A stretch of DNA of 64,000 bases from an uncultured Ectothiorhodospiraceae bacterium (GTDB lineage Bacteria; Pseudomonadota; Gammaproteobacteria; S012-40): NCBI GenBank assembly GCA_945787715.1, contig CALZJE010000005.1, positions 1 to 64,000 of the forward strand, written 5' to 3'. Both the position numbers and the translations under genes were made by a program. The notes under the pieces were generated by a model, which did not search any database, had not been told where the DNA came from, and saw nothing but the letters and a program-made list of their open reading frames with translations. Within the stretch, counting starts at the first letter, position 1. The number at the start of each line of letters is the position of its first letter. Below, in pieces: positions 1 through 64,000 of this stretch.

Positions 1-1
1 C

Positions 2-1393
2 CCGCAATTGAAACGCACTATCAACCCTCAAGCGGTTGAAGAGTATTTTGCATTGGGATATGTGGCCGAACCCCGGTCGATTTTCAAAGAAATTCTCAAG
101 CTACCCCCTGCTCATACACTATTGTTGCAAGTGGGAATGAAGAATCTTCCTGCTCCAAAAGAGTATTGGGATTTCCCCTTTCAATCTACTGGCGACTTGT
201 CAGAGAGCCAGGCGATTGAAAAGCTGGTTAAACTTTTCAAGGATACGGTTTCTATTCGTATGATGTCTGAAGTACCCTTGGGTGCTTTCCTGTCCGGCGG
301 GGTTGATTCAAGTAGTGTTGTAGCAATGATGGCGCAATTATCCGAGTCGCCGGTGAATACCTGCTCGATTTCTTTTACTAGCCCCAAGTTTAACGAAGCT
401 GAATTTGCCAAGAAGGTGGCCGATCGTTATCACACCAATCATTTTGTTGAAACGGTTGACCCCGATGATTTTAGTCTGATAGATAAATTAGCCAATATTT
501 ATGACGAACCCTATGCGGACAGCTCTGCTATACCCACCTATCGTGTATGTGAGCTAGCAAAGAAACGTGTAACGGTAGCCTTATCAGGTGATGGAGCTGA
601 TGAATATTTTTCTGGTTACCGGCGTCATCTTTGGCATATGAATGAAGAAAAAATCCGCGGTGTGATGCCTTACTCTATACGAGGCCCATTATTTGGTTTG
701 CTTGGTTCTGTATACCCTAAACTGGATTGGGCGCCTAAATTCCTTCGTGCAAAGACAACATTTCAGGCTATTGCACGTGACAGTGTGGCAGCCTATTTAC
801 ACACGGTCTCCGTATTATCCAATGAGATGCGTAACAAGCTTTTTTCGGAAGACTTTAAACAATCTCTACAGGGATATAACGCTGTTGAAGTATTTCGCTA
901 TCATGCGACTAAAGCGCCATCAAAGCATCCCTTGTCACAAATACAATACCTTGATTTAAAGACTTACCTCGTGGGTGATATCCATACTAAAGTCGACCGC
1001 GCCAGTATGGCAAATTCACTGGAAGTCCGTGCACCTCTGCTTGATCATCAATTGATTGAATGGGTTACTGGTCTTGATCCAAACTTAAAGCTGAATGGAC
1101 AGCAAAGTAAATACATTCTAAAAAAAGCGATGGAGCCTTATTTGCCGCATGACGTGTTGTACCGGAATAAAATGGGATTTTCAGTTCCGCTTGCAGAGTG
1201 GTTCCGTGGCCCACTGAAAGAGAAAGTTAAAGAGTCATTGTTAGGTGAAACCATGAGACAAAGTGGTATTTTTAATATGAAATATATAAACCATTTGGTG
1301 ACTCAACACCAATCTGGCGCTATAGATTATAGCGCCTCAATCTGGGCGTTGCTTATGTATAATGCATTCCAAAGGCAGGTGCTCAATGCATAG
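2..1393 (+). CDS. Asparagine-synthase-type amidotransferase, exosortase A-associated (5' partial)
   Basis: The reading frame is open from base 2, so the true start lies left of the window; the TTG at base 8 is internal. What is visible is the linker and the ATP-dependent synthetase half of an AsnB-family enzyme. The PP-loop SGGVDSSS is about residue 96 counted from that TTG, and the later SGDGADEYFSGY and EVRAPLLDHQ motifs are intact. The glutaminase domain is off the window. The family uses glutamine-derived ammonia to amidate a carboxylate. In exosortase A clusters it probably amidates a sugar acid or a polymer component, but the substrate is unknown. The Daro_2409-type glycosyltransferase follows 90 bases downstream on the same strand, which is the usual order in these loci and supports the family assignment. 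Confidence 0.85.
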   Translation, partial: PQLKRTINPQAVEEYFALGYVAEPRSIFKEILKLPPAHTLLLQVGMKNLPAPKEYWDFPFQSTGDLSESQAIEKLVKLFKDTVSIRMMSEVPLGAFLSGGVDSSSVVAMMAQLSESPVNTCSISFTSPKFNEAEFAKKVADRYHTNHFVETVDPDDFSLIDKLANIYDEPYADSSAIPTYRVCELAKKRVTVALSGDGADEYFSGYRRHLWHMNEEKIRGVMPYSIRGPLFGLLGSVYPKLDWAPKFLRAKTTFQAIARDSVAAYLHTVSVLSNEMRNKLFSEDFKQSLQGYNAVEVFRYHATKAPSKHPLSQIQYLDLKTYLVGDIHTKVDRASMANSLEVRAPLLDHQLIEWVTGLDPNLKLNGQQSKYILKKAMEPYLPHDVLYRNKMGFSVPLAEWFRGPLKEKVKESLLGETMRQSGIFNMKYINHLVTQHQSGAIDYSASIWALLMYNAFQRQVLNA

Positions 1394-1483
1394 AGACTGT
1401 AATATTTCTCATGATGCCCGAAAAAGGCGCGATTTAGTCCTTTTGACTTACCACTTACAGCTTAGAGCCTATAGCTTTACACT

Positions 1484-2698
1484 ATGAAAATCCTCCATAT
1501 CCTTGATCATTCAATACCCTTACACAGCGGCTACACTTTTCGTTCACGATCAATATTGGAACATCAGCATCAATTAGGTTGGGAAACTGATCACATAACC
1601 AGCCCTAAGCATAATTTAGCCATAGAACCAGATGGCAGCGAAGAGATAATTGATGGCTTACATTTTTTTCGCACTCCACCGTCAACGGGTTTGCTAGCAA
1701 AATTGCCAGTTTTCAATCAACTCGCGATTTCAACAGCGCTTGAAAAACGACTTGAAGCAGTCATACCACATGTGAAGCCTGATATCTTACATGCGCATTC
1801 TCCAGCTTTAAATGGCCGTGCCGCAGTGAATATAGGGAAAAAATTTGGTATTCCTGTCGTCTACGAAATTCGAGCATTTTGGGAAGATGCAGCTGTGGAT
1901 CATGGTACGACTACCGAAGGTAGTCTTCGTTATCGTGTGACACGTGCGATGGAAACCAAAGTCATTCAAGAAGCCGATGCGGTTACGACAATTTGTGAAG
2001 GCCTTCGATCTGATATTATCAATCGTGGTATTTCTGAATCAAAAGTGACGGTCATTCCCAATGCAGTGGATATTTCCAAATTCAATCCCAATCCCGAGGT
2101 TGATCCTGTCTTACAGGATCAACTTAGGCTTAAAGGCCACCGTGTGCTTGGATTTATTGGTTCATTCTATGCCTACGAAGGTTTGCCCCTGTTAGTGAAG
2201 GCGCTTCCACTGATTTTGTGTGATTGCGCAGACACAAAGCTATTACTAGTGGGCGGCGGCCCTCAGGAAGCGAAGATAAAGCAACTTGTCAGCGAGTTAA
2301 AACTGGATGACAAGGTAATCTTTACCGGACGCGTGCCTCATGACCAAGTGCAGAAGTATTATGATCTGGTGGACATCTTTGTTTATCCACGTTTATCTAT
2401 GCGTCTGACCGATCTGGTGACTCCACTCAAACCCCTGGAGGCGATGGCCCAGAAGCGCCTGGTGGTGGCATCTGATGTGGGTGGCCACAAGGAGCTAATC
2501 CGTGATGGTGAAACCGGCATGTTATTCATGGCCGATGATGTTAAAGATCTAGCTAAAACAGTTATGAAACTTATGAAGCAACAGGATAGGTGGCCTGCAA
2601 TGCGCGACGCCGGGAGAGTTTATGTGGAAGAAAAACGCAACTGGGCTGTAAGTGTTAGCCGTTACCAAAACGTCTATTCTGCGCTGTTTGGGAAATAA
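1484..2698 (+). CDS. GT4 glycosyltransferase, exosortase A-associated (Daro_2409 family)
   Basis: This 404-residue protein starts MKILHILDHSIPLHSGYTFR, the signature opening of the exosortase A-associated Daro_2409-type glycosyltransferases. It has the two-Rossmann GT-B layout. The acceptor half includes HSPALNGRAA near residue 105. The donor half includes IGSFYAYEGL, LLLVGGGPQ and the late PLKPLEAMAQ nucleotide-sugar site with the E of an EX7E-like pair. It would transfer a sugar from a nucleotide donor to the growing lipid-linked repeat on the cytoplasmic face. It has an ATG start with no convincing Shine-Dalgarno. It lies between the amidotransferase and a decayed glycosyltransferase start, probably in one transcription unit with the former. 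Confidence 0.88.
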   Translation: MKILHILDHSIPLHSGYTFRSRSILEHQHQLGWETDHITSPKHNLAIEPDGSEEIIDGLHFFRTPPSTGLLAKLPVFNQLAISTALEKRLEAVIPHVKPDILHAHSPALNGRAAVNIGKKFGIPVVYEIRAFWEDAAVDHGTTTEGSLRYRVTRAMETKVIQEADAVTTICEGLRSDIINRGISESKVTVIPNAVDISKFNPNPEVDPVLQDQLRLKGHRVLGFIGSFYAYEGLPLLVKALPLILCDCADTKLLLVGGGPQEAKIKQLVSELKLDDKVIFTGRVPHDQVQKYYDLVDIFVYPRLSMRLTDLVTPLKPLEAMAQKRLVVASDVGGHKELIRDGETGMLFMADDVKDLAKTVMKLMKQQDRWPAMRDAGRVYVEEKRNWAVSVSRYQNVYSALFGK

Positions 2699-2709
2699 GG
2701 TTAGTTACA

Positions 2710-2860
2710 ATGTTAGGAGTGAGCCACATATTGTTGTATTTTTCACTTTATTTCCGTATCCCAACCAACCTAACGCTGGTGTGTTTATTCCTGAACGTAC
2801 GTCGTGTGTCACTCAATCAAGCATTAAACAATGCACTCACAACGGAATACAATTAAGGTA
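2710..2860 (+). pseudogene. Decayed N-terminus of a second exosortase-type glycosyltransferase
   Basis: From base 2727 one frame reads HIVVFFTLFPYPNQPNAGVF and then IPER. This is close to the opening of another GT4 family typical of exosortase loci, which starts with a few hydrophobic residues, then LFP-x-x-x-QPN-x-G-[VI]-F and a charged helix. The likely ATG at 2710 is in a different frame (its product runs into ILLYFS), so a frameshift separates start and motif. The homology fades after about 30 codons and the frame stops at 2861. No RBS-supported full gene follows; the next gene starts at 2951. I read it as the stump of a deleted glycosyltransferase. The alternative is chance similarity, which seems unlikely given the exact position in the locus. 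Confidence 0.55.
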
Positions 2861-2950
2861 ACTAAGCTTGCAGGAGCAAATAGTTAGGGCCTGCAGATTA
2901 CAAACAGTTATGCTACATTTACGAAAATGGTTAACTAGGTAAGAATTAGA

Positions 2951-4303
2951 ATGTCGATTTATACTCAGATAGTGTCCAATGTACTGTTTCCATTACATGA
3001 GAAGCTGAAACGACATGATACTGTCCGTGTAAAGCAATCCTTGGAGAAAACCCAGTGGCTGTCGAGTAAAAAAATTGAGAAATTGCAGATTGAACGGCTA
3101 CGTGAATTATTGATAAATGCTGGGAAGTATGTTCCTTACTATCGGGTTCTTTTTGAAAAGATACATTTTAACCCTACATCCATCAACAGTACTACTGATT
3201 TGCAAAAATTACCGTTCCTATCGAAAACAATCATTCGTGAGAACCTCGAGTCGCTAAAGTCAGAGCGAGCAATTGGCTTGACACGATTTAATACAGGCGG
3301 CTCAAGCGGGCAACCATTGATCTTTTTTATCGGTAAGGAACGTGTTAGTCACGATGTCGCTGCGAAATGGCGCGCGACTAGATGGTGGGATGTGGATATC
3401 GGTGATAAAGAAATTGTAGTCTGGGGCTCGCCGATTGAATTAGGAGCACAAGATAGAATTCGTTTGCTAAGAGACAAGTTTATTCGCACCAAATTGATAC
3501 CGGCATTTGAAATGTCCGAAAAGAATTTGGATCGGTTTATCGGGGAAATTAAAAATTTCAAGCCTACCATGTTATTTGGTTACCCTTCGTCTTTATCACT
3601 TATTGCGAACCATGCGGAAAAGACCAAGCAGAATATGAACACTATCGGTATCAAGGTGGTGTTTGTTACTTCTGAACGCTTGTATGATCATCAGCGCAAT
3701 ATGATAGAGCGTGTGTTTGGGTGTTCGGTTGCAAATGGTTATGGAGGTCGTGATGCGGGTTTTATTGCTCATCAATGTCCCTCGGGCGGTATGCACATTA
3801 CCGCTGAAGATATTATTGTTGAAATAGTCGATACAGCAGGTAATGTGTTGCCAGCAGGTCAAGTAGGCGAGATAGTTGTAACGCATTTATCAACAAAAGA
3901 TTTCCCTTTTGTGCGCTATAAAACGGGAGATGTCGCTGTGCTTGACGATCGGCTATGTAGTTGCGGTCGGGGGTTACCAATGCTAAAAGAAATTCAGGGT
4001 CGTACGACGGATTTTGTTGTCGCGACTGATGGCACCGTATTGCATGGTCTCTCGCTGATTTATATATTGCGTGATATACCAGGTATAGAAAATTTCAAGA
4101 TCATTCAGGAAAGTTTAGATCATACGCGAGTGCTGTTGGCTACTAATGCGAACTTCGATGAGTCCTCTATAGATACTATTAGGCGTGGTATTCAAAGCCG
4201 GCTCGGACAATTGGTCAAAGTGGACATAGAGCGTGTGAACGAAGTTGAACGGGAAGCTTCAGGTAAATATAGATACATTGTGAGTCATGTAAACCCAGCT
4301 TAG
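2951..4303 (+). CDS. Phenylacetate-CoA ligase-like / CapK-family adenylate-forming protein
   Basis: This 450-residue protein belongs to the PaaK/CapK branch of the adenylate-forming superfamily. The P-loop-like NTGGSSGQPLIF is at about residue 116-127. YGGRDAG near 262 corresponds to the acid-binding Y-G-x-x-E region but has RD where many members have TE. The adenylate-binding RYKTGDVAVL is near 325, followed by a four-Cys-type patch (CSCGRG) and a C-terminal lid. In polysaccharide clusters such proteins are thought to activate a carboxylate or to support polymer modification; the exact substrate is unknown. It starts 90 bases after the decayed glycosyltransferase stump and ends just before an inverted repeat shared with the convergent amidotransferase gene. 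Confidence 0.82.
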   Translation: MSIYTQIVSNVLFPLHEKLKRHDTVRVKQSLEKTQWLSSKKIEKLQIERLRELLINAGKYVPYYRVLFEKIHFNPTSINSTTDLQKLPFLSKTIIRENLESLKSERAIGLTRFNTGGSSGQPLIFFIGKERVSHDVAAKWRATRWWDVDIGDKEIVVWGSPIELGAQDRIRLLRDKFIRTKLIPAFEMSEKNLDRFIGEIKNFKPTMLFGYPSSLSLIANHAEKTKQNMNTIGIKVVFVTSERLYDHQRNMIERVFGCSVANGYGGRDAGFIAHQCPSGGMHITAEDIIVEIVDTAGNVLPAGQVGEIVVTHLSTKDFPFVRYKTGDVAVLDDRLCSCGRGLPMLKEIQGRTTDFVVATDGTVLHGLSLIYILRDIPGIENFKIIQESLDHTRVLLATNANFDESSIDTIRRGIQSRLGQLVKVDIERVNEVEREASGKYRYIVSHVNPA

Positions 4304-4399
4304 TGTACACCCTAACGTTGTAAAAAATATGTGTGAAAACGCTACTATGCTAGCTCTAAAAGCTTTTTAATCCGACATTTTTTGCAACGTTAGGGTACA
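4304..4399. repeat. Long inverted repeat between convergent genes
   Basis: Bases 4304-4328 (TGTACACCCTAACGTTG followed by an A-rich tail) and 4377-4399 (a T-rich run, then CAACGTTAGGGTACA) are inverted copies. Apart from one AC insertion and one mismatch the arms match, enclosing about 48 bases. It starts immediately after the stop codon of the rightward CapK-like gene and ends next to the stop of the leftward amidotransferase gene. It could serve as a bidirectional terminator, because each arm carries the A/T tract in the correct orientation. It could equally be a tiny inverted-repeat insertion. I did not see another copy in the window. Confidence 0.6.
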
Positions 4400-4400
4400 G

Positions 4401-6206
4401 TTAATGTTTATGTGCGATTAGCCATTGCTCTAACATCATTAACACCCATATCATTACACCATAATAAGCCGCATGTTCATTTTTATGTTGTTCCAGCAAA
4501 TTATCTAGATAGGGTGCTTTAACTATTTCACGTTTTTGGAGTGACTTAAGGCTATCGTATGCAAGGTCCTGTAAGGGTTGGTATTCTTTCATCCACACAC
4601 CAAATGGTAATCCAAAGCCTTGTTTGGATTTAGTTAATGTTTCTGAAGGTAAAAAACCTTTCAACGCTTCTTTATAAAAAAAACGTAATTTGAAGTCTTT
4701 TATCTTCAAATTTGAGGGTAGATGAGCCGAGAACTCAACTAGTTCTTGATCCAGCATTGGATATCGAACCTGAATACCTGCAGTTTCACACATGCGGTTA
4801 ACTTTTCTTAAATCATTATCAGCAAGGGTGGTTTTTAGGTCCAAATGCAACATCTTGTTTAGGGTTGAGTTTGACTGAGTGCGGTTATACACGTCCCGAA
4901 TATTCTCTAAGGGGTGCCCTCGATTTATTCTTTCTAAGAATGTTGGCGTAAACATTTCGTCCAGGGGAATTCTATGTAAGAAATTGTAGCTTTCCATTCT
5001 ATCTGGCATTGGTTGACGCGCCTGATCAATATAGCTTTTTACTTTATTTAAAAGTTTAATGGGGCTTGTGTCAGGATATATTCGCATGAAAGGTTCAAGA
5101 AGAAGCGTTCTTAAAGGATGTGGAATTTTTTGATACATATCCAACTTAAGCTGATGTGCATATCTCGCATTGCCGGCAAATAATTCGTCACCACCATCGC
5201 CAGCAAGCAAAACGTCTTGCCCATCGGAAGCTGCTAATTTAGCGCAATAATATGTTGGCACTGCTGACGCATTGCCGAACGGTTCATCGTATGCTCGAGC
5301 GATTATTGGAATGGCGTCCACCACATCCTGTGGGGTAACGTAATATTCATTCGGAATGGCATGATAGTGTTTTGCAGAGATACGTGCATATTCCATTTCG
5401 TCATATCCCTCTGCTTCGAAGCCAATTGAATATGTACGAACAGTTTGTTCATTGAGTTTTGCTAACATACCAACAACTGTTGTGCTATCAGTACCACCAC
5501 TTAGAAAAGCGCCAGGTTTTTTCATCCCCATTGCTTTTCTTACAGACTCCTTTAGCAGGCTTAGACACTCGTTTTGAAGCTGAGGAAAGGATGATTTTGA
5601 TTCGGTATAATCAGCTCGCCAATAAAATTCACGTATAATATTTCCGTTTTTGTATATGATTTTCTCTGCGGGAAGCAATTTCTGCTGCTTCTGGTAGATA
5701 GACAGTGGCGCAGGAACGCAGTGAAAATAAAGGTAGTCAAATATTGCCTGTTCTGATAGATCGCGTGACATGGTTGGGTGTGAGGCTAGAGAATCTGCCT
5801 GAGAGGAAAATATAAAAGTTCCATCATTGACTCCAAAATACAAGGGCTCAATTCCTATTCTATCAATCGCTATGAGTGCAGAATTATCTCTGGAGTCTAG
5901 AATTGCAATTGAGAATGTACCTTTTAAATCTTCTAATATTTTGTCACCAACTTTTATATAATCATGTGCTAATGTAGATGCATTGTGCTTGGATACTGGT
6001 TGCCCCAAATAGTCAGGATGTCCACTGATAGCAACAAGTATTTGATCAGTAGAAGCAATTATTTCATCTCCGGCCTGACCTATGTGGCAACTATTGACGG
6101 ATATTTTACTATGATCGGAAGATATACTACTTCCCATTTGATTAAGGACTATTGTGGGGTCAAAATTAACACTATTGTTGCATAACCACCCAAATATTCC
6201 ACGCAT
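4401..6206 (-). CDS. AsnB-family amidotransferase with Cys2 replaced by Arg
   Basis: The full-length 601-residue asparagine-synthase homologue has an N-terminal Ntn-glutaminase fold (about 1-190) and a C-terminal synthetase domain with PP-loop SGGTDSTT at 236-243, AGDGGDELFAGN and RYPMLDQELVEF. The protein begins MRGIFG rather than MCGIFG. The codon for residue 2 is CGT where TGT would give the catalytic cysteine, so glutamine hydrolysis should be lost while ATP-dependent amidation could persist with free ammonia. Other glutaminase positions have also drifted (IGIEPLYFG instead of the usual RxGxKPLYY-like run). The gene is convergent with the CapK-like gene and faces away from the Wzy-like gene, with an 835-base spacer behind its start. 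An Arg2-containing start from a pseudogenising mutation or sequencing error is the alternative. Confidence 0.85.
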   Translation of the reverse strand: MRGIFGWLCNNSVNFDPTIVLNQMGSSISSDHSKISVNSCHIGQAGDEIIASTDQILVAISGHPDYLGQPVSKHNASTLAHDYIKVGDKILEDLKGTFSIAILDSRDNSALIAIDRIGIEPLYFGVNDGTFIFSSQADSLASHPTMSRDLSEQAIFDYLYFHCVPAPLSIYQKQQKLLPAEKIIYKNGNIIREFYWRADYTESKSSFPQLQNECLSLLKESVRKAMGMKKPGAFLSGGTDSTTVVGMLAKLNEQTVRTYSIGFEAEGYDEMEYARISAKHYHAIPNEYYVTPQDVVDAIPIIARAYDEPFGNASAVPTYYCAKLAASDGQDVLLAGDGGDELFAGNARYAHQLKLDMYQKIPHPLRTLLLEPFMRIYPDTSPIKLLNKVKSYIDQARQPMPDRMESYNFLHRIPLDEMFTPTFLERINRGHPLENIRDVYNRTQSNSTLNKMLHLDLKTTLADNDLRKVNRMCETAGIQVRYPMLDQELVEFSAHLPSNLKIKDFKLRFFYKEALKGFLPSETLTKSKQGFGLPFGVWMKEYQPLQDLAYDSLKSLQKREIVKAPYLDNLLEQHKNEHAAYYGVMIWVLMMLEQWLIAHKH

Positions 6207-6423
6207 ACTAATTATTCCTTAAGTCTTAATTTTCGTGTCAAATTCTACTTGGTGAATCAAGTAATAGCTATATGAATTATGGATATGGCTGCGTATTTTC
6301 ATAAAATCAGGGATATAATTTTTCGATACTCTGTATCTTTTAGCCTTAGCCTCCTAGTGAACTCGACACAAACTGATGTTTCTTTAAAGCCTAGGTTTAC
6401 ATATTTAAGCGTAACAGTTTATG

Positions 6424-6590
6424 CTAGCCCGCATTTCTCACCAGATTCACGGATGATTGCTTGCTCCTTGAATCCATAAGAGATTTTCTTCAGTTGGAAA
6501 TACAACCAGTATTCCACGCCTTCAGAAATTCTCTTGTGAATCCAATGCAGTGCGCAATCATTACGCGACCTGGTGAGAAATGCGGGCTAG
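6424..6590. mobile_element. 167-bp inverted-repeat element (MITE-like), copy 1
   Basis: It is bounded by 21-bp perfect terminal inverted repeats: 6424-6444, beginning CTAGCCCGCATTTCTCACC, and 6570-6590, its exact reverse complement. A second copy of identical length lies at 29038-29204, with only about ten differences by eye. There is no transposase inside. On the minus strand both copies keep an open frame of about 45 codons containing HKRISEGV and YWLYFQL, running through the terminal repeat, possibly a remnant of a parent transposase. No clear target duplication is visible beyond the CTAG at each tip. I class it as a non-autonomous element mobilised in trans. Confidence 0.85.
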
Positions 6591-7041
6591 AAAGCTTAGG
6601 ATTTTAAACACAGAAGCGAATGTTTTATGGTGGCCATGGTGTTGCGGCCTAAAGCTAAACTTCAATATGTCGCATTTATTGGTTAAATCCGCGAAGTGAT
6701 GTATTGGTACTTTTTTATAACTATTTGCTTTTGCAGTACAATTTTGTTTATAAAGTCCTAAGTTATACTAAACTTTAATAGTATTATGGTCGATATTTTT
6801 TAAAAATGTTTTATGTATATCAGATATACTACAAAGATTTTGAAATTAGCAAGTTTAAGATTCGAACTACAACAATTTAATCTAAATTCTCCGCCCGCTT
6901 ACGGCGGACGCAATCCCGATGGGATTTCCAAACGGGTGCATACCCCGTTGATGATATAAAATTGAGTTTGAAATAATTAACGACTCTGTGGTTGAGCAGA
7001 GAAGTCTATCTGAGTAGTAATTTTTAATGAGATTATAGATT
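6591..7041. other. Spacer before the Wzy-like gene
   Basis: Between the inverted-repeat element and the GTG start at 7042 there is no gene that I can support. The sequence is very AT-rich except for a GC-rich run of three hairpins at 6890-6949, listed separately. The stretch 6207-6423 on the other side of the element, behind the amidotransferase start, also shows no gene; a short open frame there matches nothing that I recognise. The promoter for the rightward Wzy-like gene must lie somewhere here, but I cannot place it with confidence. Confidence 0.5.
6890..6949. other. Three consecutive GC-rich hairpins
   Basis: In an AT-rich spacer, three 6-bp stems follow each other directly: TCCGCC (6890-6895) with GGCGGA (6903-6908); AATCCC (6912-6917) with GGGATT (6921-6926); AACGGG (6931-6936) with CCCGTT (6944-6949). 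They sit about 90 bases upstream of the GTG start of the Wzy-like gene. They could form a structured leader RNA or be a REP-like intergenic repeat. I do not recognise a known riboswitch, and there is no T-run to make them a terminator. Confidence 0.55.
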
Positions 7042-8280
7042 GTGCGAGACTTTTTTGTTTTACTTTTCCTCGTAAGTGCAATTGGATTTACCTTTTGGCG
7101 TCCATGGTTAGGTGTCCTTTTCCTTGCCGTTTTTAGTTATATGAATCCTCATGCTTATGCTTGGGGAATGATGGTCAATTTTCCAGTCTATCAGCTTTTG
7201 TTTATTTGTTTTGTCATTGCGTTCTTCATGACAAAAGATAAACAGCCATTACCAAAGGATTGGCGAATTCCCGTGTTTTTTACACTTTGGGGATACTTTG
7301 TTTTCACCACGTTGATAGCGGTAGTTCCCGATGCAGCTTGGCCTAAACTTATTGAAGTCAGTAAAATATTTTTGCCCTTTATATTTCTTTTATATCTCAT
7401 TAATACACGAGAAAAACTATATTACCTAATATTGACCATTGCAGTTTCCATAGGGTTTATCGCAGCTAAAGGAGGATTATTTGCTATTGCTTCAGGTTTT
7501 TCACATCGTGTTTATGGCCCCCCAAAAACACAGTTTAATGGAAATAACGAGTTCGCTATAGCAACGCTAATTGCTATTCCTTTGTTGTTATTATGTATGC
7601 GCGAAACTAAATCGCGAGCGTTAAAATATATGCTTATGTCATGGATTCCATTGTGTTTGGCGGCCGCTATTTCTTCCTGGTCTAGGGGGGCTTTGTTGGC
7701 ACTAACCGCAACTGGCCTGGTGCTCTTGTGGCATTCAAAACACAAGCTTGTAATAATTCCAATATTGGTAGTAATTGGTGTGGCAGCTATTCCTAATCTA
7801 CCTGAAGAATGGTTTGCAAGAATGCAAACAATTGAAACATATGAAGAGGACGAATCCGCACTAGGTCGATTAGAGGTATGGCGAGATGGTATAGCCTATG
7901 CTTTTAGCCATCCTTTTACCGGCGCGGGATTTCAGGGTTGGCTTTGGGTCTCGCAACGTGATTGGCATAGCTCTTACGTAGAGATTCTCGCTGAACATGG
8001 GTTTATTGCATTTGCGATGTGGGCATCATTGCTTTTTGGCTCAATGATAAGTCTTACACGTTTGATGATAAAAACAAAAAATGATGAATCTCTTGTCTGG
8101 GTAAAAAACTGGGCTTCTATGCTTCGGGCATCATTTGTTGCTTATGCAGTGGGTACTGCATTTTTAGGGCTTTCTTATTGGGATATTCTATACCATTTGG
8201 TTTTTATCTCAGTACTTTTACGAAAGTTTGCATTAGATGAAATAAATAATAAGCAAGATTCTTTTTCAAATGCGAGATAA
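7042..8280 (+). CDS. Wzy/O-antigen-ligase-like protein, exosortase A-associated
   Basis: This 412-residue integral membrane protein has about ten to eleven hydrophobic segments. Its opening RDFFVLLFLV...FWRPWLGVLFLAVFSYMNPH matches the exosortase A-associated putative O-glycosylation ligase family, whose members are about this length. The Wzy/WaaL-type features are a long periplasmic loop after residue 250 (ARMQTIETYEEDESALGRLEVWRDG) and the HPFTGAGFQGWLW segment, where family members carry a conserved GxGxG-like run. It probably polymerises or ligates polysaccharide repeats in the periplasm. The start is GTG at 7042; no ATG is available nearby. It is convergent with the sulfotransferase gene, with a 21-base gap between the two stops. 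Confidence 0.88.
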   Translation: MRDFFVLLFLVSAIGFTFWRPWLGVLFLAVFSYMNPHAYAWGMMVNFPVYQLLFICFVIAFFMTKDKQPLPKDWRIPVFFTLWGYFVFTTLIAVVPDAAWPKLIEVSKIFLPFIFLLYLINTREKLYYLILTIAVSIGFIAAKGGLFAIASGFSHRVYGPPKTQFNGNNEFAIATLIAIPLLLLCMRETKSRALKYMLMSWIPLCLAAAISSWSRGALLALTATGLVLLWHSKHKLVIIPILVVIGVAAIPNLPEEWFARMQTIETYEEDESALGRLEVWRDGIAYAFSHPFTGAGFQGWLWVSQRDWHSSYVEILAEHGFIAFAMWASLLFGSMISLTRLMIKTKNDESLVWVKNWASMLRASFVAYAVGTAFLGLSYWDILYHLVFISVLLRKFALDEINNKQDSFSNAR

Positions 8281-8301
8281 AGTATGTAGATTAGTTACGC
8301 T

Positions 8302-9168
8302 CTATGATTGTTCCAATTCTCCTGGAATTGTGTAGCCTATTTCTACCATCATGTCACCGCAAATTGCGTTAAAAAGCTCTTTCTGTTCAAGTGTCCACTG
8401 AAAATAAGGAGATGTGCGAGCTTTAAACTCCGCTTTGGCATCAGTGTTTTTGCGATCACCTTTGTCAAGTGGGTGAACCACAGTTGTGGTAACGAATTCT
8501 ACTACTTTCTGATCCAGTGGCAATGCCATAAAGTCAAATATTTTTTCAAAAAAAGTTGTTGGATTTTCAACTAAATCCTCGTGACGGACAAAAATACAAT
8601 TATCTGCTTTAATTAAATACCGATACTTCATTGCCTCATTCGTCCAGGCTTCACAATGCGTTTGAAAATTTCGTTCTTTAAAGCCATGATATTTTGACAT
8701 TGAATTGACCACATCAATACCACTACGTGCAATGTATATATATTTTGCTTTAGGAAATAAAAAGTTCAGTCCTTTAAAAGGTTTTTCTGATGGAAACGTT
8801 TTTACACCGAAATACTTAATCGAAAAGAGATTTTTTCGTGTTTTGATAATTGTATTTATTATATGAGTAAGTCCGTAATATTGACCTGCTGCGGATTCGA
8901 AGCCAATCCTTTTAAAAGCATTATAAAAATATGTTTTTTTAACATTTAGAGAGTTTGTGTAATATTCAGAGTTTTCAGCAAATTCGAACAAATAAGTATC
9001 ACCTCCAACACTGGTATAAAATGGAGCTTCACCAGGTAATGCAAGTATTTGCTTGTGTTTTCCCAGAGCTTGTAGAAGTACGCTTGTACCGGATCTCCCA
9101 CTGCCCACCACGAAAACTGGATTATTATAGAAGTTGCGAGATAGATATTTTCCTATAAAACTTATCAT
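8302..9168 (-). CDS. Sulfotransferase-family protein
   Basis: The 288-residue protein has a classic PAPS-binding P-loop-like start, VFVVGSGRSGTSVLLQALG (about 18-36), corresponding to the 5'-phosphosulfate loop of sulfotransferases. The 3'-phosphate region follows (KYIYIARSGIDVVNSMSKYH, near 136-155, with R and S), then a later VRHEDLVENP segment. It should move sulfate from PAPS to a carbohydrate hydroxyl in the cytoplasm. Its ATG overlaps the TGA of the upstream sulfatase-like gene (ATGA), so the two are translationally coupled. It is the last gene of a long minus-strand run. PAPS can be supplied by the Sat/CysC genes at 40.3 and 59.1 kb. Confidence 0.85.
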   Translation of the reverse strand: MISFIGKYLSRNFYNNPVFVVGSGRSGTSVLLQALGKHKQILALPGEAPFYTSVGGDTYLFEFAENSEYYTNSLNVKKTYFYNAFKRIGFESAAGQYYGLTHIINTIIKTRKNLFSIKYFGVKTFPSEKPFKGLNFLFPKAKYIYIARSGIDVVNSMSKYHGFKERNFQTHCEAWTNEAMKYRYLIKADNCIFVRHEDLVENPTTFFEKIFDFMALPLDQKVVEFVTTTVVHPLDKGDRKNTDAKAEFKARTSPYFQWTLEQKELFNAICGDMMVEIGYTIPGELEQS

Positions 9169-11243
9169 GTTTCACTCATATGTTTAGCCAGCTCATTTTT
9201 TAGTGATTTCACAATGTCTGGATATTGTAAAGTAAGATTATTTTGACAGTCCGGATCATTTTCCATATCAAATAGAAAGTATTCGATCCGATTATTTAAC
9301 GGAAGGGCAATTAATTTCCATTTTCCTTTTCGGATCATACGGTCCTTAGCCTTCTCTATTATCGGAACAAACTTGGGTTTAATTGAAAGTGTTCCGGTTG
9401 AAATATCCGGGACATCAAGTAATTCGAGTAAACCGGGATATCGTATGTGCTCTGGGTGCATATTGGGCAAATCACCTAGCCATATTCCAGTTTCCTGGTA
9501 TGCAGGTAAATTTAAGTCCAAGTGGGGATTCTCAAAAAGTGGTTTTAAGCTTACGCCATCGCCATTAGGAATTGGAATATTGCAGAGATCTAATAGTGTA
9601 GGTGCAATGTCGTATTGTCGAGTTACTTGTTGTATGTGAATTCCAGCGGAGTAAGAGGGCGAGTGAATAATTACAGGTACACGAGCACTGTGGTCTCGAC
9701 CGAAGAGAGTATTTCCCTGACCCCACACACCATTCTCATAAAAATCCGTTCCATGGTCGCTATATATCACAACGATAGTATTATCCACAAGCCCGGTGTC
9801 AGTAAGGTGATTTAAAATTTGTTTTACAGCGTTATCGAAGTTATAGATACAGCCATCGTACAAATTCTTTATTTGGTCTAAATCGAATGCTTCTACGGTT
9901 TGTTCCTGTTTGTCTATCACATCATTGGGATCAGAATATGTGAACATAACGAACTTTGATTCACCTGAATACTTTCCGTTTGAGAATTTTAAATAATTGG
10001 GATGCTCGCTACCAAATGGCGCGTGTGTTGTTCCCATAAAAACATTTAGGAAAAATGGGGATTCTTTTGTTGCCAGTTCGCTTATGGAGTTAATTGTCTC
10101 ATTTGTAAGGTATTGAGTTAATGGATTACCAGCTTGGTAAAATATCTCTGGTAGTAAATACTTTCCGATTCGATTATTCGAAAAAAGAGAGAGAAATAGC
10201 CGTAGTGGCATAGGTCCCTGGCGAAGATAATATTTGATATTCCACTGGTCCTCGGGCGTGTCAACGATGTCGTAACCGAAGTTAAACTTTTTAAGATCTG
10301 CTCCTGCCCAATCCGAAATTGCCTTGGTAATATAACCATTTTCTTTAAATATTTTTGGTAGCGCTGAATCCGGTATGCAAGTGTTCGAATGATCAACAAA
10401 GTTGTCGATAATACCCATTTTTTGAGGCAGTATGCCCGTATGCAAACATGCGAGGCTAGGCGCGGTTCGAGCGAGCGGGGTGTAACAATTCGTTAGACAG
10501 AAGCTTTTTTTCGCAAGTTCATCTATTGTAGGTGTTGTGCTTCTCGAATAACCAAAAGAACTAATGTGATCGACTCTTAGGGTGTCCGTACCGATTAATA
10601 AAATGTTGGGTTGGTTTGCTGATTGTAAATTTCCTCTCCTTTTTATGCGTCGAAAGTTTGTGAGTCTAGGTGTTATTATGCTTAACAGGATTATTGTTGC
10701 AAAGTAAGCTTGTAGAATTGAATAAGAATGATATGTTGAAATTACTAAGGCAGTGACCAATGGGATGAAGTAAAACGATATTAATAAAATACCTGTGATT
10801 TTTATTCCGATTGGAGAGAGTAAATTCCAAATGGGGTATAGTCTTGTTACGTTGTATTGCCAAGAAGAAATTATCGTGCTTGGTGTATACAAAAGAAGTT
10901 TCAAAAAAGAGTAAGTAGTGGCAGAAAAGAAAAACAAACAAGCTGTTATGAGCGCATATGTTAAATCATGCTGTATAGAAAAAATTACAACTATTGCATC
11001 ATATAGGCTTTTTCCAAGAAGTAATTGGATGAAAATTAAAAAGTATGTATATACGGCCAATCGTGTTACAGAGAATACAGTATAGGTTAGATAGTTCTTT
11101 ATGATCTTATCTTTTAATTGTGGTCCAGTTCTACTGTAGTCGACTAAGGATTTGATCACTAAAATAAGAGTGAAAACCACTGCGCATAAAGCGATATCTA
11201 AAGCTCCGGTTGCAAAGTATATTTCAGGTGGGGTTGGTCGCAT
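9165..11243 (-). CDS. Membrane-anchored sulfatase-fold enzyme with Thr in place of the formylglycine Cys
   Basis: This 692-residue protein has an N-terminal domain of about five membrane spans (residues 10-190) followed by an alkaline-phosphatase/sulfatase superfamily domain. Metal-site motifs are present: GTDTLRVDH (219-226), YSDHGTDF and GRDHSARVPVIIHSP. At the nucleophile position the expected CxPSR motif reads T-A-P-S-L (Thr260-Leu264). It therefore lacks the Cys or Ser needed for formylglycine, and the adjacent Arg. A Thr nucleophile is typical of the phosphotransferase/phosphodiesterase members (EptA- and LtaS-type), which are also membrane-anchored. It may thus transfer or remove a phospho-group, or be a diverged sulfatase. 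It couples by ATGA overlap to the sulfotransferase and follows a GT2 gene by 2 bases. Confidence 0.8.
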   Translation of the reverse strand: MRPTPPEIYFATGALDIALCAVVFTLILVIKSLVDYSRTGPQLKDKIIKNYLTYTVFSVTRLAVYTYFLIFIQLLLGKSLYDAIVVIFSIQHDLTYALITACLFFFSATTYSFLKLLLYTPSTIISSWQYNVTRLYPIWNLLSPIGIKITGILLISFYFIPLVTALVISTYHSYSILQAYFATIILLSIITPRLTNFRRIKRRGNLQSANQPNILLIGTDTLRVDHISSFGYSRSTTPTIDELAKKSFCLTNCYTPLARTAPSLACLHTGILPQKMGIIDNFVDHSNTCIPDSALPKIFKENGYITKAISDWAGADLKKFNFGYDIVDTPEDQWNIKYYLRQGPMPLRLFLSLFSNNRIGKYLLPEIFYQAGNPLTQYLTNETINSISELATKESPFFLNVFMGTTHAPFGSEHPNYLKFSNGKYSGESKFVMFTYSDPNDVIDKQEQTVEAFDLDQIKNLYDGCIYNFDNAVKQILNHLTDTGLVDNTIVVIYSDHGTDFYENGVWGQGNTLFGRDHSARVPVIIHSPSYSAGIHIQQVTRQYDIAPTLLDLCNIPIPNGDGVSLKPLFENPHLDLNLPAYQETGIWLGDLPNMHPEHIRYPGLLELLDVPDISTGTLSIKPKFVPIIEKAKDRMIRKGKWKLIALPLNNRIEYFLFDMENDPDCQNNLTLQYPDIVKSLKNELAKHMSET

Positions 11244-11245
11244 AA

Positions 11246-12184
11246 TCAGGTATTTTTATTATTTCGTGATTTCCAAAATCCAACCGCTTCACCGAGCGTC
11301 GCGAAGAGTCTTAATAAGTAGTATCGTTTCTTACTACTGGAAAATACAAATATGAATTTCAACATATGTTGAACAAGCTTGTTGTAAATATACATTGGTA
11401 TCCCATTTGTGTTTTTATTTGAAATCTGGGTGATAGCTTTTGATCGCTGGTAACTTTTTTTTAATAGATAAGGCAAGGTGAGTCGACTTGGGTCGACATA
11501 GTGATATTGAATAATTTGCGGGATATACATTATTCGAAAATTCTCCGATAGTGCTCGAACGACGTAATCCGTATCTTCTCCGCCCATCAGGTCGTGACCT
11601 GTAGGGCCAAGAGCGGTTGAGAAATAACCGACTTTGTTAATAACATCCCGACGAAGAATAATATTCCCTCCACCAGGCAGCTCTTTTCCCTTGATGATTT
11701 CTTGGTTAATGTCTCCAAGGTCATAGGTAGGAATTGGAGGCGGGAAAACTGAATACTCATCATCTTGGCTTGTTAACCAATCAGGTTCGTTACCTTTCCA
11801 ATCAGGGAGAATTTTTCCACAAAAAATAGATACATTTTGGTAACTATCTAATGCAGCTACTATATTTGTTAAAAAATATTTATCTACTCTATGGTCGTCA
11901 TCGATAAGTGCAATAGTAGATGAATCTATGTGTAGTAGCGCGGTGTTCAGAGCAAATGACTTACCAGGCTGAGGCTCAGCGTACCAACGTTGTGAAAAAT
12001 TACTTGAATCAGTTTTCGAGAATTCATCGAGGAATTCATGAGTATCATCATTACAAGCATTGGCGATAACTACGATTTCTATTGATTTATTCGCTGGATA
12101 AACCGCATTAAAAAGCGAATCTAGAACCGTTTTTAAAAGCTCAGATCGATTATGTGTGCAAATGACAATACTTAAATAATTCAC
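11246..12184 (-). CDS. GT2-family glycosyltransferase
   Basis: This 312-residue GT-A-fold enzyme has an N-terminal nucleotide-sugar half: YLSIVICTHNRSELLKTVLDS at the start, IEIVVIANAC near 36, and the donor/metal motif ALIDDDHRVDKYFL near 92-105 (DDD type). A middle GGGNIILRRDVINKVGYF segment with GGEDTDYVVRA follows as the acceptor/catalytic part. It has no membrane spans, so it acts in the cytoplasm on lipid-linked intermediates. The start is GTG at 12184. It ends 2 bases before the sulfatase-like gene and follows another GT2 gene by 17 bases, so all are clearly one operon. Confidence 0.87.
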   Translation of the reverse strand: MNYLSIVICTHNRSELLKTVLDSLFNAVYPANKSIEIVVIANACNDDTHEFLDEFSKTDSSNFSQRWYAEPQPGKSFALNTALLHIDSSTIALIDDDHRVDKYFLTNIVAALDSYQNVSIFCGKILPDWKGNEPDWLTSQDDEYSVFPPPIPTYDLGDINQEIIKGKELPGGGNIILRRDVINKVGYFSTALGPTGHDLMGGEDTDYVVRALSENFRIMYIPQIIQYHYVDPSRLTLPYLLKKSYQRSKAITQISNKNTNGIPMYIYNKLVQHMLKFIFVFSSSKKRYYLLRLFATLGEAVGFWKSRNNKNT

Positions 12185-12201
12185 TCTAGGGATACTCTAT
12201 T

Positions 12202-13188
12202 TTAGTTTTTGTGAGCATTTTGCGAGTGTTTATGAATTAACCCTGACATTGTGCCTAAGAAATGGAATATTATCATTTCTTTTTGAAAAGCTTCATCTGA
12301 AGGAAGGGTTATTTTCGCTACAACAGCGCTATACACGGAACGAAAAAACTGCATAAAGATATATAAAGGAACGCCCAGTAATTGCCTTTCACTTTTGAGA
12401 TTCGAAGTGAGGGCAATATTACGACTAGACTGATATCTCCACCTTCTGAAATAATTTTTTTCCACCCGAAACGACTCAACACGATGACACACTCGAGCCG
12501 TGTTAAAATACATGGCGCGGTATCCAGCTGTTATAATTTTCCTGAACATTTCATCATCTTCTCCACCAGCTAAAACGTTGCCTTTTCGTCCTCTATTGGT
12601 GTCAAAATTTCCAACATGCTCAATAACGCTTCGCTTTATGGCCATGTTTGCACCAAAGGGGTAGTCTGTTTCTTTTTGTATTTGGTATGGTGGTCGATTG
12701 TCCGTTTTAACCGCTAAAAATCCATAGAAGCGTTCTGTTAACCAGTGTGGCGGTGGTGTTTCCCAATTCGGTGTGATATATCCTCCACAGGCATCACAAT
12801 TGTATTCTTCAAATCCTTTTAAGATCGTGTAAATCCAGTCAGGCTCAGGGCATACATCATCGTCTGTAAACAACAGTATATCGCCAGTTGCGCAGTCAAT
12901 ACCATGGTTTCGCGCATGAGAAAGTCCTTGCTGTTTTTCGAATTCATATTTCAAATTTGCAATATTTGATTTTGCCGCCGTCACTGCTTCTTTTGTTTTG
13001 TCCGACGAATTATTATCTACGATTATTATTTCCCAGCGAATAGACTCGGGAACTTGTTGCATTGCCAAGCATTCAATTGTCTTGGCTAACGAATCGCAGC
13101 GGTTATACGTACAGACTATTACTGATGCGGAAATTTTTGGGTAGTTATTAGTAGTATTCATACTAGATTCTGAGAATTCTGTTGGCAT
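12202..13188 (-). CDS. GT2-family glycosyltransferase
   Basis: The protein has 328 residues from the ATG at 13188. It shows a GT-A fold with SASVIVCTYNRCDSLAKTIECL near residue 20, WEIIIVDNNSSDKT, and the metal-binding DILLFTDDDVCPEPDW motif near 107-121. GANMAIKRSVI and AGGEDDEMFRKI follow as the acceptor region. It is similar in layout to the next gene downstream, suggesting an old duplication. The chosen start overlaps the deacetylase stop by 26 bases; an in-frame ATG at 13161, one base after that stop, would remove the overlap and is equally plausible. Neither has a strong Shine-Dalgarno. Confidence 0.87.
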   Translation of the reverse strand: MPTEFSESSMNTTNNYPKISASVIVCTYNRCDSLAKTIECLAMQQVPESIRWEIIIVDNNSSDKTKEAVTAAKSNIANLKYEFEKQQGLSHARNHGIDCATGDILLFTDDDVCPEPDWIYTILKGFEEYNCDACGGYITPNWETPPPHWLTERFYGFLAVKTDNRPPYQIQKETDYPFGANMAIKRSVIEHVGNFDTNRGRKGNVLAGGEDDEMFRKIITAGYRAMYFNTARVCHRVESFRVEKNYFRRWRYQSSRNIALTSNLKSERQLLGVPLYIFMQFFRSVYSAVVAKITLPSDEAFQKEMIIFHFLGTMSGLIHKHSQNAHKN

Positions 13189-13930
13189 AATAGCGAATAG
13201 CAGTGTTTATACTTCCATCGTTCGTTCCAAATTCAACTTTTCGCTTAAACCGACCTTTATGGTCATTTCCTTGAATATCCAACCTTCTCAGTTTAAAGAT
13301 ATCGGTAGAAGGGCCATTAAAGCCAGAGTTGGTCGAGCATGCTGCGATATATCCTGCTTCTTTTACAACGTTTGCATGGAAAGTATTAAACAGACCGTAG
13401 GGATAGGCGAAAAAATCGATTGCTTCACCCAGTCGATCTTCAATGTTTTGTTTGCACTCAGTAATTTCGTTGAAAGCAGTCTCCTCATCTATATCAGTAA
13501 GTCGCACATGGTGTTTAGTGTGGCCTCCAAATGATATACCTTGCTTTTTCATTTCATGGATTTGGTGCCAAGAGAGTAACGTTTTATTTGAGTTAGGGCT
13601 ACTACGAGCCATCCATTCATTGGTTTTTCCCATATAGTCGGATACAAGAAAAATCGTAGCTGGTACTTTTAAATCTGAAAGTATGGGAAACGCGTTTTTG
13701 TAATTATCTAAGTATCCATCATCCAGTGTCACGATTATTGAGCGCTCGGGTATAGGCAATTTTCTTTCAATCCAATTCACGGCCTCACTTAAGCTAAAGA
13801 AGTTATAGTTATTCTCTTTTAGGAAGGAAAGCTGAGCGCGAAATAGTGAAGGTGAACAGGCAAGTCTTGCCTCTTCAGCATCCATCGGTGTGCTGATCAT
13901 ATGATACATTAATATATTGAACTTGCTCAT
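13163..13930 (-). CDS. Polysaccharide deacetylase (NodB domain)
   Basis: The 255-residue protein is a carbohydrate esterase 4 / NodB-fold enzyme. The catalytic base and metal aspartates are in TLDDGYLDN (Asp70, Asp71), the metal histidines in GGHTKHHVRL (His137 and His141), and the FFAYPYGLFN motif lies near 183-192. These enzymes remove N- or O-acetyl groups from sugars. No signal peptide is evident, so cytoplasmic action on lipid-linked precursors is possible, although many polysaccharide-locus members are membrane-associated. The ATG at 13930 has an AGGAAAA sequence just upstream. It lies 12 bases after a GT2 gene and overlaps the next one. Confidence 0.88.
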   Translation of the reverse strand: MSKFNILMYHMISTPMDAEEARLACSPSLFRAQLSFLKENNYNFFSLSEAVNWIERKLPIPERSIIVTLDDGYLDNYKNAFPILSDLKVPATIFLVSDYMGKTNEWMARSSPNSNKTLLSWHQIHEMKKQGISFGGHTKHHVRLTDIDEETAFNEITECKQNIEDRLGEAIDFFAYPYGLFNTFHANVVKEAGYIAACSTNSGFNGPSTDIFKLRRLDIQGNDHKGRFKRKVEFGTNDGSINTAIRYYANRILRI

Positions 13931-13942
13931 TTTTCCTAATTA

Positions 13943-14899
13943 TCAGTGTTTCGAGACGTTATTGGACTTTGAAGTCAGTTTTGTGAGAAATATATCTGGT
14001 AAAAGGCAAATTGCAATATATTTTGCGTCCTTTCTGCTCCAGTGGCCCGATAGAAATGACTTAAAAAACAAAGGTCTAGCTGTGTCAAAGTCTCTTTTCC
14101 AGTACGCGGTGTATGCATGATTCAAAAGACTTTTATTTACTAAATGGTGTAACTCGGATTTTGGAATATGTGATATTAGCTCACGATTGTTTCGTACAAA
14201 ATCACGCCGCACATTCCATGCATCAATTGATTGACGAGCTTTCACCGAAGATATTTGTCCGCTACCATGCCATCGATAAAAGGCTAACACTTCAGGAACG
14301 CGTATGATTTTTTGTGTGACGGTAAGTAGTCGTATCCAAAGGTCGTAATCCAATGATGTAAAATAGCGTTCAGAAAAGCCACCTATTTTTTCTATCATCT
14401 TACGTTTAATTAGAGCAGCATGAATGGGCCACGGACAGCCTTCTAAAAAAGCCCTGAATAGGTCACTCTCCTCATATGCCGGGGGCAAGTAGGGTTTGTT
14501 GCGTTCCGGTTTGACATCACCAACATTTTGCCATCCGCAGTAAGCGACGTCTGCGCTATTTTCCTGCAACGACGAGTAGAGGCGTGATACAAATTCCTTG
14601 TCCCAATAGTCATCTGAGTCTAGAAACGCAATATATTCCCCTTTCGCATGGCTCAGGCCAAGATTACGCGCCGGATAAGGGCCAAGGTTTGGCTGCCGAA
14701 GGACAGTTAACTTGTCGATGTGCTGTTCGGCAAGTTGAGTGAGTATTTCTAAAGAATTGTCCTCTGATCCATCATCAATAACAATTAATTCGATATTTAA
14801 ATAGGATTGCGAAAAAACACTGCCTATAGATTCTGCAACAAATCGAGCAGAATTGAAGCAAGGCATAATAACCGACACAAGTTCATTGTTTGATGGCAT
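13943..14899 (-). CDS. GT2-family glycosyltransferase
   Basis: This 318-residue GT-A glycosyltransferase starts VSVIMPCFNSARFVAESIGS, followed by ELIVIDDGSEDNSLEIL near 36-52 and the donor/metal motif YIAFLDSDDYWDKEFV near 88-103. The middle YDLWIRLLTVTQ part and a basic C-terminal tail complete it. It should add one sugar to the lipid-linked repeat. It sits in the middle of the minus-strand glycosyltransferase operon, 59 bases after the upstream GT4 gene. Acceptor and donor cannot be inferred from the sequence. A paralogue of the same type lies at 33151-34107. Confidence 0.87.
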   Translation of the reverse strand: MPSNNELVSVIMPCFNSARFVAESIGSVFSQSYLNIELIVIDDGSEDNSLEILTQLAEQHIDKLTVLRQPNLGPYPARNLGLSHAKGEYIAFLDSDDYWDKEFVSRLYSSLQENSADVAYCGWQNVGDVKPERNKPYLPPAYEESDLFRAFLEGCPWPIHAALIKRKMIEKIGGFSERYFTSLDYDLWIRLLTVTQKIIRVPEVLAFYRWHGSGQISSVKARQSIDAWNVRRDFVRNNRELISHIPKSELHHLVNKSLLNHAYTAYWKRDFDTARPLFFKSFLSGHWSRKDAKYIAICLLPDIFLTKLTSKSNNVSKH

Positions 14900-14958
14900 G
14901 TTTTTATACTCAAGTTTTAGAGTTTAATTATGCGATGTTATTGCAATGTTGGGAATAG

Positions 14959-16065
14959 TTATAAACTTTCATACACAGTCATATACTTATCGACAACATG
15001 CTCAATTCCATAACTCTCCAAACAACGTGCTCTTGCCGCATTACCCAATTTTTCTCGCAATTCAACATTTTCGGCTAACTGTGTTATCGCGTTTGCAAGC
15101 GCTTTACTATCACCCGGAGCAACTAGCAAACCTTGTTCAGCATCAGTAACAACTGAAGGAATTCCACCTACTGGCGTTATCACTACAGGTAAACCGGCCC
15201 CCATTGCCTCCAATAAAGAAATTGGCAATCCTTCAGCATGCGATGGTAAAACAAACACATCAGCATATTCAAGTAATCTGTGCTTATCCGCACCATACAC
15301 TGGACCAAGCCAGTCTACTTTAGTGGTAAGACTATTTTCGGATATATATTTTTTTACTTTTTCACCAATACCTTGATCTTCTTCGCCACCCGCTAAAATT
15401 AAGTTAACAAAATCTGGAACATCCTTCATTGCCTCTAATAACTCCCAAACTCCTTTACGCTGACATAAATTCCCAAGAAAAAGCACCATTATGTTCTTTT
15501 TTGGTATGCTATATTTTTTTATATTTAATGGTACCGGTACGCCATTGGCAATTACAACTATTTTCGCGCGAGGTAAGCGAACTGATAATTTCTGCTCCCA
15601 CTCATCAGACAATACAACAACCCTGTCTGCACGCCGAGCAAACCAGCGTCCGAGAGCCAAACCTATCGAGGGTAAGTTATCAAGGAAATTGTCAAATGTT
15701 GCACCGTGTATATGCAAAACAACAGAGCAACCTTTCATTTTTGCTAATACTAACAAGGTCCCATCGAGAAAAAAAGTTAATCCACTGCAAGTATGAATGT
15801 GAGCAACAGTGTTATTGCCATAGCCAAGAACTTTCAACCAGTTTTTCCATAAAATAAAACGAGCAACAATCCCTTGCCAAAGTGGGCGACCTGTTTTGGT
15901 TTTTTTTAGCGTATCAAAAAGTTGTAGTTCCACGCGTTCCTGAAGCGAGGAATGTGCTATATCATCTATTACCGTTGCCATCCCACCAATTGCAGGAGGC
16001 AAAGGGCCAGACATAACAATCCGAAATTGACGATTATTATTTTTAATCTTTTGATTATTCTTCAT
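14959..16065 (-). CDS. GT4-family glycosyltransferase
   Basis: This 368-residue GT-B enzyme has an N-terminal glycine-rich loop, MSGPLPPAIGGMATVIDDI (near 19-37), an HIHTCSGLTFFLDG segment, and the GT4 C-terminal half. That half includes VLFLGNLCQRKGVWELLEAM near 190, ILAGGEEDQGI, and the nucleotide-sugar site SHAEGLPISLLEAMGAGLPV (an EGLPxxxLEA form of EX7E) near 278. VGGIPSVVTD follows. It acts at the cytoplasmic face of the inner membrane. The preceding 124 bases, up to the upstream GT4 gene, hold no gene. Confidence 0.88.
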   Translation of the reverse strand: MKNNQKIKNNNRQFRIVMSGPLPPAIGGMATVIDDIAHSSLQERVELQLFDTLKKTKTGRPLWQGIVARFILWKNWLKVLGYGNNTVAHIHTCSGLTFFLDGTLLVLAKMKGCSVVLHIHGATFDNFLDNLPSIGLALGRWFARRADRVVVLSDEWEQKLSVRLPRAKIVVIANGVPVPLNIKKYSIPKKNIMVLFLGNLCQRKGVWELLEAMKDVPDFVNLILAGGEEDQGIGEKVKKYISENSLTTKVDWLGPVYGADKHRLLEYADVFVLPSHAEGLPISLLEAMGAGLPVVITPVGGIPSVVTDAEQGLLVAPGDSKALANAITQLAENVELREKLGNAARARCLESYGIEHVVDKYMTVYESL

Positions 16066-16189
16066 ATTTCTTTATCTACTATAGCCATATAAAAGCGCTT
16101 ATAATTTTTAACATTTTCGGCCAGTTGTGTTCAGTTTCAATATATACACATACAATATTTTGTGTGCAAAACAAGTAGACGAGAGCCGT

Positions 16190-17326
16190 TTACTGCATCA
16201 ACAGCGAATCATAAATTTGCAAATAGCTCTGAACCATCTTGTCCAGACTAAATAGTGTTTCGACACGCTCCCTGCCTGTTCTACCATGTTTTTTCGCAAG
16301 AGATCGATCGGACACATAAGCTTCAAGGGCATTTGACATTTGTTTAGGGTTATTCGGGGGGACTAACAGTCCTGTGCTACCCTCTTCAACGAGCTCAGGA
16401 TTTCCGCCTACTCTTGTAGCAATCACCGGCAAGCCGCTGGCCATAGCTTCAAGAATAGTATTTGAAATTCCTTCATTTAAAGATGGCAACACAAAAATAT
16501 CAAGATAATTTAAAACATCTTTAACATCGTTTCTTGAGCCAGCAAACCAAACGCAGCTCTCAACATTCTCTGCAGCAGCAATTTTCTCAAGCTTTGTTCG
16601 CTCAGCGCCATCCCCTACGATAACCAAGCCCAATTGTTTTTTTAAGGCAGGTTTTTGAGTAACCAGATTTATAAACCCCAATAAAAGCGTTTTTTGATCT
16701 TTTACGGCTTGTAATCTACCTACAGTCCCAATAATTATTCGACTCTGCCATGATGAGGGTGCGCCGCATAATTGAGGCTTAGATAAAGAAATATCAAACT
16801 TATTGGTATCTACACCATTGTATAACTGCACGACTTTTTTCGGCGGAATTTTTACCGTATTGACTAACCAGCTCTCAAGATTTTTTGACAAAGGAATGCA
16901 TTTTTGTGCTGACAAGAGTATTAATCGTCTTACTAAATTGCGTTTGATATTTGTACCATCTATATCATCAAAATCTCGTCCATGCTCGCTATGGACCCTA
17001 AATTTAACGCCTGCGAATAAAGCAGCAAGCTGAGCTTCTATAGCGCCAAAATTTTTAGAATGAACAATATCTGGTTTGATTTTTCTAAATATCCGTATCA
17101 TTTTCGGATAAATTGATAAATCTTGTCCCTCTTTTTTATGAAGCTCAAAAATCTCCACATCATCTCTTTTAATACGCTTGGCAAACTCAGTCGACTCTGT
17201 CATACAAATTATTGAATGACGATAGCATTCTGATGGCATATGGTTAATTAAGTTTACCAAACCATTCTCAAGTCCACCAACAGTCAAGCGATGAATTATG
17301 TGAACGATTAGTGGTCGCGATCTCAT
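16190..17326 (-). CDS. GT4-family glycosyltransferase, exosortase A-associated type
   Basis: This 378-residue GT-B enzyme starts with RPLIVHIIHRLTVGGLENGL, the characteristic opening of a sugar-transferase family associated with PEP-CTERM/exosortase systems. It continues with KPDIVHSKNFGAIEAQLAAL and HSEHGRDFDD. The C-terminal domain has GTVGRLQAVKDQKTLL, LVIVGDGAER and LPSLNEGISNTILEAMASGL (EX7E-like). It is expected to add an early sugar to the repeat unit. A 63-codon IS200 tnpA stump lies directly behind its start (4 bases), so the natural promoter or upstream neighbour has been replaced by insertion debris. Confidence 0.88.
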   Translation of the reverse strand: MRSRPLIVHIIHRLTVGGLENGLVNLINHMPSECYRHSIICMTESTEFAKRIKRDDVEIFELHKKEGQDLSIYPKMIRIFRKIKPDIVHSKNFGAIEAQLAALFAGVKFRVHSEHGRDFDDIDGTNIKRNLVRRLILLSAQKCIPLSKNLESWLVNTVKIPPKKVVQLYNGVDTNKFDISLSKPQLCGAPSSWQSRIIIGTVGRLQAVKDQKTLLLGFINLVTQKPALKKQLGLVIVGDGAERTKLEKIAAAENVESCVWFAGSRNDVKDVLNYLDIFVLPSLNEGISNTILEAMASGLPVIATRVGGNPELVEEGSTGLLVPPNNPKQMSNALEAYVSDRSLAKKHGRTGRERVETLFSLDKMVQSYLQIYDSLLMQ

Positions 17327-17329
17327 TAC

Positions 17330-17521
17330 TTAGTAGCCTAAGTAACCAATGGATTGAAATTCTTCTATCAAACTTTTTTTTTGTTTTGCGAACTTGTGAA
17401 ATACTTCACCCAACTCATATCGTAATTGCTGAAACAATGACTTCCTACGATACTTAGGAATAAAAACTATGTGGCACTTACATTCCCATTGTGTGTGATT
17501 TATACTGTTCACTTGTCTCAT
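17330..17521 (-). pseudogene. Truncated IS200-type transposase tnpA (N-terminal piece)
   Basis: These 63 codons read INHTQWECKCHIVFIPKYRR and then KSLFQQLRYELGEVFHKFA and QKKSLIEE. This is the typical N-terminus of Y1/HUH transposases of the IS200 family, normally about 140-150 residues long. The homology ends exactly where the HUH motif segment (…GHLMxDHVH…) should follow; a short unrelated tail then reaches a stop. The catalytic His pair and Tyr are therefore gone. It lies between the GT4 gene at 16190-17326 and the GtrB-like gene, marking a past insertion and deletion. It resembles, but is not the same as, the remnant at 34387-34638. Confidence 0.85.
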
Positions 17522-17648
17522 AGTTTCTCATTTATATGTTGTTTGTTGGCTCACGTTTTAGAGATTTTAAGAGACTCCTGAATGTGTCAAACTTCACGAA
17601 TGTTTAAAAACAATCTACACAGCAGAGTTCTATTTTCCATCTTCACCT

Positions 17649-18629
17649 CTACAGATTATTTCTATCTTCACCGCTTGAAGGCTTATACTCTTTAATTAGA
17701 TACAGTGGGCGGTTCTTTGTCTCACTAAAAGTCCGAGCCAAGTATTCGCCAATGATTCCTAAAATTATAAACTGCAGCCCACCTATAAACAAAACAACCA
17801 CCATTAGTGAGGGGTAGCCAGGCACGGGGTTACCATGCACTAATGTATCGTAGATAATATAAGCGCCATAGATAAAAGATAAAAACGCAATACCTACACC
17901 TAAATATGATGCCAACTTTAGTGGCTTTGTAGTAAATGATGTTACCCCTTCAAGCGCAAAGTTCCAAAGCTTCCAATAGTTCCACTTAGTCTCTCCTGCA
18001 GCTCGTGGGTCTCGACGATAGGGTACAGCTACCTGTGAAAAGCCTACCCAGGCAAATAATCCTTTCATAAATCTGTGCTGTTCTCGCATAGTTAAAAGTG
18101 CATCTAGTGCGCTACGAGAAATTAACCTATAATCACCTACATCTTCAGGGATATGTACCGAGGACAACCTTTGTATAAACCTGTAGAATAGATGGGCAGT
18201 AAATTTCTTAAACCAGGTTTCCCCATCACGGATTACTCTCTTCGCATATACAACATCAAATCCGTCTCGCCATTTCTCTATTAGCTCAGGGATCAGCTCG
18301 GGAGGATCTTGTAAGTCCGCGTCTATTACAATAACTGCGCCTCCTTTTGCATGGTCGAGACCAGCAGTTAATGCAATTTCCTTACCAAAATTACGACTTA
18401 AATCTACGATTGCGACATGTGAATCTTTTTTACCTAGCTCTTTAATCACGTTGATAGTTTTATCTTTACTACCATCGTTCACATAGACTATTTCGTATTC
18501 GATATCAAGCTCACTCAATACTTTTGATGCTCGAGCATGAAATTCTGGCAGCACTTCCTGTTCATTATATGCTGGTACAACTAACGAAATAAAATTGCGC
18601 TTTTGGTTATTTTCCATACAAAAATCCAT
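17649..18629 (-). CDS. GtrB/DPM1-like polyprenyl-phosphate glycosyltransferase
   Basis: The 326-residue protein has a soluble GT2 domain: ISLVVPAYNEQEVLPEFHA near 14, YEIVYVNDGSKDKT, the metal motif VIVIDADLQDPPELI near 96-110 and GDYRLISRSALDAL. Two C-terminal membrane spans follow (about 240-265 and 275-300), with the GIIGEYLARTFSE motif typical of the GtrB/DPM1-like group. It attaches a hexose to undecaprenyl phosphate, and the GtrA-like protein encoded just upstream (22 bases) would flip the product. A second in-frame ATG four codons later (MENNQ) could be the start instead. Confidence 0.9.
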   Translation of the reverse strand: MDFCMENNQKRNFISLVVPAYNEQEVLPEFHARASKVLSELDIEYEIVYVNDGSKDKTINVIKELGKKDSHVAIVDLSRNFGKEIALTAGLDHAKGGAVIVIDADLQDPPELIPELIEKWRDGFDVVYAKRVIRDGETWFKKFTAHLFYRFIQRLSSVHIPEDVGDYRLISRSALDALLTMREQHRFMKGLFAWVGFSQVAVPYRRDPRAAGETKWNYWKLWNFALEGVTSFTTKPLKLASYLGVGIAFLSFIYGAYIIYDTLVHGNPVPGYPSLMVVVLFIGGLQFIILGIIGEYLARTFSETKNRPLYLIKEYKPSSGEDRNNL

Positions 18630-18650
18630 TGCCCTCTAAAATTGTAATCA

Positions 18651-19016
18651 TCATCTATTAAACACCCAATATTTACTTAAATAAAATGTCAGCAGTGGAA
18701 CTGCTGTCACTGTTAAGAGTAATGCTAAGCCATACCAAAAAAAGAGTACATCAACGATCAAATAGGTTATTGATACATTAGCCCCGAGTCCTAGCAGCGC
18801 TACTAGTAGGAAGCGTATGAATTGGACGCCATGGGGAGATGTAGAGTTAAACGTCCAGCGATGGTGACCAAAATACGACAAAGCCAATGCTGAAAGAAAT
18901 GCGATCACTACCGCTCCGACCGGCCGTATGTCAAACAGCTCTACTAAGAAGATAAAAACGAGTGCGTGCGTTAAAGTAGCGATTACTCCAACTGAGCCAT
19001 AACGTAATAACTGCAC
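18651..19016 (-). CDS. GtrA-family membrane protein (lipid-linked glucose flippase type)
   Basis: This short protein of 121 residues has four hydrophobic segments covering nearly its whole length. It contains the GtrA-family pattern RYGSVGVIATLTHALVFIFL at the N-terminus, FGHHRWTFNS in the middle and YLSKYWVFNR at the C-terminus. GtrA proteins are thought to translocate polyprenyl-phosphate sugars made by GtrB. The start codon is GTG. It is sandwiched between a methyltransferase (13 bases upstream) and the GtrB-like gene, forming a three-gene cassette common in bacterial glycan loci. Confidence 0.9.
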   Translation of the reverse strand: MQLLRYGSVGVIATLTHALVFIFLVELFDIRPVGAVVIAFLSALALSYFGHHRWTFNSTSPHGVQFIRFLLVALLGLGANVSITYLIVDVLFFWYGLALLLTVTAVPLLTFYLSKYWVFNR

Positions 19017-19029
19017 CTTATTGTCCCAC

Positions 19030-19761
19030 TTATTTTTTTGTTAAAACAGCCAGTAATGACACGCCAAAGGGCAGGTTAAATCTGTTTATCAACCTTGCTT
19101 CAGACGAAAACACAACCTTAAATAGTCTGTTCAAAGATTTACTTGGTACTGCATCGTCCTCTTTTAGAGCATCAAACGGCAAAAGCTTTTTCAACAATCT
19201 CACTGATGCTATAAGAGGAAAAAGCCACATGTTAAAATATGTAATTTTGTTAGCTGTCAATCCTGCTTCTTTCACTACCCTTTCTAATTCACCTTTTGTA
19301 TATCTTCGTTTGTGATGGTGTCGTATATCATGTTCGCTCCATAAAAATGGATGGGCTGGTACAGTTAAAAGAATTTGGCCTCCATCCTCAAGCAACTTGG
19401 ATAACTCACATAGTGTTTCAACATCGTTATCAATGTGCTCCAATACATCTAGCATCGCAATTAAATTAAATTTATTGTCGAATTTTGGAACCGAATCAGG
19501 AAAACTCCCCTGCACGACTTGCCCTAAGTTTCTTTCCCTTGCAAAGTTAAGTGCATCGCCATCCATTTCAATTCCAGTCACTTTGCCATAGTCAGATAAC
19601 AAGGCCAAATTTCCTCCAGTGCCGCTACCCGCGTCCAGAATGTTATTCTGTTTCTTTGGCAATATACCACCCAAAACTGTTTTCAATATTTTTCGTCGCG
19701 CAACAAACCACCAATGATTTTCTTCCACTGCACGCATTTGAATATATACGGCCTTATCCAT
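19030..19761 (-). CDS. Class I SAM-dependent methyltransferase
   Basis: The protein has 243 residues. The SAM-binding motif I is ILDAGSGTGGNLALL (about 41-55). The acidic motif II is GIEMDGDAL, and the post-motifs include LIAMLDVLEHIDND and GGQILLTVPAHPFLWSEHD, followed by an HHHKRRYTKGEL patch. It is the typical partner of GtrA/GtrB pairs. Whether it methylates a sugar or a lipid intermediate cannot be told. It is the first gene of the long leftward operon; the 996-base region behind it holds an inverted-repeat element and a decayed methyltransferase. Confidence 0.88.
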   Translation of the reverse strand: MDKAVYIQMRAVEENHWWFVARRKILKTVLGGILPKKQNNILDAGSGTGGNLALLSDYGKVTGIEMDGDALNFARERNLGQVVQGSFPDSVPKFDNKFNLIAMLDVLEHIDNDVETLCELSKLLEDGGQILLTVPAHPFLWSEHDIRHHHKRRYTKGELERVVKEAGLTANKITYFNMWLFPLIASVRLLKKLLPFDALKEDDAVPSKSLNRLFKVVFSSEARLINRFNLPFGVSLLAVLTKK

Positions 19762-19879
19762 TTACTCATTTCCTTCGTATTTTTTAATTATTGATGTGTA
19801 TACAAATTCACTTTCCGAAACTTCCCCCTTATCTTCTCGCTATTATACCCAGATCGATTTAAACCAGAAGATTGCTATA
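19762..19879. promoter_or_regulatory. Probable promoter region of the leftward glycosyltransferase operon
   Basis: This is the AT-rich 118-base stretch between the first gene of the leftward operon and the 241-bp inverted-repeat element. By position it must carry the ribosome-binding region, and probably the promoter, of the operon that runs from 19761 down to 8302, unless transcription enters from inside the repeat element. I could not assign clear -35/-10 boxes. Confidence 0.35.
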
Positions 19880-20120
19880 ATCCTAGATTCCGCAGTAGAG
19901 CGCTATGAGTGGCAATTAAGCCTATGAAATTAGTAGATTTTGCACTCGTAGCATATTTCATCCGTTGGGTGAACACGCTACGACTTATAGAGCAGCCCTG
20001 AGTGCCCGCCTAGCTATGCAAAAAAACTCGTTAAGGAACCGGCCATTATCTCCTTTTTTTGCTACGCCAGTCGAACAATCAGAACTGCTCTATAAGCCGT
20101 TCTACTGCGGAATCTAGGAT
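19880..20120. mobile_element. 241-bp inverted-repeat element (MITE-like), second family
   Basis: Perfect 20-bp terminal inverted repeats mark it: 19880-19899 (ATCCTAGATTCCGCAGTAGA) and its reverse complement at 20101-20120. A second nested inverted pair, CTTATAGAGCAG at 19984-19995 and CTGCTCTATAAG at 20085-20096, and a CGTAGC/GCTACG pair (19950-19981 region) give the element extended secondary structure. It encodes nothing recognisable. It differs from the 167-bp family in sequence. It lies between the start of the leftward operon and a decayed methyltransferase. Only one copy was seen in this window. Confidence 0.75.
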
Positions 20121-20148
20121 AATTAAGACACTATATTGCTCACTCTAA

Positions 20149-20535
20149 AAACGCCCCCTTATTGATTGCCGCATAGAAATTAACCGCTGAATTCCTGTGG
20201 CATTTTAGCACCTGAATGATATCAGAGCCGCTGGGTTCAATATATTCCAAATGCCTTGAGACGAGAGATATAATTATCCTATCGAATTTCGTGCCACTGA
20301 AATTTTTGTGTCATGAAAGCTCTTAAAGAAATATCAGGGAAGCTTGTTCTTAGCGCCCTCTATTACAGTACTTGATATGCCTGCGCTGAAAATCTCGGCA
20401 TCTGGGGAGGCTCTAGACAATAGTTCAAACCATCGATCAATCATATAGCCATAATTCTCTCTAGCAATTCACAGGCATTTTACATGTCCAAAAATAAATA
20501 TTCACTATCATCTGTCAAACTTGAATGTATTCCTT
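20149..20535 (-). pseudogene. Decayed SAM methyltransferase, homologous to the gene at 26171-27196
   Basis: Read on the minus strand, pieces in shifting frames match the intact methyltransferase at 26171. The remnant has FELLSRASPDAEIFSAGISS followed by TVIE, where the intact gene has IELLSRIYPDAKISGVDISS and TAIE. Further on it has HLEYIEPSGSDIIQVLK against VLEHVEDIEASACDIVRMLK, and INKGAF against GNKGSF. There are stops and at least one frameshift between these blocks, and the glycine-rich SAM loop has drifted (NYGYMIDR for DYGCGVGG). Upstream similarity fades near 20535 (TDDSEYLF against TDDYSVW). It is a dead paralogue, left from duplication or gene replacement inside the island. Confidence 0.75.
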
Positions 20536-20757
20536 CATGTAAATGCCGACCTAGTTTTCAAAATTTCCGCATTGGTCGTTATTTCATAATTTGTTGCGTG
20601 AAAAAATCCTTTGTTAACGAAAGTCAAATTAGCCAGCATTGACGATTAAGCGATTAAACTGGTTAATATCAAGAATTTTCATTTGCACTTATAAAGAACT
20701 CCATAGCTATTACAATTGTTTACTTACTAACAATAAAATAATCCATAAGATGCATGA

Positions 20758-22422
20758 TTATTTATGCTTTATAACCAGAAAATTTTCTAGCTGGGCAAAA
20801 ACCTCGTAATTATGTGGAAGTTCTGAAATATATTTTCCCTGCCAATCAATAGGTGAATCTGTTTTTACGGTATTATTTGAAGGGATAACCAGCAAATATA
20901 ACGTTCGTTGATCCGCTAGAGCCTGCTCGATCTTGTCGAGCTCTGCATATAGTGGCCCCAGACTTTTTGCTTCCTTATATTCAATATTTCGCACAGGTCG
21001 GTTGAGTATGTATCTTAAAAAGCTACCTTGACTGGAAACAAGAAATGCATTCGGAGGAATACTTTCAGCAGATTCTAAAACACTTTGATCGGCAGTGAGT
21101 CGGTGTTTTATTTGATGTGAAAAATTAAAATTGTCATTTTCTAAAGAGCGAGCACCAACAACGATGTTATTGTCAGAAAAAACAGCATCGCGCATTAATT
21201 TTTCTTTATTAATATCTTGAGTGATATAAGATATGTGTGTGCCGACCATAACAATAACAAATATACATACAATGGCTTTTACTTTCACAGTCCATTGGAG
21301 TTGCCGGCCACCAATTGCAAGCCCGACTAATGCAAAAAATAACCAGCCATAGGGTGCAATGTGTCGAACGAGAAATCCTGGGTCTAATCCACTATAGCTA
21401 TGCGCTATCACAAGCATTGATGCACCAGCGGAAATAAAAAACAACATAGCTAAGATCGCAAACCTATTAATTGAATCCTTAGCTAGCCATTGCTTCCATA
21501 ATCCCCATGCCATAGCAGCTATAACAGGTAAGCTAAAAAGTATTAATAATTTAAAATCCCAGGCCATTTGTTTAGCAAATGATACAGAACCGACGATATC
21601 AAGAAAAAATGCTTCAAGGTAAACACGAACGGACTCTATTAATGACACACCATGATCACGGAGTAAGTGATAGGGCTGTGCAGCACCAAATACAAGATAG
21701 TTTCTAATAATCAATAAGGCAATTATGGGAGAGGTTCCTACGGCAATCCACATGAGATTCTGTAGCATCGCGCGTAAGGAAAGCTGTTGTAAAATAACAC
21801 TAGCAGCATATGTTGCAAAAATTGCAACATAAAAGGCTGTTCCTGCATTTCTTAGTGCATAAGCGATTCCAGCTAGCACACCTGCTGTTACTAACAGACT
21901 TGCTTTAGGTGATTCACCATAGCCACGAAATAATAATCCAAAACTTATTGCAATTAAGATAACAAATGGAATATCACTAGCCGCTCCATAGCCAAATAAA
22001 TACATGCTTGGTGAAAGTATGGAAATGCCTGCACTTATAACAGATAAGGGAGTGCCAATTAGTGGTTTAAGAGCAAAAACTATCGCTACAGCTAAGAACA
22101 TCCAGGAAATTCTTGTTATCCAAATTGCAGCGTCTTCAATAGATAATCCTAGAAAGGAAGCAGTAGTTATCAGTACTGGATAGCCAGGAGGAAAATGGGG
22201 TGTGGGTGCTACATCCACATTATAGGGTTCAACTCCCCAAGGTGTGCGCTGAATACCTTTACCATCCGCTAGATTTCTTGCATCTTCAATGTAGCCAATG
22301 GCATCATTGCCAATTGGAAATTTAATTGAAGCAGTATAACTTGCTAACAAACCAACTATTATGATTCCTGCAATAGCCAGCAGTGCGTAAAGTTTCCAGT
22401 GTTGTTTTTGTCTTATTTCCAT
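20758..22422 (-). CDS. GT-C-type (PMT/ArnT-like) membrane glycosyltransferase
   Basis: The protein has 554 residues from the ATG at 22422 (a TTG eight codons further upstream is possible but weaker). About ten membrane spans are followed by a C-terminal soluble part of about 150 residues. The first periplasmic loop has NDAIGYIEDARNLADGKG, resembling the D-containing catalytic loop of GT39/PMT-like enzymes, and HFPPGYPVLI follows as usual in this group. Such proteins use polyprenyl-phosphate sugars on the periplasmic side. It could take the product of the GtrA/GtrB cassette. It is preceded by 360 bases without a gene. Confidence 0.75.
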   Translation of the reverse strand: MEIRQKQHWKLYALLAIAGIIIVGLLASYTASIKFPIGNDAIGYIEDARNLADGKGIQRTPWGVEPYNVDVAPTPHFPPGYPVLITTASFLGLSIEDAAIWITRISWMFLAVAIVFALKPLIGTPLSVISAGISILSPSMYLFGYGAASDIPFVILIAISFGLLFRGYGESPKASLLVTAGVLAGIAYALRNAGTAFYVAIFATYAASVILQQLSLRAMLQNLMWIAVGTSPIIALLIIRNYLVFGAAQPYHLLRDHGVSLIESVRVYLEAFFLDIVGSVSFAKQMAWDFKLLILFSLPVIAAMAWGLWKQWLAKDSINRFAILAMLFFISAGASMLVIAHSYSGLDPGFLVRHIAPYGWLFFALVGLAIGGRQLQWTVKVKAIVCIFVIVMVGTHISYITQDINKEKLMRDAVFSDNNIVVGARSLENDNFNFSHQIKHRLTADQSVLESAESIPPNAFLVSSQGSFLRYILNRPVRNIEYKEAKSLGPLYAELDKIEQALADQRTLYLLVIPSNNTVKTDSPIDWQGKYISELPHNYEVFAQLENFLVIKHK

Positions 22423-22782
22423 TCTTTTTCTTACCAACGGCGTCAATTATGTTTAAATTATTTGCTCCATCATATAATTTTAAAGAATAATTATAAATCA
22501 ATTTTTTTGTGTTGCTAATGTAGGTTGATCCTGCCTCATTGTTTATCAACATGCCTGGGTTAGTATTCATTGATATTTATCTCGGCTCGAGTTGTTCTGT
22601 GACGAAATCAAAGATTTATTTGTAAGGGGAAGCGGTTGATAATAAAAAATGGATGTGGGGAGTATTTCGTAAAATTATTGCGCCAATGTTCTGTAACTTT
22701 AGCCAAATTGCCGCGATTTTCTATCGCGAAAACTCTGTCGTCTGAAATTATCAGGCTGCAGTTGTCTTGTTGCAGGTGGTAG
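22423..22782. other. Gene-free spacer
   Basis: Between two leftward membrane-protein genes I see no gene, repeat or recognisable terminator in this AT-rich stretch. The short open frames on both strands look random. A promoter for the GT-C-like gene probably lies here. Confidence 0.4.
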
Positions 22783-24798
22783 CTATCTCAGCACGAAATC
22801 AACTTCGTTCCCATTGATATTGACTAATATCTTTTTCAATTCGTTATCTGTCTTGTCTGGTGATGAGCCTAAAGATATAACTACTCTCGATACTTCAGAC
22901 AAATTTGGAATAAGCATATCCCTATGAAACGATTCTTCGTTTTTAATAAAGCCGCTATCTGATCCTATGCTCATATCAAATGGTACCTTGGTGTCATTGC
23001 GATAAAGCACATGAAATTGAAGGCGGGAGTTTTCTATCCTCTTTTTCCCGCTGAGAACACTAACATTCACTAACAGGCTGTCGAGCTCATTTATCCGCAT
23101 AATACTGGAGACTTCTAGCGCGCTTCCATTACTATATTTTTGTGAAATATCCAGCGCTAATCTTTCAATTGATATTTGCTTATCCCATGGATATGGATTC
23201 GAGTGGTGTGAGTTTGGCGCAAAATTGCTAAACTCCTCTATGGGTAAATAATTTGGATTAATTATTCTAATTACCTTATCCTGCCAGAGAAACAATACTA
23301 CATTGTCATTAGCCACATTTTTTAGATATGCCTCTTTCTGGCCTTCTATTTCAGTGGGAAGTGATGACAACAAACTCTGCGTTGTTGTCCCCTTAAGGTC
23401 TTTATCTGGAAACATCCAGCTCAGTAACGATGGGAACGTGTAATCGTCGATCAAACTAGGGACCGGGCCAAACTCCAGGGGGATATTATGCAAGCTCACA
23501 GTCGCACCTTGGGGAATCGCAGATGCATTTTCAGAAAGAGCTTGAATGACACTCTGTTCCATATTCCAATACCTAGAAAACTCACTCTGATGATGCATAT
23601 TCAGCATAGAAGATAAAATAATACCTAAGGCTAGAGAACTTAACAATGCAACTCGTAACCGGGGTGAGGATGCTTTTTCCCAAACAAAATAAAAGACGAC
23701 TCCACAGAGCAAGGAAAAACCTAGCAACGGTATATAAAAAATTCGCCCCGGCAAGTAGTAACTAACAACCATTAACGGTGATAGTGCTCCAAGCCAGAGT
23801 AAAGCGCCGGTTAAGCCGGTAAATAGAAAAGGCTGTCTGGCATGTTCATATTTCTGTTCAAATTTCAGCTTGCTTATTATCTGCATCAGAAAGATGGCTA
23901 AAATGATGGAGAACCAAAATAAGGGGCTTGTGATAATGTCTAGCAGCGATGACCAGTAAAACTGATCAAGTACAATCTTTAAAGGATAAAGTAAATATGA
24001 TGAAACTGAGGCTCCTATCACTTCAATAGCTCTTTCGGGTAAAGACGAAAGATTGATTGTTGAAAATTTTTCTACACGTGGCGCTGTATTTCCTGCGATA
24101 GCTAGATATAGAAAAACCGTAAATGACAAAGCTGTAAAGAAAACCGACTCTACAAGTTGTCGCTTTGTAAAGGACAAAACAAAAAACCGAATGAAAAATA
24201 TTATTACCATCAAAGGTAGTAACTGTTCAATTGATAATATGGCGAAAAGTAACAAAAAGAAAACAAGAATTCTTGTCAAGCGTAGAGGATTATGATTCTT
24301 TTCTAATGAAAGATAGAGATATATTGCAATGAGAAATAATGAAAATGGAATGACGTATCCGACGATAGTAGCTGGCCGAAACAACACATCAACATTTAAT
24401 GGATGCAAAGCAAAAATTATTATCGCTACATACCGTATTGGTTGTGGCAATCTAAAGAGGATTAGAATTTTAGAAAAGAAATGGATTGAGATAACAAAAC
24501 AAATTAGGCCAATCCCATGAATAATCCACCAATTAAAACTAACATATTGCTCACCTTTAGCAATATTCAATAAAAATGGCATTACTAAGCCTTGACCAAC
24601 TCGAGAATTGTACGTCGTCATCCAGTTTGCCACAGCATCCCAATAAGATTGAGAGTGGGAATAGACTAGGAACGCAAAATCATCCGCATAACCCCCGCGT
24701 GACCATATGGCGCCGTAGTTCAAAAAAACTAGCATGCAAAGTATAAAGAACCAGCTGGATTTTAAACGATTCAGTATATCGGTAGGCTGTTCCGTCAT
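22783..24798 (-). CDS. Large polytopic membrane protein of unknown function
   Basis: This 671-residue protein has about eleven membrane spans over residues 15-400, then a soluble C-terminal region of about 250 residues without motifs that I recognise. The first loop (WSRGGYADDFAFLVYSHSQ) has an acidic pair after the first span, reminiscent of GT-C glycosyltransferases. HPLNVDVLFRPA in a later loop supports that general class. I do not know the family. In context, next to a GT-C-like protein in a glycan island, it may be another periplasm-facing glycosyltransferase or a polymer-modifying enzyme. It is transcribed alone or with the 20758 gene. Confidence 0.6.
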   Translation of the reverse strand: MTEQPTDILNRLKSSWFFILCMLVFLNYGAIWSRGGYADDFAFLVYSHSQSYWDAVANWMTTYNSRVGQGLVMPFLLNIAKGEQYVSFNWWIIHGIGLICFVISIHFFSKILILFRLPQPIRYVAIIIFALHPLNVDVLFRPATIVGYVIPFSLFLIAIYLYLSLEKNHNPLRLTRILVFFLLLFAILSIEQLLPLMVIIFFIRFFVLSFTKRQLVESVFFTALSFTVFLYLAIAGNTAPRVEKFSTINLSSLPERAIEVIGASVSSYLLYPLKIVLDQFYWSSLLDIITSPLFWFSIILAIFLMQIISKLKFEQKYEHARQPFLFTGLTGALLWLGALSPLMVVSYYLPGRIFYIPLLGFSLLCGVVFYFVWEKASSPRLRVALLSSLALGIILSSMLNMHHQSEFSRYWNMEQSVIQALSENASAIPQGATVSLHNIPLEFGPVPSLIDDYTFPSLLSWMFPDKDLKGTTTQSLLSSLPTEIEGQKEAYLKNVANDNVVLFLWQDKVIRIINPNYLPIEEFSNFAPNSHHSNPYPWDKQISIERLALDISQKYSNGSALEVSSIMRINELDSLLVNVSVLSGKKRIENSRLQFHVLYRNDTKVPFDMSIGSDSGFIKNEESFHRDMLIPNLSEVSRVVISLGSSPDKTDNELKKILVNINGNEVDFVLR

Positions 24799-25016
24799 TT
24801 AATAAAAACCTAAATTATTTGTTAAATTTCATATGCCCAATGAGTCATCATAACAAACTGATATTGATCTCAGTTCATCCTGGAATACCGCTCTGGTTTT
24901 ACTCAGCATTTAGAGTACAGGTAACGATAATCACCTATCAATTAGCGACTTAGTGTGCATTCATAAACGCGAGCAATTTGAAATGAGAAGCAAAAATAGG
25001 CATTTCCTAATATGAA

Positions 25017-25047
25017 AAATCCGGTGTTTTTTAACCTCCTGCACCGG
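25017..25047 (-). terminator. Possible intrinsic terminator after the membrane-anchored methyltransferase
   Basis: On the minus strand, CCGGTG (25047-25042) pairs with CACCGG (25026-25021), followed by ATTTTTC. The stem is only 6 bp and the loop about 15 bases, so it is a weak candidate. It lies some 30 bases past the stop codon of the gene ending at 25075. Confidence 0.4.
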
Positions 25048-25074
25048 GGGCGGATGATTAGTGCAATGTTCGAT

Positions 25075-26001
25075 CTATTGTTCTGTTTTGCGCAGTATTA
25101 CAAGCCCATCGGCTGTGTCATAGGCTTCATTAGCCCATCCGGCGGAATCGTTAGTCCAAAGCTCTACCATCTTACGTTCATCCTCTCTTTTCGCATCATC
25201 AACAAACACAATTGCTTGTTTGCTGAGTTTATCAATAAGTAGGGGCATGGCTGGATATCGTGCCATTCCATCTGGATTGGAAGTTGTAGGGGGGCCATCG
25301 ATTGTAAGCACATCTATTTGCGGTAAATCTGAAAATCTTTCCGGTAATTTATACCAATTATAAGGTTTACCATTTAGTTCATATTCTATAAGTGGAGCAT
25401 CGTAAACCGTGGCAACGTCATCTAAGCCCGCTGCGATTAGATATTGACGAGTTTTTTCTGCCCATACTGGATCATGATCTAAGGATATAATCTGACCTGT
25501 ACCAGCTTGTTTTAGTAATTTAGCTGTTAAAATGGTCGATACACCGGACCCCAGCTCTAGAACTAAGTTAGGGCGGCACAACACGATTTCTCTTGCGATT
25601 ATTGATGCTGTGTCAGCAGTTAGTGCCCAGCCTCCCCCAAAAGGTAAAGGGAAGGGTGAGTTATAGGTGGTCAATTGTGTTAGGCCATGTACTTCAGCGA
25701 TGTTACGTTCCAGATGCAGTGCTTGTTTTTCTAATCTGTTGAACTTTTCATTGATTTGCGAGTATTGGAGTGACTTCCAATGATGCGTTAAAAATATTAT
25801 GGCAATAAGAATAAGCCATGTAGAAATGACAGACTCCCAGGAAGAATAACCAAGTAATACAGTAAGTGAGTGAATAAGCGCGACTGATGAAGAGACTGCA
25901 ATACTTACGGTGAGGGATTTTATGATCATGGAATATCTTTGCCTTTTTTTCTGTTTTTTTACTTTGTATATGTGTAAAGACTTTGTGCAATACACAAGCA
26001 T
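25075..26001 (-). CDS. Membrane-anchored class I SAM methyltransferase-like protein
   Basis: The protein has 308 residues from the first ATG; a start 24 codons later (MIIKSLTVSI) would remove a very basic leader and is perhaps more likely. Two hydrophobic segments in the N-terminal 60 residues are followed by a short coiled-coil-like linker (NEKFNRLEKQALHLERNIAEV). A Rossmann domain follows with NLVLELGSGVSTILTAKLL (SAM loop), ISLDHDPVWAEKTR, VLTIDGPP and IVFVDDAKREDE. It resembles the Methyltransf_24 group. The target is unknown, presumably a glycan intermediate at the inner membrane. It is divergent from the methyltransferase at 26171. Confidence 0.78.
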   Translation of the reverse strand: MLVYCTKSLHIYKVKKQKKRQRYSMIIKSLTVSIAVSSSVALIHSLTVLLGYSSWESVISTWLILIAIIFLTHHWKSLQYSQINEKFNRLEKQALHLERNIAEVHGLTQLTTYNSPFPLPFGGGWALTADTASIIAREIVLCRPNLVLELGSGVSTILTAKLLKQAGTGQIISLDHDPVWAEKTRQYLIAAGLDDVATVYDAPLIEYELNGKPYNWYKLPERFSDLPQIDVLTIDGPPTTSNPDGMARYPAMPLLIDKLSKQAIVFVDDAKREDERKMVELWTNDSAGWANEAYDTADGLVILRKTEQ

Positions 26002-26170
26002 TTATGTCTAATATTCGAATCCTAATAAATAGCGAGCCTAAACAGGCATATCTTTCAGAGGTGAATACGTAGTATTTTATCAATTTTTGCTTGTGAAATC
26101 GATGAATGTAAAATCTGTAGCTGTGTCGAAGTGTGACATAGTCGGACTATTGAGTTGTTTTTAATATATT

Positions 26171-27196
26171 ATGAAGCATATGTATAAGGTTAAAAAACCA
26201 ATGGAGAATATAATGCGTAAACGTACATCTAATAGCTCATCAACATGTCAGTTGTACGAACAACGGTATGCTGGAGACTACATGGATACAGATGACTACA
26301 GCGTATGGGCTCGGGGCGACTTAAATACAAGAAAAGTCATTGATGCTCTGGCAGAAGTTCAAAAAGAGCCTGAAAATATACTTGATTATGGCTGTGGGGT
26401 AGGTGGGTGGATTGAGCTATTGTCTAGAATCTATCCAGATGCCAAGATTTCCGGCGTAGATATTTCAAGCACAGCAATAGAGAAAGTCAAAACGAAGTTT
26501 CCTAAATATCACTTTGAGAGCTTTGATGGCACTGGTGCACCTTTTAGTGATGCAGAGTTCGACATGATATTTTCATATCACGTATTGGAACATGTTGAAG
26601 ATATTGAGGCCAGTGCGTGTGATATCGTTCGGATGTTAAAAAGTGGCGGCTATGCAGTGATTATATTTCCATGTGGTAATAAGGGGTCGTTTCTGGAGCG
26701 AGTGATGCGGCGTCTTAATGATAGTAAGCTTCCCACTGGCGATGGTCGGTCAGTTTGGTTTTTTGAAGTGGGAGATGGCCACCTAAGACGAATGACAAGT
26801 GATGACACAGTAGCTATCTTTAAGAAGTATGGATTGGCTAATATTTCGCAATTATTTTCTGGACATTTCTTTGGGACGATTGATTGGCTTGTCCGCGGCA
26901 CAGGGCCGACTTATATTAATCAAGTATATTCTGGGCGGGATCCAGTAGGGCGGCTTTCAGCAATTAGATTGGATCTGTCAAGACGGTTTTTGTTAGGCAT
27001 GCATCGTCTTATTCAGATGAAAGCGCTCGATGTGAAAAAAAAGCGAAATCCCGTTAAACAAATGGCGGTTCATGCAGTTAAGCAATTTGCTACAGCTATT
27101 GATAAAGTATTGCCTATATTAAATGCACTAGAGTGGAAATTGTTTAGAAAGCGTAAAAATGGAGCTGCTCAATATTTAGTGTTTAAGAAAAATTAG
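26171..27196 (+). CDS. Class I SAM-dependent methyltransferase
   Basis: The protein has 341 residues from the first ATG; two other in-frame ATGs lie within the next 15 codons (MENIM), so the start is uncertain. The SAM loop is ILDYGCGVGGWIELL, the acidic residue is in SGVDISSTAI, and MIFSYHVLEHVEDIE and GGYAVIIFPCGNKG follow. The C-terminal 100 residues are basic and may contact membrane or acceptor. It is the only plus-strand gene between 8.3 and 38.9 kb, surrounded by leftward genes, so it was probably acquired separately. A decayed paralogue lies at 20149-20535. Confidence 0.85.
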   Translation: MKHMYKVKKPMENIMRKRTSNSSSTCQLYEQRYAGDYMDTDDYSVWARGDLNTRKVIDALAEVQKEPENILDYGCGVGGWIELLSRIYPDAKISGVDISSTAIEKVKTKFPKYHFESFDGTGAPFSDAEFDMIFSYHVLEHVEDIEASACDIVRMLKSGGYAVIIFPCGNKGSFLERVMRRLNDSKLPTGDGRSVWFFEVGDGHLRRMTSDDTVAIFKKYGLANISQLFSGHFFGTIDWLVRGTGPTYINQVYSGRDPVGRLSAIRLDLSRRFLLGMHRLIQMKALDVKKKRNPVKQMAVHAVKQFATAIDKVLPILNALEWKLFRKRKNGAAQYLVFKKN

Positions 27197-27287
27197 CTGA
27201 TAAACTTCACTGCAGTATTATTTGTTAGGTGGTGATCTGCCCCAAATTGGCCAGTATTTTTCCTATGATACGATTGGTTAATTAGTG

Positions 27288-28757
27288 CTAATCTTTAAAT
27301 ACGGGTAATTTAACTAGGGCCCGCCATCGATTGCTTTCCGATTTCGTTGTCTCAAATGGTATAAACAGAAAAAGTAAACTATATATTAGAAATCCAATTG
27401 TTCCAGTAGATATGAGATATAGCCAATCTGGAAGTGAATCAAAGACTTGATTTAATATCATATCATTTACTACCAAGCCAAGAAGTAAAACTATATTTAG
27501 AATCACTGGCGCAGCGAGGGCACTGCGAATATCGGAAAAACGTAATTGTATTAGTTTCATTGCTGCAGTCGTCATCCGAATAGAAAGAAAACTGAAGCAG
27601 ATGAGGGCGCTAATCGCAATGCCAGTTAATCCCCACTCGATTCCAATAAAACATCCAATTATTAGGATGATTATAGCTTCGATCTGAATTTGTATGTCTA
27701 AACCAAGGCGGTTTTGAGCAGCGAGTATCGCACCGGAAGCAGAGTTTAATAATCGAAACATTCCGGCTAAACAAAGAATTTGCAATGGCAATGCGCTTTC
27801 AATCCATTTGTCGCCATAAACAGTGACGATAAATGCCTCTGCACACCAAAAGAGCCCAATAAATATTGGAAGACTATATAGAGTTGTGAGCGTTATGGTT
27901 CGTAAATATAGGTATTTACATTTATCTAGATTTTCTTGTTCTTTAGACAGTGCCCTGAAAATAGTTTGGTACGTTGAACCAGCAACAAGTTCTACTGGGA
28001 TTGCTGCAAGGCTATCTCCTTTGTTGTATAAACCGACCATGCTGGGACCGAACATTCGGCTAATAAATACGTTTGGAGCTTGGTTTCTGATATACACAAG
28101 AATGTCACTCACAGACATCTTGAAGCCGTAACTTCCTAAACGTTTCGCTTTTTCTTTTTCAAATGCGAACAATGGAATCCAGCGCACGGTGAGATAGAGT
28201 GCAATTATATTGGTAATTGTGCCTATTAAGCCACCGAAGAGCAGTGCCCATACTCCCATGCCATACACTGCCATCACAATACTCGCAATGGAGCCAACGA
28301 ACAGTGAGATTAATTGCGCTCTAATCATTGGAGCGAAGCGCATTTCCCTTCGAAGGTAGCTCTTTGGAATACTGACAAATGGACGAAGTAAAAAAGTCAG
28401 AGCGGAGACACGTAAGAGCGTTGTGTAACGTTCGTCGTCAAACCAAATCGAGAAATATGGTGCTATTAGAAAAAAGAACACATATATTAGTAGGCAAATG
28501 ATTAGCTGTAATGTAAAAACGACATGATAGTCTTTTCTCTCCACTGTTTTAGCCTGGATGAGCGCCTCACCCATTCCGCCGCCAGCAATAAATCCAGCGA
28601 CTCCAGTAAATACCGAAATAGTGACAAGCAGCCCAAAATCTTCTGGTACAAGTATTCTGGCGAGAATAATACCAACAGCAAATTTAAATACGCTACTACT
28701 GAGCCCTCCACCAAAAACCCAGGCTGTATTTTTGTGTAACGAAGTTGCTTGGCTCAT
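27288..28757 (-). CDS. Wzx-type polysaccharide flippase (MOP/PST family)
   Basis: The 489-residue protein has about twelve to fourteen membrane spans and almost no soluble parts. The N-terminus has the family pattern ILARILVPEDFGLLVTISVF, followed by GGGMGEALIQ and the RREMRFAPM loop, as in WzxC-like exporters of exopolysaccharide repeat units. It should move lipid-linked repeats across the inner membrane, where the Wzy-like protein at 7042 can polymerise them. It is convergent with the methyltransferase at 26171; the 91-base gap shows no clear hairpin. Confidence 0.9.
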   Translation of the reverse strand: MSQATSLHKNTAWVFGGGLSSSVFKFAVGIILARILVPEDFGLLVTISVFTGVAGFIAGGGMGEALIQAKTVERKDYHVVFTLQLIICLLIYVFFFLIAPYFSIWFDDERYTTLLRVSALTFLLRPFVSIPKSYLRREMRFAPMIRAQLISLFVGSIASIVMAVYGMGVWALLFGGLIGTITNIIALYLTVRWIPLFAFEKEKAKRLGSYGFKMSVSDILVYIRNQAPNVFISRMFGPSMVGLYNKGDSLAAIPVELVAGSTYQTIFRALSKEQENLDKCKYLYLRTITLTTLYSLPIFIGLFWCAEAFIVTVYGDKWIESALPLQILCLAGMFRLLNSASGAILAAQNRLGLDIQIQIEAIIILIIGCFIGIEWGLTGIAISALICFSFLSIRMTTAAMKLIQLRFSDIRSALAAPVILNIVLLLGLVVNDMILNQVFDSLPDWLYLISTGTIGFLIYSLLFLFIPFETTKSESNRWRALVKLPVFKD

Positions 28758-29037
28758 AAATTGTGACGTATTTTTTTGTTACGTTGGATTTTTTTACGCT
28801 TAAAATGCATGGAATTTCTTGGTGAGTCTGGATATTGCCTTATTGAGATTACCTTCTACATCTGTATTCAGCCAGAATTCTTCAAATGATTTTTATGGCT
28901 TTTCAATCCTCGAAATTATTTTGCTTGGTTTATTTCGAGGAGACATTAAGCTAGCGGATAATAGCAAAATTATCATGAATAAAATATGCATTGTTAATGA
29001 ATGTCGACATTCTATTGGATATTCTTTAGTTGAGTAA
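28758..29037. other. Gene-poor spacer beside the second inverted-repeat element
   Basis: There is an open frame of 72 codons on the plus strand (28819-29037), but it has no recognisable similarity or Shine-Dalgarno and I do not call it. On the other side of the element, 29205-29439 is equally empty. These flanks are probably old coding sequence or promoter DNA disrupted by insertion. Confidence 0.4.
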
Positions 29038-29204
29038 CTAGCTCGCATTTCTCACCAGATTCACGGATGATTGATTGCTCCTTGAATCCATAAGAGATTT
29101 TCATCAGTTGGAAATACAACCAGTATTTCACGCCTTCAGAAATTCTCTTATGAACCCAATGCTCTGCGCAATCATTCCGCGATCTGGTGAGAAATGCGGG
29201 CTAG
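29038..29204. mobile_element. 167-bp inverted-repeat element (MITE-like), copy 2
   Basis: It has the same length and order as copy 1 at 6424-6590. The left end 29038-29058 (CTAGCTCGCATTTCTCACC) differs by one base from the perfect repeat; the right end 29184-29204 is exact. The interior differs from copy 1 at about ten positions. The minus-strand open frame is preserved in both copies, with conservative codon changes (V/I, S/A) as well as charge changes (K/E, M/K). It lies upstream of the flippase gene start and downstream of the methyltransferase ending at 29440. Confidence 0.85.
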
Positions 29205-29439
29205 CATACCCAAGATGTTAGAAATATTGGGGTCGAATTTCTTCTTCCGTAGAAAGATCTCAGATATGGGCAAGCGTTAGGATTCATATATTTTGTAAAA
29301 AATACTATCAGGAAGGCTAACATCTCGCAAAGATAGCATGGTATCTGTTACGAAAGTATAAGTGCATATAGTTGTGATAGTTAGGGTTCATATGCATTTG
29401 CATTAAGGTTAATAGCTTACTCTAAAATATGTGAGATGC

Positions 29440-30132
29440 TTAATTAATGTCCCAGATTGAGGTCTGATAGAGATCGAAATTCCCCGGTACCAGCCCATAG
29501 TAATCGTATCTGTTGAATTTTTTAAGCACTCTTTTACCGTATTCATATTTGGGGCGCTCAGAATTGTCAAGCAGGATCTTACCTCCATTTTTAATTCTTT
29601 CAAGCGCGTGTGGAAAACATGAAGCTCTGGATCGGCCGTCTATGCAAATTAAGTCGAAAGAGTTTGGGGGATAGTCCAATATCTTCTTAACGTAGTTTTT
29701 AAAGTCATGTTCATTATATTTGGACATAAATGATGTATAGGAGGATTCGTTGTAATCTATCTTTTCTAAAAGTGGCTTTGGTGGTATGAAGAATAAGTCA
29801 ACATTACCTATCGAGTTCTGTTGCAATATTGAGCTTAAAATATTATACCATTCTTCGTCATGTTCAATTGCAACAACATGCTTAGCGTTTTGTGCAAAAT
29901 ATAACGTTGAAGCGCCACTTCCATATTCAAAGACCAATTTGTTTTTATCAAGATATTCATTTAATTGTTCAATCGCTCGAAAAGTATACCAAGGTAGTTT
30001 GTCCGTGAGAGGGGAGTGCCCTGGCAACAAGCTTTTTATCCATTTTGATGCATAAGGTAGTTCGCGTGGATTATTGATTAGTGCGTTAGTTACTACCGAC
30101 GCCTTAGTTTTTAGCCCTGAAACAGATGCCAT
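29440..30132 (-). CDS. Class I SAM methyltransferase-like protein
   Basis: The 230-residue protein has a Rossmann-type SAM loop, LVFEYGSGASTLYFAQ (about 60-75), then VVAIEHDEEWYNIL, FDLICIDGRSR and GKILLDNSERPKYE. It resembles the small FkbM-like/Methyltransf_24-like proteins common in polysaccharide islands. No membrane segment is predicted by eye. It is the last gene of a leftward group starting at 34107, 46 bases after a TPR protein. The substrate is unknown. Confidence 0.8.
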   Translation of the reverse strand: MASVSGLKTKASVVTNALINNPRELPYASKWIKSLLPGHSPLTDKLPWYTFRAIEQLNEYLDKNKLVFEYGSGASTLYFAQNAKHVVAIEHDEEWYNILSSILQQNSIGNVDLFFIPPKPLLEKIDYNESSYTSFMSKYNEHDFKNYVKKILDYPPNSFDLICIDGRSRASCFPHALERIKNGGKILLDNSERPKYEYGKRVLKKFNRYDYYGLVPGNFDLYQTSIWDIN

Positions 30133-30178
30133 TTTATTTCTCGATATTTGAGCGTTAACTGGTGTTTTATTGACGTTA

Positions 30179-30760
30179 CTATTTTGTTAGTGACTTCAGT
30201 CGTCTTTTAAGAGATTTTGAATTGGGTTTTTGCTTTAATCCTTTTTGAAGAATATCAATAGCGCTTTTTTTATCTCCCAATTCAATGTAAATATCGGCAA
30301 TTTTTCGATATGGAGGTATATAGTCAGCCTTAATTTGTATAGATTGATGGTATTCGGTTATTGCATCTCCGTACTTTTTTAATAATCTAAATACGTCACC
30401 TTTCTTTAAATGTATCTCAGGCATGAGAATAAAACTAGGTTCCGCATGATCAAACATGTAGTCGAGGCCGCCAATTGCGTTATTTAACTCGCGCATCCGG
30501 AGAATTGGCTTTGTCTGTTTATAAGAATTATTAATATGATTTAATGCGCTACAATAATGATGTATGTGGATGAAGTTTTTAGGACCTAATTTATTATTCC
30601 AGGAGGCATAATTGGCAGTATTTTGCTCTCGCGATCTTACTGTGCAATAGGGCGGCAGAGCGGCGTATTCCGCATCTGTTTTTGGGAATGCATACGTTAC
30701 TTCAGCTAATCCGAAAAATATAATCCCGCTAAAGAATAAATATTTTAAATGTTTGATCAT
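30179..30760 (-). CDS. Exported TPR-repeat protein of polysaccharide loci
   Basis: The 193-residue protein has a signal peptide of about 24 residues ending in TYAF. An N-terminal part carries YAALPPYCTVRSRE and NFIHIHHYCSALNHINNS, a pattern I associate with small TPR proteins in exopolysaccharide loci. Two or three tetratricopeptide units follow (KKGDVFRLLKKYGDAITEYHQSI, ADIYIELGDKKSAIDILQKG). It is probably a periplasmic adaptor for assembly or export proteins. AGACCTTAAA precedes the ATG with weak Shine-Dalgarno character. It lies 59 bases after the glycosyltransferase at 30820. Confidence 0.75.
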   Translation of the reverse strand: MIKHLKYLFFSGIIFFGLAEVTYAFPKTDAEYAALPPYCTVRSREQNTANYASWNNKLGPKNFIHIHHYCSALNHINNSYKQTKPILRMRELNNAIGGLDYMFDHAEPSFILMPEIHLKKGDVFRLLKKYGDAITEYHQSIQIKADYIPPYRKIADIYIELGDKKSAIDILQKGLKQKPNSKSLKRRLKSLTK

Positions 30761-30819
30761 TTTAAGGTCTATGTAGTTTAAATTAACGTAAATGAATATA
30801 AAGTTGTTGTTGCGTTCCG

Positions 30820-31794
30820 TTATTTAGTAATTAGTTCCTTGGCTAATTGTGATGTAAGTTTCGGATATACCCGTCGGTAAAATCTGTTTTCTCCTACAAA
30901 GTGTACAAAAGTACCCTTATGAGCTTCATCGGAGTTGTTGCGAGTATGAACAAAGTAATCTTCAACTGGGAGGTCAACTGCACCTTGACCGCATAAGACA
31001 AGTCCGTGAACCGTCTGCTCCGCGCCCCATTTGAATATTTTGTCACCAAATTTCTCGAATAATAATTCGAAAAGTTGTTTTAGTTCATCATACTTAATAG
31101 CATCAGCTTCATAGCCTATGAAACCAGAACAAAATCCTCGTTCATATTTGTAATTACGACTAAGATTTTCGTTTATCTCGCTAAGCGATTCCGTAATCAA
31201 TGTCTGAATATGCTTCCCTTGATTTTGTGTTTGATCAGCAATGATTTTGGATTTGGTTTTCCATTGGCCTTTTGGAGAACGATGGAACCACGGATCGCCA
31301 CCTACCTTACACCAGTCTATCACTCTATCGGGGTATTTCAAGAACAGCGTATCAGTGTCCAGGATAACGATTCGTTTACCTTCTGAAAACAGCGTACAGT
31401 CAAACAATTTTATGTAGCTTGTGTAGCTGCTCCGGACCTTGGATAAAAATGGATCGTTTACCTGTTTGTTGAATGTTTCGTCTGCGAACTGTCGAGTGAT
31501 AATTTTCACACCTGGCAGATGCTTTCGAATAAGATTCATATCCGTTTCTTCTAGGGAACCGTCATCATGAACAACAACGGCAATATCGCTATAAAAACGT
31601 AAAAAAGACTTAATCGCAAATAAGTAGGCATAGAGATACTTATGTGGGACAGCGGAATGAAATGCTGTTGGCGCGTTTGGATTAACAGGTATTGGAGGGC
31701 TCTTTTTAATTTTGCCAAAAAGAAGTGCGTCGCCATATGTATTTAGGAATGGCCCAACTCCACGAAAACTCCAGGGAATAAGTGTTTTTAGCAT
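30820..31794 (-). CDS. GT-A-fold glycosyltransferase-like protein
   Basis: This 324-residue protein is a predicted nucleotide-diphospho-sugar transferase. It contains an early FRFYSDIAVVVHDDGSLEE segment and the donor/metal motif RIVILDTDTLFLKYPD (DTD), then GFCSGFIGYEADAI and FKWGAEQTVHGLVL, and a late VHFVGENRFYRR. It does not fit GT2 closely and looks nearer to the GT8-like or DUF-type transferases in which the metal motif is DxD. The cytoplasmic role would be to add a sugar or decorate the repeat unit. It is part of the leftward group with the GT4 gene at 31899. Confidence 0.7.
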   Translation of the reverse strand: MLKTLIPWSFRGVGPFLNTYGDALLFGKIKKSPPIPVNPNAPTAFHSAVPHKYLYAYLFAIKSFLRFYSDIAVVVHDDGSLEETDMNLIRKHLPGVKIITRQFADETFNKQVNDPFLSKVRSSYTSYIKLFDCTLFSEGKRIVILDTDTLFLKYPDRVIDWCKVGGDPWFHRSPKGQWKTKSKIIADQTQNQGKHIQTLITESLSEINENLSRNYKYERGFCSGFIGYEADAIKYDELKQLFELLFEKFGDKIFKWGAEQTVHGLVLCGQGAVDLPVEDYFVHTRNNSDEAHKGTFVHFVGENRFYRRVYPKLTSQLAKELITK

Positions 31795-31898
31795 GTAAGC
31801 TCCGTTAGTCTATTTATTATTATGTGAATTCTTGAATGACAATCAGGTGAAATATCCTTAAAAATATTGTCCCGGGTAGGCTTTGTGTGATATGGGTT

Positions 31899-33119
31899 TT
31901 AGTTATTCAATATCTGCTCATACACTTTGGTAACACGTTGAACGTGCAAATCAACACTAAATGTTTGTAATGCTTTTTCCCGAGCAGCAGCTCCATATTG
32001 TAATCGCAGATTTGGATTGTTGTAAAATTGTAATATCGCGTTTGCTAGCGCTTGTGCGCTACCTGCTTCAAATAGTAGGGCGTTTATCTCATGATCAGCC
32101 ATTTCCGCGGCTCCACCGTGAGCGGGAGCAACGAGTGGTCGTGCCAATGTCATTGATTCAATCACAACCGTTCCGAGTGGCTCTGGCGTGACAGATGCTG
32201 AAACCACGATATCTAGACCATTATAAACGTGAGGCATGTCTGAAGCATGTCCGGTAAATATTACCGTATCGGAAAGATTTTCTTTGTTTACACGCTCTTT
32301 AAGCTCTTTTTCATAATCGTGGCATTCGTCTGGCGTGCCGCCAACGATTAGCATTTTAAGGCCAGGGATAGTGGATTTAAGTTGCTTAGCAGCATCAAGA
32401 AAGATGCGTTGCCCTTTCCATGGGATTAACAATCCAACCAAACCAACGGCGAATTCATCGTCGCTAATGTCATAGGCATTTCGAAAGACTTTGCCATCGG
32501 CATTCATGTTTAGCTTGTCAAGTTCTAGACCGTCGTAGATAACAGATATTTTATCTGAAGAAACATCGAGTTTCTCGATTTCGTGCGCTACCCAGTGAGA
32601 GACAGAGACAAAGTAATCAGGCTTCTTGTATACCCAATGCATCATGCGAGATCCCTTTTGAGGGCCGCGCACATGTTGAACGATCGGGATGCCCAACTTT
32701 TTACCAACAAATATACCGGCACGATTGCACAACGGTTCGTTATTTAGATGGATAATGTCCGGCTCGAAATTTTTTGCGCATTTCAATAATCCACGATAGA
32801 AAGGGTAGTAGTTGACTATATCGTCAATACGAGAAAGCATTTGGTTTAAAACGAACCTAAGTCCTGGTACATATGATATCCAACGCGTTTTGAATAGTCT
32901 TTCACGCATGCTCACCACGTCGATTCGCCGATCTGGAATGTGCTGCCATGCTGACTCGTTCGCTATACCTTCGTACTCTTGACCGGTGCGACTTGTGACT
33001 ACCAATGGTTCATATTTAGTTTTATCCAAGTTGCGCACTAAGTGGCGCAGGCAGATGATTGCTCCACCGTAGCCAATACCGTTTTCAACATAAAGGATGC
33101 GAGTTTTTTTTTCGTTCAT
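31899..33119 (-). CDS. GT4-family glycosyltransferase
   Basis: This 406-residue GT-B enzyme has the N-terminal loop RILYVENGIGYGGAIICLRH, an acceptor region with HLNNEPLCNRAGIFVG and HVRGPQKGSR, then VGLVGLLIPWKGQRIFLDA, LIVGGTPDEC and the donor site ASVTPEPLGTVVIESMTLAR (an EPxxxxxIE form of EX7E). The usual APAHGGAAEM loop follows. It acts in the cytoplasm on lipid-linked intermediates. It lies 31 bases downstream of a GT2 gene in the same orientation. Confidence 0.88.
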   Translation of the reverse strand: MNEKKTRILYVENGIGYGGAIICLRHLVRNLDKTKYEPLVVTSRTGQEYEGIANESAWQHIPDRRIDVVSMRERLFKTRWISYVPGLRFVLNQMLSRIDDIVNYYPFYRGLLKCAKNFEPDIIHLNNEPLCNRAGIFVGKKLGIPIVQHVRGPQKGSRMMHWVYKKPDYFVSVSHWVAHEIEKLDVSSDKISVIYDGLELDKLNMNADGKVFRNAYDISDDEFAVGLVGLLIPWKGQRIFLDAAKQLKSTIPGLKMLIVGGTPDECHDYEKELKERVNKENLSDTVIFTGHASDMPHVYNGLDIVVSASVTPEPLGTVVIESMTLARPLVAPAHGGAAEMADHEINALLFEAGSAQALANAILQFYNNPNLRLQYGAAAREKALQTFSVDLHVQRVTKVYEQILNN

Positions 33120-33150
33120 ATATGTATAACTATTAGTTGTCGTTGATTAT

Positions 33151-34107
33151 TTAGCTTAGCAGTTGCTTGATTCTTCGTGCTGTCCGGATCATTGGTGTCG
33201 GCAGTAAGCAGGCTATAAAATATTTCAGAGCGCGATAGTTTAAGCGCTCTTTCAATGAGCGCCAAAAATTCGTACGAGCCTTTACATAATCGGCCATATC
33301 GAATTGCCGGTATCCTAGGTCAGTCATGGCTCGGGCGACAAAAGCGTTAGGATTTGCACCCTGACTTCTCAGTTTCTCTGCACCCCAATCCCTAGCTGCT
33401 TGCATTACCTTGATTAGGTCTACAAGCATAGGGGTAATATCCTTGGTTAGATTTGTTTCATGCTCCCGTTTCAGTTCATGCACCTTAGGCACCATAGCAA
33501 TCTCGTGCTCCACTGCAATACGGCCCCATAATTCAAGGTCTTCTCCATACTTGATGTCGGATCGAAAACCTCCGGCTTTAGTCAGTACCTCGCGCTTCAC
33601 CAATACGGTGCTGGTGGGGATGAAGTTCTTTTCCAGTAGTCGTCTGAGAGCATCTTGCACGGGTTTGCCATTTAATTTTTGGAAAAAGCTCAACAATCCA
33701 TGATGTTCTAATAGTGATGGAATGAGTATATTGCCCTCTTTATCAGTGATCGCTGTATCAGAAGCGACTAACGCAATATCTGGACAATTATTGAAGCACA
33801 TCACTTGCTCCGCCAACTTTTCGCTAGTCCATTGGTCATCAGCATCACAAAAGGCAACTAGGTCACCACTGGCCTCGGCAATACCCTTATTGCGCGCAGA
33901 AGAGGGACCGCTATTTTGTTGACGAATATATATGAGATCGCTCCCAAGTGTGTAGATTTTTTCATGAGTATCATCTGTGGAGCCGTCATCAACAATGATG
34001 ATCTCGCTCACGGGATAGCTTTGCGTTCTGATGCTCTTTAGCGTATCAGGCAAAAAGTCAATATTGTTATAAGTTGGTATAACAACACTAATTGTTGGTT
34101 GCGTCAA
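33151..34107 (-). CDS. GT2-family glycosyltransferase
   Basis: This 318-residue GT-A enzyme starts ISVVIPTYNNIDFLPDTLKS, with SEIIIVDDGSTDDTHEKI near 35-52 and the metal motif LVAFCDADDQWTSEKL near 87-102. EVLTKAGGFRSDIKYGEDLE follows. The start is TTG at 34107: a stop codon lies just upstream in frame and no ATG follows before the first conserved strand. It is the first gene of the leftward group 34107-29440. The 523 bases behind it hold a decayed IS200 element. Confidence 0.87.
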   Translation of the reverse strand: MTQPTISVVIPTYNNIDFLPDTLKSIRTQSYPVSEIIIVDDGSTDDTHEKIYTLGSDLIYIRQQNSGPSSARNKGIAEASGDLVAFCDADDQWTSEKLAEQVMCFNNCPDIALVASDTAITDKEGNILIPSLLEHHGLLSFFQKLNGKPVQDALRRLLEKNFIPTSTVLVKREVLTKAGGFRSDIKYGEDLELWGRIAVEHEIAMVPKVHELKREHETNLTKDITPMLVDLIKVMQAARDWGAEKLRSQGANPNAFVARAMTDLGYRQFDMADYVKARTNFWRSLKERLNYRALKYFIACLLPTPMIRTARRIKQLLS

Positions 34108-34324
34108 AACTTACTACCATAATCATCAAGTCATCAAATTTTATATCGAATGGCTTTATTCCGCAAGGCGATATCTAGGCAAATATTTGTTTTATAACGA
34201 TCTTTTCGCATTGTTACTACTTTTTTAACTTGTGCTTGATCATTTGATTGAATATTGGAAATCCACCATCTCTTGGCTATGAAACACAAATAGGCCTTTG
34301 GCAAAATCTCGTGCAGAGAAGGAC

Positions 34325-34374
34325 AATGGCCTCTCTTTGAGCTGGCAAGATTTCAAGTACTTTAGGAGGCCATT
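34325..34374. repeat. Inverted repeat, possible IS200 left-end hairpin
   Basis: AATGGCCTC (34325-34333) and GAGGCCATT (34366-34374) are perfect inverted copies around a 32-base loop. They lie about 10 bases before the recognisable tnpA remnant and could be the subterminal hairpin that IS200/IS605 elements carry at their left end. Confidence 0.45.
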
Positions 34375-34384
34375 AAGTGAGACT

Positions 34385-34638
34385 GGCAAAGCCTAGCTCA
34401 CGTTGTACATTATTGCAAATATCACGCTTTATTTATTCCTGAGTACTGGCAAGAATCGATTTACGGTACACTAAGGAAAGATATCGGGCGGTATATTGCG
34501 AGAGCTGTGACATCAACAATATGGATATTCATGGGTTATCAGTAGGTGAAACAAAATTTTACTCAGTGTTAATTCTGGACTCGAGAGTATTGTGTGAGCA
34601 CTGTCGGTTCGGATGAGCTATCTGCTTACCTTATTTGC
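34385..34638 (+). pseudogene. Decayed IS200-type transposase with an internal deletion
   Basis: One frame reads AHVVHYCKYHALFIPEYWQE and then SIYGTLRKDIGRYIARA, a good match to the N-terminus of IS200-family TnpA. It then stops at 34545. From 34585, another frame reads EYCVSTVGSDELSAYL, matching the C-terminal YxVSTVGxDE...AYI motif of the same family. The HUH motif and most of the central part are missing between them. The element is therefore dead, with an internal deletion and frameshift. Its tail runs into the end of the VanZ-heparinase gene (stop at 34631). Confidence 0.75.
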
Positions 34639-37600
34639 CCATCAATGTTTTCGCTATGTCCTCATCAATATTCCATATTACTTCGCCGTTTGGTGTTCTT
34701 ACGGCAAGCGACTTGTTATTATTGCTATTGAATATTCGAGTCATTATTTCTCCTCGTTTCTGAACTCCAGGAACTAGAATGACTAGAAATTCATCATTAG
34801 TCGATTGGTTTTGAGGGCTAACTTCTATACGCCACTTACCTGGTTCAGGTTTATTTTGTTTTTGTTTCGTTTTTTGCCATACTTTTCCATTTTCGTCATA
34901 ATTTCGATCATCGACAAAAAATTCGAAACCATTCCCGCCTACTATATTTATATAGGAATATTTCGGAAGTAGTATTTGGCCCTCTACTACACTTCCTTTA
35001 GAAAATGTTGTGAAGTAATTGTTATTTTTATTGATAATGGGTTCTTCTATTGAATGTAATAACCATCGTTTACGAAATTCGCTCGAAGTAGATTCTACTT
35101 CGTCATATATAACAATATAGTCATTGCGCTTGTCATAAGCGAAGTAACGTATTAAGTTTTCGACACGTCGTGTTCGGTGAGAAAAGCTATTTTTACCAGA
35201 TAATCGATTTGTGTACGCAGGGGTAAGGTCAGCGATAACTACTATGCGATCATCGTTGTCCTCGTAATGAAGGATTTCCGCAGTATGATATATGTCTTGC
35301 TTTAGTTTCCATTCATTTACATCAAGAGGTGCAGCATCAACACCCCATCCCGAACCTATTCGGCGTTGTCCTCCGTCATTTGCGAAATTTCTTTCTTTTC
35401 CATCTTCCCCGATTACCGGTATGTTGTCGTCTGGGTCGTGTATTAAAACGGTATTATGGGCAATAGTTTGATAAGTGTAATTCATGTGATGATCAGAGCC
35501 GTACTTTGGTCCATAAAGCCCGCTATCGATAGCCAGGGGGGCGCCTTTAAATATGGTAAATGCGCCCTGATCCAGATGGCTATGTGACCAGTAATTGTTA
35601 CCAGCTTTAAAAGTTACATACGTAGCTTCTTCGGACCAATCACTACGAATTACAATCATCCCAATACCATCAAAAAATTTCGTTAAGGGTAACTTTGTAA
35701 CAGCGTTTGGATCGTAATAATTTTCGTTTGTAAGTGGTCCCCAGGGCCACGAAGTCGGCATGTATGGTTTCGGTTTTCCTTTGAAGCTATACGCGGCTTT
35801 ATGGGAGTACTCAATCGCTAATGCTAATCGGTCCGGGACATGCCGATCAAAGAATCCTGCATCTCCCCATCGAAAATGCGTACCATCGGGTCTAGTTCGA
35901 TATATCAAGAAATCGAGAAAACCTCGTATACCTGATTCAGTTTTGAAGAAATCCTCTCCAGTTGCTGTCCGCCACATGTTCGGGAGCTGGTATATTGCTT
36001 GACCAATTCCGATGCCGACGTATTCGCCTCCTTCGTGCCATCCTCCATTTTTACCCATCACTTGCCGCCATAAAGGTATTACCCGGTTTTTCCACATATC
36101 TGCTGTGAAAGCCATTACAAGGTCGCCTCTTAAATCGTCTTTGTATAGCGCAATTGAGCAGGCCATAAGCGCTTGAAAGGGACTGTTATATAAATACACA
36201 TTGTATGGAGATAGTTTATCTTTTCTAATGTATTCGATTAAGTAATTACAGCCTTCAACCAACTTTTCGCGCAATTGAGTTCTTTGTTGCTTGCTCCAGT
36301 AGTAGTAAAGCCAATCATAGGCTTGTGCAAGTGGTTTTCCTTGTATGTGTCCTCGCCAACCGAATTTAAGTTCCATTAGGCGAGTGAAAAGCAAATTGAG
36401 ATCTTGGCTTTCCGGTTCCATGAATGCCATTTGTATAACAGATTCGAAAGCACCTTCTCCTCCTTTGGCTCTTCGGAGATGGTGAGAGATATAACCAGGA
36501 TTATGGATTTTGAGTAAATTGATGTCTTGTGCGCTGGGCGCAGGGAGTCGCGGATGTTTCTCTTTGAAGTTAGGTAAAGAGACCGCTGGCAGTTTGTGCG
36601 GACTGAGCCATTCGTGTTTTGAGCTGGATGATTCAACGCTGGTATTAAGTGTGTTGAAAAAAAATACTGTGATGACTGAAATAGCTACAATAATGCTTAA
36701 GCTGGATATTAATAGTATCCTGTGCATGCTCTGGGCTGGTTTTATTGGCTCGGCGTTTATTGTTTTGTTTTCTTTCTTCTCATTTAGATTGATGAGCCAA
36801 TTGCCGAATAGAAAAGCTGAACAAACAGCAATAACGGCGATAATAATGTTGGTCGGATCTGGATGTTCGCCAGCAATGAAAAATTTTCCACTCTCTATGG
36901 CTATGGAAATAATCATTGTGATTAGAGCAAGGGGTACAAGTGATGCCCTAAGAAGAGGAGTGCGCCCGGTTTTATACCACAGCCAATAGCCTACCCCAAG
37001 TGGTAGGTAGCTGGAAGCTTGTGCAAGTAAACTTTTTGCAGCTTCTGTTTCAGATGTAAAATAATGGTAGTAAAAAGGTATAAAACGAATATCTTCCAGC
37101 TTTGCTTGGGCTGCTGGAAGGGAAATCCAAGGTTTTAAAAACCAATCATTGATAAGTAATAGGGTAACCACATAAACAGGCGACCCAATAAGTAGGGCTG
37201 TGCGAATCCACCTTGCATAACGCTTTATTTGAGGTAATGTAGGCAGGCTCTGAATATGGCTGCCGATATAGATACCGAGAGTTTTCGTAATCACAGATGT
37301 AGCGGTCGTTACGCCTGAAGCAAGAAAAAAATGTATTGCCTCCAATGCTAGAGCGATAGATAAGCTTAATAATATCTTGATGGATCGAGGTGTTAAGTAT
37401 ATTGAAAAAATAAGCTTAGTTAACAACACCCCTATCGGGATAGCTGCAGCAAATTCGATTAGCCATTGGCTGCTGCAAGCAGCTAAGTTCCCGCATTCAC
37501 TGAATCCCCAGCCATCCAAATTTTCTCTTATTTTCCACTGGAATTCTGCAATAGAGATCAGGAAGTCAAATGGGAAAAGTGAGGAAAATAGGTAGATAAT

Positions 37601-38089
37601 CGCATAAATAACAAGCGCTGCTGTTAGCGCAGTTTGATCCGGATTAAATATATCTCTGAATAGTTTTTTAAGGCGTTGGTGTCCGTAAAACCATATCATT
37701 AAACCAAGCGATGTTCCGATGCTTTCTGCGATTAAATCATTTTGAGATACGGTACGTGGTGAAAAAAAGAGTTGTATAAATTCAATACCTACTGCAAGAA
37801 GGATCGATAGAGTTGCAGAAATTCCTATGGTAAGAATTTTTAACTTATTACCTATAATCTGCTCAACCAAAGCTGCTGTTAAATAAGCAAACGGAATATA
37901 AAGTAGAATATTAGCAATCCAGTCAGCGCGAGATACAATACCCAAATCTAAGTACTGAATGTCACGAAATAGATCAATTGCTTCTTCTAGCGACCGCTCG
38001 CGTAGCTCAAAGGGAATTAGACTGCCATATACGATTGCAAGCCCCCACAGCATCCAGAGCAAAAAATAGCTATAATTGTTTTTTTTCAT
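34631..38089 (-). CDS. Fusion of three VanZ-like membrane domains and a heparinase II/III-type lyase
   Basis: The protein has 1152 residues. Three tandem VanZ-like membrane modules occupy roughly 1-145, 150-280 and 300-440. Each ends in a similar motif: IEFIQLFFSPRTVSQNDLI (Glu103), LEAIHFFLASGVTTAT (Glu250) and IESGKFFIAGEHPDPTNII (Glu399). A further span (about 458-480) leads into a large domain resembling heparinase II/III: an alpha-helical part (590-790), RSDWSEEATYVTFKAG, the HSHLDQG site (His836, His838, Asp840) and a beta-sandwich end. The lyase part should lie in the periplasm and cut uronic-acid-containing polymer. A C-terminal extension follows. The gene stands alone, flanked by IS200 debris and an 850-base spacer. 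Confidence 0.82.
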   Translation of the reverse strand: MKKNNYSYFLLWMLWGLAIVYGSLIPFELRERSLEEAIDLFRDIQYLDLGIVSRADWIANILLYIPFAYLTAALVEQIIGNKLKILTIGISATLSILLAVGIEFIQLFFSPRTVSQNDLIAESIGTSLGLMIWFYGHQRLKKLFRDIFNPDQTALTAALVIYAIIYLFSSLFPFDFLISIAEFQWKIRENLDGWGFSECGNLAACSSQWLIEFAAAIPIGVLLTKLIFSIYLTPRSIKILLSLSIALALEAIHFFLASGVTTATSVITKTLGIYIGSHIQSLPTLPQIKRYARWIRTALLIGSPVYVVTLLLINDWFLKPWISLPAAQAKLEDIRFIPFYYHYFTSETEAAKSLLAQASSYLPLGVGYWLWYKTGRTPLLRASLVPLALITMIISIAIESGKFFIAGEHPDPTNIIIAVIAVCSAFLFGNWLINLNEKKENKTINAEPIKPAQSMHRILLISSLSIIVAISVITVFFFNTLNTSVESSSSKHEWLSPHKLPAVSLPNFKEKHPRLPAPSAQDINLLKIHNPGYISHHLRRAKGGEGAFESVIQMAFMEPESQDLNLLFTRLMELKFGWRGHIQGKPLAQAYDWLYYYWSKQQRTQLREKLVEGCNYLIEYIRKDKLSPYNVYLYNSPFQALMACSIALYKDDLRGDLVMAFTADMWKNRVIPLWRQVMGKNGGWHEGGEYVGIGIGQAIYQLPNMWRTATGEDFFKTESGIRGFLDFLIYRTRPDGTHFRWGDAGFFDRHVPDRLALAIEYSHKAAYSFKGKPKPYMPTSWPWGPLTNENYYDPNAVTKLPLTKFFDGIGMIVIRSDWSEEATYVTFKAGNNYWSHSHLDQGAFTIFKGAPLAIDSGLYGPKYGSDHHMNYTYQTIAHNTVLIHDPDDNIPVIGEDGKERNFANDGGQRRIGSGWGVDAAPLDVNEWKLKQDIYHTAEILHYEDNDDRIVVIADLTPAYTNRLSGKNSFSHRTRRVENLIRYFAYDKRNDYIVIYDEVESTSSEFRKRWLLHSIEEPIINKNNNYFTTFSKGSVVEGQILLPKYSYINIVGGNGFEFFVDDRNYDENGKVWQKTKQKQNKPEPGKWRIEVSPQNQSTNDEFLVILVPGVQKRGEIMTRIFNSNNNKSLAVRTPNGEVIWNIDEDIAKTLMGK

Positions 38090-38955
38090 TGTTAACTGTG
38101 TCGACTATTGGGTCTAAGTTCTTATCCGCTTGAAGGGTATATTAGTAAAGTTTAATGTTTTGGCAAAGCTGGTTCGACATAGCGATTTCAAAATGAAATA
38201 CTCGGTAATTCTTTTAACGTCAACAGATTAGCATAAAGTTGTTTTCATAACGATATTCCGAGGAATATAGACATATTTTATAACACTGTCTTTGCTGTGG
38301 GTACTGATATTTCTCTTCTGCAAAACCTGAAAAGCAAGCTGTTCGTTAACAAATAGTAGCATATGCTGTTTTTACAGATAAGCTAATCATGACGTAACAG
38401 GAAGAATAATTTTGAACAGAGTTTGCTGAATGCTCCCGTCTAATTGGCTAATCCATTTGCCCTGATGTCATAATTGGATCTCTTTCCCAACGATGCCAAA
38501 ATGAAAACGAACACAAATGACAATCTGCCTGTTGCAATAAGAACCGTTAAAAAAGACAAATAAGTAATGCTGGCAAACAGGCAGTGTCGTTTATCATTCG
38601 TAGCCAGACCTGTAGATTATTGTTTTGTTAATATGATTTGAGCTGCGGGGTAGAATGTATGCGTAATCGATATAACTTCTATCAAACAACACAATTCCAA
38701 ATGTACTGATGAAAAATTATAAAGATAATTTGGAGATTTTATAATGGTAGTGATTTGAAAATTGGATGTTGAGTGAATCTAATGGCAAAACTCACTTCCT
38801 TCTTCCCATGAAAGTTACTTCTAGTGTATTTGAAAATCGTATATCGTCCAAGCCGGAAGCAATATGATAACATTCACGAAGATATAGCCTGGCATGGTCG
38901 GTTCAAGTATCATAAAAGAGCCTAATAACTAGGTTCTCAGTAGGTGCAGGTAATA
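38090..38955. other. Long intergenic region before the acyl carrier protein gene
   Basis: The region lies between divergent genes (VanZ-heparinase leftward, acyl carrier protein rightward). I see no gene in it. It contains a 16-base palindrome, ATATTCC-GA-GGAATAT at 38253-38268, which could be an operator, and a CTGCCTGTT/AACAGGCAG inverted pair at 38525-38533/38576-38584. No clear promoter boxes can be assigned. Confidence 0.45.
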
Positions 38956-39213
38956 ATGGCATTAATAGATGAAGTAAAAAACGTTTTAGCTGAGGTGCTG
39001 CAATTGGGAGATATAATCGATACTTTCGATGCAGATACACTTATATTGGGTAGTATTGCGGAATTTGATTCAATGGCTATTGTGTCGGTTATAACTGCGC
39101 TTGAAGAGTACTTTGGTTTTGAAGTTGATGATGATGAAATTGAAAGCGAAACGTTCGAATCACTTGGTAGCTTAACTGATTTTGTGCAGAGAAAATTAGA
39201 CGATTTAGCTTAA
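38956..39213 (+). CDS. Acyl carrier protein, exosortase A-associated
   Basis: This 85-residue acyl carrier protein starts from the ATG at 38956, with AGGT just upstream; a GTG four codons earlier is less likely. The phosphopantetheine attachment serine is in EFDSMAIVSV (Ser39), followed by the helix III region FEVDDDEIESETFESLGSL. It is very acidic, as expected. In exosortase A loci this carrier is found with the acyl-CoA ligase and PLP-dependent decarboxylase, here 5-8 kb away on the other strand. Together they probably make an acyl or amino-acyl group for the polymer or lipid. A strong palindrome follows the stop. Confidence 0.88.
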   Translation: MALIDEVKNVLAEVLQLGDIIDTFDADTLILGSIAEFDSMAIVSVITALEEYFGFEVDDDEIESETFESLGSLTDFVQRKLDDLA

Positions 39214-39241
39214 CCCGGATAATTTATGAAATATCCGGGTT
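39212..39241. repeat. CCCGGAT palindrome (terminator-like; short form of a repeat)
   Basis: AACCCGGATA (39212-39221) and TATCCGGGTT (39232-39241) form a perfect 10-bp stem with a 10-base loop, starting inside the stop codon of the acyl carrier protein gene and followed by AGGTGTTAA. No T-run follows, so it is not a classical intrinsic terminator. The same half-sites, and a GTTAGGTGT flank, occur at 42031-42195 with 125 bases between them. It looks like a minimal form of the same repeat family. Confidence 0.65.
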
Positions 39242-39273
39242 AGGTGTTAAGTAGTGAATTTATCTGTATGAAA

Positions 39274-40230
39274 TTAAGCAAATTGCTGATTGAATTTGCT
39301 GAGAAAGAGCTTGTAATCATCTGCAGGTAGTTGATTAATCCCGGCAGCAGCCTGTCTCCCCCCTCCTGTTTCAAACTGTCTACATAAGTTATCAGCACCG
39401 GTTTTTGTAGCGAGAGGTGCGCGTACACTAACCAGATAACTACTATTATCCTGTTCTGTTAACAATGCGTGCGCTCTTTCGGGATGTACTTTGCATAGCG
39501 AATTTGCAAATACCCCGGATACTCTGCGAGCCCAAGCTTGATTGGGTAGAATATATAAGGCGGTGTGATCCGTTGTATATTCTGGTTTTAAGCTGCTAGC
39601 TTTAGCGAGATCTTCTGAGTAACCTGCTTGTAGAATATGACTGGTTTCGCTTTCCTTAATAAAGTCTAAGGGATTTTTAAAGGGGCGAATCAGATTTACC
39701 AAATCATCAGGTTTAAAGTGTAAATCAGCTTCAGAAGCACCATAAGCATTATAATTTATGGCAACTCCTAAATCTTTCAACATTTCAATCTCAGAATCTG
39801 TCAGGTTAGTATGTTGTGCCAAGCCCATTGCTTTTTCATCAAAGTTGTCGCCGAATGCACCAACAATTGCCCACAAGCGATGAGTACCTGATAAATATGC
39901 GTCGACAATCAAGCTTGTGCAAGTATCTCGAGCGGTATCGATATATGTGTTAAGTTTTGAATGTGTCGGCATATCGCCTGCGAAATGGTGATCGAAGTAA
40001 TCAATCTGAATGTCTTTTTCAAGTAATCGAATTACGTCTGATCGGTTTTTATCAAAAGAGATATCTAACACTGTGATGGAGTCTGAAGAATTGCCATCAA
40101 TGTTTTTAAGTAGCTGTATGTCGCGTTTTACACCAGTGATTAAAGCGCTTTGCTTAGGTTCGGCTAATCTCAATTGTTGAAGGGCGCAAATACCATCTGC
40201 GTCACCATTAAATACATCGTAATGAGTCAT
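39274..40230 (-). CDS. DHH-family phosphoesterase, possible pAp phosphatase
   Basis: The 318-residue protein carries the DHH motifs FNGDADGI (7-14), LDISFDKN and YFDHHFAG (78-85), and the DHHA1-type GGGRQAAAGI near the C-terminus. The family includes NrnA-like enzymes that hydrolyse 3'-phosphoadenosine-5'-phosphate and short oligonucleotides. It lies directly downstream of a Sat/CysC gene, on the same strand with a 55-base gap containing a hairpin. A role in removing the PAP left by PAPS-using sulfotransferases is therefore attractive. This is inference from context; another nucleotide or nanoRNA substrate is possible. Confidence 0.8.
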   Translation of the reverse strand: MTHYDVFNGDADGICALQQLRLAEPKQSALITGVKRDIQLLKNIDGNSSDSITVLDISFDKNRSDVIRLLEKDIQIDYFDHHFAGDMPTHSKLNTYIDTARDTCTSLIVDAYLSGTHRLWAIVGAFGDNFDEKAMGLAQHTNLTDSEIEMLKDLGVAINYNAYGASEADLHFKPDDLVNLIRPFKNPLDFIKESETSHILQAGYSEDLAKASSLKPEYTTDHTALYILPNQAWARRVSGVFANSLCKVHPERAHALLTEQDNSSYLVSVRAPLATKTGADNLCRQFETGGGRQAAAGINQLPADDYKLFLSKFNQQFA

Positions 40231-40247
40231 TGTTTTTCTCTAAAGAA

Positions 40248-40275
40248 ACATCACCTTCAATCGAGAAGGTGATGT
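40248..40275 (-). terminator. Intrinsic terminator-like hairpin after the first Sat/CysC gene
   Basis: On the minus strand ACATCACCTTC (40275-40265) pairs perfectly with GAAGGTGATGT (40258-40248) around a 6-base loop, and TTCTTTAG follows. The 11-bp stem lies just past the Sat/CysC stop at 40286 and before the DHH gene start at 40230, so it may reduce read-through between the two. Confidence 0.6.
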
Positions 40276-40285
40276 ATACGTTGTG

Positions 40286-41998
40286 TTACTTAATAAATCC
40301 CAACTTTTCCAGTTTTAAAATAATTCGTTGAGCAGCTTCATCTGGCGTGCAATCAGTTGTATCAATTTTAATTTCGGGATTTTCAGGTGTCTCGTAGGGG
40401 TCACTAATACCGGTAAATTCTTTAATAATACCGGCTCTAGCTTTTGCGTATAGGCCTTTGCGATCACGATCCTCGCAAACTTCTATTGACGTGGCAATGT
40501 GAACTTCAATGAATCCACCGTTTGACGTAATCATCTCTCGTACTTTTCGACGAGTCGCTTTATAAGGGGCGATCGGTGCACAAATGGCAATTCCACCATT
40601 CTTTGTGATTTCACTCGCCACATAGCCGATTCGTTCAATGTTTATATTCCTGTGCTCTTTTGAAAAGCCAAGCTCGCTGGAAAGATGTTTTCTGACTAGG
40701 TCGCCATCAAGTAATGTGACTCTGCGATTGCCTGCTTCCAAGAATTTAACTAATAGCGCGTTAGCAATGGTTGATTTTCCGGAGCCAGATAATCCTGTGA
40801 AAAAGATAGTGAAACCTTGTTTATGTTTTGGCGGGTGAGTTTTTCGTAGCTCTGCTACAACTTCTGGGAAGGAGAACCAACTAGGAATTTCGAGGCCTTC
40901 CTGAAGGCGTCGTCGAAACTCCGTTCCTGATATGTTGAGTACAGACTCATTTTCTTTAACTTCTGAAATAGGGTGATATTCCGCTTTATCCTCAACGTAA
41001 ACCATGGCTTCAAACGGAACCATATCAATTTCGAGTTCATCTTTATATTTTTTCACTAAGTATTGAGCATCGTAAGGCCCGTAAAAATCATCTCCTTGTG
41101 AATTTTTCCCAGGGCCGGCATGATCTCGACCGACAATAAAGTGGGTACATCCATAATTTTTTCGAATGATGGCGTGCCAAACTGCTTCTCTTGGGCCTGC
41201 CATACGCATGGCTATTGGCAGCAAGCTAAGCATTGTTGTTTGTGCAGGATATTGCGATAAGATGTGTTGATAGCAACGTACTCTGGAATAATGATCTATA
41301 TCTCCAGGTTTGGTCATTCCGACTACCGGGTGGATTAGTAGATTTGCTTCTACTTGCTGTGCTGCTCTGAAAGTAAGCTCCTGATGAGCTCTATGCATCG
41401 GGTTTCGTGTTTGAAATGCGACAACTTTCCGCCAACCTTTTTTCTGAACAGCTGCCCTAAGCTCTGCTGGCGTATTTCGTAGGCCATTGAAGTCGTAATG
41501 TGTGGGGAGTTCCACACCTTTTAATTCACCACCTAAATTAACATTTCCTGCATCATTGTATAAGTATGATACAGCTGGATGGTTTTCGTCGTCAGCGCCA
41601 TAAGTTTTAATCGCTTCATTTTTTTTATCAACAGTCCATTTGTCTGAAACTTTCATTGTGGCGATCAATACACCTTCTTCATCTCGAAGTGCAATCTCAT
41701 CTCCTGTGGATATATTAGCTGCAAAATCTACTGAAACGTCCAGGGTGATTGGCATTGTCCATAAGATACCGTTCGCCAATCTCATATTATCGAGAACTGA
41801 GAGATAATCTTTTTCGTTTAAAAAACCATCAAGCGGTGAAAATCCTCCGCATAGCAACAATTCAACATCACAGAGTTGTCTATGCGTTAAATCCCAGGAC
41901 GGATAGTTCTTCGCTCGTTCTCTCTCTTTAGAGGCTTCGTCTGGGGATAAGTAAAGATTTTTTAATTCGCCACCGTGTGGCTTGATAAGAGATGTCAT
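40286..41998 (-). CDS. Bifunctional sulfate adenylyltransferase / adenylylsulfate kinase (copy 1)
   Basis: The 570-residue protein has ATP sulfurylase (Sat) in roughly residues 1-390 and APS kinase (CysC) in 395-570. Sat motifs: FQTRNPMHRAHQEL, HPVVGMTKPGD and HFIVGRDHAGPGKNSQGDDF. CysC motifs: the P-loop GLSGSGKSTIANALL, LDGDLVRKHLSSELGFS and FIEVHIATSIEVCEDRDRKG. It turns sulfate into APS and then PAPS in the cytoplasm. There is no reductive-assimilation gene beside it, so production of PAPS for sulfotransferases is the likely purpose. It is divergent from the SLC13 permease gene at 42357 and upstream of the DHH phosphoesterase. A close paralogue is at 59143-60855. Confidence 0.95.
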   Translation of the reverse strand: MTSLIKPHGGELKNLYLSPDEASKERERAKNYPSWDLTHRQLCDVELLLCGGFSPLDGFLNEKDYLSVLDNMRLANGILWTMPITLDVSVDFAANISTGDEIALRDEEGVLIATMKVSDKWTVDKKNEAIKTYGADDENHPAVSYLYNDAGNVNLGGELKGVELPTHYDFNGLRNTPAELRAAVQKKGWRKVVAFQTRNPMHRAHQELTFRAAQQVEANLLIHPVVGMTKPGDIDHYSRVRCYQHILSQYPAQTTMLSLLPIAMRMAGPREAVWHAIIRKNYGCTHFIVGRDHAGPGKNSQGDDFYGPYDAQYLVKKYKDELEIDMVPFEAMVYVEDKAEYHPISEVKENESVLNISGTEFRRRLQEGLEIPSWFSFPEVVAELRKTHPPKHKQGFTIFFTGLSGSGKSTIANALLVKFLEAGNRRVTLLDGDLVRKHLSSELGFSKEHRNINIERIGYVASEITKNGGIAICAPIAPYKATRRKVREMITSNGGFIEVHIATSIEVCEDRDRKGLYAKARAGIIKEFTGISDPYETPENPEIKIDTTDCTPDEAAQRIILKLEKLGFIK

Positions 41999-42030
41999 TA
42001 TTGTTCCTTGAAGAGAGTTTTGGTTTAATT

Positions 42031-42195
42031 AGCCCGGATAGTTCATGAATTTACGAATTTTTCGTGCAGTGAATTGATTTTACATATGATTTTCTGATTG
42101 AGCGCCGGATTGGAGTGTCCGGTCAAATGAAGAAAATTATTATATGGAATCAAAGAACAAGCGAGAAAGTGTAAGATTCATGAATAATCTGGGTT
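42031..42195. repeat. 165-bp inverted-repeat element with CCCGGAT ends
   Basis: The left end AGCCCGGATAGTTCATGAAT (42031-42050) and the right end ATTCATGAATAATCTGGGTT (42176-42195) are imperfect inverted copies (16 of 20 matches). The interior is AT-rich, with CGCCGGAT...TCCGGTC in the middle. The right end is followed by AGGTGTAATAA, as is the short palindrome at 39212-39241 (AGGTGTTAA). It lies in the divergent promoter region between the Sat/CysC and SLC13 permease genes. The remainder of 41999-42356 shows no gene; it must hold both promoters. Confidence 0.6.
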
Positions 42196-42356
42196 AGGTG
42201 TAATAAATAAATTATATCAATGTATTTTTCGATATCATAGTAATTCCGGGTGTAAAATTGGGGGTGATCCCTTTTGGGGCATTACTTAAGCTGTGATTTT
42301 TTAAAAAAATGCCTCAACTATAAATAAGCGATATTACAAAGGAGCGACTATTTTAC

Positions 42357-44129
42357 ATGGAAATTGGTGCTTGGTTTGCTCTATTGGTCATTGGAGTTTG
42401 CTTTTGTTTAATGGCTTTTACTCGTTGGGCTGCAGATGTAGTGCTGATGGCTGGTGTAGGCTTGTTTCTTGTGACAGGTATTCTATCCCCTGAGCAAGCG
42501 GTGTCAGGTTTTTCAAATGAAGGTGTTATTACAGTAGCATTACTTTTTATTGTGTCAGCTGGATTAAAAGAGACTGGAGCGATAAGTTGGATTGCGCAAA
42601 ATTTATTTGGACGTCCTCAATCTCTTGCTCATGCTCAATTTAGGATAATGACTCCAGTAGCAATTATGAGTGCACTGTTAAATAACACACCTATTGTTGC
42701 AATGATGATCCCCGCAGTAAACGACTGGGCGAGAAAATATCAACTCTCCGTCTCGAAGCTATTGTTGCCCCTAAGTTATGCTGCCATTGTTGGTGGCACT
42801 TGTACATTGATTGGAACTAGTACCAATCTAGTAGTTAATGGTCTTGTTAAAACAGAAACTGATTATGTTACCGGTTTTGGAATGTTTGAGCTGATTTGGA
42901 TTGGCGGGCCGTGTGCTGTAATAACGATTATTTATGTTCTGATTAGCTCCCGATGGTTATTGCCTAATCGCAAGCCAGTTATCGATTATTCAGATAATGT
43001 TCGGCAGTATGTTACAGAAATGTTAGTGGAGCCGCAAAGCCCATTAATTGGTAAAACTATAGAGCAAGCTGGTTTGCGTCATCTGCCTGGTGCATATTTG
43101 ATCGAAATTGAGAGGGGAGATCGCATTTTACCAGCGGTATCACCAAAAGAATTACTTTTTGCAAATGATCGCCTGGTTTTTGCTGGTGTGGTTGATTCAA
43201 TGGTTGATATGCAAAAGATACGAGGACTTTCCCCCGCTACAGATCAATCGTTTAAATTACAGTCTTTAGAAAAAGAGAGATGCTTGATTGAAGCGGTAGT
43301 ATCTGATACCTGTCCATTGGTTGGGAAAAGCATAAGAGATGGTCGGTTTCGTAGTTATTATAGTGCTGCTGTCATTGCAGTAGCTCGTAATGGGGAGCAA
43401 CTGCAAAAGAAAATAGGTGATATTGTGTTGAGGGCTGGTGATACTCTATTGTTAGAAACCGGGCATGATTTTTCCGATCAACATAGAAATTCTAGAGACT
43501 TTTTCTTGGTAAGCAAAGTCGATGATTCCACTCCTCCTCGCCATGAAAGAGCTGGAATAGCTATCGCTATATTAATGTTGATGGTGATTTTTGTCACTTC
43601 TGAAGTTGTAACTATGCTTGAGGGTGCATTAGTCGCTGCTTTACTAATGATCTTCACGAAATGCATATCTGCGAATAATGCAAGGCGTTCCCTGGATTGG
43701 ACCGTTTTAATTGTTATTGCTGCTGCATTTGGAATAGGTGAGGCGATGATGGCAAGCGGGGCTTCTGCAGGGATAGCCAAATGGCTTTTGGCTGTGGCTG
43801 TGGGAGATCCTTATTTTGCGCTTGCAATAGTTTTTAGTATTACTGCAATATTGACGTTAATGATAACAAATAATGCTGCAGCAGTGCTGATGTTTCCTGT
43901 CGCGATTGCAATGGCTGCACATTTAGACGTTAGTTTTTTACCATTTGTAATTTGCGTTATGATTGCGGCATCAGCAAGTTTTGCAACCCCCATTGGCTAT
44001 CAAACAAATCTTATGGTTTTTGGTCCTGGTGGATATCTTTTTAAAGATTTTGTGATAATCGGTATGCCACTGACTATAATAGTTGGAGTTGTAACGGTTA
44101 TCCTTGCTCCTATTGTCTGGCCATTTTAA
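42357..44129 (+). CDS. SLC13-family permease with two TrkA-C domains, probable sulfate transporter
   Basis: This 590-residue inner-membrane protein has about five or six N-terminal spans (1-200) and a central soluble part with two RCK_C/TrkA-C domains (about 210-380; LIGKTIEQAGLR and LVGKSIRDGRFR open them). A second bundle of spans follows to the C-terminus, with ITNNAAAVLMFPVAIA and the TPIGYQTNLMVFGPGGY signature of sodium/dicarboxylate-sulfate symporters. ALLNNTPIVAMMIP and CTLIGTSTNLVVNG are the matching repeat in the first half. Next to a Sat/CysC gene, the natural substrate is sulfate. TTACAAAGGAGCG provides a good Shine-Dalgarno before the ATG. Confidence 0.85.
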   Translation: MEIGAWFALLVIGVCFCLMAFTRWAADVVLMAGVGLFLVTGILSPEQAVSGFSNEGVITVALLFIVSAGLKETGAISWIAQNLFGRPQSLAHAQFRIMTPVAIMSALLNNTPIVAMMIPAVNDWARKYQLSVSKLLLPLSYAAIVGGTCTLIGTSTNLVVNGLVKTETDYVTGFGMFELIWIGGPCAVITIIYVLISSRWLLPNRKPVIDYSDNVRQYVTEMLVEPQSPLIGKTIEQAGLRHLPGAYLIEIERGDRILPAVSPKELLFANDRLVFAGVVDSMVDMQKIRGLSPATDQSFKLQSLEKERCLIEAVVSDTCPLVGKSIRDGRFRSYYSAAVIAVARNGEQLQKKIGDIVLRAGDTLLLETGHDFSDQHRNSRDFFLVSKVDDSTPPRHERAGIAIAILMLMVIFVTSEVVTMLEGALVAALLMIFTKCISANNARRSLDWTVLIVIAAAFGIGEAMMASGASAGIAKWLLAVAVGDPYFALAIVFSITAILTLMITNNAAAVLMFPVAIAMAAHLDVSFLPFVICVMIAASASFATPIGYQTNLMVFGPGGYLFKDFVIIGMPLTIIVGVVTVILAPIVWPF

Positions 44130-44210
44130 ATAATATGATAGAGTTAAGTGGTTGTCGTATAATTTAAAAATGTTGTTTTGGAAAAGTAAAACATTAACGT
44201 GGTTCAACGC

Positions 44211-45440
44211 TTAAGTTAAAATCTCCATTGCACTTGGATGGCTTAAAAAACGTTCGGGGCTTGCAGTGTACCCATAAGCTCCCGATTGAAAAACAACAAT
44301 GAGGTCACCGACATCTGCTTCAGTTAATTCCATTTTATTGGCCAGAATATCCAGTGGTGTACACAAAGGACCGACAACGTTAACGATTTTTTTATTGCCA
44401 TTAATTTTATTCCCAATGACAACAGGGTAGTTTTTTCGAATTACCTGCCCAAAATTTCCCGATGCAGCAAGATGATGATGCAGTCCACCATCGGTAATTA
44501 AATAAGTTTCACCTCGTGATATTTTTTTGTCGATAACTCTGCAGACATATACTCCAGCTTCGCCAACAAGGAAGCGTCCTAATTCCATCACGATTTCCGC
44601 TTCAGGCAGGTTTTGTTTTACGGTGGGGAGAAGTTGTTTTAGGTTTTCTGATATTGGTTGAAGGTCAATGCGTGTGTCACCTGGAAAATAAGGTATGCCG
44701 AGCCCGCCACCAATATTAAGTAATTTAGGGGGGGTGGGCGCATACTCGGTTAGTTGACCGGCCAGTTCGAATGTTTTGTTATGCGCGTCAATAATACTTT
44801 CTGCGCTTAGGTTTTGTGACCCGCTAAAAATATGAAATCCATAAAATTGAATGGGAAGCTCAGCAAGTTTTTTAATCATTGCTGGAACCCGTTCCGCATC
44901 GACACCAAACTGTTTTGGGCCGCCGCTCATTTTCATGCCAGAAGCTTTAAGTTCAAAATCGGGGTTTACGCGAATGGCAACTTTAGGTACTAAACATATT
45001 TGCTCAGCAAGTGTGGCAATCCGTACCATTTCAGTTTCGGATTCCATGTTGATGACGATTTCTGCAGCTATGGCTTGTTTTAATTCTTTATCGGTTTTGC
45101 CTGGCCCGGCAAAGCTGATGTGCTTGTGCGGCATTTCTGTGTCAAGTGCAATTTTCATTTCGCCGGCAGAAGCTACGTCAAAACCGTCAACCAGTGCTGA
45201 CATCAGTTGCACAATTGCGGGCATGGGATTGGCTTTAATCGCATAATGTAAGTGTATATCTTCCGAAAAAGCGTTCCTCAACGATGCTGCACGCTCTTTA
45301 ATTAAGCGCCGATCGTACGCGTAAAAAGGTGTCTGTCCAACTTGTTGTGCCAGTTGAGTAAGGGGTGTTCCACCGATTTGTACGCAATTATTTTTGACAG
45401 AAAATTGATCCATCTGGACATGTTTAGGTTTTTCCTTCAT
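44211..45440 (-). CDS. PLP-dependent decarboxylase, exosortase A-associated
   Basis: The protein has 409 residues, fold type III (LysA/ornithine decarboxylase-like). The PLP lysine is in HLHYAIKANPMPAI (near 80-93). HIFSGSQNL, the glycine loop NIGGGLGIPYF, VMELGRFLVGEAGVYVCRVI and FQSGAYGYTASP, with the active-site Tyr, are all present. It probably decarboxylates a diamino or amino acid, giving an amine or amino-acyl building block used with the acyl carrier protein and acyl-CoA ligase of the same system. Its ATG overlaps the ligase TGA (45437-45440), so both are translated together. Confidence 0.9.
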   Translation of the reverse strand: MKEKPKHVQMDQFSVKNNCVQIGGTPLTQLAQQVGQTPFYAYDRRLIKERAASLRNAFSEDIHLHYAIKANPMPAIVQLMSALVDGFDVASAGEMKIALDTEMPHKHISFAGPGKTDKELKQAIAAEIVINMESETEMVRIATLAEQICLVPKVAIRVNPDFELKASGMKMSGGPKQFGVDAERVPAMIKKLAELPIQFYGFHIFSGSQNLSAESIIDAHNKTFELAGQLTEYAPTPPKLLNIGGGLGIPYFPGDTRIDLQPISENLKQLLPTVKQNLPEAEIVMELGRFLVGEAGVYVCRVIDKKISRGETYLITDGGLHHHLAASGNFGQVIRKNYPVVIGNKINGNKKIVNVVGPLCTPLDILANKMELTEADVGDLIVVFQSGAYGYTASPERFLSHPSAMEILT

Positions 45441-47026
45441 TGGTTTTCGTCCTGGAATCGATTTTTGTGTGGCTGCGCCAATTGTTTGCGGTCTATTTTT
45501 CCGTTGGGATTTTTAGGCATTAGCGCAATTATTTCAATATGCGCAGGCATCATGAAATTTGGTAATTGTCTTTTACATACAGTTAGAATTTGTTCAGCAG
45601 CCTCTTCTTGAGCAGTCTCTTCTTGAACTGTCGCAATAACAACTATCGCTTGTCCTAGCGTGGGGTGAGGTATTCCGAGTGCAGCAACTTCTGATACCAA
45701 TCCTGTTGCATAAACTACTTCTTCTATTTCGGTAGGGCTTACTCTGTATCCGGAGGTTTTAATCATGTCATCTTTTCTGGCAATGAAATAAAGATAACCT
45801 TCTTCATCCATTTTAACGGTGTCACCAGACCATACTGCGATTTCAGTTAAAGTAAGTCCGTTTTCTTTTGCTGGAACTGGTTTAAAGTGTTCTGCTGTTT
45901 TTTGAGAGGCATTCCAGTAGCCAAGAGAAACCAGGGAGCCACGATGTACCAACTCACCGGGTTCTCCTACCGCACAAGGGCTGCCATCGGCGCGCACTAC
46001 CATTACTTCAGCATTTGGGATGGCTTTACCCATTGATGTAGGTCGTTTGTCAATTTCACTTGGCGGTAAATAGGTTGATCGAAATGCTTCAGTTAAACCG
46101 TACATCAAAAAGGTTTCAGTATTTGGTAGCGACTTGCGTAGGGAAGTAAGCGTCGCTTGAGGCATCGCTCCGCCTGAGTTAGTGATATAGCGAAGGGTTT
46201 TTGATGTGTTTCCCCAATCTAGATTTGCTAATTGATTCCACAATGGCGGCACGCCGGCTAAACCAGTAATTGCATATTTTTCGATAGTTTTAATTACGTC
46301 TCGCGGTAGTAAATAATCTAACATGGTAACGCTCGCGCCAACATGAAATGCAGTTGTTAGTTGGCTTAAGCCATAATCAAAACTGAATGGAAGAACTGCA
46401 AGTAAATTATCTACTGATGAATTATTTAAATATTCAGCGACACTTTTCGCTCCGGCTATTATGTTTTTATGGGAGAGAACAACACCTTTTGGTTTTCCGG
46501 TGCTGCCAGATGTATACAAGATTGCTGCAATGTCTGAATCAATGCGCAGGTGAGGATTATAAATTTCGGTTCTTGAAGCTGTAGCAAAGTGTTGTGTTTT
46601 AAAGCGCTGTTTTACATCAAAATCAAGTTTGTTGTTAACATCAATAACTGTCATCAGGTCGTGACAATTATTTAGAAATTCTTGTAGTTGGGCTAGCCGA
46701 TCATGTGACGAAATTAATATTCGAACATTACAGTCTTTAAGTATGTACGTTACTTGCTCGGGTTTTAATAAAGGGTTGATGGGCACAAACACAGCGCCAG
46801 AGTACGAGACCGCAAAGAAAGAAATAACCGTTTCAAATTGTTTTGGAAGGTATATGGCTATTCTTTCTCCTGATGATATTCCCAGTTCTAGAAGCGCCTG
46901 CCCAAAGGATAGTATTTCTTTATTTAGGGTTTGGTAGTCAAGGGATTCTCTTTTATAGTTTAGCGCCGTCTGGCTAGGTGATCTGGCTGCTGAAAGTTCG
47001 ATAAATTCGTGAAGTTGTTTGGGCAT
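45437..47026 (-). CDS. Acyl-CoA ligase (AMP-forming), exosortase A-associated
   Basis: This 529-residue ANL-superfamily enzyme has the P-loop ILYTSGSTGKPKGVVLSH (about 170-187), YGLTEAFRSTYLP as the Y-G-x-T-E region, SGDTVKMDEEGYLYFIARKDD and the lid hinge with GYRVSPTEIEEVVY. The catalytic lysine is probably in PNGKIDRKQL near the C-terminus. The length and order fit the exosortase A-associated acyl-CoA ligase family, which is thought to load an acid onto the dedicated acyl carrier protein. It is the first gene of a two-gene leftward operon with the decarboxylase. Confidence 0.9.
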   Translation of the reverse strand: MPKQLHEFIELSAARSPSQTALNYKRESLDYQTLNKEILSFGQALLELGISSGERIAIYLPKQFETVISFFAVSYSGAVFVPINPLLKPEQVTYILKDCNVRILISSHDRLAQLQEFLNNCHDLMTVIDVNNKLDFDVKQRFKTQHFATASRTEIYNPHLRIDSDIAAILYTSGSTGKPKGVVLSHKNIIAGAKSVAEYLNNSSVDNLLAVLPFSFDYGLSQLTTAFHVGASVTMLDYLLPRDVIKTIEKYAITGLAGVPPLWNQLANLDWGNTSKTLRYITNSGGAMPQATLTSLRKSLPNTETFLMYGLTEAFRSTYLPPSEIDKRPTSMGKAIPNAEVMVVRADGSPCAVGEPGELVHRGSLVSLGYWNASQKTAEHFKPVPAKENGLTLTEIAVWSGDTVKMDEEGYLYFIARKDDMIKTSGYRVSPTEIEEVVYATGLVSEVAALGIPHPTLGQAIVVIATVQEETAQEEAAEQILTVCKRQLPNFMMPAHIEIIALMPKNPNGKIDRKQLAQPHKNRFQDENQ

Positions 47027-47493
47027 AAGGTCTTGTTTTTATTTCTTTATCATCCACGTGATTTTTGCCAGCTTTGAGAGAAAGGGGCTTCTCCAAAAAG
47101 CAAGGGCATTGCCAGAAAATCCAATTATGCGGTATATTTTAGGAGGAAATGTCTAGAAATTCTATGTTTACATTGAAAAATTGTAATGTTGAAAGTTTCT
47201 AATTATCTAATAACGTATTTCGGCGTAGGAAGAGAAAGCGGGAAATATTTCATATAAGTTTTATAATTCTTCGGGATCATTTTGAGTGTTTATAAATACA
47301 TGTTGTATAATGATCACTATATTTTAAAATATCTTGTCGTAAACTTTTACAGTGTGAATATATTTGTGTGATTTGTTTAGGCAGCTGTTTTTAATTGGCA
47401 ATAAAAACAAAGCGTTGCGATTTTCAATGTAAGTGGATCGATATTTGCTTGCTCTATCTGAGTAAGTGGTTTTATATCTTGTGAGCTATAAAG
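47027..47493. other. Divergent intergenic region
   Basis: This AT-rich region lies between the leftward acyl-CoA ligase operon and the rightward secreted-protein/kinase cassette, and should contain both promoters. I see no certain boxes. A 17-codon open frame starting at 47149 has AGGAGG upstream but with only two bases of spacing, so I do not call it a gene. Confidence 0.4.
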
Positions 47494-48195
47494 ATGAAAG
47501 ATAAAAAAATTAAAGATAAACATAATAGAGATTCTTCAGTTGATCTTTCTAAGCGTCGCTTGACTAAAGTTGGACTGCTTACATCGACTGTTGTGGCTTC
47601 AGTTTCTGGAAAGTCGGCATTTGCCGCAGTTGGGGCGACAAATAATTGCACTGTTTCCGGTAACATGTCTGGTAATATTTCACGTGACACATTACTAGAT
47701 CCCTGTGAAATTAAATATAGTGGTCATACACCGGGTTTTTGGAAGAATCGCCCAAGAGAGTGGGTGGGGACTGGGTTGGTGCCTAACTATTGTGACTATA
47801 CAGCTGCAGGGATTCATCCTGCCTGTAACAAGTATGATTTTGATACGACCTTCAATTCTGATCCGCTTTTTTCTGCGGAAGCCACGGTTTTTGGCGACGT
47901 GTTTGGTGGATTGCGTTATGGCTCAAGTACTTGCACTGAAGTCCTATGGTTTTTTGTAAAGAATAAATCTTCTGAGCACGCTCTGGGGGCTCATGTTGTA
48001 GCCGCTTATTTAAATTCCTATTACTATTACGATGTTAACCCTGCAGTTAGCCAGTTTCCTTATTCCCAAGATGATATCAAGGCGCTATATACAGACTATC
48101 TTAATGGTAATCTGTCGGAAATTCTTTTAAAAGATGTGTTGGTTGCTTTGAACGAAATATCTGGAGATACTGATCCAAGTTGGTGGGATGCTTGA
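47494..48195 (+). CDS. Exported Cys-containing protein with a TPGFWKN motif, unknown function
   Basis: The 233-residue protein has a very basic N-terminus and a signal-like segment, SKRRLTKVGLLTSTVVASVS, ending GKSAFA with a plausible cleavage after AFA near residue 46. The arginine pair lacks the full twin-arginine consensus. The mature part holds five cysteines (CTVSG, CEIKY, CDYT, CNKYD, CTEV) and a GHTPGFWKNRPREW motif. No membrane anchor or PEP-CTERM tail is present; the end is DPSWWDA. I do not recognise a function. It is followed 85 bases later by a PqqD-like, kinase and nucleotidyltransferase set, so it may be their substrate or the exported product of the same system. Confidence 0.7.
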   Translation: MKDKKIKDKHNRDSSVDLSKRRLTKVGLLTSTVVASVSGKSAFAAVGATNNCTVSGNMSGNISRDTLLDPCEIKYSGHTPGFWKNRPREWVGTGLVPNYCDYTAAGIHPACNKYDFDTTFNSDPLFSAEATVFGDVFGGLRYGSSTCTEVLWFFVKNKSSEHALGAHVVAAYLNSYYYYDVNPAVSQFPYSQDDIKALYTDYLNGNLSEILLKDVLVALNEISGDTDPSWWDA

Positions 48196-48280
48196 TCCTA
48201 GCTGCTAGTTATTACTCCAAAGTTTTTATATGTCATTCCAAAATATTGTTTACTAATATTATTGCAGTGTAGTTCTTACT

Positions 48281-48565
48281 ATGACTAAGGTATGGAGTGC
48301 TGTATCCCCGGATCTTTTTCAGCTAAAAGAATGGGAAGGTGAAGGGGTTTTGTATCTGGCTGATTCTGGTGATACCCACCTGTTAAATCAAGTAGGCGTC
48401 CAAGTCCTGATGATACTTAAGGATAAACCTTTTGAGTTGAGTGAATTAGTCGAGCAGTTAAATCAGTCAATATATCCGAATAGCGAACGGATCACAGATA
48501 ATATGATATCAGGGGTGCTTACTGAGCTGTATTATTTGGGTGTGTTAACTAAAGTGAAATCGTGA
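48281..48565 (+). CDS. PqqD-like peptide-binding protein (HPr-rel-A system type)
   Basis: This small protein of 94 residues fits the PqqD/RRE fold: the first strands (WSAVSPDLFQLKEWEGEGVLYLADSG), DTHLLNQVGVQVLMIL, then two helices with the FELSELVEQLNQ and ITDNMISGVLTELYYLGVL pattern. The W...E..VLY...SG.THLL pattern is typical of the PqqD branch paired with HprK-related kinases. PqqD-type domains bind leader peptides of ribosomal peptides. Its stop overlaps the start of the kinase gene (GTGA at 48562-48565), implying coupled translation and a shared job. Confidence 0.85.
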   Translation: MTKVWSAVSPDLFQLKEWEGEGVLYLADSGDTHLLNQVGVQVLMILKDKPFELSELVEQLNQSIYPNSERITDNMISGVLTELYYLGVLTKVKS

Positions 48566-49473
48566 ATATAGGCTCGATTCCACAAATAGATTTGCTGAAG
48601 ACTATACAAAATGAAGGTGTAGTATTTCAGGTTGCAGGCTTTACAATTAAGCTTCAATCCCCTTTCCCTGAAGTATCTAAAAACATCCATAAGCTCTATT
48701 CTGATTACCCCCTTGCTGAGCAAGGTTCGTTTATAGACTTTCATATGAAAGTTGCTCCTCCCAAAGGTTTGCGGCGCTGGTATCGCCCACAAGTTGAATT
48801 TCACTTAGATGGTTTTCGACCCTTTAAGCCCCTGCCTCAAGATCAAGCATATGCCATGTTTGAATGGTCACTAAACTGGTGCATTGCTAATCATATGCAT
48901 AACTATTTTATTGTTCATGCGGCTGTTGTGGAAAAAGAAGGGAAGTGCATTATTTTCCCTGCCCCGCCAGGGTCAGGAAAGAGTACTCTTTGTGCAAGTT
49001 TAGTTATGAGTGGATGGCGGTTACTTTCTGATGAATTGGCTTTGGTAGATCGTAACGCTGAGAATGTATTTCCTATTCCCCGACCTATTAACTTAAAAAA
49101 TGCATCAATAGATATTATTCGCGCTCGTTATCCCGGCGCTATTTTTGGTCCTATCATAAAAGATACCGCTAAAGGAACCGTTTCTCATCTTAAGCCTCCG
49201 GCTACAAGTGTACGTTTGGCGTCTCAATTATCGAGGCCGGCATGGGTTATTTTTCCTAAATATCAAGCTGGCTCAATTACAAAGCTTGAAAAAAAGTCTA
49301 AAGCACAGACTTTTATGGGAGTAGCGCAAAATGCATTTAACTATACTGTGCTCGGCAGTGAGGGGTTTGATACGCTTGGACGGTTAATAGATGGCTGCGA
49401 TTGTTATGATTTTTGCTATAGTGACATTGATGAGGCTATAGAGACTTTTCAATCATTACTTGATTCAAAATAA
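48562..49473 (+). CDS. HprK-related kinase
   Basis: This 303-residue protein has the P-loop kinase core of HprK/PEPCK type. It contains a His near the strand before the loop (VHAAVVE, His119), Walker A PAPPGSGKSTLC (Gly137-Thr142) and the following LLSDELALV (Asp157-Glu158), which replaces the DD metal pair of HprK. The N-terminal 110 residues have no HprK N-domain. The HPr-recognition and K/R-type loops of true HprK are not evident. Similar kinases occur in lasso-peptide clusters, where they phosphorylate the peptide. It starts with GTG overlapping the PqqD-like stop, and is followed directly by the nucleotidyltransferase gene (TAA then ATG). Confidence 0.87.
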   Translation: MNIGSIPQIDLLKTIQNEGVVFQVAGFTIKLQSPFPEVSKNIHKLYSDYPLAEQGSFIDFHMKVAPPKGLRRWYRPQVEFHLDGFRPFKPLPQDQAYAMFEWSLNWCIANHMHNYFIVHAAVVEKEGKCIIFPAPPGSGKSTLCASLVMSGWRLLSDELALVDRNAENVFPIPRPINLKNASIDIIRARYPGAIFGPIIKDTAKGTVSHLKPPATSVRLASQLSRPAWVIFPKYQAGSITKLEKKSKAQTFMGVAQNAFNYTVLGSEGFDTLGRLIDGCDCYDFCYSDIDEAIETFQSLLDSK

Positions 49474-50571
49474 ATGGATATTTCAAAAAACAAGCTTGCA
49501 GAGTTATTGCGCTCGCCTGAAAAAATGGATCAATTTAATCTCTCTGATTGGGATGTAATCATACGTCAAGCTCGCGCTTCAAATTTGATGTTTAAGCTCT
49601 ATCACTTGTTTGAACAAAAAAACGATCTAGGAAAAGTGCCTCTTGAAGCAAGACGACATCTTGAGGCTAGTCGTCATCTTGGGGCGAATTTGCATCATTC
49701 GGTTTTTCTCGAAGTTGAGTATATAAACTCAGCGCTCAAGTGCATAGGTTTGCCCGTAGTTTTACTCAAAGGTGCTGCTTATGTCATTAAAGGTGCTGAA
49801 GCTGGAAATGGTAGATTGTTTTCTGATATTGATATTTTAGTGGAGAAAAACCATTTGCCGGAAGCGGAAAAAATATTTAAGCAGCACGGATGGTTTGCAA
49901 GTAATTATGATGAATATAATGATCGCTACTATCGTTCGTGGATGCATGAAATACCGCCACTAACCCACGTTAAAAGGGATTCTGTGCTTGATGTACATCA
50001 TGCGATTATTCCTCCTACAGCAAATCTAAAACCTGATACATCTAAGTTATTTAATTGCATCGAGCAAGTTGATGGTTTGGAAAATGTGTTTACACTTTCC
50101 TCTATTGACATGGTGTTACATAGTGCCGTTCATCTTTTTCAAGATGGAGAGTTAGAGCATGGTTTTAGAGATCTTGTCGATTTAGATGCGTTAGCAAGAG
50201 AATTTTCAGCGCAAGACTCAAGCTTCTGGGAAAAGCTGGTAAGTCGAGCTCAAGAGTTGGGTTTGCAGCGCCCACTTTATTATGCGATAAGATATACGCG
50301 ACGATTTTTAAATACGCCAATTTCTCAATTGGGGTTGCACGGAAGTGAAGAAGGTAAACCATCTTTTCCGAAGTTGATGGATTTTTTATTTGAAAGAGCT
50401 TTAATGCCAGCGCATTCAACATGTGATGATAGCTTTACTGCATTGGCGCGCTGGGTGTTGTACATTCGCGCACACTATCTTCGTATGCCTTTATCCTTGC
50501 TGCTCCCACATTTGATTCGAAAAGCATATATGAAACGTGTGGAAAAAAATAAAGCAGCCACTGCTCAGTAA
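49474..50571 (+). CDS. Nucleotidyltransferase-family protein (NTP_transf_5 type)
   Basis: This 365-residue protein has a minimal nucleotidyltransferase fold, VVLLKGAAYVIKG and GRLFSDIDILVEK (Asp118, Asp120), followed by an alpha-helical region with VLDVHHAIIPP and SIDMVLHSAVHLFQDGELEH. This is the NTP_transf_5 type that accompanies HprK-like kinases in lasso-peptide and related clusters. It could add a nucleotide or extend a phosphate on a phosphorylated substrate. It abuts the kinase gene with no gap. The C-terminal 60 residues are basic. Nothing follows for 243 bases until cytochrome c4. Confidence 0.85.
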   Translation: MDISKNKLAELLRSPEKMDQFNLSDWDVIIRQARASNLMFKLYHLFEQKNDLGKVPLEARRHLEASRHLGANLHHSVFLEVEYINSALKCIGLPVVLLKGAAYVIKGAEAGNGRLFSDIDILVEKNHLPEAEKIFKQHGWFASNYDEYNDRYYRSWMHEIPPLTHVKRDSVLDVHHAIIPPTANLKPDTSKLFNCIEQVDGLENVFTLSSIDMVLHSAVHLFQDGELEHGFRDLVDLDALAREFSAQDSSFWEKLVSRAQELGLQRPLYYAIRYTRRFLNTPISQLGLHGSEEGKPSFPKLMDFLFERALMPAHSTCDDSFTALARWVLYIRAHYLRMPLSLLLPHLIRKAYMKRVEKNKAATAQ

Positions 50572-50814
50572 GTTATTTTTTAACTGTAAATTGATCAAAT
50601 TATGACTCTCAGGAGTCGCAGAAAGTTTGATTTTGGTTGGTAGGAACTTATTGAATTGATTGAAAGTCGTTGACCTCAGGGTTTTTGCTTGATATATCTT
50701 TACTTCGCGCAGAACATATTTAAAATAACGTGCTTAAATATTTTTTTCATTTGCAAGTTTGCCGATCAGCTTGCATGGTTATTAAATAGACGGTTAAGGG
50801 ATGGGTTTTAAGAG

Positions 50815-51456
50815 ATGATGAATACATTAAGAGCAGTATCTGTATTTTTTGCATTGATATCTGTTGCAGGAGTAGCTTCTGCGGGAGGAGACGCAAAAGC
50901 TGGTGGACCGAAATCAGAATTGTGTCAAGGTTGTCATGGTGCTGATGGGATGAGTGTTAATCCGGAATGTCCAAGTCTAGCAGGGCAAAAACCAGGCTAT
51001 ATCTACAAGCAGCTTGAAGATTTTATTAATGGTAAGCGCCACAATGATACTATGTCAGCAATGGCTGCTTTGGCTGGCACGCCGCAAGATATGAAAGATA
51101 TCGCTGCGTATTTTGCTTCGCAAAAATCAATGAGTGGTGATAACTACATGTTGGCTCCTAAGCCAGATAACAAGAAAAGTATTTCTAACGGTAAAAAGCT
51201 TTTCATGAATGGAAATCCACGTACTGGCTTGTACGGATGTGTTAACTGCCATGGTAAAAATGGTAAAGGCAAATCCGCAACAAATCAGGTATTCCCTGTT
51301 ATTGGTGGCCAAAGCAAAGGGTACTTGGCTAAGCAATTGAAGGATTTTCGTGCAGCAACAAGAACAAACGATCCTGCAAATATGATGATGGATATTGCTA
51401 AAAAATTGACTGACGCTGAGATTGACGCAATTACTGATTATTTAGCTTCTTTATAA
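50815..51456 (+). CDS. Cytochrome c4 (di-heme)
   Basis: The protein has 213 residues with a signal peptide ending ASAGG. Two CxxCH heme sites are CQGCH (Cys37-His41) and CVNCH (Cys142-His146), with methionine ligands expected in MSAMAA and NPANMMMD. This is the standard length and layout for a periplasmic cytochrome c4, an electron carrier to terminal oxidases. The start is ATG at 50815, with GGGATGGG upstream. It ends before a strong bidirectional terminator shared with argF. Confidence 0.93.
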   Translation: MMNTLRAVSVFFALISVAGVASAGGDAKAGGPKSELCQGCHGADGMSVNPECPSLAGQKPGYIYKQLEDFINGKRHNDTMSAMAALAGTPQDMKDIAAYFASQKSMSGDNYMLAPKPDNKKSISNGKKLFMNGNPRTGLYGCVNCHGKNGKGKSATNQVFPVIGGQSKGYLAKQLKDFRAATRTNDPANMMMDIAKKLTDAEIDAITDYLASL

Positions 51457-51472
51457 GTTTAAATAGTTTGAA

Positions 51473-51508
51473 TAAAAAAAGGCGGACTTTTCTAGTCCGC
51501 CTTTTTTA
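51473..51508. terminator. Bidirectional intrinsic terminator between cytochrome c4 and argF
   Basis: GGCGGACT (51481-51488) and AGTCCGCC (51494-51501) form an 8-bp GC-rich stem with a 5-base loop. It is preceded by seven A and followed by six T, so it works in both directions between these convergent genes. Confidence 0.92.
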
Positions 51509-51533
51509 TTGCTACACATATTATTCTGAAATG

Positions 51534-52442
51534 TTATGGTTTTGCATCTGAAAGAAACTCAATAAGTGCTTTTTGTGAATGTAACCGGTTTTCTGCCTCA
51601 TCGAATACAACACTTTTAGGGCCGTCGATAACTTCCTTGCAGACTTCCTCACCTCTGTGTGCTGGCAAGCAGTGCATGAATAGAGCATCTGTTTTTGCTT
51701 TCGCCATTAATTCACTGTTGACTTGAAAACTGCTAAATACTTGTTCACGGTGATTCTGTTCATTTTCCTGCCCCATGCTTGCCCACACGTCGGTTACAAT
51801 CAGATCGGCGTCTTTTGCCGCATCTGAGGGTTTGTTGGTTAGAGAGACATGGTCGTCGGCATTTTTCACAATATTTTCTTGTGGCTCAAATCCTTTTGGT
51901 GTTGAAACATTTAAATGAAAATCAAATTGTTTTGCAGCGTTAATATAGGAATGGCACATATTGTTGCCGTCACCAATCCAAGTGACAGTTTTGCCTTGTA
52001 TGCTACCTCTATGTTCGACGTAGGTTTGAATGTCCGCAAGTAATTGGCATGGATGGTACATATCAGTTAATCCATTGATAACAGGTACTGAAGAATATTC
52101 TGCGAATTTTTCTAATTTGTTATGCTCAAAAGTGCGAATCATAATAATATCGATCATGCTGGAGAGTACACGAGCTGAATCTTCGATTGGTTCTCCTCTG
52201 CCGAGCTGTGTATCTCTTGGGGAAAGAAATATAGCCTGTCCGCCCAGCTGAATCATTCCCGCTTCAAATGATACGCGTGTACGTGTTGATGATTTCTCAA
52301 ACACCATACCGAGTACTTTGTTTTTAAGCGGCTCATATATAGTGCCTGCTTTGTGCATGGCCTTGAGCTCTATAGCGCGGTTGATGATTTGATTGAGCTC
52401 TTCTTTGCTGAGGTCATTCAGAGTTAGAAAGTGACGCACCAT
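51534..52442 (-). CDS. argF: Ornithine carbamoyltransferase
   Basis: This 302-residue transcarbamylase has the carbamoyl-phosphate loop [10 protein letters not shown] (about 51-60), [28 protein letters not shown] (His for carbamoyl phosphate) and [13 protein letters not shown] (the Cys-Leu-Pro ornithine loop). It forms citrulline from ornithine and carbamoyl phosphate in arginine synthesis. It starts 4 bases after the broken argD stop, so the pair was an operon. The protein looks intact. Confidence 0.95.
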
Positions 52443-52445
52443 ATT

Positions 52446-53550
52446 TTATCTCGATATAAACGCTTTTACGATTTGAGTTAGAGTAGAAACTAGCTCATCT
52501 GCTTGTACTTTTTCCATATTTAATGGTGGAAGTAAGCGAACAACTCTCTCGGCAGTAACATTAATTAATAGGTTGTTTTCAATTGCAAGGCTGACTAGTT
52601 CTGCGCATGGGCGGTCTAATTCAATACCAATCATCATTCCCAGGCCTCGAATATCGATGACCTCAGATGTTTCCGAAAAACTGGCTTTAAACTGTGAGAC
52701 TAAATATTCACCAGTGTTTTTAGCTTGGACGTGTGTGTTTTCTTTTTCATGGGCTGCAAGCGTAGCAGAGGCTACGTGACAGGCTAGCGGATTGCCGCCA
52801 TAGGTTGAGCCGTGATTTCCTGGCTTGAAAACTTCTGCTGCTTTTCCTTTCGCTAGACAAGCACCGATAGGGAAGCCATTGCCCATGGCTTTAGCAATTG
52901 TCATGATATCTGGTGTAATACCGCTGTGCTGATGAGCAAACCATTTGCCTGTTCTGCATATGCCAGTTTGAATCTCATCAAGCATCATTAGCCAGCACTG
53001 CTACAACATTTTTGTTGTTTTTTGCAACTTCTCGAATCGCATCTACATCATTAAATGGAACGCGAGCAAAGCCGCTCACCAGAGGTTCGAAGCCAGCCTG
53101 AATTTTTCTATTACCCGTGGCTGATAGCGTGGCAAGTGTTCGGCCGTGAAAGCTGTTGTCTGCAACAATAATTGTTGGTGTTTGAATGCCTTTGTTATGG
53201 CCAAACATTCGGGCGATTTTGATAGCAGCTTCGTTTGCTTCTGCCCCGGAGTTTGTGAAAAATGCAGAATCCATATCAGTGAGGGAGCATAATTTCCCTG
53301 CTAATGTTTCCTGTGCAGGAATACGATAGACATTTGAGGTGTGGATTAGCGTTGCCGATTGTTCGCATATTGCTTTACTAACAGTAGGGTGTGCATGACC
53401 TAAAGAGCAAACGGCAATTCCGCAGAGTGCGTCTAAGTATTTCTTCCCTTCACTATCCCAGACATAGGAGCCAGCCCCTTTTACGAGCGATATTGGCTGC
53501 CTACCATAAGTATTCATTAAATTATTTGTAGTCATTTTTCTTGGATTCAT
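52446..53550 (-). pseudogene. argD: Acetylornithine aminotransferase argD, broken by internal deletion and frameshift
   Basis: The gene is split into two frames. Residues 1-190 (53550 to 52978) run from the start through SFHGRTLATLSATGNRKIQ to VVAVLANDA and a stop. The second part (52988 to 52446, 180 residues) begins at LDEIQTGICRTGKWFA and continues with the PLP lysine region TIAKAMGNGFPIG. About 30 residues, normally including VEPIQGEGG, are missing exactly at the join, and the frame shifts. The junction has CTGG/TGG micro-homology. The total, 370 plus about 30, matches the usual 400-residue length, so this is a roughly 90-base deletion. The enzyme should be inactive; another aminotransferase could replace it, or the sequence contains an error. 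Confidence 0.85.
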
Positions 53551-53554
53551 GGAA

Positions 53555-53581
53555 TAAAAAAGCGGCTAAAGTAGCCGCTAA
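53555..53581 (-). terminator. Intrinsic terminator after the cold-shock gene
   Basis: On the minus strand AGCGGCTA (53579-53572) pairs with TAGCCGCT (53568-53561) around three bases and is followed by six T. It ends the csp transcript just before the argD start. A second stem, GCTTGG/CCAAGC, at 53594-53613 lies in the same 3' untranslated region. Confidence 0.85.
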
Positions 53582-53629
53582 TTGTAGCCATCCGCTTGGC
53601 AATGTTACCAAGCAGGATGTGAAATATGG

Positions 53630-53839
53630 CTATAAAGGTGTTACGTTTTCAGCAGATGGGCCTTTAGGGCCTTGAGTAACTTCGAATGTTACCTGCTGAC
53701 CATCTTTTAACGTTTTACGTCCATTTGCATTAATTGCACGGAAATGAACAAATACATCATCACCGTTTTCACGCTCAATAAAACCAAATCCTTTATCATC
53801 GTTAAACCATTTAACAACACCAGAAACTAACTCAGACAT
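53630..53839 (-). CDS. Cold-shock-domain protein (CspA family)
   Basis: This 69-residue single cold-shock domain contains RNP1-like DKGFGFI and RNP2-like VFVHFRAI, plus GQQVTFEV. It binds single-stranded RNA and DNA and acts as an RNA chaperone. The length is standard. AGGTTTGT precedes the ATG. Its own terminator follows, so it is monocistronic. Confidence 0.95.
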
Positions 53840-54398
53840 ACAAACCTCGATTTAAAATACACAACTATATTGTGCGACAAAAAATAAAAAACCTACTCAG
53901 TGTGAAATAGGTGCGGACTAGTTCTATCATTCGGATACTCTGCAAGCTTCTACAGCACTCTGCCATTAGTTGCATTTGAAAGTTACATTCGAAAGCAAGT
54001 ATCAGCATAAAAACTCTATATCATATAGAGAATCCGGATGTTTGAGCCTAAAATCTACAATTCTAAAATGTGTCTAGCAATGCAACGCAACGCATGGACA
54101 GGCCTTTAACTTGAATATTGACTCGAATTGGGAAATCCCAATTAGTATCATACGAACCAAGGTGTAATTCTAGACCGGAATAACCGAAGACGCAAATAAC
54201 TTGATAGGAATCGAGGGATTTTTACAGTAAGGAGCTTGTTCAAGAATGTTGTGTTTAACTACAAACTCACAGAATCAACCAAAAAATTTTAATAAATGAT
54301 AAAAGGTTTTGTATTGTTTCGCTTATTTGTTATTGCGACTGACATTCTCGAACAGGCTTTTGTGGATTGGATTTTCATCAATCCCGTCAATAAATATC
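53840..54398. other. Long spacer between sodB and the cold-shock gene
   Basis: There is no gene here that I can support. The part nearest csp (to about 53930) is probably its long 5' leader, usual for cold-shock genes. A perfect palindrome CTCTATATCATATAGAG lies at 54014-54030, followed on the minus strand by TTTTTAT, terminator-like. A 126-base inverted-repeat pair at 54233-54358 is listed separately. Confidence 0.5.
54233..54358. repeat. Inverted-repeat pair, possible small MITE
   Basis: AGCTTGTTCAAGAATGT (54233-54249) and ACATTCTCGAACAGGCT (54342-54358) are inverted copies with 15 of 17 matches, enclosing about 92 AT-rich bases with no gene. It lies just past the sodB stop. It could be a short non-autonomous element or a long terminator stem. 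Confidence 0.5.
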
Positions 54399-54980
54399 TT
54401 ATTTTTCGAAATTACTGGCAACAAAATCCCAGTTTACAAGGTTCCAAAATGCTTCAAGATACTTAGGTCGTGCATTACGGAAGTCTATATAATAAGCATG
54501 TTCCCAAACATCGCACGTTAATAGTGCAGTTTGGCCATCTGTCATGGGGGTGCCAGCATTGCTTGTACTACTTAGTGCGATGCTCCCGTCTTTGTTTTTC
54601 ACTAACCAGCCCCAGCCTGAGCCAAAAGTTGTAATTGATGTTTTGGAAAACTGGTCTTTAAAGGCATCAAAAGAACCAAAGGTGCTATTTATAGCATCGG
54701 CAAGTGCACCCGTTGGTTGGCCGCCGCCATTGGGGCTTAAACAATTCCAATAAAATGTATGGTTCCATATTTGAGCTGCATTATTAAACAAGCCTCCAGA
54801 AGATTTTAAAACAATATCTTCCAAAGACATATCTTCAAAATCAGTGCCCTTAATTAGGTTATTTAAGTTAGTGACATAGGTTTGGTGATGTTTTCCGTAA
54901 TGATACTCGAGTGTCTCTTGGGAAATATGAGGTGCTAGCGCGTCCATAGCATAAGGTAGTTCAGGAAGTTTGTGCTCCAT
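54399..54980 (-). CDS. sodB: Iron superoxide dismutase
   Basis: The 193-residue protein has all four metal ligands at the standard positions: His27, His74 (NHTFYW), Asp157 and His161 (DVWEHAY). The [12 protein letters not shown] context and the length fit the Fe-type enzyme of Gammaproteobacteria. It removes superoxide in the cytoplasm. CGGAGAATCGCA precedes the ATG with a Shine-Dalgarno-like GGAGA. It is divergent from the hydantoinase B gene with a 135-base shared promoter region. Confidence 0.95.
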
Positions 54981-55115
54981 TGCGATTCTCCGTGAGTAAA
55001 GTGCTTAGAGGGGACATCATTATTGTAGGCTTAGTCTAAGAAAACGACTGAAACAATGCAAGCCTGATTAAAAGCGTCGGTTATTTGGTTTGAGCTATAT
55101 GGTACACTTAGGGCC

Positions 55116-56651
55116 ATGGACGCCATTGAATTGAGTATATTTTCTAGTCGAATTGCAGCGATTTGCGATGAAATGGGGGCGGTACTGCAACGAGCTTCGT
55201 TTTCGCCCAACATTAAAGATCGGTTGGATTTCTCTTGTGCGATATTTGATGCGGAAGGTGAACTTTGCGCGCAAGCTGCTCATATACCTGTTCATCTTGG
55301 GAGTATGGCATACGCCCTGAAAGGGGTGATTGACCTAGTGAATTGGTCCGCTGGCGATATGCTGATATTCAATGACCCCTATCTTGGTGGGACTCATCTC
55401 CCTGATGTTACAGTGGTCGCTCCCGTATATTCACAGAATAAGCTTGTTGGATACGTGGCAAATCGAGCTCATCATGCTGATATTGGTGGGAGTGCGCCAG
55501 GTTCAATGCCCATATCGAGAGAATTAAGCGAAGAAGGAATGATTATTCCTCCCTCATTTCTTATCAAGCACGGAAAATTAGATCAGTCATTTTTTGATTC
55601 CATATTGAAAAATATTGCGAATATTTCACAAGGGCAGGGTGATTTTTCTGCTCAGATTAGTGCCAATTTATTGGGTGTGGAACGCCTTGTTGAGCTTGTC
55701 AATAATAGTGGCTTAACCATGTTTAAAAAATCTATCAATGCACTAAACGATTATGCTGAGCGACTTGCTCAGACTGCACTTACAGAGATACCTGATGGTG
55801 ACTATTATTTTTCAGATGTCATGGATGATGATGGTTGTGGACATAGAGATATCATTATACAAGCGCACATTAGCGTAATCGATCATTATATTAATGTGGA
55901 TTTCACAGGTACCGCGAATCAGGTCAGCGGCAACATCAACTGCCCATTATCCGTTGCGGCAGCTGCTGTATATTATGTGTTTCGTTGTTTAATGCCCCCG
56001 CAAACGCCTGCATGTGCGGGGAGCTTTCGGTCTATCAAACTGTCTGCACCCGAAGGTTGTTTACTCAACGCGAATCGACCGGCAGCCGTCGCGGCGGGAA
56101 ATGTAGAAACCAGTACACGCGTGGTGGATGTAATAATGGGCGCATTGGCTCAGGCAATTCCTGAAAGATTAAGTGCCGCAAGTCAGGGCAGCATGAATAA
56201 TATCGCCATGGGTGCTCGAACGTCATCAAAAAATTGGGACTATTACGAAACCATGGGTGGTGGAATGGGAGCTCATAGGCGGGGTGATGGTTTATCTGCT
56301 GTGCAAACACATATGACCAATACATTGAATACACCAGTCGAATCGTTAGAGATTCATTATCCATTACGTATTACGCGATATGAAATACGAGAAAAATCTG
56401 GTGGACCAGGAGAGCACTTTGGTGGGAATGGATTAATCCGAGAATTTGAATTTCTCGATGATGCTCAAGTGACATTATTAACAGAGCGCCGTAGCCATGC
56501 TGCATGGGGAATAAATGGTGGTGAGAACGGATTGAAGGGCGAGAACTGGTACGATGGTGAAAAAATGGTGAGTAAAACTAATTTTCATGTTCAAGCTGGG
56601 AAAAAATTAACGATTAAAACGCCCGGTGGTGGCGGTTATGGGAAACATTAA
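55116..56651 (+). CDS. Hydantoinase B / 5-oxoprolinase-type protein
   Basis: The 511-residue protein fits the HyuB family over its full length: ISRIAAICDEMG-like opening (SSRIAAICDEMGAVLQRASF), FNDPYLGGTHLPDV, ANRAHHADIGGSAPGS, GNVETSTRV and the C-terminal KSGGPGEHFGGNGLIREF and TPGGGGYGKH. HyuB normally works with HyuA in ATP-dependent opening of hydantoin or 5-oxoproline rings; no HyuA gene is visible in the window. It is followed 5 bases later by an amidotransferase gene, clearly the same operon. Confidence 0.9.
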   Translation: MDAIELSIFSSRIAAICDEMGAVLQRASFSPNIKDRLDFSCAIFDAEGELCAQAAHIPVHLGSMAYALKGVIDLVNWSAGDMLIFNDPYLGGTHLPDVTVVAPVYSQNKLVGYVANRAHHADIGGSAPGSMPISRELSEEGMIIPPSFLIKHGKLDQSFFDSILKNIANISQGQGDFSAQISANLLGVERLVELVNNSGLTMFKKSINALNDYAERLAQTALTEIPDGDYYFSDVMDDDGCGHRDIIIQAHISVIDHYINVDFTGTANQVSGNINCPLSVAAAAVYYVFRCLMPPQTPACAGSFRSIKLSAPEGCLLNANRPAAVAAGNVETSTRVVDVIMGALAQAIPERLSAASQGSMNNIAMGARTSSKNWDYYETMGGGMGAHRRGDGLSAVQTHMTNTLNTPVESLEIHYPLRITRYEIREKSGGPGEHFGGNGLIREFEFLDDAQVTLLTERRSHAAWGINGGENGLKGENWYDGEKMVSKTNFHVQAGKKLTIKTPGGGGYGKH

Positions 56652-56656
56652 ATAGC

Positions 56657-58432
56657 ATGTGCGGTATTTGTGGTGAATTAAGATTTGATGGTCAGTCTGT
56701 TGACTCCAGTGTTATTGCGTCGATGATGACAAAGCTTGAGAAACGTGGGCCAGACTCTGGCGGGAGTTTTTGTGAGGCGAATCTGGGTTTCGGTCATCGT
56801 CGATTATCGATCATTGACCTATCCGATAAATCTCGTCAACCCATGTACGACCCAGACCTTAATTTACATCTCGTATTTAACGGCGCAATTTATAATTACA
56901 AAATATTACGTGAGCAGTTGCAAAGAGAAGGTTATCGTTTTTTTTCAGATGGTGATACCGAAGTTATTCTCAAGGCATATCACTTTTGGGGTGAAGCGTG
57001 TGTAGAGCATTTACATGGTATGTTTGCATTTGCATTATGGGATGTAAAAAAACATAGCTTGTTTGTTGCGCGTGACAGGATTGGCATAAAACCACTCTAT
57101 TTTAGTCATACCGACAATGTATTTCGTTTTGCTTCAAATTTACAAGCATTGCTAACAACGGGTGAAGTTGATACCTCGATTGACGCATTGGCACTGCACA
57201 ATTTATTTACTTTACATGCGGTTGTTCCTGCTCCAAGAACACTTTTCAATGGTGTTCGAAAGTTATCGCCAGCTCATACACTCACTATTAACGAAAAAGG
57301 TGAAGTGGAAGAAAAGTGCTATTGGGAGCTAAACGCTACACGCCCTGAAAAAACACTATCTGAAAAAGAGTGGGTGGACGAAATTCATTCAGCACTACGA
57401 CAAGCGGTGAAAATCCGTAAAGAAATTGCCGATGTACCCGTGGGTGTTTTGTTGTCTGGTGGTTTGGATTCTAGCTTACTGGTTGCACTATTAGCAGAGG
57501 CTGGTGTCAAAGATATCCTAACCTTCTCAATTGGTTTTGAAGATATCGGGGACGAGGTTGGGAGTGAATTTGAATATTCTGATGCTGTTGTCGAAAAATT
57601 TAACACTCAGCATCATAAAATGCATGTACCAAATGAGGAAGTTTTAAAACGGTTGCCTGAGGCTGTGGCTAGCATGGCTGAGCCAATGTTTGGGCAAGAT
57701 GCTGTGGCGTTTTATCTCTTGTCTGAGCAAGTTTCAAAGAAAGTGAAAGTTGTGCAGAGTGGACAAGGTGCGGATGAAGTCTTCGGTGGTTACTTCTGGT
57801 TTCCGAAAATGGAGGCAGAGCAGGGTAGTGATTTAGAGCGTTTTCGTAAACACTACTTTGATAGAGATCATAATGAATATTTGCAAATGGTTTCAAAAGA
57901 TTTTCAGTGTGAAGATTATTCCAGCAAAATCATATCCAAGTTGTTAGCTGCACCCAATGCAGATACGTTTATGGATCGTGTATTGCGAATGGATACGACG
58001 ACCTTGATTGTGGATGATCCTGTCAAGCGCGTAGATAATATGACCATGGCTTGGGGATTAGAAGCACGAGTCCCGTTTCTTGATCATAAGTTGCTAGAAG
58101 TTGCGGCTCAGATGCCTCCTGAGTTGAAGTTGAAATCAGATGGAAAACATCCGTTGAAAGTTATTTCGAGAGGATTGCTGCCGGATAAGGTCATCGACAG
58201 ACCTAAGGGCTATTTCCCCATGCCCGCACTCAAATATGTGCGTGGTGAGTTTTACGATTTTATGCAAGATATTTTAAATTCGCAGGCATGTATTAATCGC
58301 AATATCTATAGTCGAGATTATGTGCAAATGTTATTGAGTGCGCCGGAGCAACATCATACGCGCTTACAGGGCAGTAAACTATGGCATTTAGCATTGTTAG
58401 AATTTTGGTTACAGACTAATTTAAGCAATTGA
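56657..58432 (+). CDS. AsnB-family amidotransferase, N-acetylglutaminylglutamine amidotransferase type
   Basis: The 591-residue protein has an intact glutaminase domain beginning MCGICGELRFDG, with catalytic Cys2, RGPDSGG and the RLSIIDLS strand. The synthetase domain has the PP-loop SGGLDSSLLVALL, FSIGFEDIGDEVGSEFEYSD, FYLLSEQVSKKVKVVQSGQG, ADEVFGGYFW and EARVPFLDHKLL. These match the family that forms the terminal amide of the osmolyte N-acetylglutaminylglutamine amide. The usual partner synthetase and peptidase genes are not adjacent; HyuB is instead. A general asparagine synthase role is the alternative. Confidence 0.78.
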   Translation: MCGICGELRFDGQSVDSSVIASMMTKLEKRGPDSGGSFCEANLGFGHRRLSIIDLSDKSRQPMYDPDLNLHLVFNGAIYNYKILREQLQREGYRFFSDGDTEVILKAYHFWGEACVEHLHGMFAFALWDVKKHSLFVARDRIGIKPLYFSHTDNVFRFASNLQALLTTGEVDTSIDALALHNLFTLHAVVPAPRTLFNGVRKLSPAHTLTINEKGEVEEKCYWELNATRPEKTLSEKEWVDEIHSALRQAVKIRKEIADVPVGVLLSGGLDSSLLVALLAEAGVKDILTFSIGFEDIGDEVGSEFEYSDAVVEKFNTQHHKMHVPNEEVLKRLPEAVASMAEPMFGQDAVAFYLLSEQVSKKVKVVQSGQGADEVFGGYFWFPKMEAEQGSDLERFRKHYFDRDHNEYLQMVSKDFQCEDYSSKIISKLLAAPNADTFMDRVLRMDTTTLIVDDPVKRVDNMTMAWGLEARVPFLDHKLLEVAAQMPPELKLKSDGKHPLKVISRGLLPDKVIDRPKGYFPMPALKYVRGEFYDFMQDILNSQACINRNIYSRDYVQMLLSAPEQHHTRLQGSKLWHLALLEFWLQTNLSN

Positions 58433-58743
58433 TTTCTCTTGATTATCCAGTATTAGAGAAAGATTTAACGATAACCGTATTGAGATAGTGTTTTAAAGTA
58501 AGGCATTAATCAATACACTATTAGCCCCAAAAAAAAGCAGTTGATCCCTGAAATATAACGCAGCCTCTTGTATCGCCTAACACTATGAAAAATGCTTGCT
58601 TCACCAGCCAGGTGAAGACACAATTTTCATTACGTTATACAAAACAATATTCTACGTTCTATTTTAACGTCCAACTGATTTTTTAGGTTGAAACGAGTAA
58701 GTTTTGCCCATATATAAGATATGGTGATGTTTAGGAGTGAGTA
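58433..58743. other. Gene-free spacer before grxD
   Basis: No gene is seen here. It contains a short hairpin, CTTCACC-agcca-GGTGAAG, near 58600 without a T-run, and must hold the grxD promoter. TTTAGGAGTGAGTA supplies a good Shine-Dalgarno directly before the grxD ATG. Confidence 0.4.
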
Positions 58744-59076
58744 ATGGACGTATTAGAAAGAATTAAAGAGCAAGTTGAAGGTAACGCAGTAGTAATTTAC
58801 ATGAAGGGAACACCTCAGTTTCCGATGTGTGGTTTTTCAAGCAGAGCTGCAGAAGCATTGGCATCCACGGGTGTTGAGTTTGGTTTCATTAACGTCATTC
58901 AAGATCCGGAGATTTTCGAGAATTTACCTCGTTATGCGGATTGGCCAACTTTTCCACAAATTTATGTCGATGGTGAGTTGGTTGGTGGATGTGATATTAC
59001 TGTTGAAATGGCACAGAATGGTGAGTTACAGAAAATGATGGAAGAAGCTGTTGCTAAAGCAAAACCTGCTGAGTAA
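58744..59076 (+). CDS. grxD: Monothiol glutaredoxin
   Basis: This 110-residue Grx4-type protein has the CGFS active site in PMCGFSSRAAEAL (Cys29), VIYMKGTPQFP before it, and the glutathione-binding WPTFPQIYVDGELVGGCDI patch. Such proteins carry and deliver iron-sulfur clusters. AGGAGTGAGTA lies before the ATG. It is convergent with the second Sat/CysC gene, with a bidirectional terminator between. Confidence 0.95.
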   Translation: MDVLERIKEQVEGNAVVIYMKGTPQFPMCGFSSRAAEALASTGVEFGFINVIQDPEIFENLPRYADWPTFPQIYVDGELVGGCDITVEMAQNGELQKMMEEAVAKAKPAE

Positions 59077-59094
59077 TTAGACTTTTATCACAGA

Positions 59095-59124
59095 AAAGCC
59101 TGCAGATAGTTGCAGGCTTTTTTA
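59095..59124. terminator. Bidirectional terminator between grxD and Sat/CysC copy 2
   Basis: AAGCCTGCA (59096-59104) pairs with TGCAGGCTT (59111-59119) around a 6-base loop. It is followed by a T-run on the plus strand and TTTTCTG on the minus strand. Confidence 0.88.
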
Positions 59125-59142
59125 GTTCAGGAACTTTGTTGG

Positions 59143-60855
59143 TTATTTAATAAGCCCTTCTTTTTCTAATTTTAAAATAATTCTTTGGGCAGCCTCTTCG
59201 GCAGACGTATCTTGTGTGTCGATGGCTAAGTCAGGAGACTCTGGTGTTTCATAGGGATCACTTACACCCGTAAAGCCTTCAATTCTGCCTGCACGTGCTT
59301 TTGCATAAAGACCTTTCGGGTCTCTTGCTTCACACACTTCCAAAGGCGTTGAAACATATATTTCAAGAAAGCCGCCGCTTGATTTTATTTCTTTACGTGC
59401 ATTATTTCTTGCTTTTGCATAAGGTGCAATCGGTGCGCAAATCGCAATGCCGCCATTTTTCGCAATTTCTTTGGCAACAAACGCAATACGTTTGATATTC
59501 TTATCGCGGTCAGCTTTTGTAAATCCTAATTCATCCGATAAATTCTCGCGGACCACGTCACCATCGAGTAACGTAACTTTTCTTCCACCCATTTCAAGGA
59601 ACTTAACAAGCAAAGCATTGGCAATTGTTGATTTTCCTGCGCCAGATAGACCCGTTAGGAAAATAACAAAGCCCTGTTTATGTTTTGGCGGATGAGTTTT
59701 TCTTAACTCAGCAACCACTTCCGAGTAAGAGAACCATTCAGGAATATCAAGACCCTCTTGAAGGCGGCGACGGAACTCTGTGCCTGAAATGTTCAGTACA
59801 CTTTCATCTTTATCCACTTCTGTGATCGGGTGATACTCTGCTTTGTTCTCAACATAAACCATCATTTGGAATGGCACCATTTGGATGCCAAGTTCATCCT
59901 GATATTTAGTTACCATTTCTTGTGCTTCATAGGGGCCGTAAAAATCTTCACCTTGTGAGTTTTTACCAGGGCCTGCGTGATCACGACCAACAATAAAGTG
60001 AGTGCAGCCATAGTTCTTACGAATTATCGCATGCCAAACTGCTTCACGAGGGCCACCCATGCGCATAGCTAAAGGTAATAAACTCAAAGTCGTCGTCTGC
60101 GCAGGATACTGTTTAATAATGTGCTGATAACATCGAACGCGTGAGTGGTGATCAATATCGCCAGGTTTAGTCATACCTACAACTGGTTGAATAATGAGAT
60201 TTGCTTCTGCTTCCTGTGCTGCACGAAATGTGAGTTCTTGATGAGCGCGATGCATAGGGTTCCGGGTTTGAAATGCAACAATTTTTTTCCATCCCCATTT
60301 TTCAAATTTAGCTCGGAGCTCAGTTGGTGTATCACGAAGCTGCTTATAATCATAATGTGTTAGTGGTCGAATACCTTTCAGTTTTCCACCTATATATGTA
60401 TTGCCTGCCTCATTATGAAGGTAAGCAACAGCCGGGTGAGCTAGGTCATCTGCGCCAAATACTTTAGCTGCTTCGTTGCTTTTATTGGGTTGCCATTTGT
60501 CAGAAACCTCCATGGTGGCTACCAATGTGCCCTCCTGATCAACCAAAGCAATGTGCTCACCTACGGTAATAGATGTGGCGAATGAATCATCAATATCCAA
60601 AGTTATTGGCATTGGCCATAGTGTGCCGTCTGCCAGATGTAGATCTTCAACAACAGTGTTGTAATCTGCTCGCGACATAAAACCATCTAGTGGAGAAAAG
60701 CCACCAGATAACAGCAATTCAATATCGCAGACTTGACGGTGAGTCAGTTTCCAGACTTGGTAGTCTGTTGCGGCTTTCTCTTCGGTTGCTGCATCTGTGG
60801 ATGAGAGATAAAGATTTTTTAATTCACCGCCATGTGGGGCAATTAATGAGCTCAT
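59143..60855 (-). CDS. Bifunctional sulfate adenylyltransferase / adenylylsulfate kinase (copy 2)
   Basis: This 570-residue paralogue of the gene at 40286-41998 is equal in length and similar along its whole sequence. Sat: FQTRNPMHRAHQEL, QPVVGMTKPGD, HFIVGRDHAGPGKNSQGEDF. CysC: GLSGAGKSTIANALL, LDGDVVRENLSDELGFT, FLEIYVSTPLEVCEARDPKG. It makes PAPS from sulfate and ATP. Unlike copy 1 it has no permease or phosphatase beside it and sits among housekeeping genes, so it may be the ancestral copy used generally, with copy 1 dedicated to the polysaccharide. Its upstream 139 bases, before the anti-sigma gene, should hold the promoter. Confidence 0.95.
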   Translation of the reverse strand: MSSLIAPHGGELKNLYLSSTDAATEEKAATDYQVWKLTHRQVCDIELLLSGGFSPLDGFMSRADYNTVVEDLHLADGTLWPMPITLDIDDSFATSITVGEHIALVDQEGTLVATMEVSDKWQPNKSNEAAKVFGADDLAHPAVAYLHNEAGNTYIGGKLKGIRPLTHYDYKQLRDTPTELRAKFEKWGWKKIVAFQTRNPMHRAHQELTFRAAQEAEANLIIQPVVGMTKPGDIDHHSRVRCYQHIIKQYPAQTTTLSLLPLAMRMGGPREAVWHAIIRKNYGCTHFIVGRDHAGPGKNSQGEDFYGPYEAQEMVTKYQDELGIQMVPFQMMVYVENKAEYHPITEVDKDESVLNISGTEFRRRLQEGLDIPEWFSYSEVVAELRKTHPPKHKQGFVIFLTGLSGAGKSTIANALLVKFLEMGGRKVTLLDGDVVRENLSDELGFTKADRDKNIKRIAFVAKEIAKNGGIAICAPIAPYAKARNNARKEIKSSGGFLEIYVSTPLEVCEARDPKGLYAKARAGRIEGFTGVSDPYETPESPDLAIDTQDTSAEEAAQRIILKLEKEGLIK

Positions 60856-60994
60856 GATGTATCCCTTAATTTTGTTGCTAGAGATGTTTGAGGCAGGGTT
60901 TTGATTAACAATACCTACGCTTGTATGTTGAGCGCAACGATACCATAGTAGATTTTAATTAAAGCATTAATTTATATTATATTTATATAACTGG

Positions 60995-61249
60995 TTATTT
61001 ATGTTTTGTGGGATCTAATTCCTTAATTACGCCCATGATCTTTTCAACCTGTTGATTTATCTCGTCTTCATTGGGTTGTTTCGGTTTCAATTGTTTTAGA
61101 GTGTCAGCGGTAGCGCGCATTTGTTTGACAAAATTTCGACAACTATGGCACATAAAAAGATGAAATTTAACTTTTATGCGCATAGAGAAACTGAGCTCAT
61201 TATCTATAATCTCACTTGTTAAATGACTAATGTCTTTACAACTCAACAT
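60995..61249 (-). CDS. Zinc-finger anti-sigma factor (zf-HC2 type)
   Basis: This 84-residue protein has the anti-sigma zinc site: Cys4, His30, Cys34 and Cys37 in HLFMCHSC. It has no membrane span, so it would be a soluble, possibly redox-sensing, anti-sigma factor holding its partner sigma factor inactive. Its start overlaps the sigma gene end by 14 bases. Confidence 0.85.
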   Translation of the reverse strand: MLSCKDISHLTSEIIDNELSFSMRIKVKFHLFMCHSCRNFVKQMRATADTLKQLKPKQPNEDEINQQVEKIMGVIKELDPTKHK

Positions 61250-61862
61250 TTTCTTTACCTTGATGTTTATCTATTGCTTGCCAGATTTTGGTCCGTGCTC
61301 TATGGAGCAATACTCTACTATTGGACTCGCTAATTTCCAAAATCTTACAAATATCTTCCATTTTGAGTCCTTCCATCTCTCTTAACGTCACAATAGACTG
61401 CTGTAGAGAGGGTAATTTATCGATCGCTCTACGTACAATATTATTAAGCTCTTCACTTGCGATTAATGCATCGGGAGATGCAATATCCCAATGTTTTGGG
61501 GGTGTGGCCCAGCTACCATTGTCATTAAATTTTTCGGAGGGTAAGCTGCTCAAAATTTCTAGATCTGCGGCATCACCAGCGGCGAATTGTCGTGACTCTT
61601 TTCGAAGTCGACTTTTAGCGCTGTTGCTGACGATTCTCAAGATCCAGGTTTTTAAGCTTGATCGACCTTCAAACTTTGGTAGTGCTTTGATAACCGAAAG
61701 CCATGCATCTTGAACGATTTCGTCAGCTATGGAGGTGCCAACAATAGACCTAGCAACATACAGCATACTGCTCTGATAATTTTTAACGACATGTCGATAA
61801 GCCTGTTCATCGCCACTGATTAGTTGTTTGATAAGAGCCTGTTCGTTTGGATAATTAGTCAT
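61236..61862 (-). CDS. ECF-family RNA polymerase sigma factor
   Basis: This 208-residue sigma-70 family protein of ECF type has the region 2 part EQAYRHVVKNYQSSMLYVAR...ADEIVQDAWLSVIKALPKFE and the region 4 part PSLQQSIVTLREMEGLKMED and ICKILEISESNSRVLLHRAR, with a charged linker between. It should direct transcription of a small regulon and is controlled by the overlapping zinc-finger anti-sigma gene. It is divergent from the DUF547-ArsS pair, which may be its target. Confidence 0.92.
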   Translation of the reverse strand: MTNYPNEQALIKQLISGDEQAYRHVVKNYQSSMLYVARSIVGTSIADEIVQDAWLSVIKALPKFEGRSSLKTWILRIVSNSAKSRLRKESRQFAAGDAADLEILSSLPSEKFNDNGSWATPPKHWDIASPDALIASEELNNIVRRAIDKLPSLQQSIVTLREMEGLKMEDICKILEISESNSRVLLHRARTKIWQAIDKHQGKENVEL

Positions 61863-62232
61863 AATTTTTACTACAATGTTAGTTGTATTTTGTTCCCGTT
61901 GTCGCCTCAGACTATTCAGTAAGAAGTTTCCTAATACATAACAATATGATATGTCTAATTATTGCATTACATACTGAGAAAATAGCAGAGTAGAGTGCTA
62001 AAAGCTAAGATTAGTTCGTATCCCGTAAACGGTTGTAACAATTTATAATGTTGCTAGTCCATTTTTCATTAGAGTAAAAATTAGACCAATCGCAACTGGA
62101 GTTCCTCACAAAAGATTAACTATTACTCTTCATTCTGCGTTGTTGGAAACAGGATGACCTCGCTCTATTGAGGAAACTAATGCGTGATGGGGGAGAGGAG
62201 CAAGGGACAGGCTGTGTTAAGGATACATAATC
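61863..62232. other. Divergent regulatory region of the sigma factor and DUF547 genes
   Basis: No gene is seen. It separates the ECF sigma gene (leftward) from the DUF547 gene (rightward). Both sides carry a GGAAAC box followed 13-14 bases later by TCT(G/A), loosely like ECF promoters, but the spacing is shorter than usual and I do not claim it. Confidence 0.35.
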
Positions 62233-62979
62233 ATGAAGCAAAAGTGTACATTACTAATTCTGGTTTTTTCGATGTTATTATCGGCCAATAGTCTTGCTAA
62301 AGAGCCTGATTGGTCTGCTTATGCTAATATCTTGTCAAAATATGTGCAGCCGGGTGTTAAAAACGGAGTGGCATTAATGGTTGTAGATTATCAGGCGATG
62401 AAAGCCGATCCACTATTTAAAAAGGCCATTGATAGAATAGAAGCATTCAGTCCTCAACAACTAACAGACAAAAATGAAAAGCTTGCATTCTATATTAATA
62501 TGTACAATATCTATGCAATTAAAATGGTTGCTGATCATTTGCCTTTGAAAAGTATTAAGGACGTTGGAAGTTTTTTTTCTCCCGTTTGGAAGAAAAATAT
62601 TGGTCGAATTGAAGGTGAGGCAATTTCGCTTGATGAAATCGAACATGCTATTCTGCGTAAAATGGGCGAGCCAAGAATTCATATGGCAATTGTTTGTGCA
62701 TCTGTTAGTTGCCCCGATCTCAGGAACGAACCTTATACCGCTGCGAGAATACAAGAACAGCTTGACGACCAAGCCAATACTTTTTTACACAACCCCGGTA
62801 AAGGGATAAAAATAAAAGGTAATGAGCTTTTTATTTCTAAAATTTTCGATTGGTTTGAAGAGGATTTTGAGGCAATGGGTGGGGTTAAATCATTTGTTTT
62901 AAAATATCGAAAAACACTAAATCCCTCTGTTCGGATGGACTCTTATTTAATATATGACTGGAATTTGAATTCAAACTAG
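62233..62979 (+). CDS. DUF547-domain exported protein
   Basis: This 248-residue protein has a signal peptide (about 1-22, ending NSLAKE) followed by a DUF547 domain: KLAFYINMYNIYAIKMVADH, IHMAIVCASVSCPDLRNEPY and FISKIFDWFEEDFEAMGG. The conserved Cys pair in CASVSCP is present. The function of the family is not settled. It often neighbours the arsenosugar-type radical SAM gene, as here (85 bases upstream of it), so a role in the same pathway or in its secreted product is possible. Confidence 0.85.
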   Translation: MKQKCTLLILVFSMLLSANSLAKEPDWSAYANILSKYVQPGVKNGVALMVVDYQAMKADPLFKKAIDRIEAFSPQQLTDKNEKLAFYINMYNIYAIKMVADHLPLKSIKDVGSFFSPVWKKNIGRIEGEAISLDEIEHAILRKMGEPRIHMAIVCASVSCPDLRNEPYTAARIQEQLDDQANTFLHNPGKGIKIKGNELFISKIFDWFEEDFEAMGGVKSFVLKYRKTLNPSVRMDSYLIYDWNLNSN

Positions 62980-63063
62980 TACCCTTTCAACTAGGCCCTG
63001 ACAGGAGGCTTGTTTCGAAAATGGTTCTGCATGATGAAATGTTCCGTGAAAAGGAGAATATAA

Positions 63064-64000
63064 ATGCACGCTACTTTACCCTTGTTAGAAGTCACGGATT
63101 TTCCAGCTATTCAGCGAGGGAAGTTAGATACTCTACAAGTAAACCTGGGTTATCGTTGTAATCAACAGTGTCTTCATTGTCATGTCAATGCAGGGCCAAA
63201 ACGTAAAGAAAATATGACAAGAGAGACGGTAGATCAAATTCTATCTTTTATTAAAAACTCAAATGTGAAGAAAGTCGATTTGACGGGTGGTGCACCTGAA
63301 ATGAATCCGAATTTTCGTTATTTTGTTGAGTCTGCTCGCAAACTGGGTATGCACATTATTGATCGATGCAATTTAACAATTTTGGAAGAGCCTGGTCAAG
63401 AAGGTTTGGCTGAGTTTATAGCTGAAAATCAAGTTGAAGTTGTTGCCTCGCTTCCATGTTATTCTCAAGAAAATGTTGATTCACAACGTGGGAAAGGTGT
63501 TTTTGAAGCAAGTATTCGCGGATTGAAGAAATTGAATTCCTTAGGTTACGGAAAAGAAGAATCTTCATTAATGATAAATCTTGTCTATAATCCTACGGGC
63601 CCATTTTTACCACCATCTCAAATTGAGCTTCAGCAAAATTTTAAAGAAATACTAAAAAAAGAGTTTGATATTGAATTCAATCAGCTTTTTACAATTACTA
63701 ACATGCCCATAAAGCGTTTCGGCAGTATGCTTATTTCAAAGGGCGAGTTTAACGGTTATATGCAATTGCTTCGGGATAATTATTCAGAAGCCAATTTAAA
63801 CACAGTTATGTGTCGAAATCTTGTAAGTGTTGATTGGAATGGATATCTATTTGATTGTGATTTCAATCAAATGCTCGGGCTTCCTATGATGAACGAGCAG
63901 AGAAAAAAGATGCATATTAGTACTCTATCAAAACCGGAGCTAGATAATAAATCAATTGTTATTGCCGATCATTGTTACGGATGTACCGCCGGGCAGGGGA
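63064..64000 (+). CDS. arsS: Radical SAM protein, arsenosugar biosynthesis ArsS type (3' partial)
   Basis: The 312 residues visible run off the right edge. The radical SAM cluster motif is RCNQQCLHCHVNAGP (Cys32, Cys36, Cys39). VDLTGGAPEMNPNF carries the GGE-like strand, and the C-terminal SPASM-like cysteines are in VMCRNL, FDCDFNQML and HCYGCTAG. These features and the opening are those of the ArsS-type radical SAM/Cys-rich family, which attaches the adenosyl-derived ribose to dimethylarsenic in arsenosugar formation. AAAAGGAGAATATAA provides a strong Shine-Dalgarno. The ArsM methyltransferase is not in the window. Confidence 0.85.
   Translation, partial: MHATLPLLEVTDFPAIQRGKLDTLQVNLGYRCNQQCLHCHVNAGPKRKENMTRETVDQILSFIKNSNVKKVDLTGGAPEMNPNFRYFVESARKLGMHIIDRCNLTILEEPGQEGLAEFIAENQVEVVASLPCYSQENVDSQRGKGVFEASIRGLKKLNSLGYGKEESSLMINLVYNPTGPFLPPSQIELQQNFKEILKKEFDIEFNQLFTITNMPIKRFGSMLISKGEFNGYMQLLRDNYSEANLNTVMCRNLVSVDWNGYLFDCDFNQMLGLPMMNEQRKKMHISTLSKPELDNKSIVIADHCYGCTAGQG

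What the first reader, a model, noticed from the sequence alone, without database searches (positions are those of the whole stretch)
47494..50571. PqqD-like, HprK-like kinase and nucleotidyltransferase cassette without lasso-peptide machinery
Three overlapping or abutting genes encode a leader-peptide-binding PqqD-type protein, an HprK-related P-loop kinase and an NTP_transf_5 nucleotidyltransferase. The same three activities tailor phosphorylated lasso peptides in other bacteria, but no lasso cyclase, leader peptidase or precursor-like short gene is visible here. It may be an undescribed modification system in which an exported protein or peptide is bound, phosphorylated and then nucleotidylated or polyphosphorylated, linked to an exosortase polysaccharide locus.
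Basis: partly seen in the sequence, partly recalled or inferred. Interest (0 to 1): 0.82.

Follow-up and report, generated by a model that had tools for sequence, protein, structure and literature searches.

The report
Leader-guided protein phosphorylation cassette with its target
Bacteria carry a little-studied set of genes that probably grabs an exported protein by its signal tail, adds phosphate and then another group to it, and ships it out of the cell; the set was already named in databases, but the protein it most likely acts on, encoded right beside it, had not been recognised.

Summary
Three abutting genes (48281-50571) encode a PqqD/RRE-type protein, an HprK-like kinase and an NTP_transf_5 enzyme, with conserved catalytic residues. 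The cassette is not undescribed: NCBIfam models TIGR04352 (kinase, 401 bits, cut-off 200) and TIGR04353 (PqqD, 33 bits, cut-off 35) already name it the 'HPr-rel-A system'. I found no paper on its function. The claim that no precursor exists is wrong. The TPGFWKN protein (47494-48195) belongs to a position-conserved, fast-evolving group: 73 of 82 related loci carry, just upstream, a protein with a twin-arginine-like leader. No Pfam or NCBIfam model covered the members scanned. In four genomes the kinase pair lacks PqqD beside it; PqqD lies elsewhere, and in three of these the leader protein is again directly upstream. The PqqD model matches lasso-peptide leader-binding proteins in the PDB. About half the substrates end in C-[WFYL]-x-S-[FLIMV], a plausible phospho-acceptor; the window class has an invariant Ser in a disordered linker after the leader. 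Best explanation: RRE-guided cytoplasmic phosphorylation, then glycosyl or nucleotidyl transfer, on a probably Tat-exported protein, associated with exosortase-type polysaccharide loci. The chemistry is inferred from the lasso peptide pseudomycoidin and untested here.

The parts
47494..48195 (+). Putative substrate/precursor protein (233 aa): twin-arginine-like leader (SKRRLTKVGLLTSTVVASVSGKSAFA, residues ~18-43), Ser-rich disordered linker with invariant S55 and near-invariant S59, S63, then a helical domain; TPGFW motif between them
   Evidence: no Pfam or NCBIfam family; single copy in the genome
48281..48565 (+). PqqD-type peptide chaperone / RiPP recognition element (94 aa)
   Evidence: TIGR04353 E 8e-8, 33.1 bits (cut-off 35); AlphaFold model pLDDT 92 matches lasso B1 RREs bound to leader peptides
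48562..49473 (+). HprK-related kinase A (303 aa, GTG start, 4-nt overlap with the PqqD gene)
   Evidence: TIGR04352 400.9 bits; H119, P-loop G137/G139/K140, D157, E158 invariant in 81 sequences
49474..50571 (+). NTP_transf_5 nucleotidyltransferase-fold enzyme (365 aa)
   Evidence: PF14907 180.9 bits; K99, G100, D118, D120, D173, H175 invariant in 62 sequences

Best explanation
This is a copy of the NCBIfam-named but functionally uncharacterised HPr-rel-A system, together with its target. The target is the exported protein encoded just upstream (47494-48195). Proposed mechanism: (1) the PqqD-type protein (an RRE) binds the twin-arginine-like leader of the newly made protein in the cytoplasm (inferred from pairing and fold); (2) it brings the HprK-like kinase to a conserved Ser, either in the linker after the leader (window class) or in the C-terminal C-[WFYL]-x-S motif (other classes) (inferred); (3) the NTP_transf_5 enzyme then adds a hexose or nucleotide to that phosphate (inferred from the lasso peptide pseudomycoidin); (4) the modified protein is exported, probably by Tat, and works at the cell surface or in the exopolysaccharide matrix (inferred from motif and neighbourhood). 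Shown here: gene linkage, the paired leader protein, intact active-site residues and the predicted RRE fold. Not shown: any binding, modification or export.
For: Kinase and NTase family matches far over cut-off. PqqD detected in 70, NTase in 71 and a leader-type upstream protein in 73 of 82 loci. A leader HMM found the protein at this position in 14 loci outside its training set, and in only one place elsewhere at E<0.01 (a second copy in L124). In four genomes with no PqqD beside the kinase, PqqD lies elsewhere, and in three of them the leader protein sits directly upstream with the same C-terminal motif. The same leader appears in the 'hypothetical protein' of PGAP-annotated Vibrio and Sphingomonas plasmid cassettes. 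The PqqD model (pLDDT 92) best matches lasso B1 RREs in complex with leader peptides. 39 of 74 upstream proteins carry C-[WFYL]-x-S-[FLIMV] near the C terminus, and this label needs 2 changes on the kinase tree against a shuffled mean of 24. Twelve loci add a TPR-sulfotransferase; lasso clusters of this kind can also carry a sulfotransferase gene, and PsmK/PsmN phosphorylate then hexosylate a C-terminal Ser (PMC8498205, PMC9266682). TatC is in the genome.
Against: No binding, modification or export was measured. The window's leader reads SKRRLTK, a weaker Tat match than most relatives. The window-class protein lacks the C-terminal motif, so its acceptor site is uncertain. TIGR04353 is narrowly under its cut-off. 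NTP_transf_5 chemistry is unsettled even in lasso peptides, where a host glycosyltransferase has not been excluded, and PsmN could not be compared with PF14907 here. Some loci (L008, L085, L086, L099, L108) have the kinase without PqqD or leader protein alongside, and L123 has PqqD without it. Clustering of the motif on the kinase tree is partly common descent.
Confidence: 0.6

Rival explanations
1. The PqqD protein binds the leader only as a Tat-type proofreading chaperone. The kinase and NTase modify something else, such as a sugar, lipid carrier or polysaccharide precursor of the nearby locus.
For: PqqD and leader protein stay together while kinase-NTase can sit apart. Many cassettes lie among exosortase-A-type glycosyltransferases and the TIGR03108 amidotransferase. 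Five loci keep the kinase without the pair nearby.
Against: Kinase, PqqD and leader protein are usually one tight gene string. HprK-like kinases in lasso clusters act on peptides (PMC9266682). Substrate class follows the kinase tree rather than host class in the L129 case.
Confidence: 0.2
2. A true RiPP pathway: the leader is cleaved and a short C-terminal or linker peptide is released as a phosphorylated, glycosylated natural product.
For: RRE, kinase and NTase are RiPP tailoring types. Cores are highly variable with conserved ends. Sphingomonad-type proteins are only ~130 aa with a conserved C-terminal peptide.
Against: The window-class protein has a predicted helical domain of ~150 residues, and no dedicated peptidase or transporter was seen in the cassette. 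The leader resembles an export signal, not a known RiPP leader.
Confidence: 0.12
3. The upstream protein is an unrelated matrix protein that happens to be next to a regulatory kinase module.
For: Core sequences differ widely between classes; no biochemical link exists.
Against: 73 of 82 loci carry a leader-type protein in the same place, and three unlinked PqqD genes still have it upstream.
Confidence: 0.05

Closest known systems
NCBIfam HPr-rel-A system (TIGR04352 HprK_rel_A, TIGR04353 PqqD_rel_X)
   Same: Same kinase family far over cut-off, PqqD-type neighbour, nucleotidyltransferase neighbour; PGAP uses these names in public records
   Different: NCBIfam names the enzymes only; the members of the upstream leader protein that I scanned match no Pfam or NCBIfam model, and I found no paper on function
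Phosphorylated/glycosylated lasso peptide clusters (paeninodin PadeK, pseudomycoidin PsmK/PsmN)
   Same: HprK-like kinase, nucleotidyltransferase-type enzyme, PqqD-like B1 RRE, sometimes a sulfotransferase
   Different: No lasso cyclase or B2 peptidase; substrates are 130-300 aa proteins with a twin-arginine-like leader rather than short precursors
RiPP recognition elements (lasso B1 proteins such as TbiB1, TruD, PqqD)
   Same: Predicted RRE fold; best PDB matches are leader-bound lasso B1 proteins
   Different: Presumed ligand is an export signal of a larger protein; binding untested
Tat redox-enzyme maturation chaperones (TorD, DmsD; from own knowledge)
   Same: Would work alike: bind a twin-arginine leader until cytoplasmic maturation is done
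   Different: Different fold; maturation would be phosphorylation/glycosylation, not cofactor insertion; not a family member

Membership tests
NCBIfam HPr-rel-A system | HprK-related kinase A (TIGR04352) over cut-off | tested here: met
   400.9 bits against 200
NCBIfam HPr-rel-A system | PqqD-type peptide chaperone (TIGR04353) | tested here: inconclusive
   E 8.1e-8 but 33.1 bits against cut-off 35; position and fold agree
NCBIfam HPr-rel-A system | adjacent nucleotidyltransferase | tested here: met
   PF14907 180.9 bits, zero gap to the kinase; present in 71 of 82 loci
Lasso peptide biosynthesis | B2 leader peptidase (PF13471) in the genome | tested here: not met
   0 matches in own genome
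Lasso peptide biosynthesis | lasso cyclase (NF033535) near the cassette | tested here: not met
   The asparagine-synthase-like proteins scanned in the window (56657-58432, 4401-6206) score far below the lasso cut-off; the first is an N-acetylglutaminylglutamine amidotransferase over its own cut-off, the second is closest to TIGR03108 but below that cut-off too
HprK-like peptide kinases | His, P-loop Lys and acidic catalytic residues | tested here: met
   H119, K140, D157 and E158 invariant in 81 sequences; the second acidic residue is Glu, against the His-Lys-Asp-Asp motif of lasso kinases
HprK-like peptide kinases | phosphorylates a Ser of a peptide | not testable with these tools
   needs biochemistry
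RiPP recognition element fold | winged-helix RRE fold | tested here: met
   pLDDT 92 model; top PDB hits are TbiB1, TruD, TigE and a lasso B1-leader complex
RiPP recognition element fold | binds the leader peptide | not testable with these tools
   needs a binding assay or complex model
Tat substrate (47494-48195 protein) | S/T-R-R-x-F-L-K motif with hydrophobic stretch | tested here: inconclusive
   66 of 73 leaders have RR at the aligned place; the window reads SKRRLTK; TatC present
Exosortase / PEP-CTERM substrate | exosortase gene in the genome | tested here: not met
   No PF09721 match in own genome, though 39 of the 66 other cassette genomes have one
Exosortase / PEP-CTERM substrate | C-terminal PEP motif and membrane helix in the putative target | tested here: not met
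   The protein ends ...EISGDTDPSWWDA

The most novel reading that the evidence does not exclude
A signal-peptide-guided protein modification pathway: an RRE reads a Tat signal, the cargo is phosphorylated on Ser and capped with a sugar on the phosphate in the cytoplasm, and the phosphoglycosylated protein is then exported to act as a primer or anchor for an exosortase-locus-type exopolysaccharide.
Probability: 0.12. Interest if true: 0.85.

Novelty: new variant of a known kind. Interest (0 to 1): 0.62.

Why it matters
The kinase of this cassette is over its cut-off in 61 of 399 sampled genomes of the phylum, yet the system is only named, with no known target in the papers searched. The linkage analysis supplies a target, with a leader and candidate acceptor residues, so the function can be tested in one co-expression experiment. 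If right, leader-guided RiPP-style tailoring would extend to larger exported proteins, and PqqD-type proteins would gain a role as readers of export signals.

Tried and rejected
Lasso peptide cluster: rejected (no B2 family in the genome, no lasso cyclase over cut-off among proteins scanned). PEP-CTERM target: rejected (no C-terminal PEP/TM segment). Papers using the model names: none found; searches on RRE plus twin-arginine, or exosortase plus PqqD, found none. PDB sequence search of the kinase gave only spurious weak hits. Fold search of the putative target gave no match (best E 2.8), and its model is only moderately confident (pLDDT 68). Promoter/terminator scan was at chance level. The pseudomycoidin paper itself is not held, so PsmN could not be compared with PF14907 directly.

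Full report
WHAT IS THERE. The finding's coordinates hold four genes in a row on the + strand: a 233-aa protein (47494-48195), a 94-aa PqqD-like protein (48281-48565), a 303-aa kinase (48562-49473) and a 365-aa nucleotidyltransferase-fold protein (49474-50571). The last three overlap or abut. NCBIfam and Pfam identify them as TIGR04353 (33.1 bits, narrowly under the cut-off of 35), TIGR04352 HprK_rel_A (400.9 bits, cut-off 200) and PF14907 NTP_transf_5 (180.9 bits, cut-off 31.2). TIGR04353 is described as part of an 'HPr-rel-A system', so the cassette has a name. No paper in the library uses the model names I searched. Public plasmid records of Vibrio alfacsensis and Sphingomonas parapaucimobilis carry the cassette with PGAP names and a 'hypothetical protein' upstream.

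CONSERVATION OF THE TRIO. TIGR04352 is over its cut-off in 61 of 399 genomes drawn from the phylum and in 9 of 56 relatives, the window's own included. I collected 82 loci besides the window (18, 64). PqqD is detectable in 70 and NTP_transf_5 in 71, of which 62 lie within 450 bp downstream of the kinase; several losses are at contig ends. Six gammaproteobacterial loci with a leader protein have only a small ORF (62-92 aa) in the PqqD place, without an HMM match. The kinase keeps H119, the P-loop (G137, G139, K140), D157 and E158 in all 81 aligned sequences, and the NTase keeps K99, G100, D118, D120, D173 and H175 in all 62.

THE MISSING PRECURSOR IS THE TPGFWKN PROTEIN. In most loci the ORF just upstream of PqqD has an N terminus that follows one pattern: (S/T/A/R)-RR-x-(L/F)-x-K, then a hydrophobic stretch with recurrent P-V-x-x-T-L-x-S-(R/G) and an A-x-A-like end. 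A leader-only HMM, with four loci added by hand where the kinase ORF was called too long or the pair is inverted, gives 73 of 82 loci; 14 of these were outside the training set, and at E<0.01 the only other place in all that DNA was a second copy in L124. In 67 loci both PqqD and leader protein are present; the three with PqqD only are two loci cut by contig ends (L017, L018) and L123; six have neither nearby, one of them at a contig end. For four of these six the whole genome could be searched: each had PqqD elsewhere, and in three of the four the gene directly upstream encodes a leader protein with the same C-terminal motif. This test could have failed; it ties PqqD to the leader protein more tightly than to the enzymes. 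L139 is the exception. The members I scanned match no Pfam or NCBIfam model.

CLASSES AND CANDIDATE ACCEPTOR SITES. Cores vary. In the window class (25 sequences aligned) Ser55 and Cys71 are invariant and Ser59, Ser63, Gly77 and Asn174 nearly so. The model puts these serines in a low-confidence linker between the leader and a helical domain, which has no PDB fold match. In 39 of 74 upstream proteins, spanning two otherwise dissimilar classes, the C terminus carries C-[WFYL]-x-S-[FLIMV]; three unlinked copies and the Sphingomonas plasmid protein carry it too. On the kinase tree this label needs two changes against a shuffled mean of 24. L129, from the window's class, has both the motif and a kinase from the motif side of the tree. 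Common descent explains part of this, so it is supporting evidence only.

THE PqqD-TYPE PROTEIN IS A PREDICTED RRE. Its model is confident (pLDDT 92). The best PDB matches are lasso B1 proteins with bound leader peptides, TruD, TigE and other leader-binding domains. That supports leader recognition as the job; binding itself was not tested.

MECHANISM. Lasso peptide clusters supply the chemistry. HprK-like kinases phosphorylate the C-terminal Ser of precursors, and in pseudomycoidin the nucleotidyltransferase homologue PsmN puts one or two hexoses on the phosphorylated Ser, although nucleotidylation followed by host glycosylation has not been excluded; some such clusters also carry a sulfotransferase gene (PMC9266682, PMC8498205). 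Twelve of the loci here have a TPR-sulfotransferase directly after the kinase. By analogy the cassette would phosphorylate and then glycosylate or nucleotidylate the leader protein in the cytoplasm before export. A twin-arginine-like leader fits, because Tat carries folded, cytoplasmically finished proteins (established knowledge); TatC is present. The window's leader (SKRRLTK) is a weaker match than most.

POLYSACCHARIDE LINK. The window carries exosortase-A-associated genes: TIGR03098 and TIGR03099, TIGR03097 and TIGR04063. Exosortase is found in 39 of 67 cassette genomes against 11 of 64 without (Fisher p 2e-6), and within the window's class in 20 of 21 against 6 of 40 (p 7e-10). The comparison genomes were not matched for ancestry, so these p-values overstate independence. 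The window's own assembly has none, and many cassette genomes of other families also lack it, yet 36 of 82 loci lie beside genes typical of that locus, such as TIGR03088/TIGR03087 glycosyltransferases, the TIGR03108 amidotransferase or PrsT (cluster membership by BLAST, with one representative of each checked). The link is to the polysaccharide locus rather than to the sortase reaction.

VERDICT. Observation confirmed. Interpretation half right: leader-guided phosphorylation plus a second transfer remains the best reading, but the system is named and its likely target is in plain sight. Functional steps are inference.

Noticed in passing
window 52446-53550 (-): argD (acetylornithine aminotransferase) is interrupted: two overlapping ORFs in different frames; the first matches the N-terminal half of TIGR00707. 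Could be real or an assembly error.
   Followed up: partly
window 40286-41998 (-) and 59143-60855 (-): Two full-length bifunctional sulfate adenylyltransferase/APS kinase genes (PRK05537) in one window, with a sulfatase-like gene at 9165-11243, which may point to a sulfated polysaccharide.
   Followed up: partly
window 1484-2698, 7042-8280, 44211-47026: Exosortase-A-associated genes present while PF09721 exosortase is not found anywhere in this assembly; missing contig or a true loss.
   Followed up: partly
window 4401-6206 (-): Amidotransferase resembling TIGR03108 that aligns only from profile position 100, so the N-terminal glutaminase part looks missing or altered; below the family cut-off.
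   Followed up: no
L073, L080, L081, L082, L090, L093, L098: A TPR-sulfotransferase (PF13469) sits between kinase and NTase, followed by a TIGR03108-type amidotransferase: an extended cassette, often in genomes without exosortase.
   Followed up: partly
L124 8781-9449 and 11300-11935: A genome of the window's family has two paralogous leader proteins near one cassette.
   Followed up: no
L083: Leader protein and PqqD lie on the strand opposite to the kinase, a rearranged cassette.
   Followed up: no
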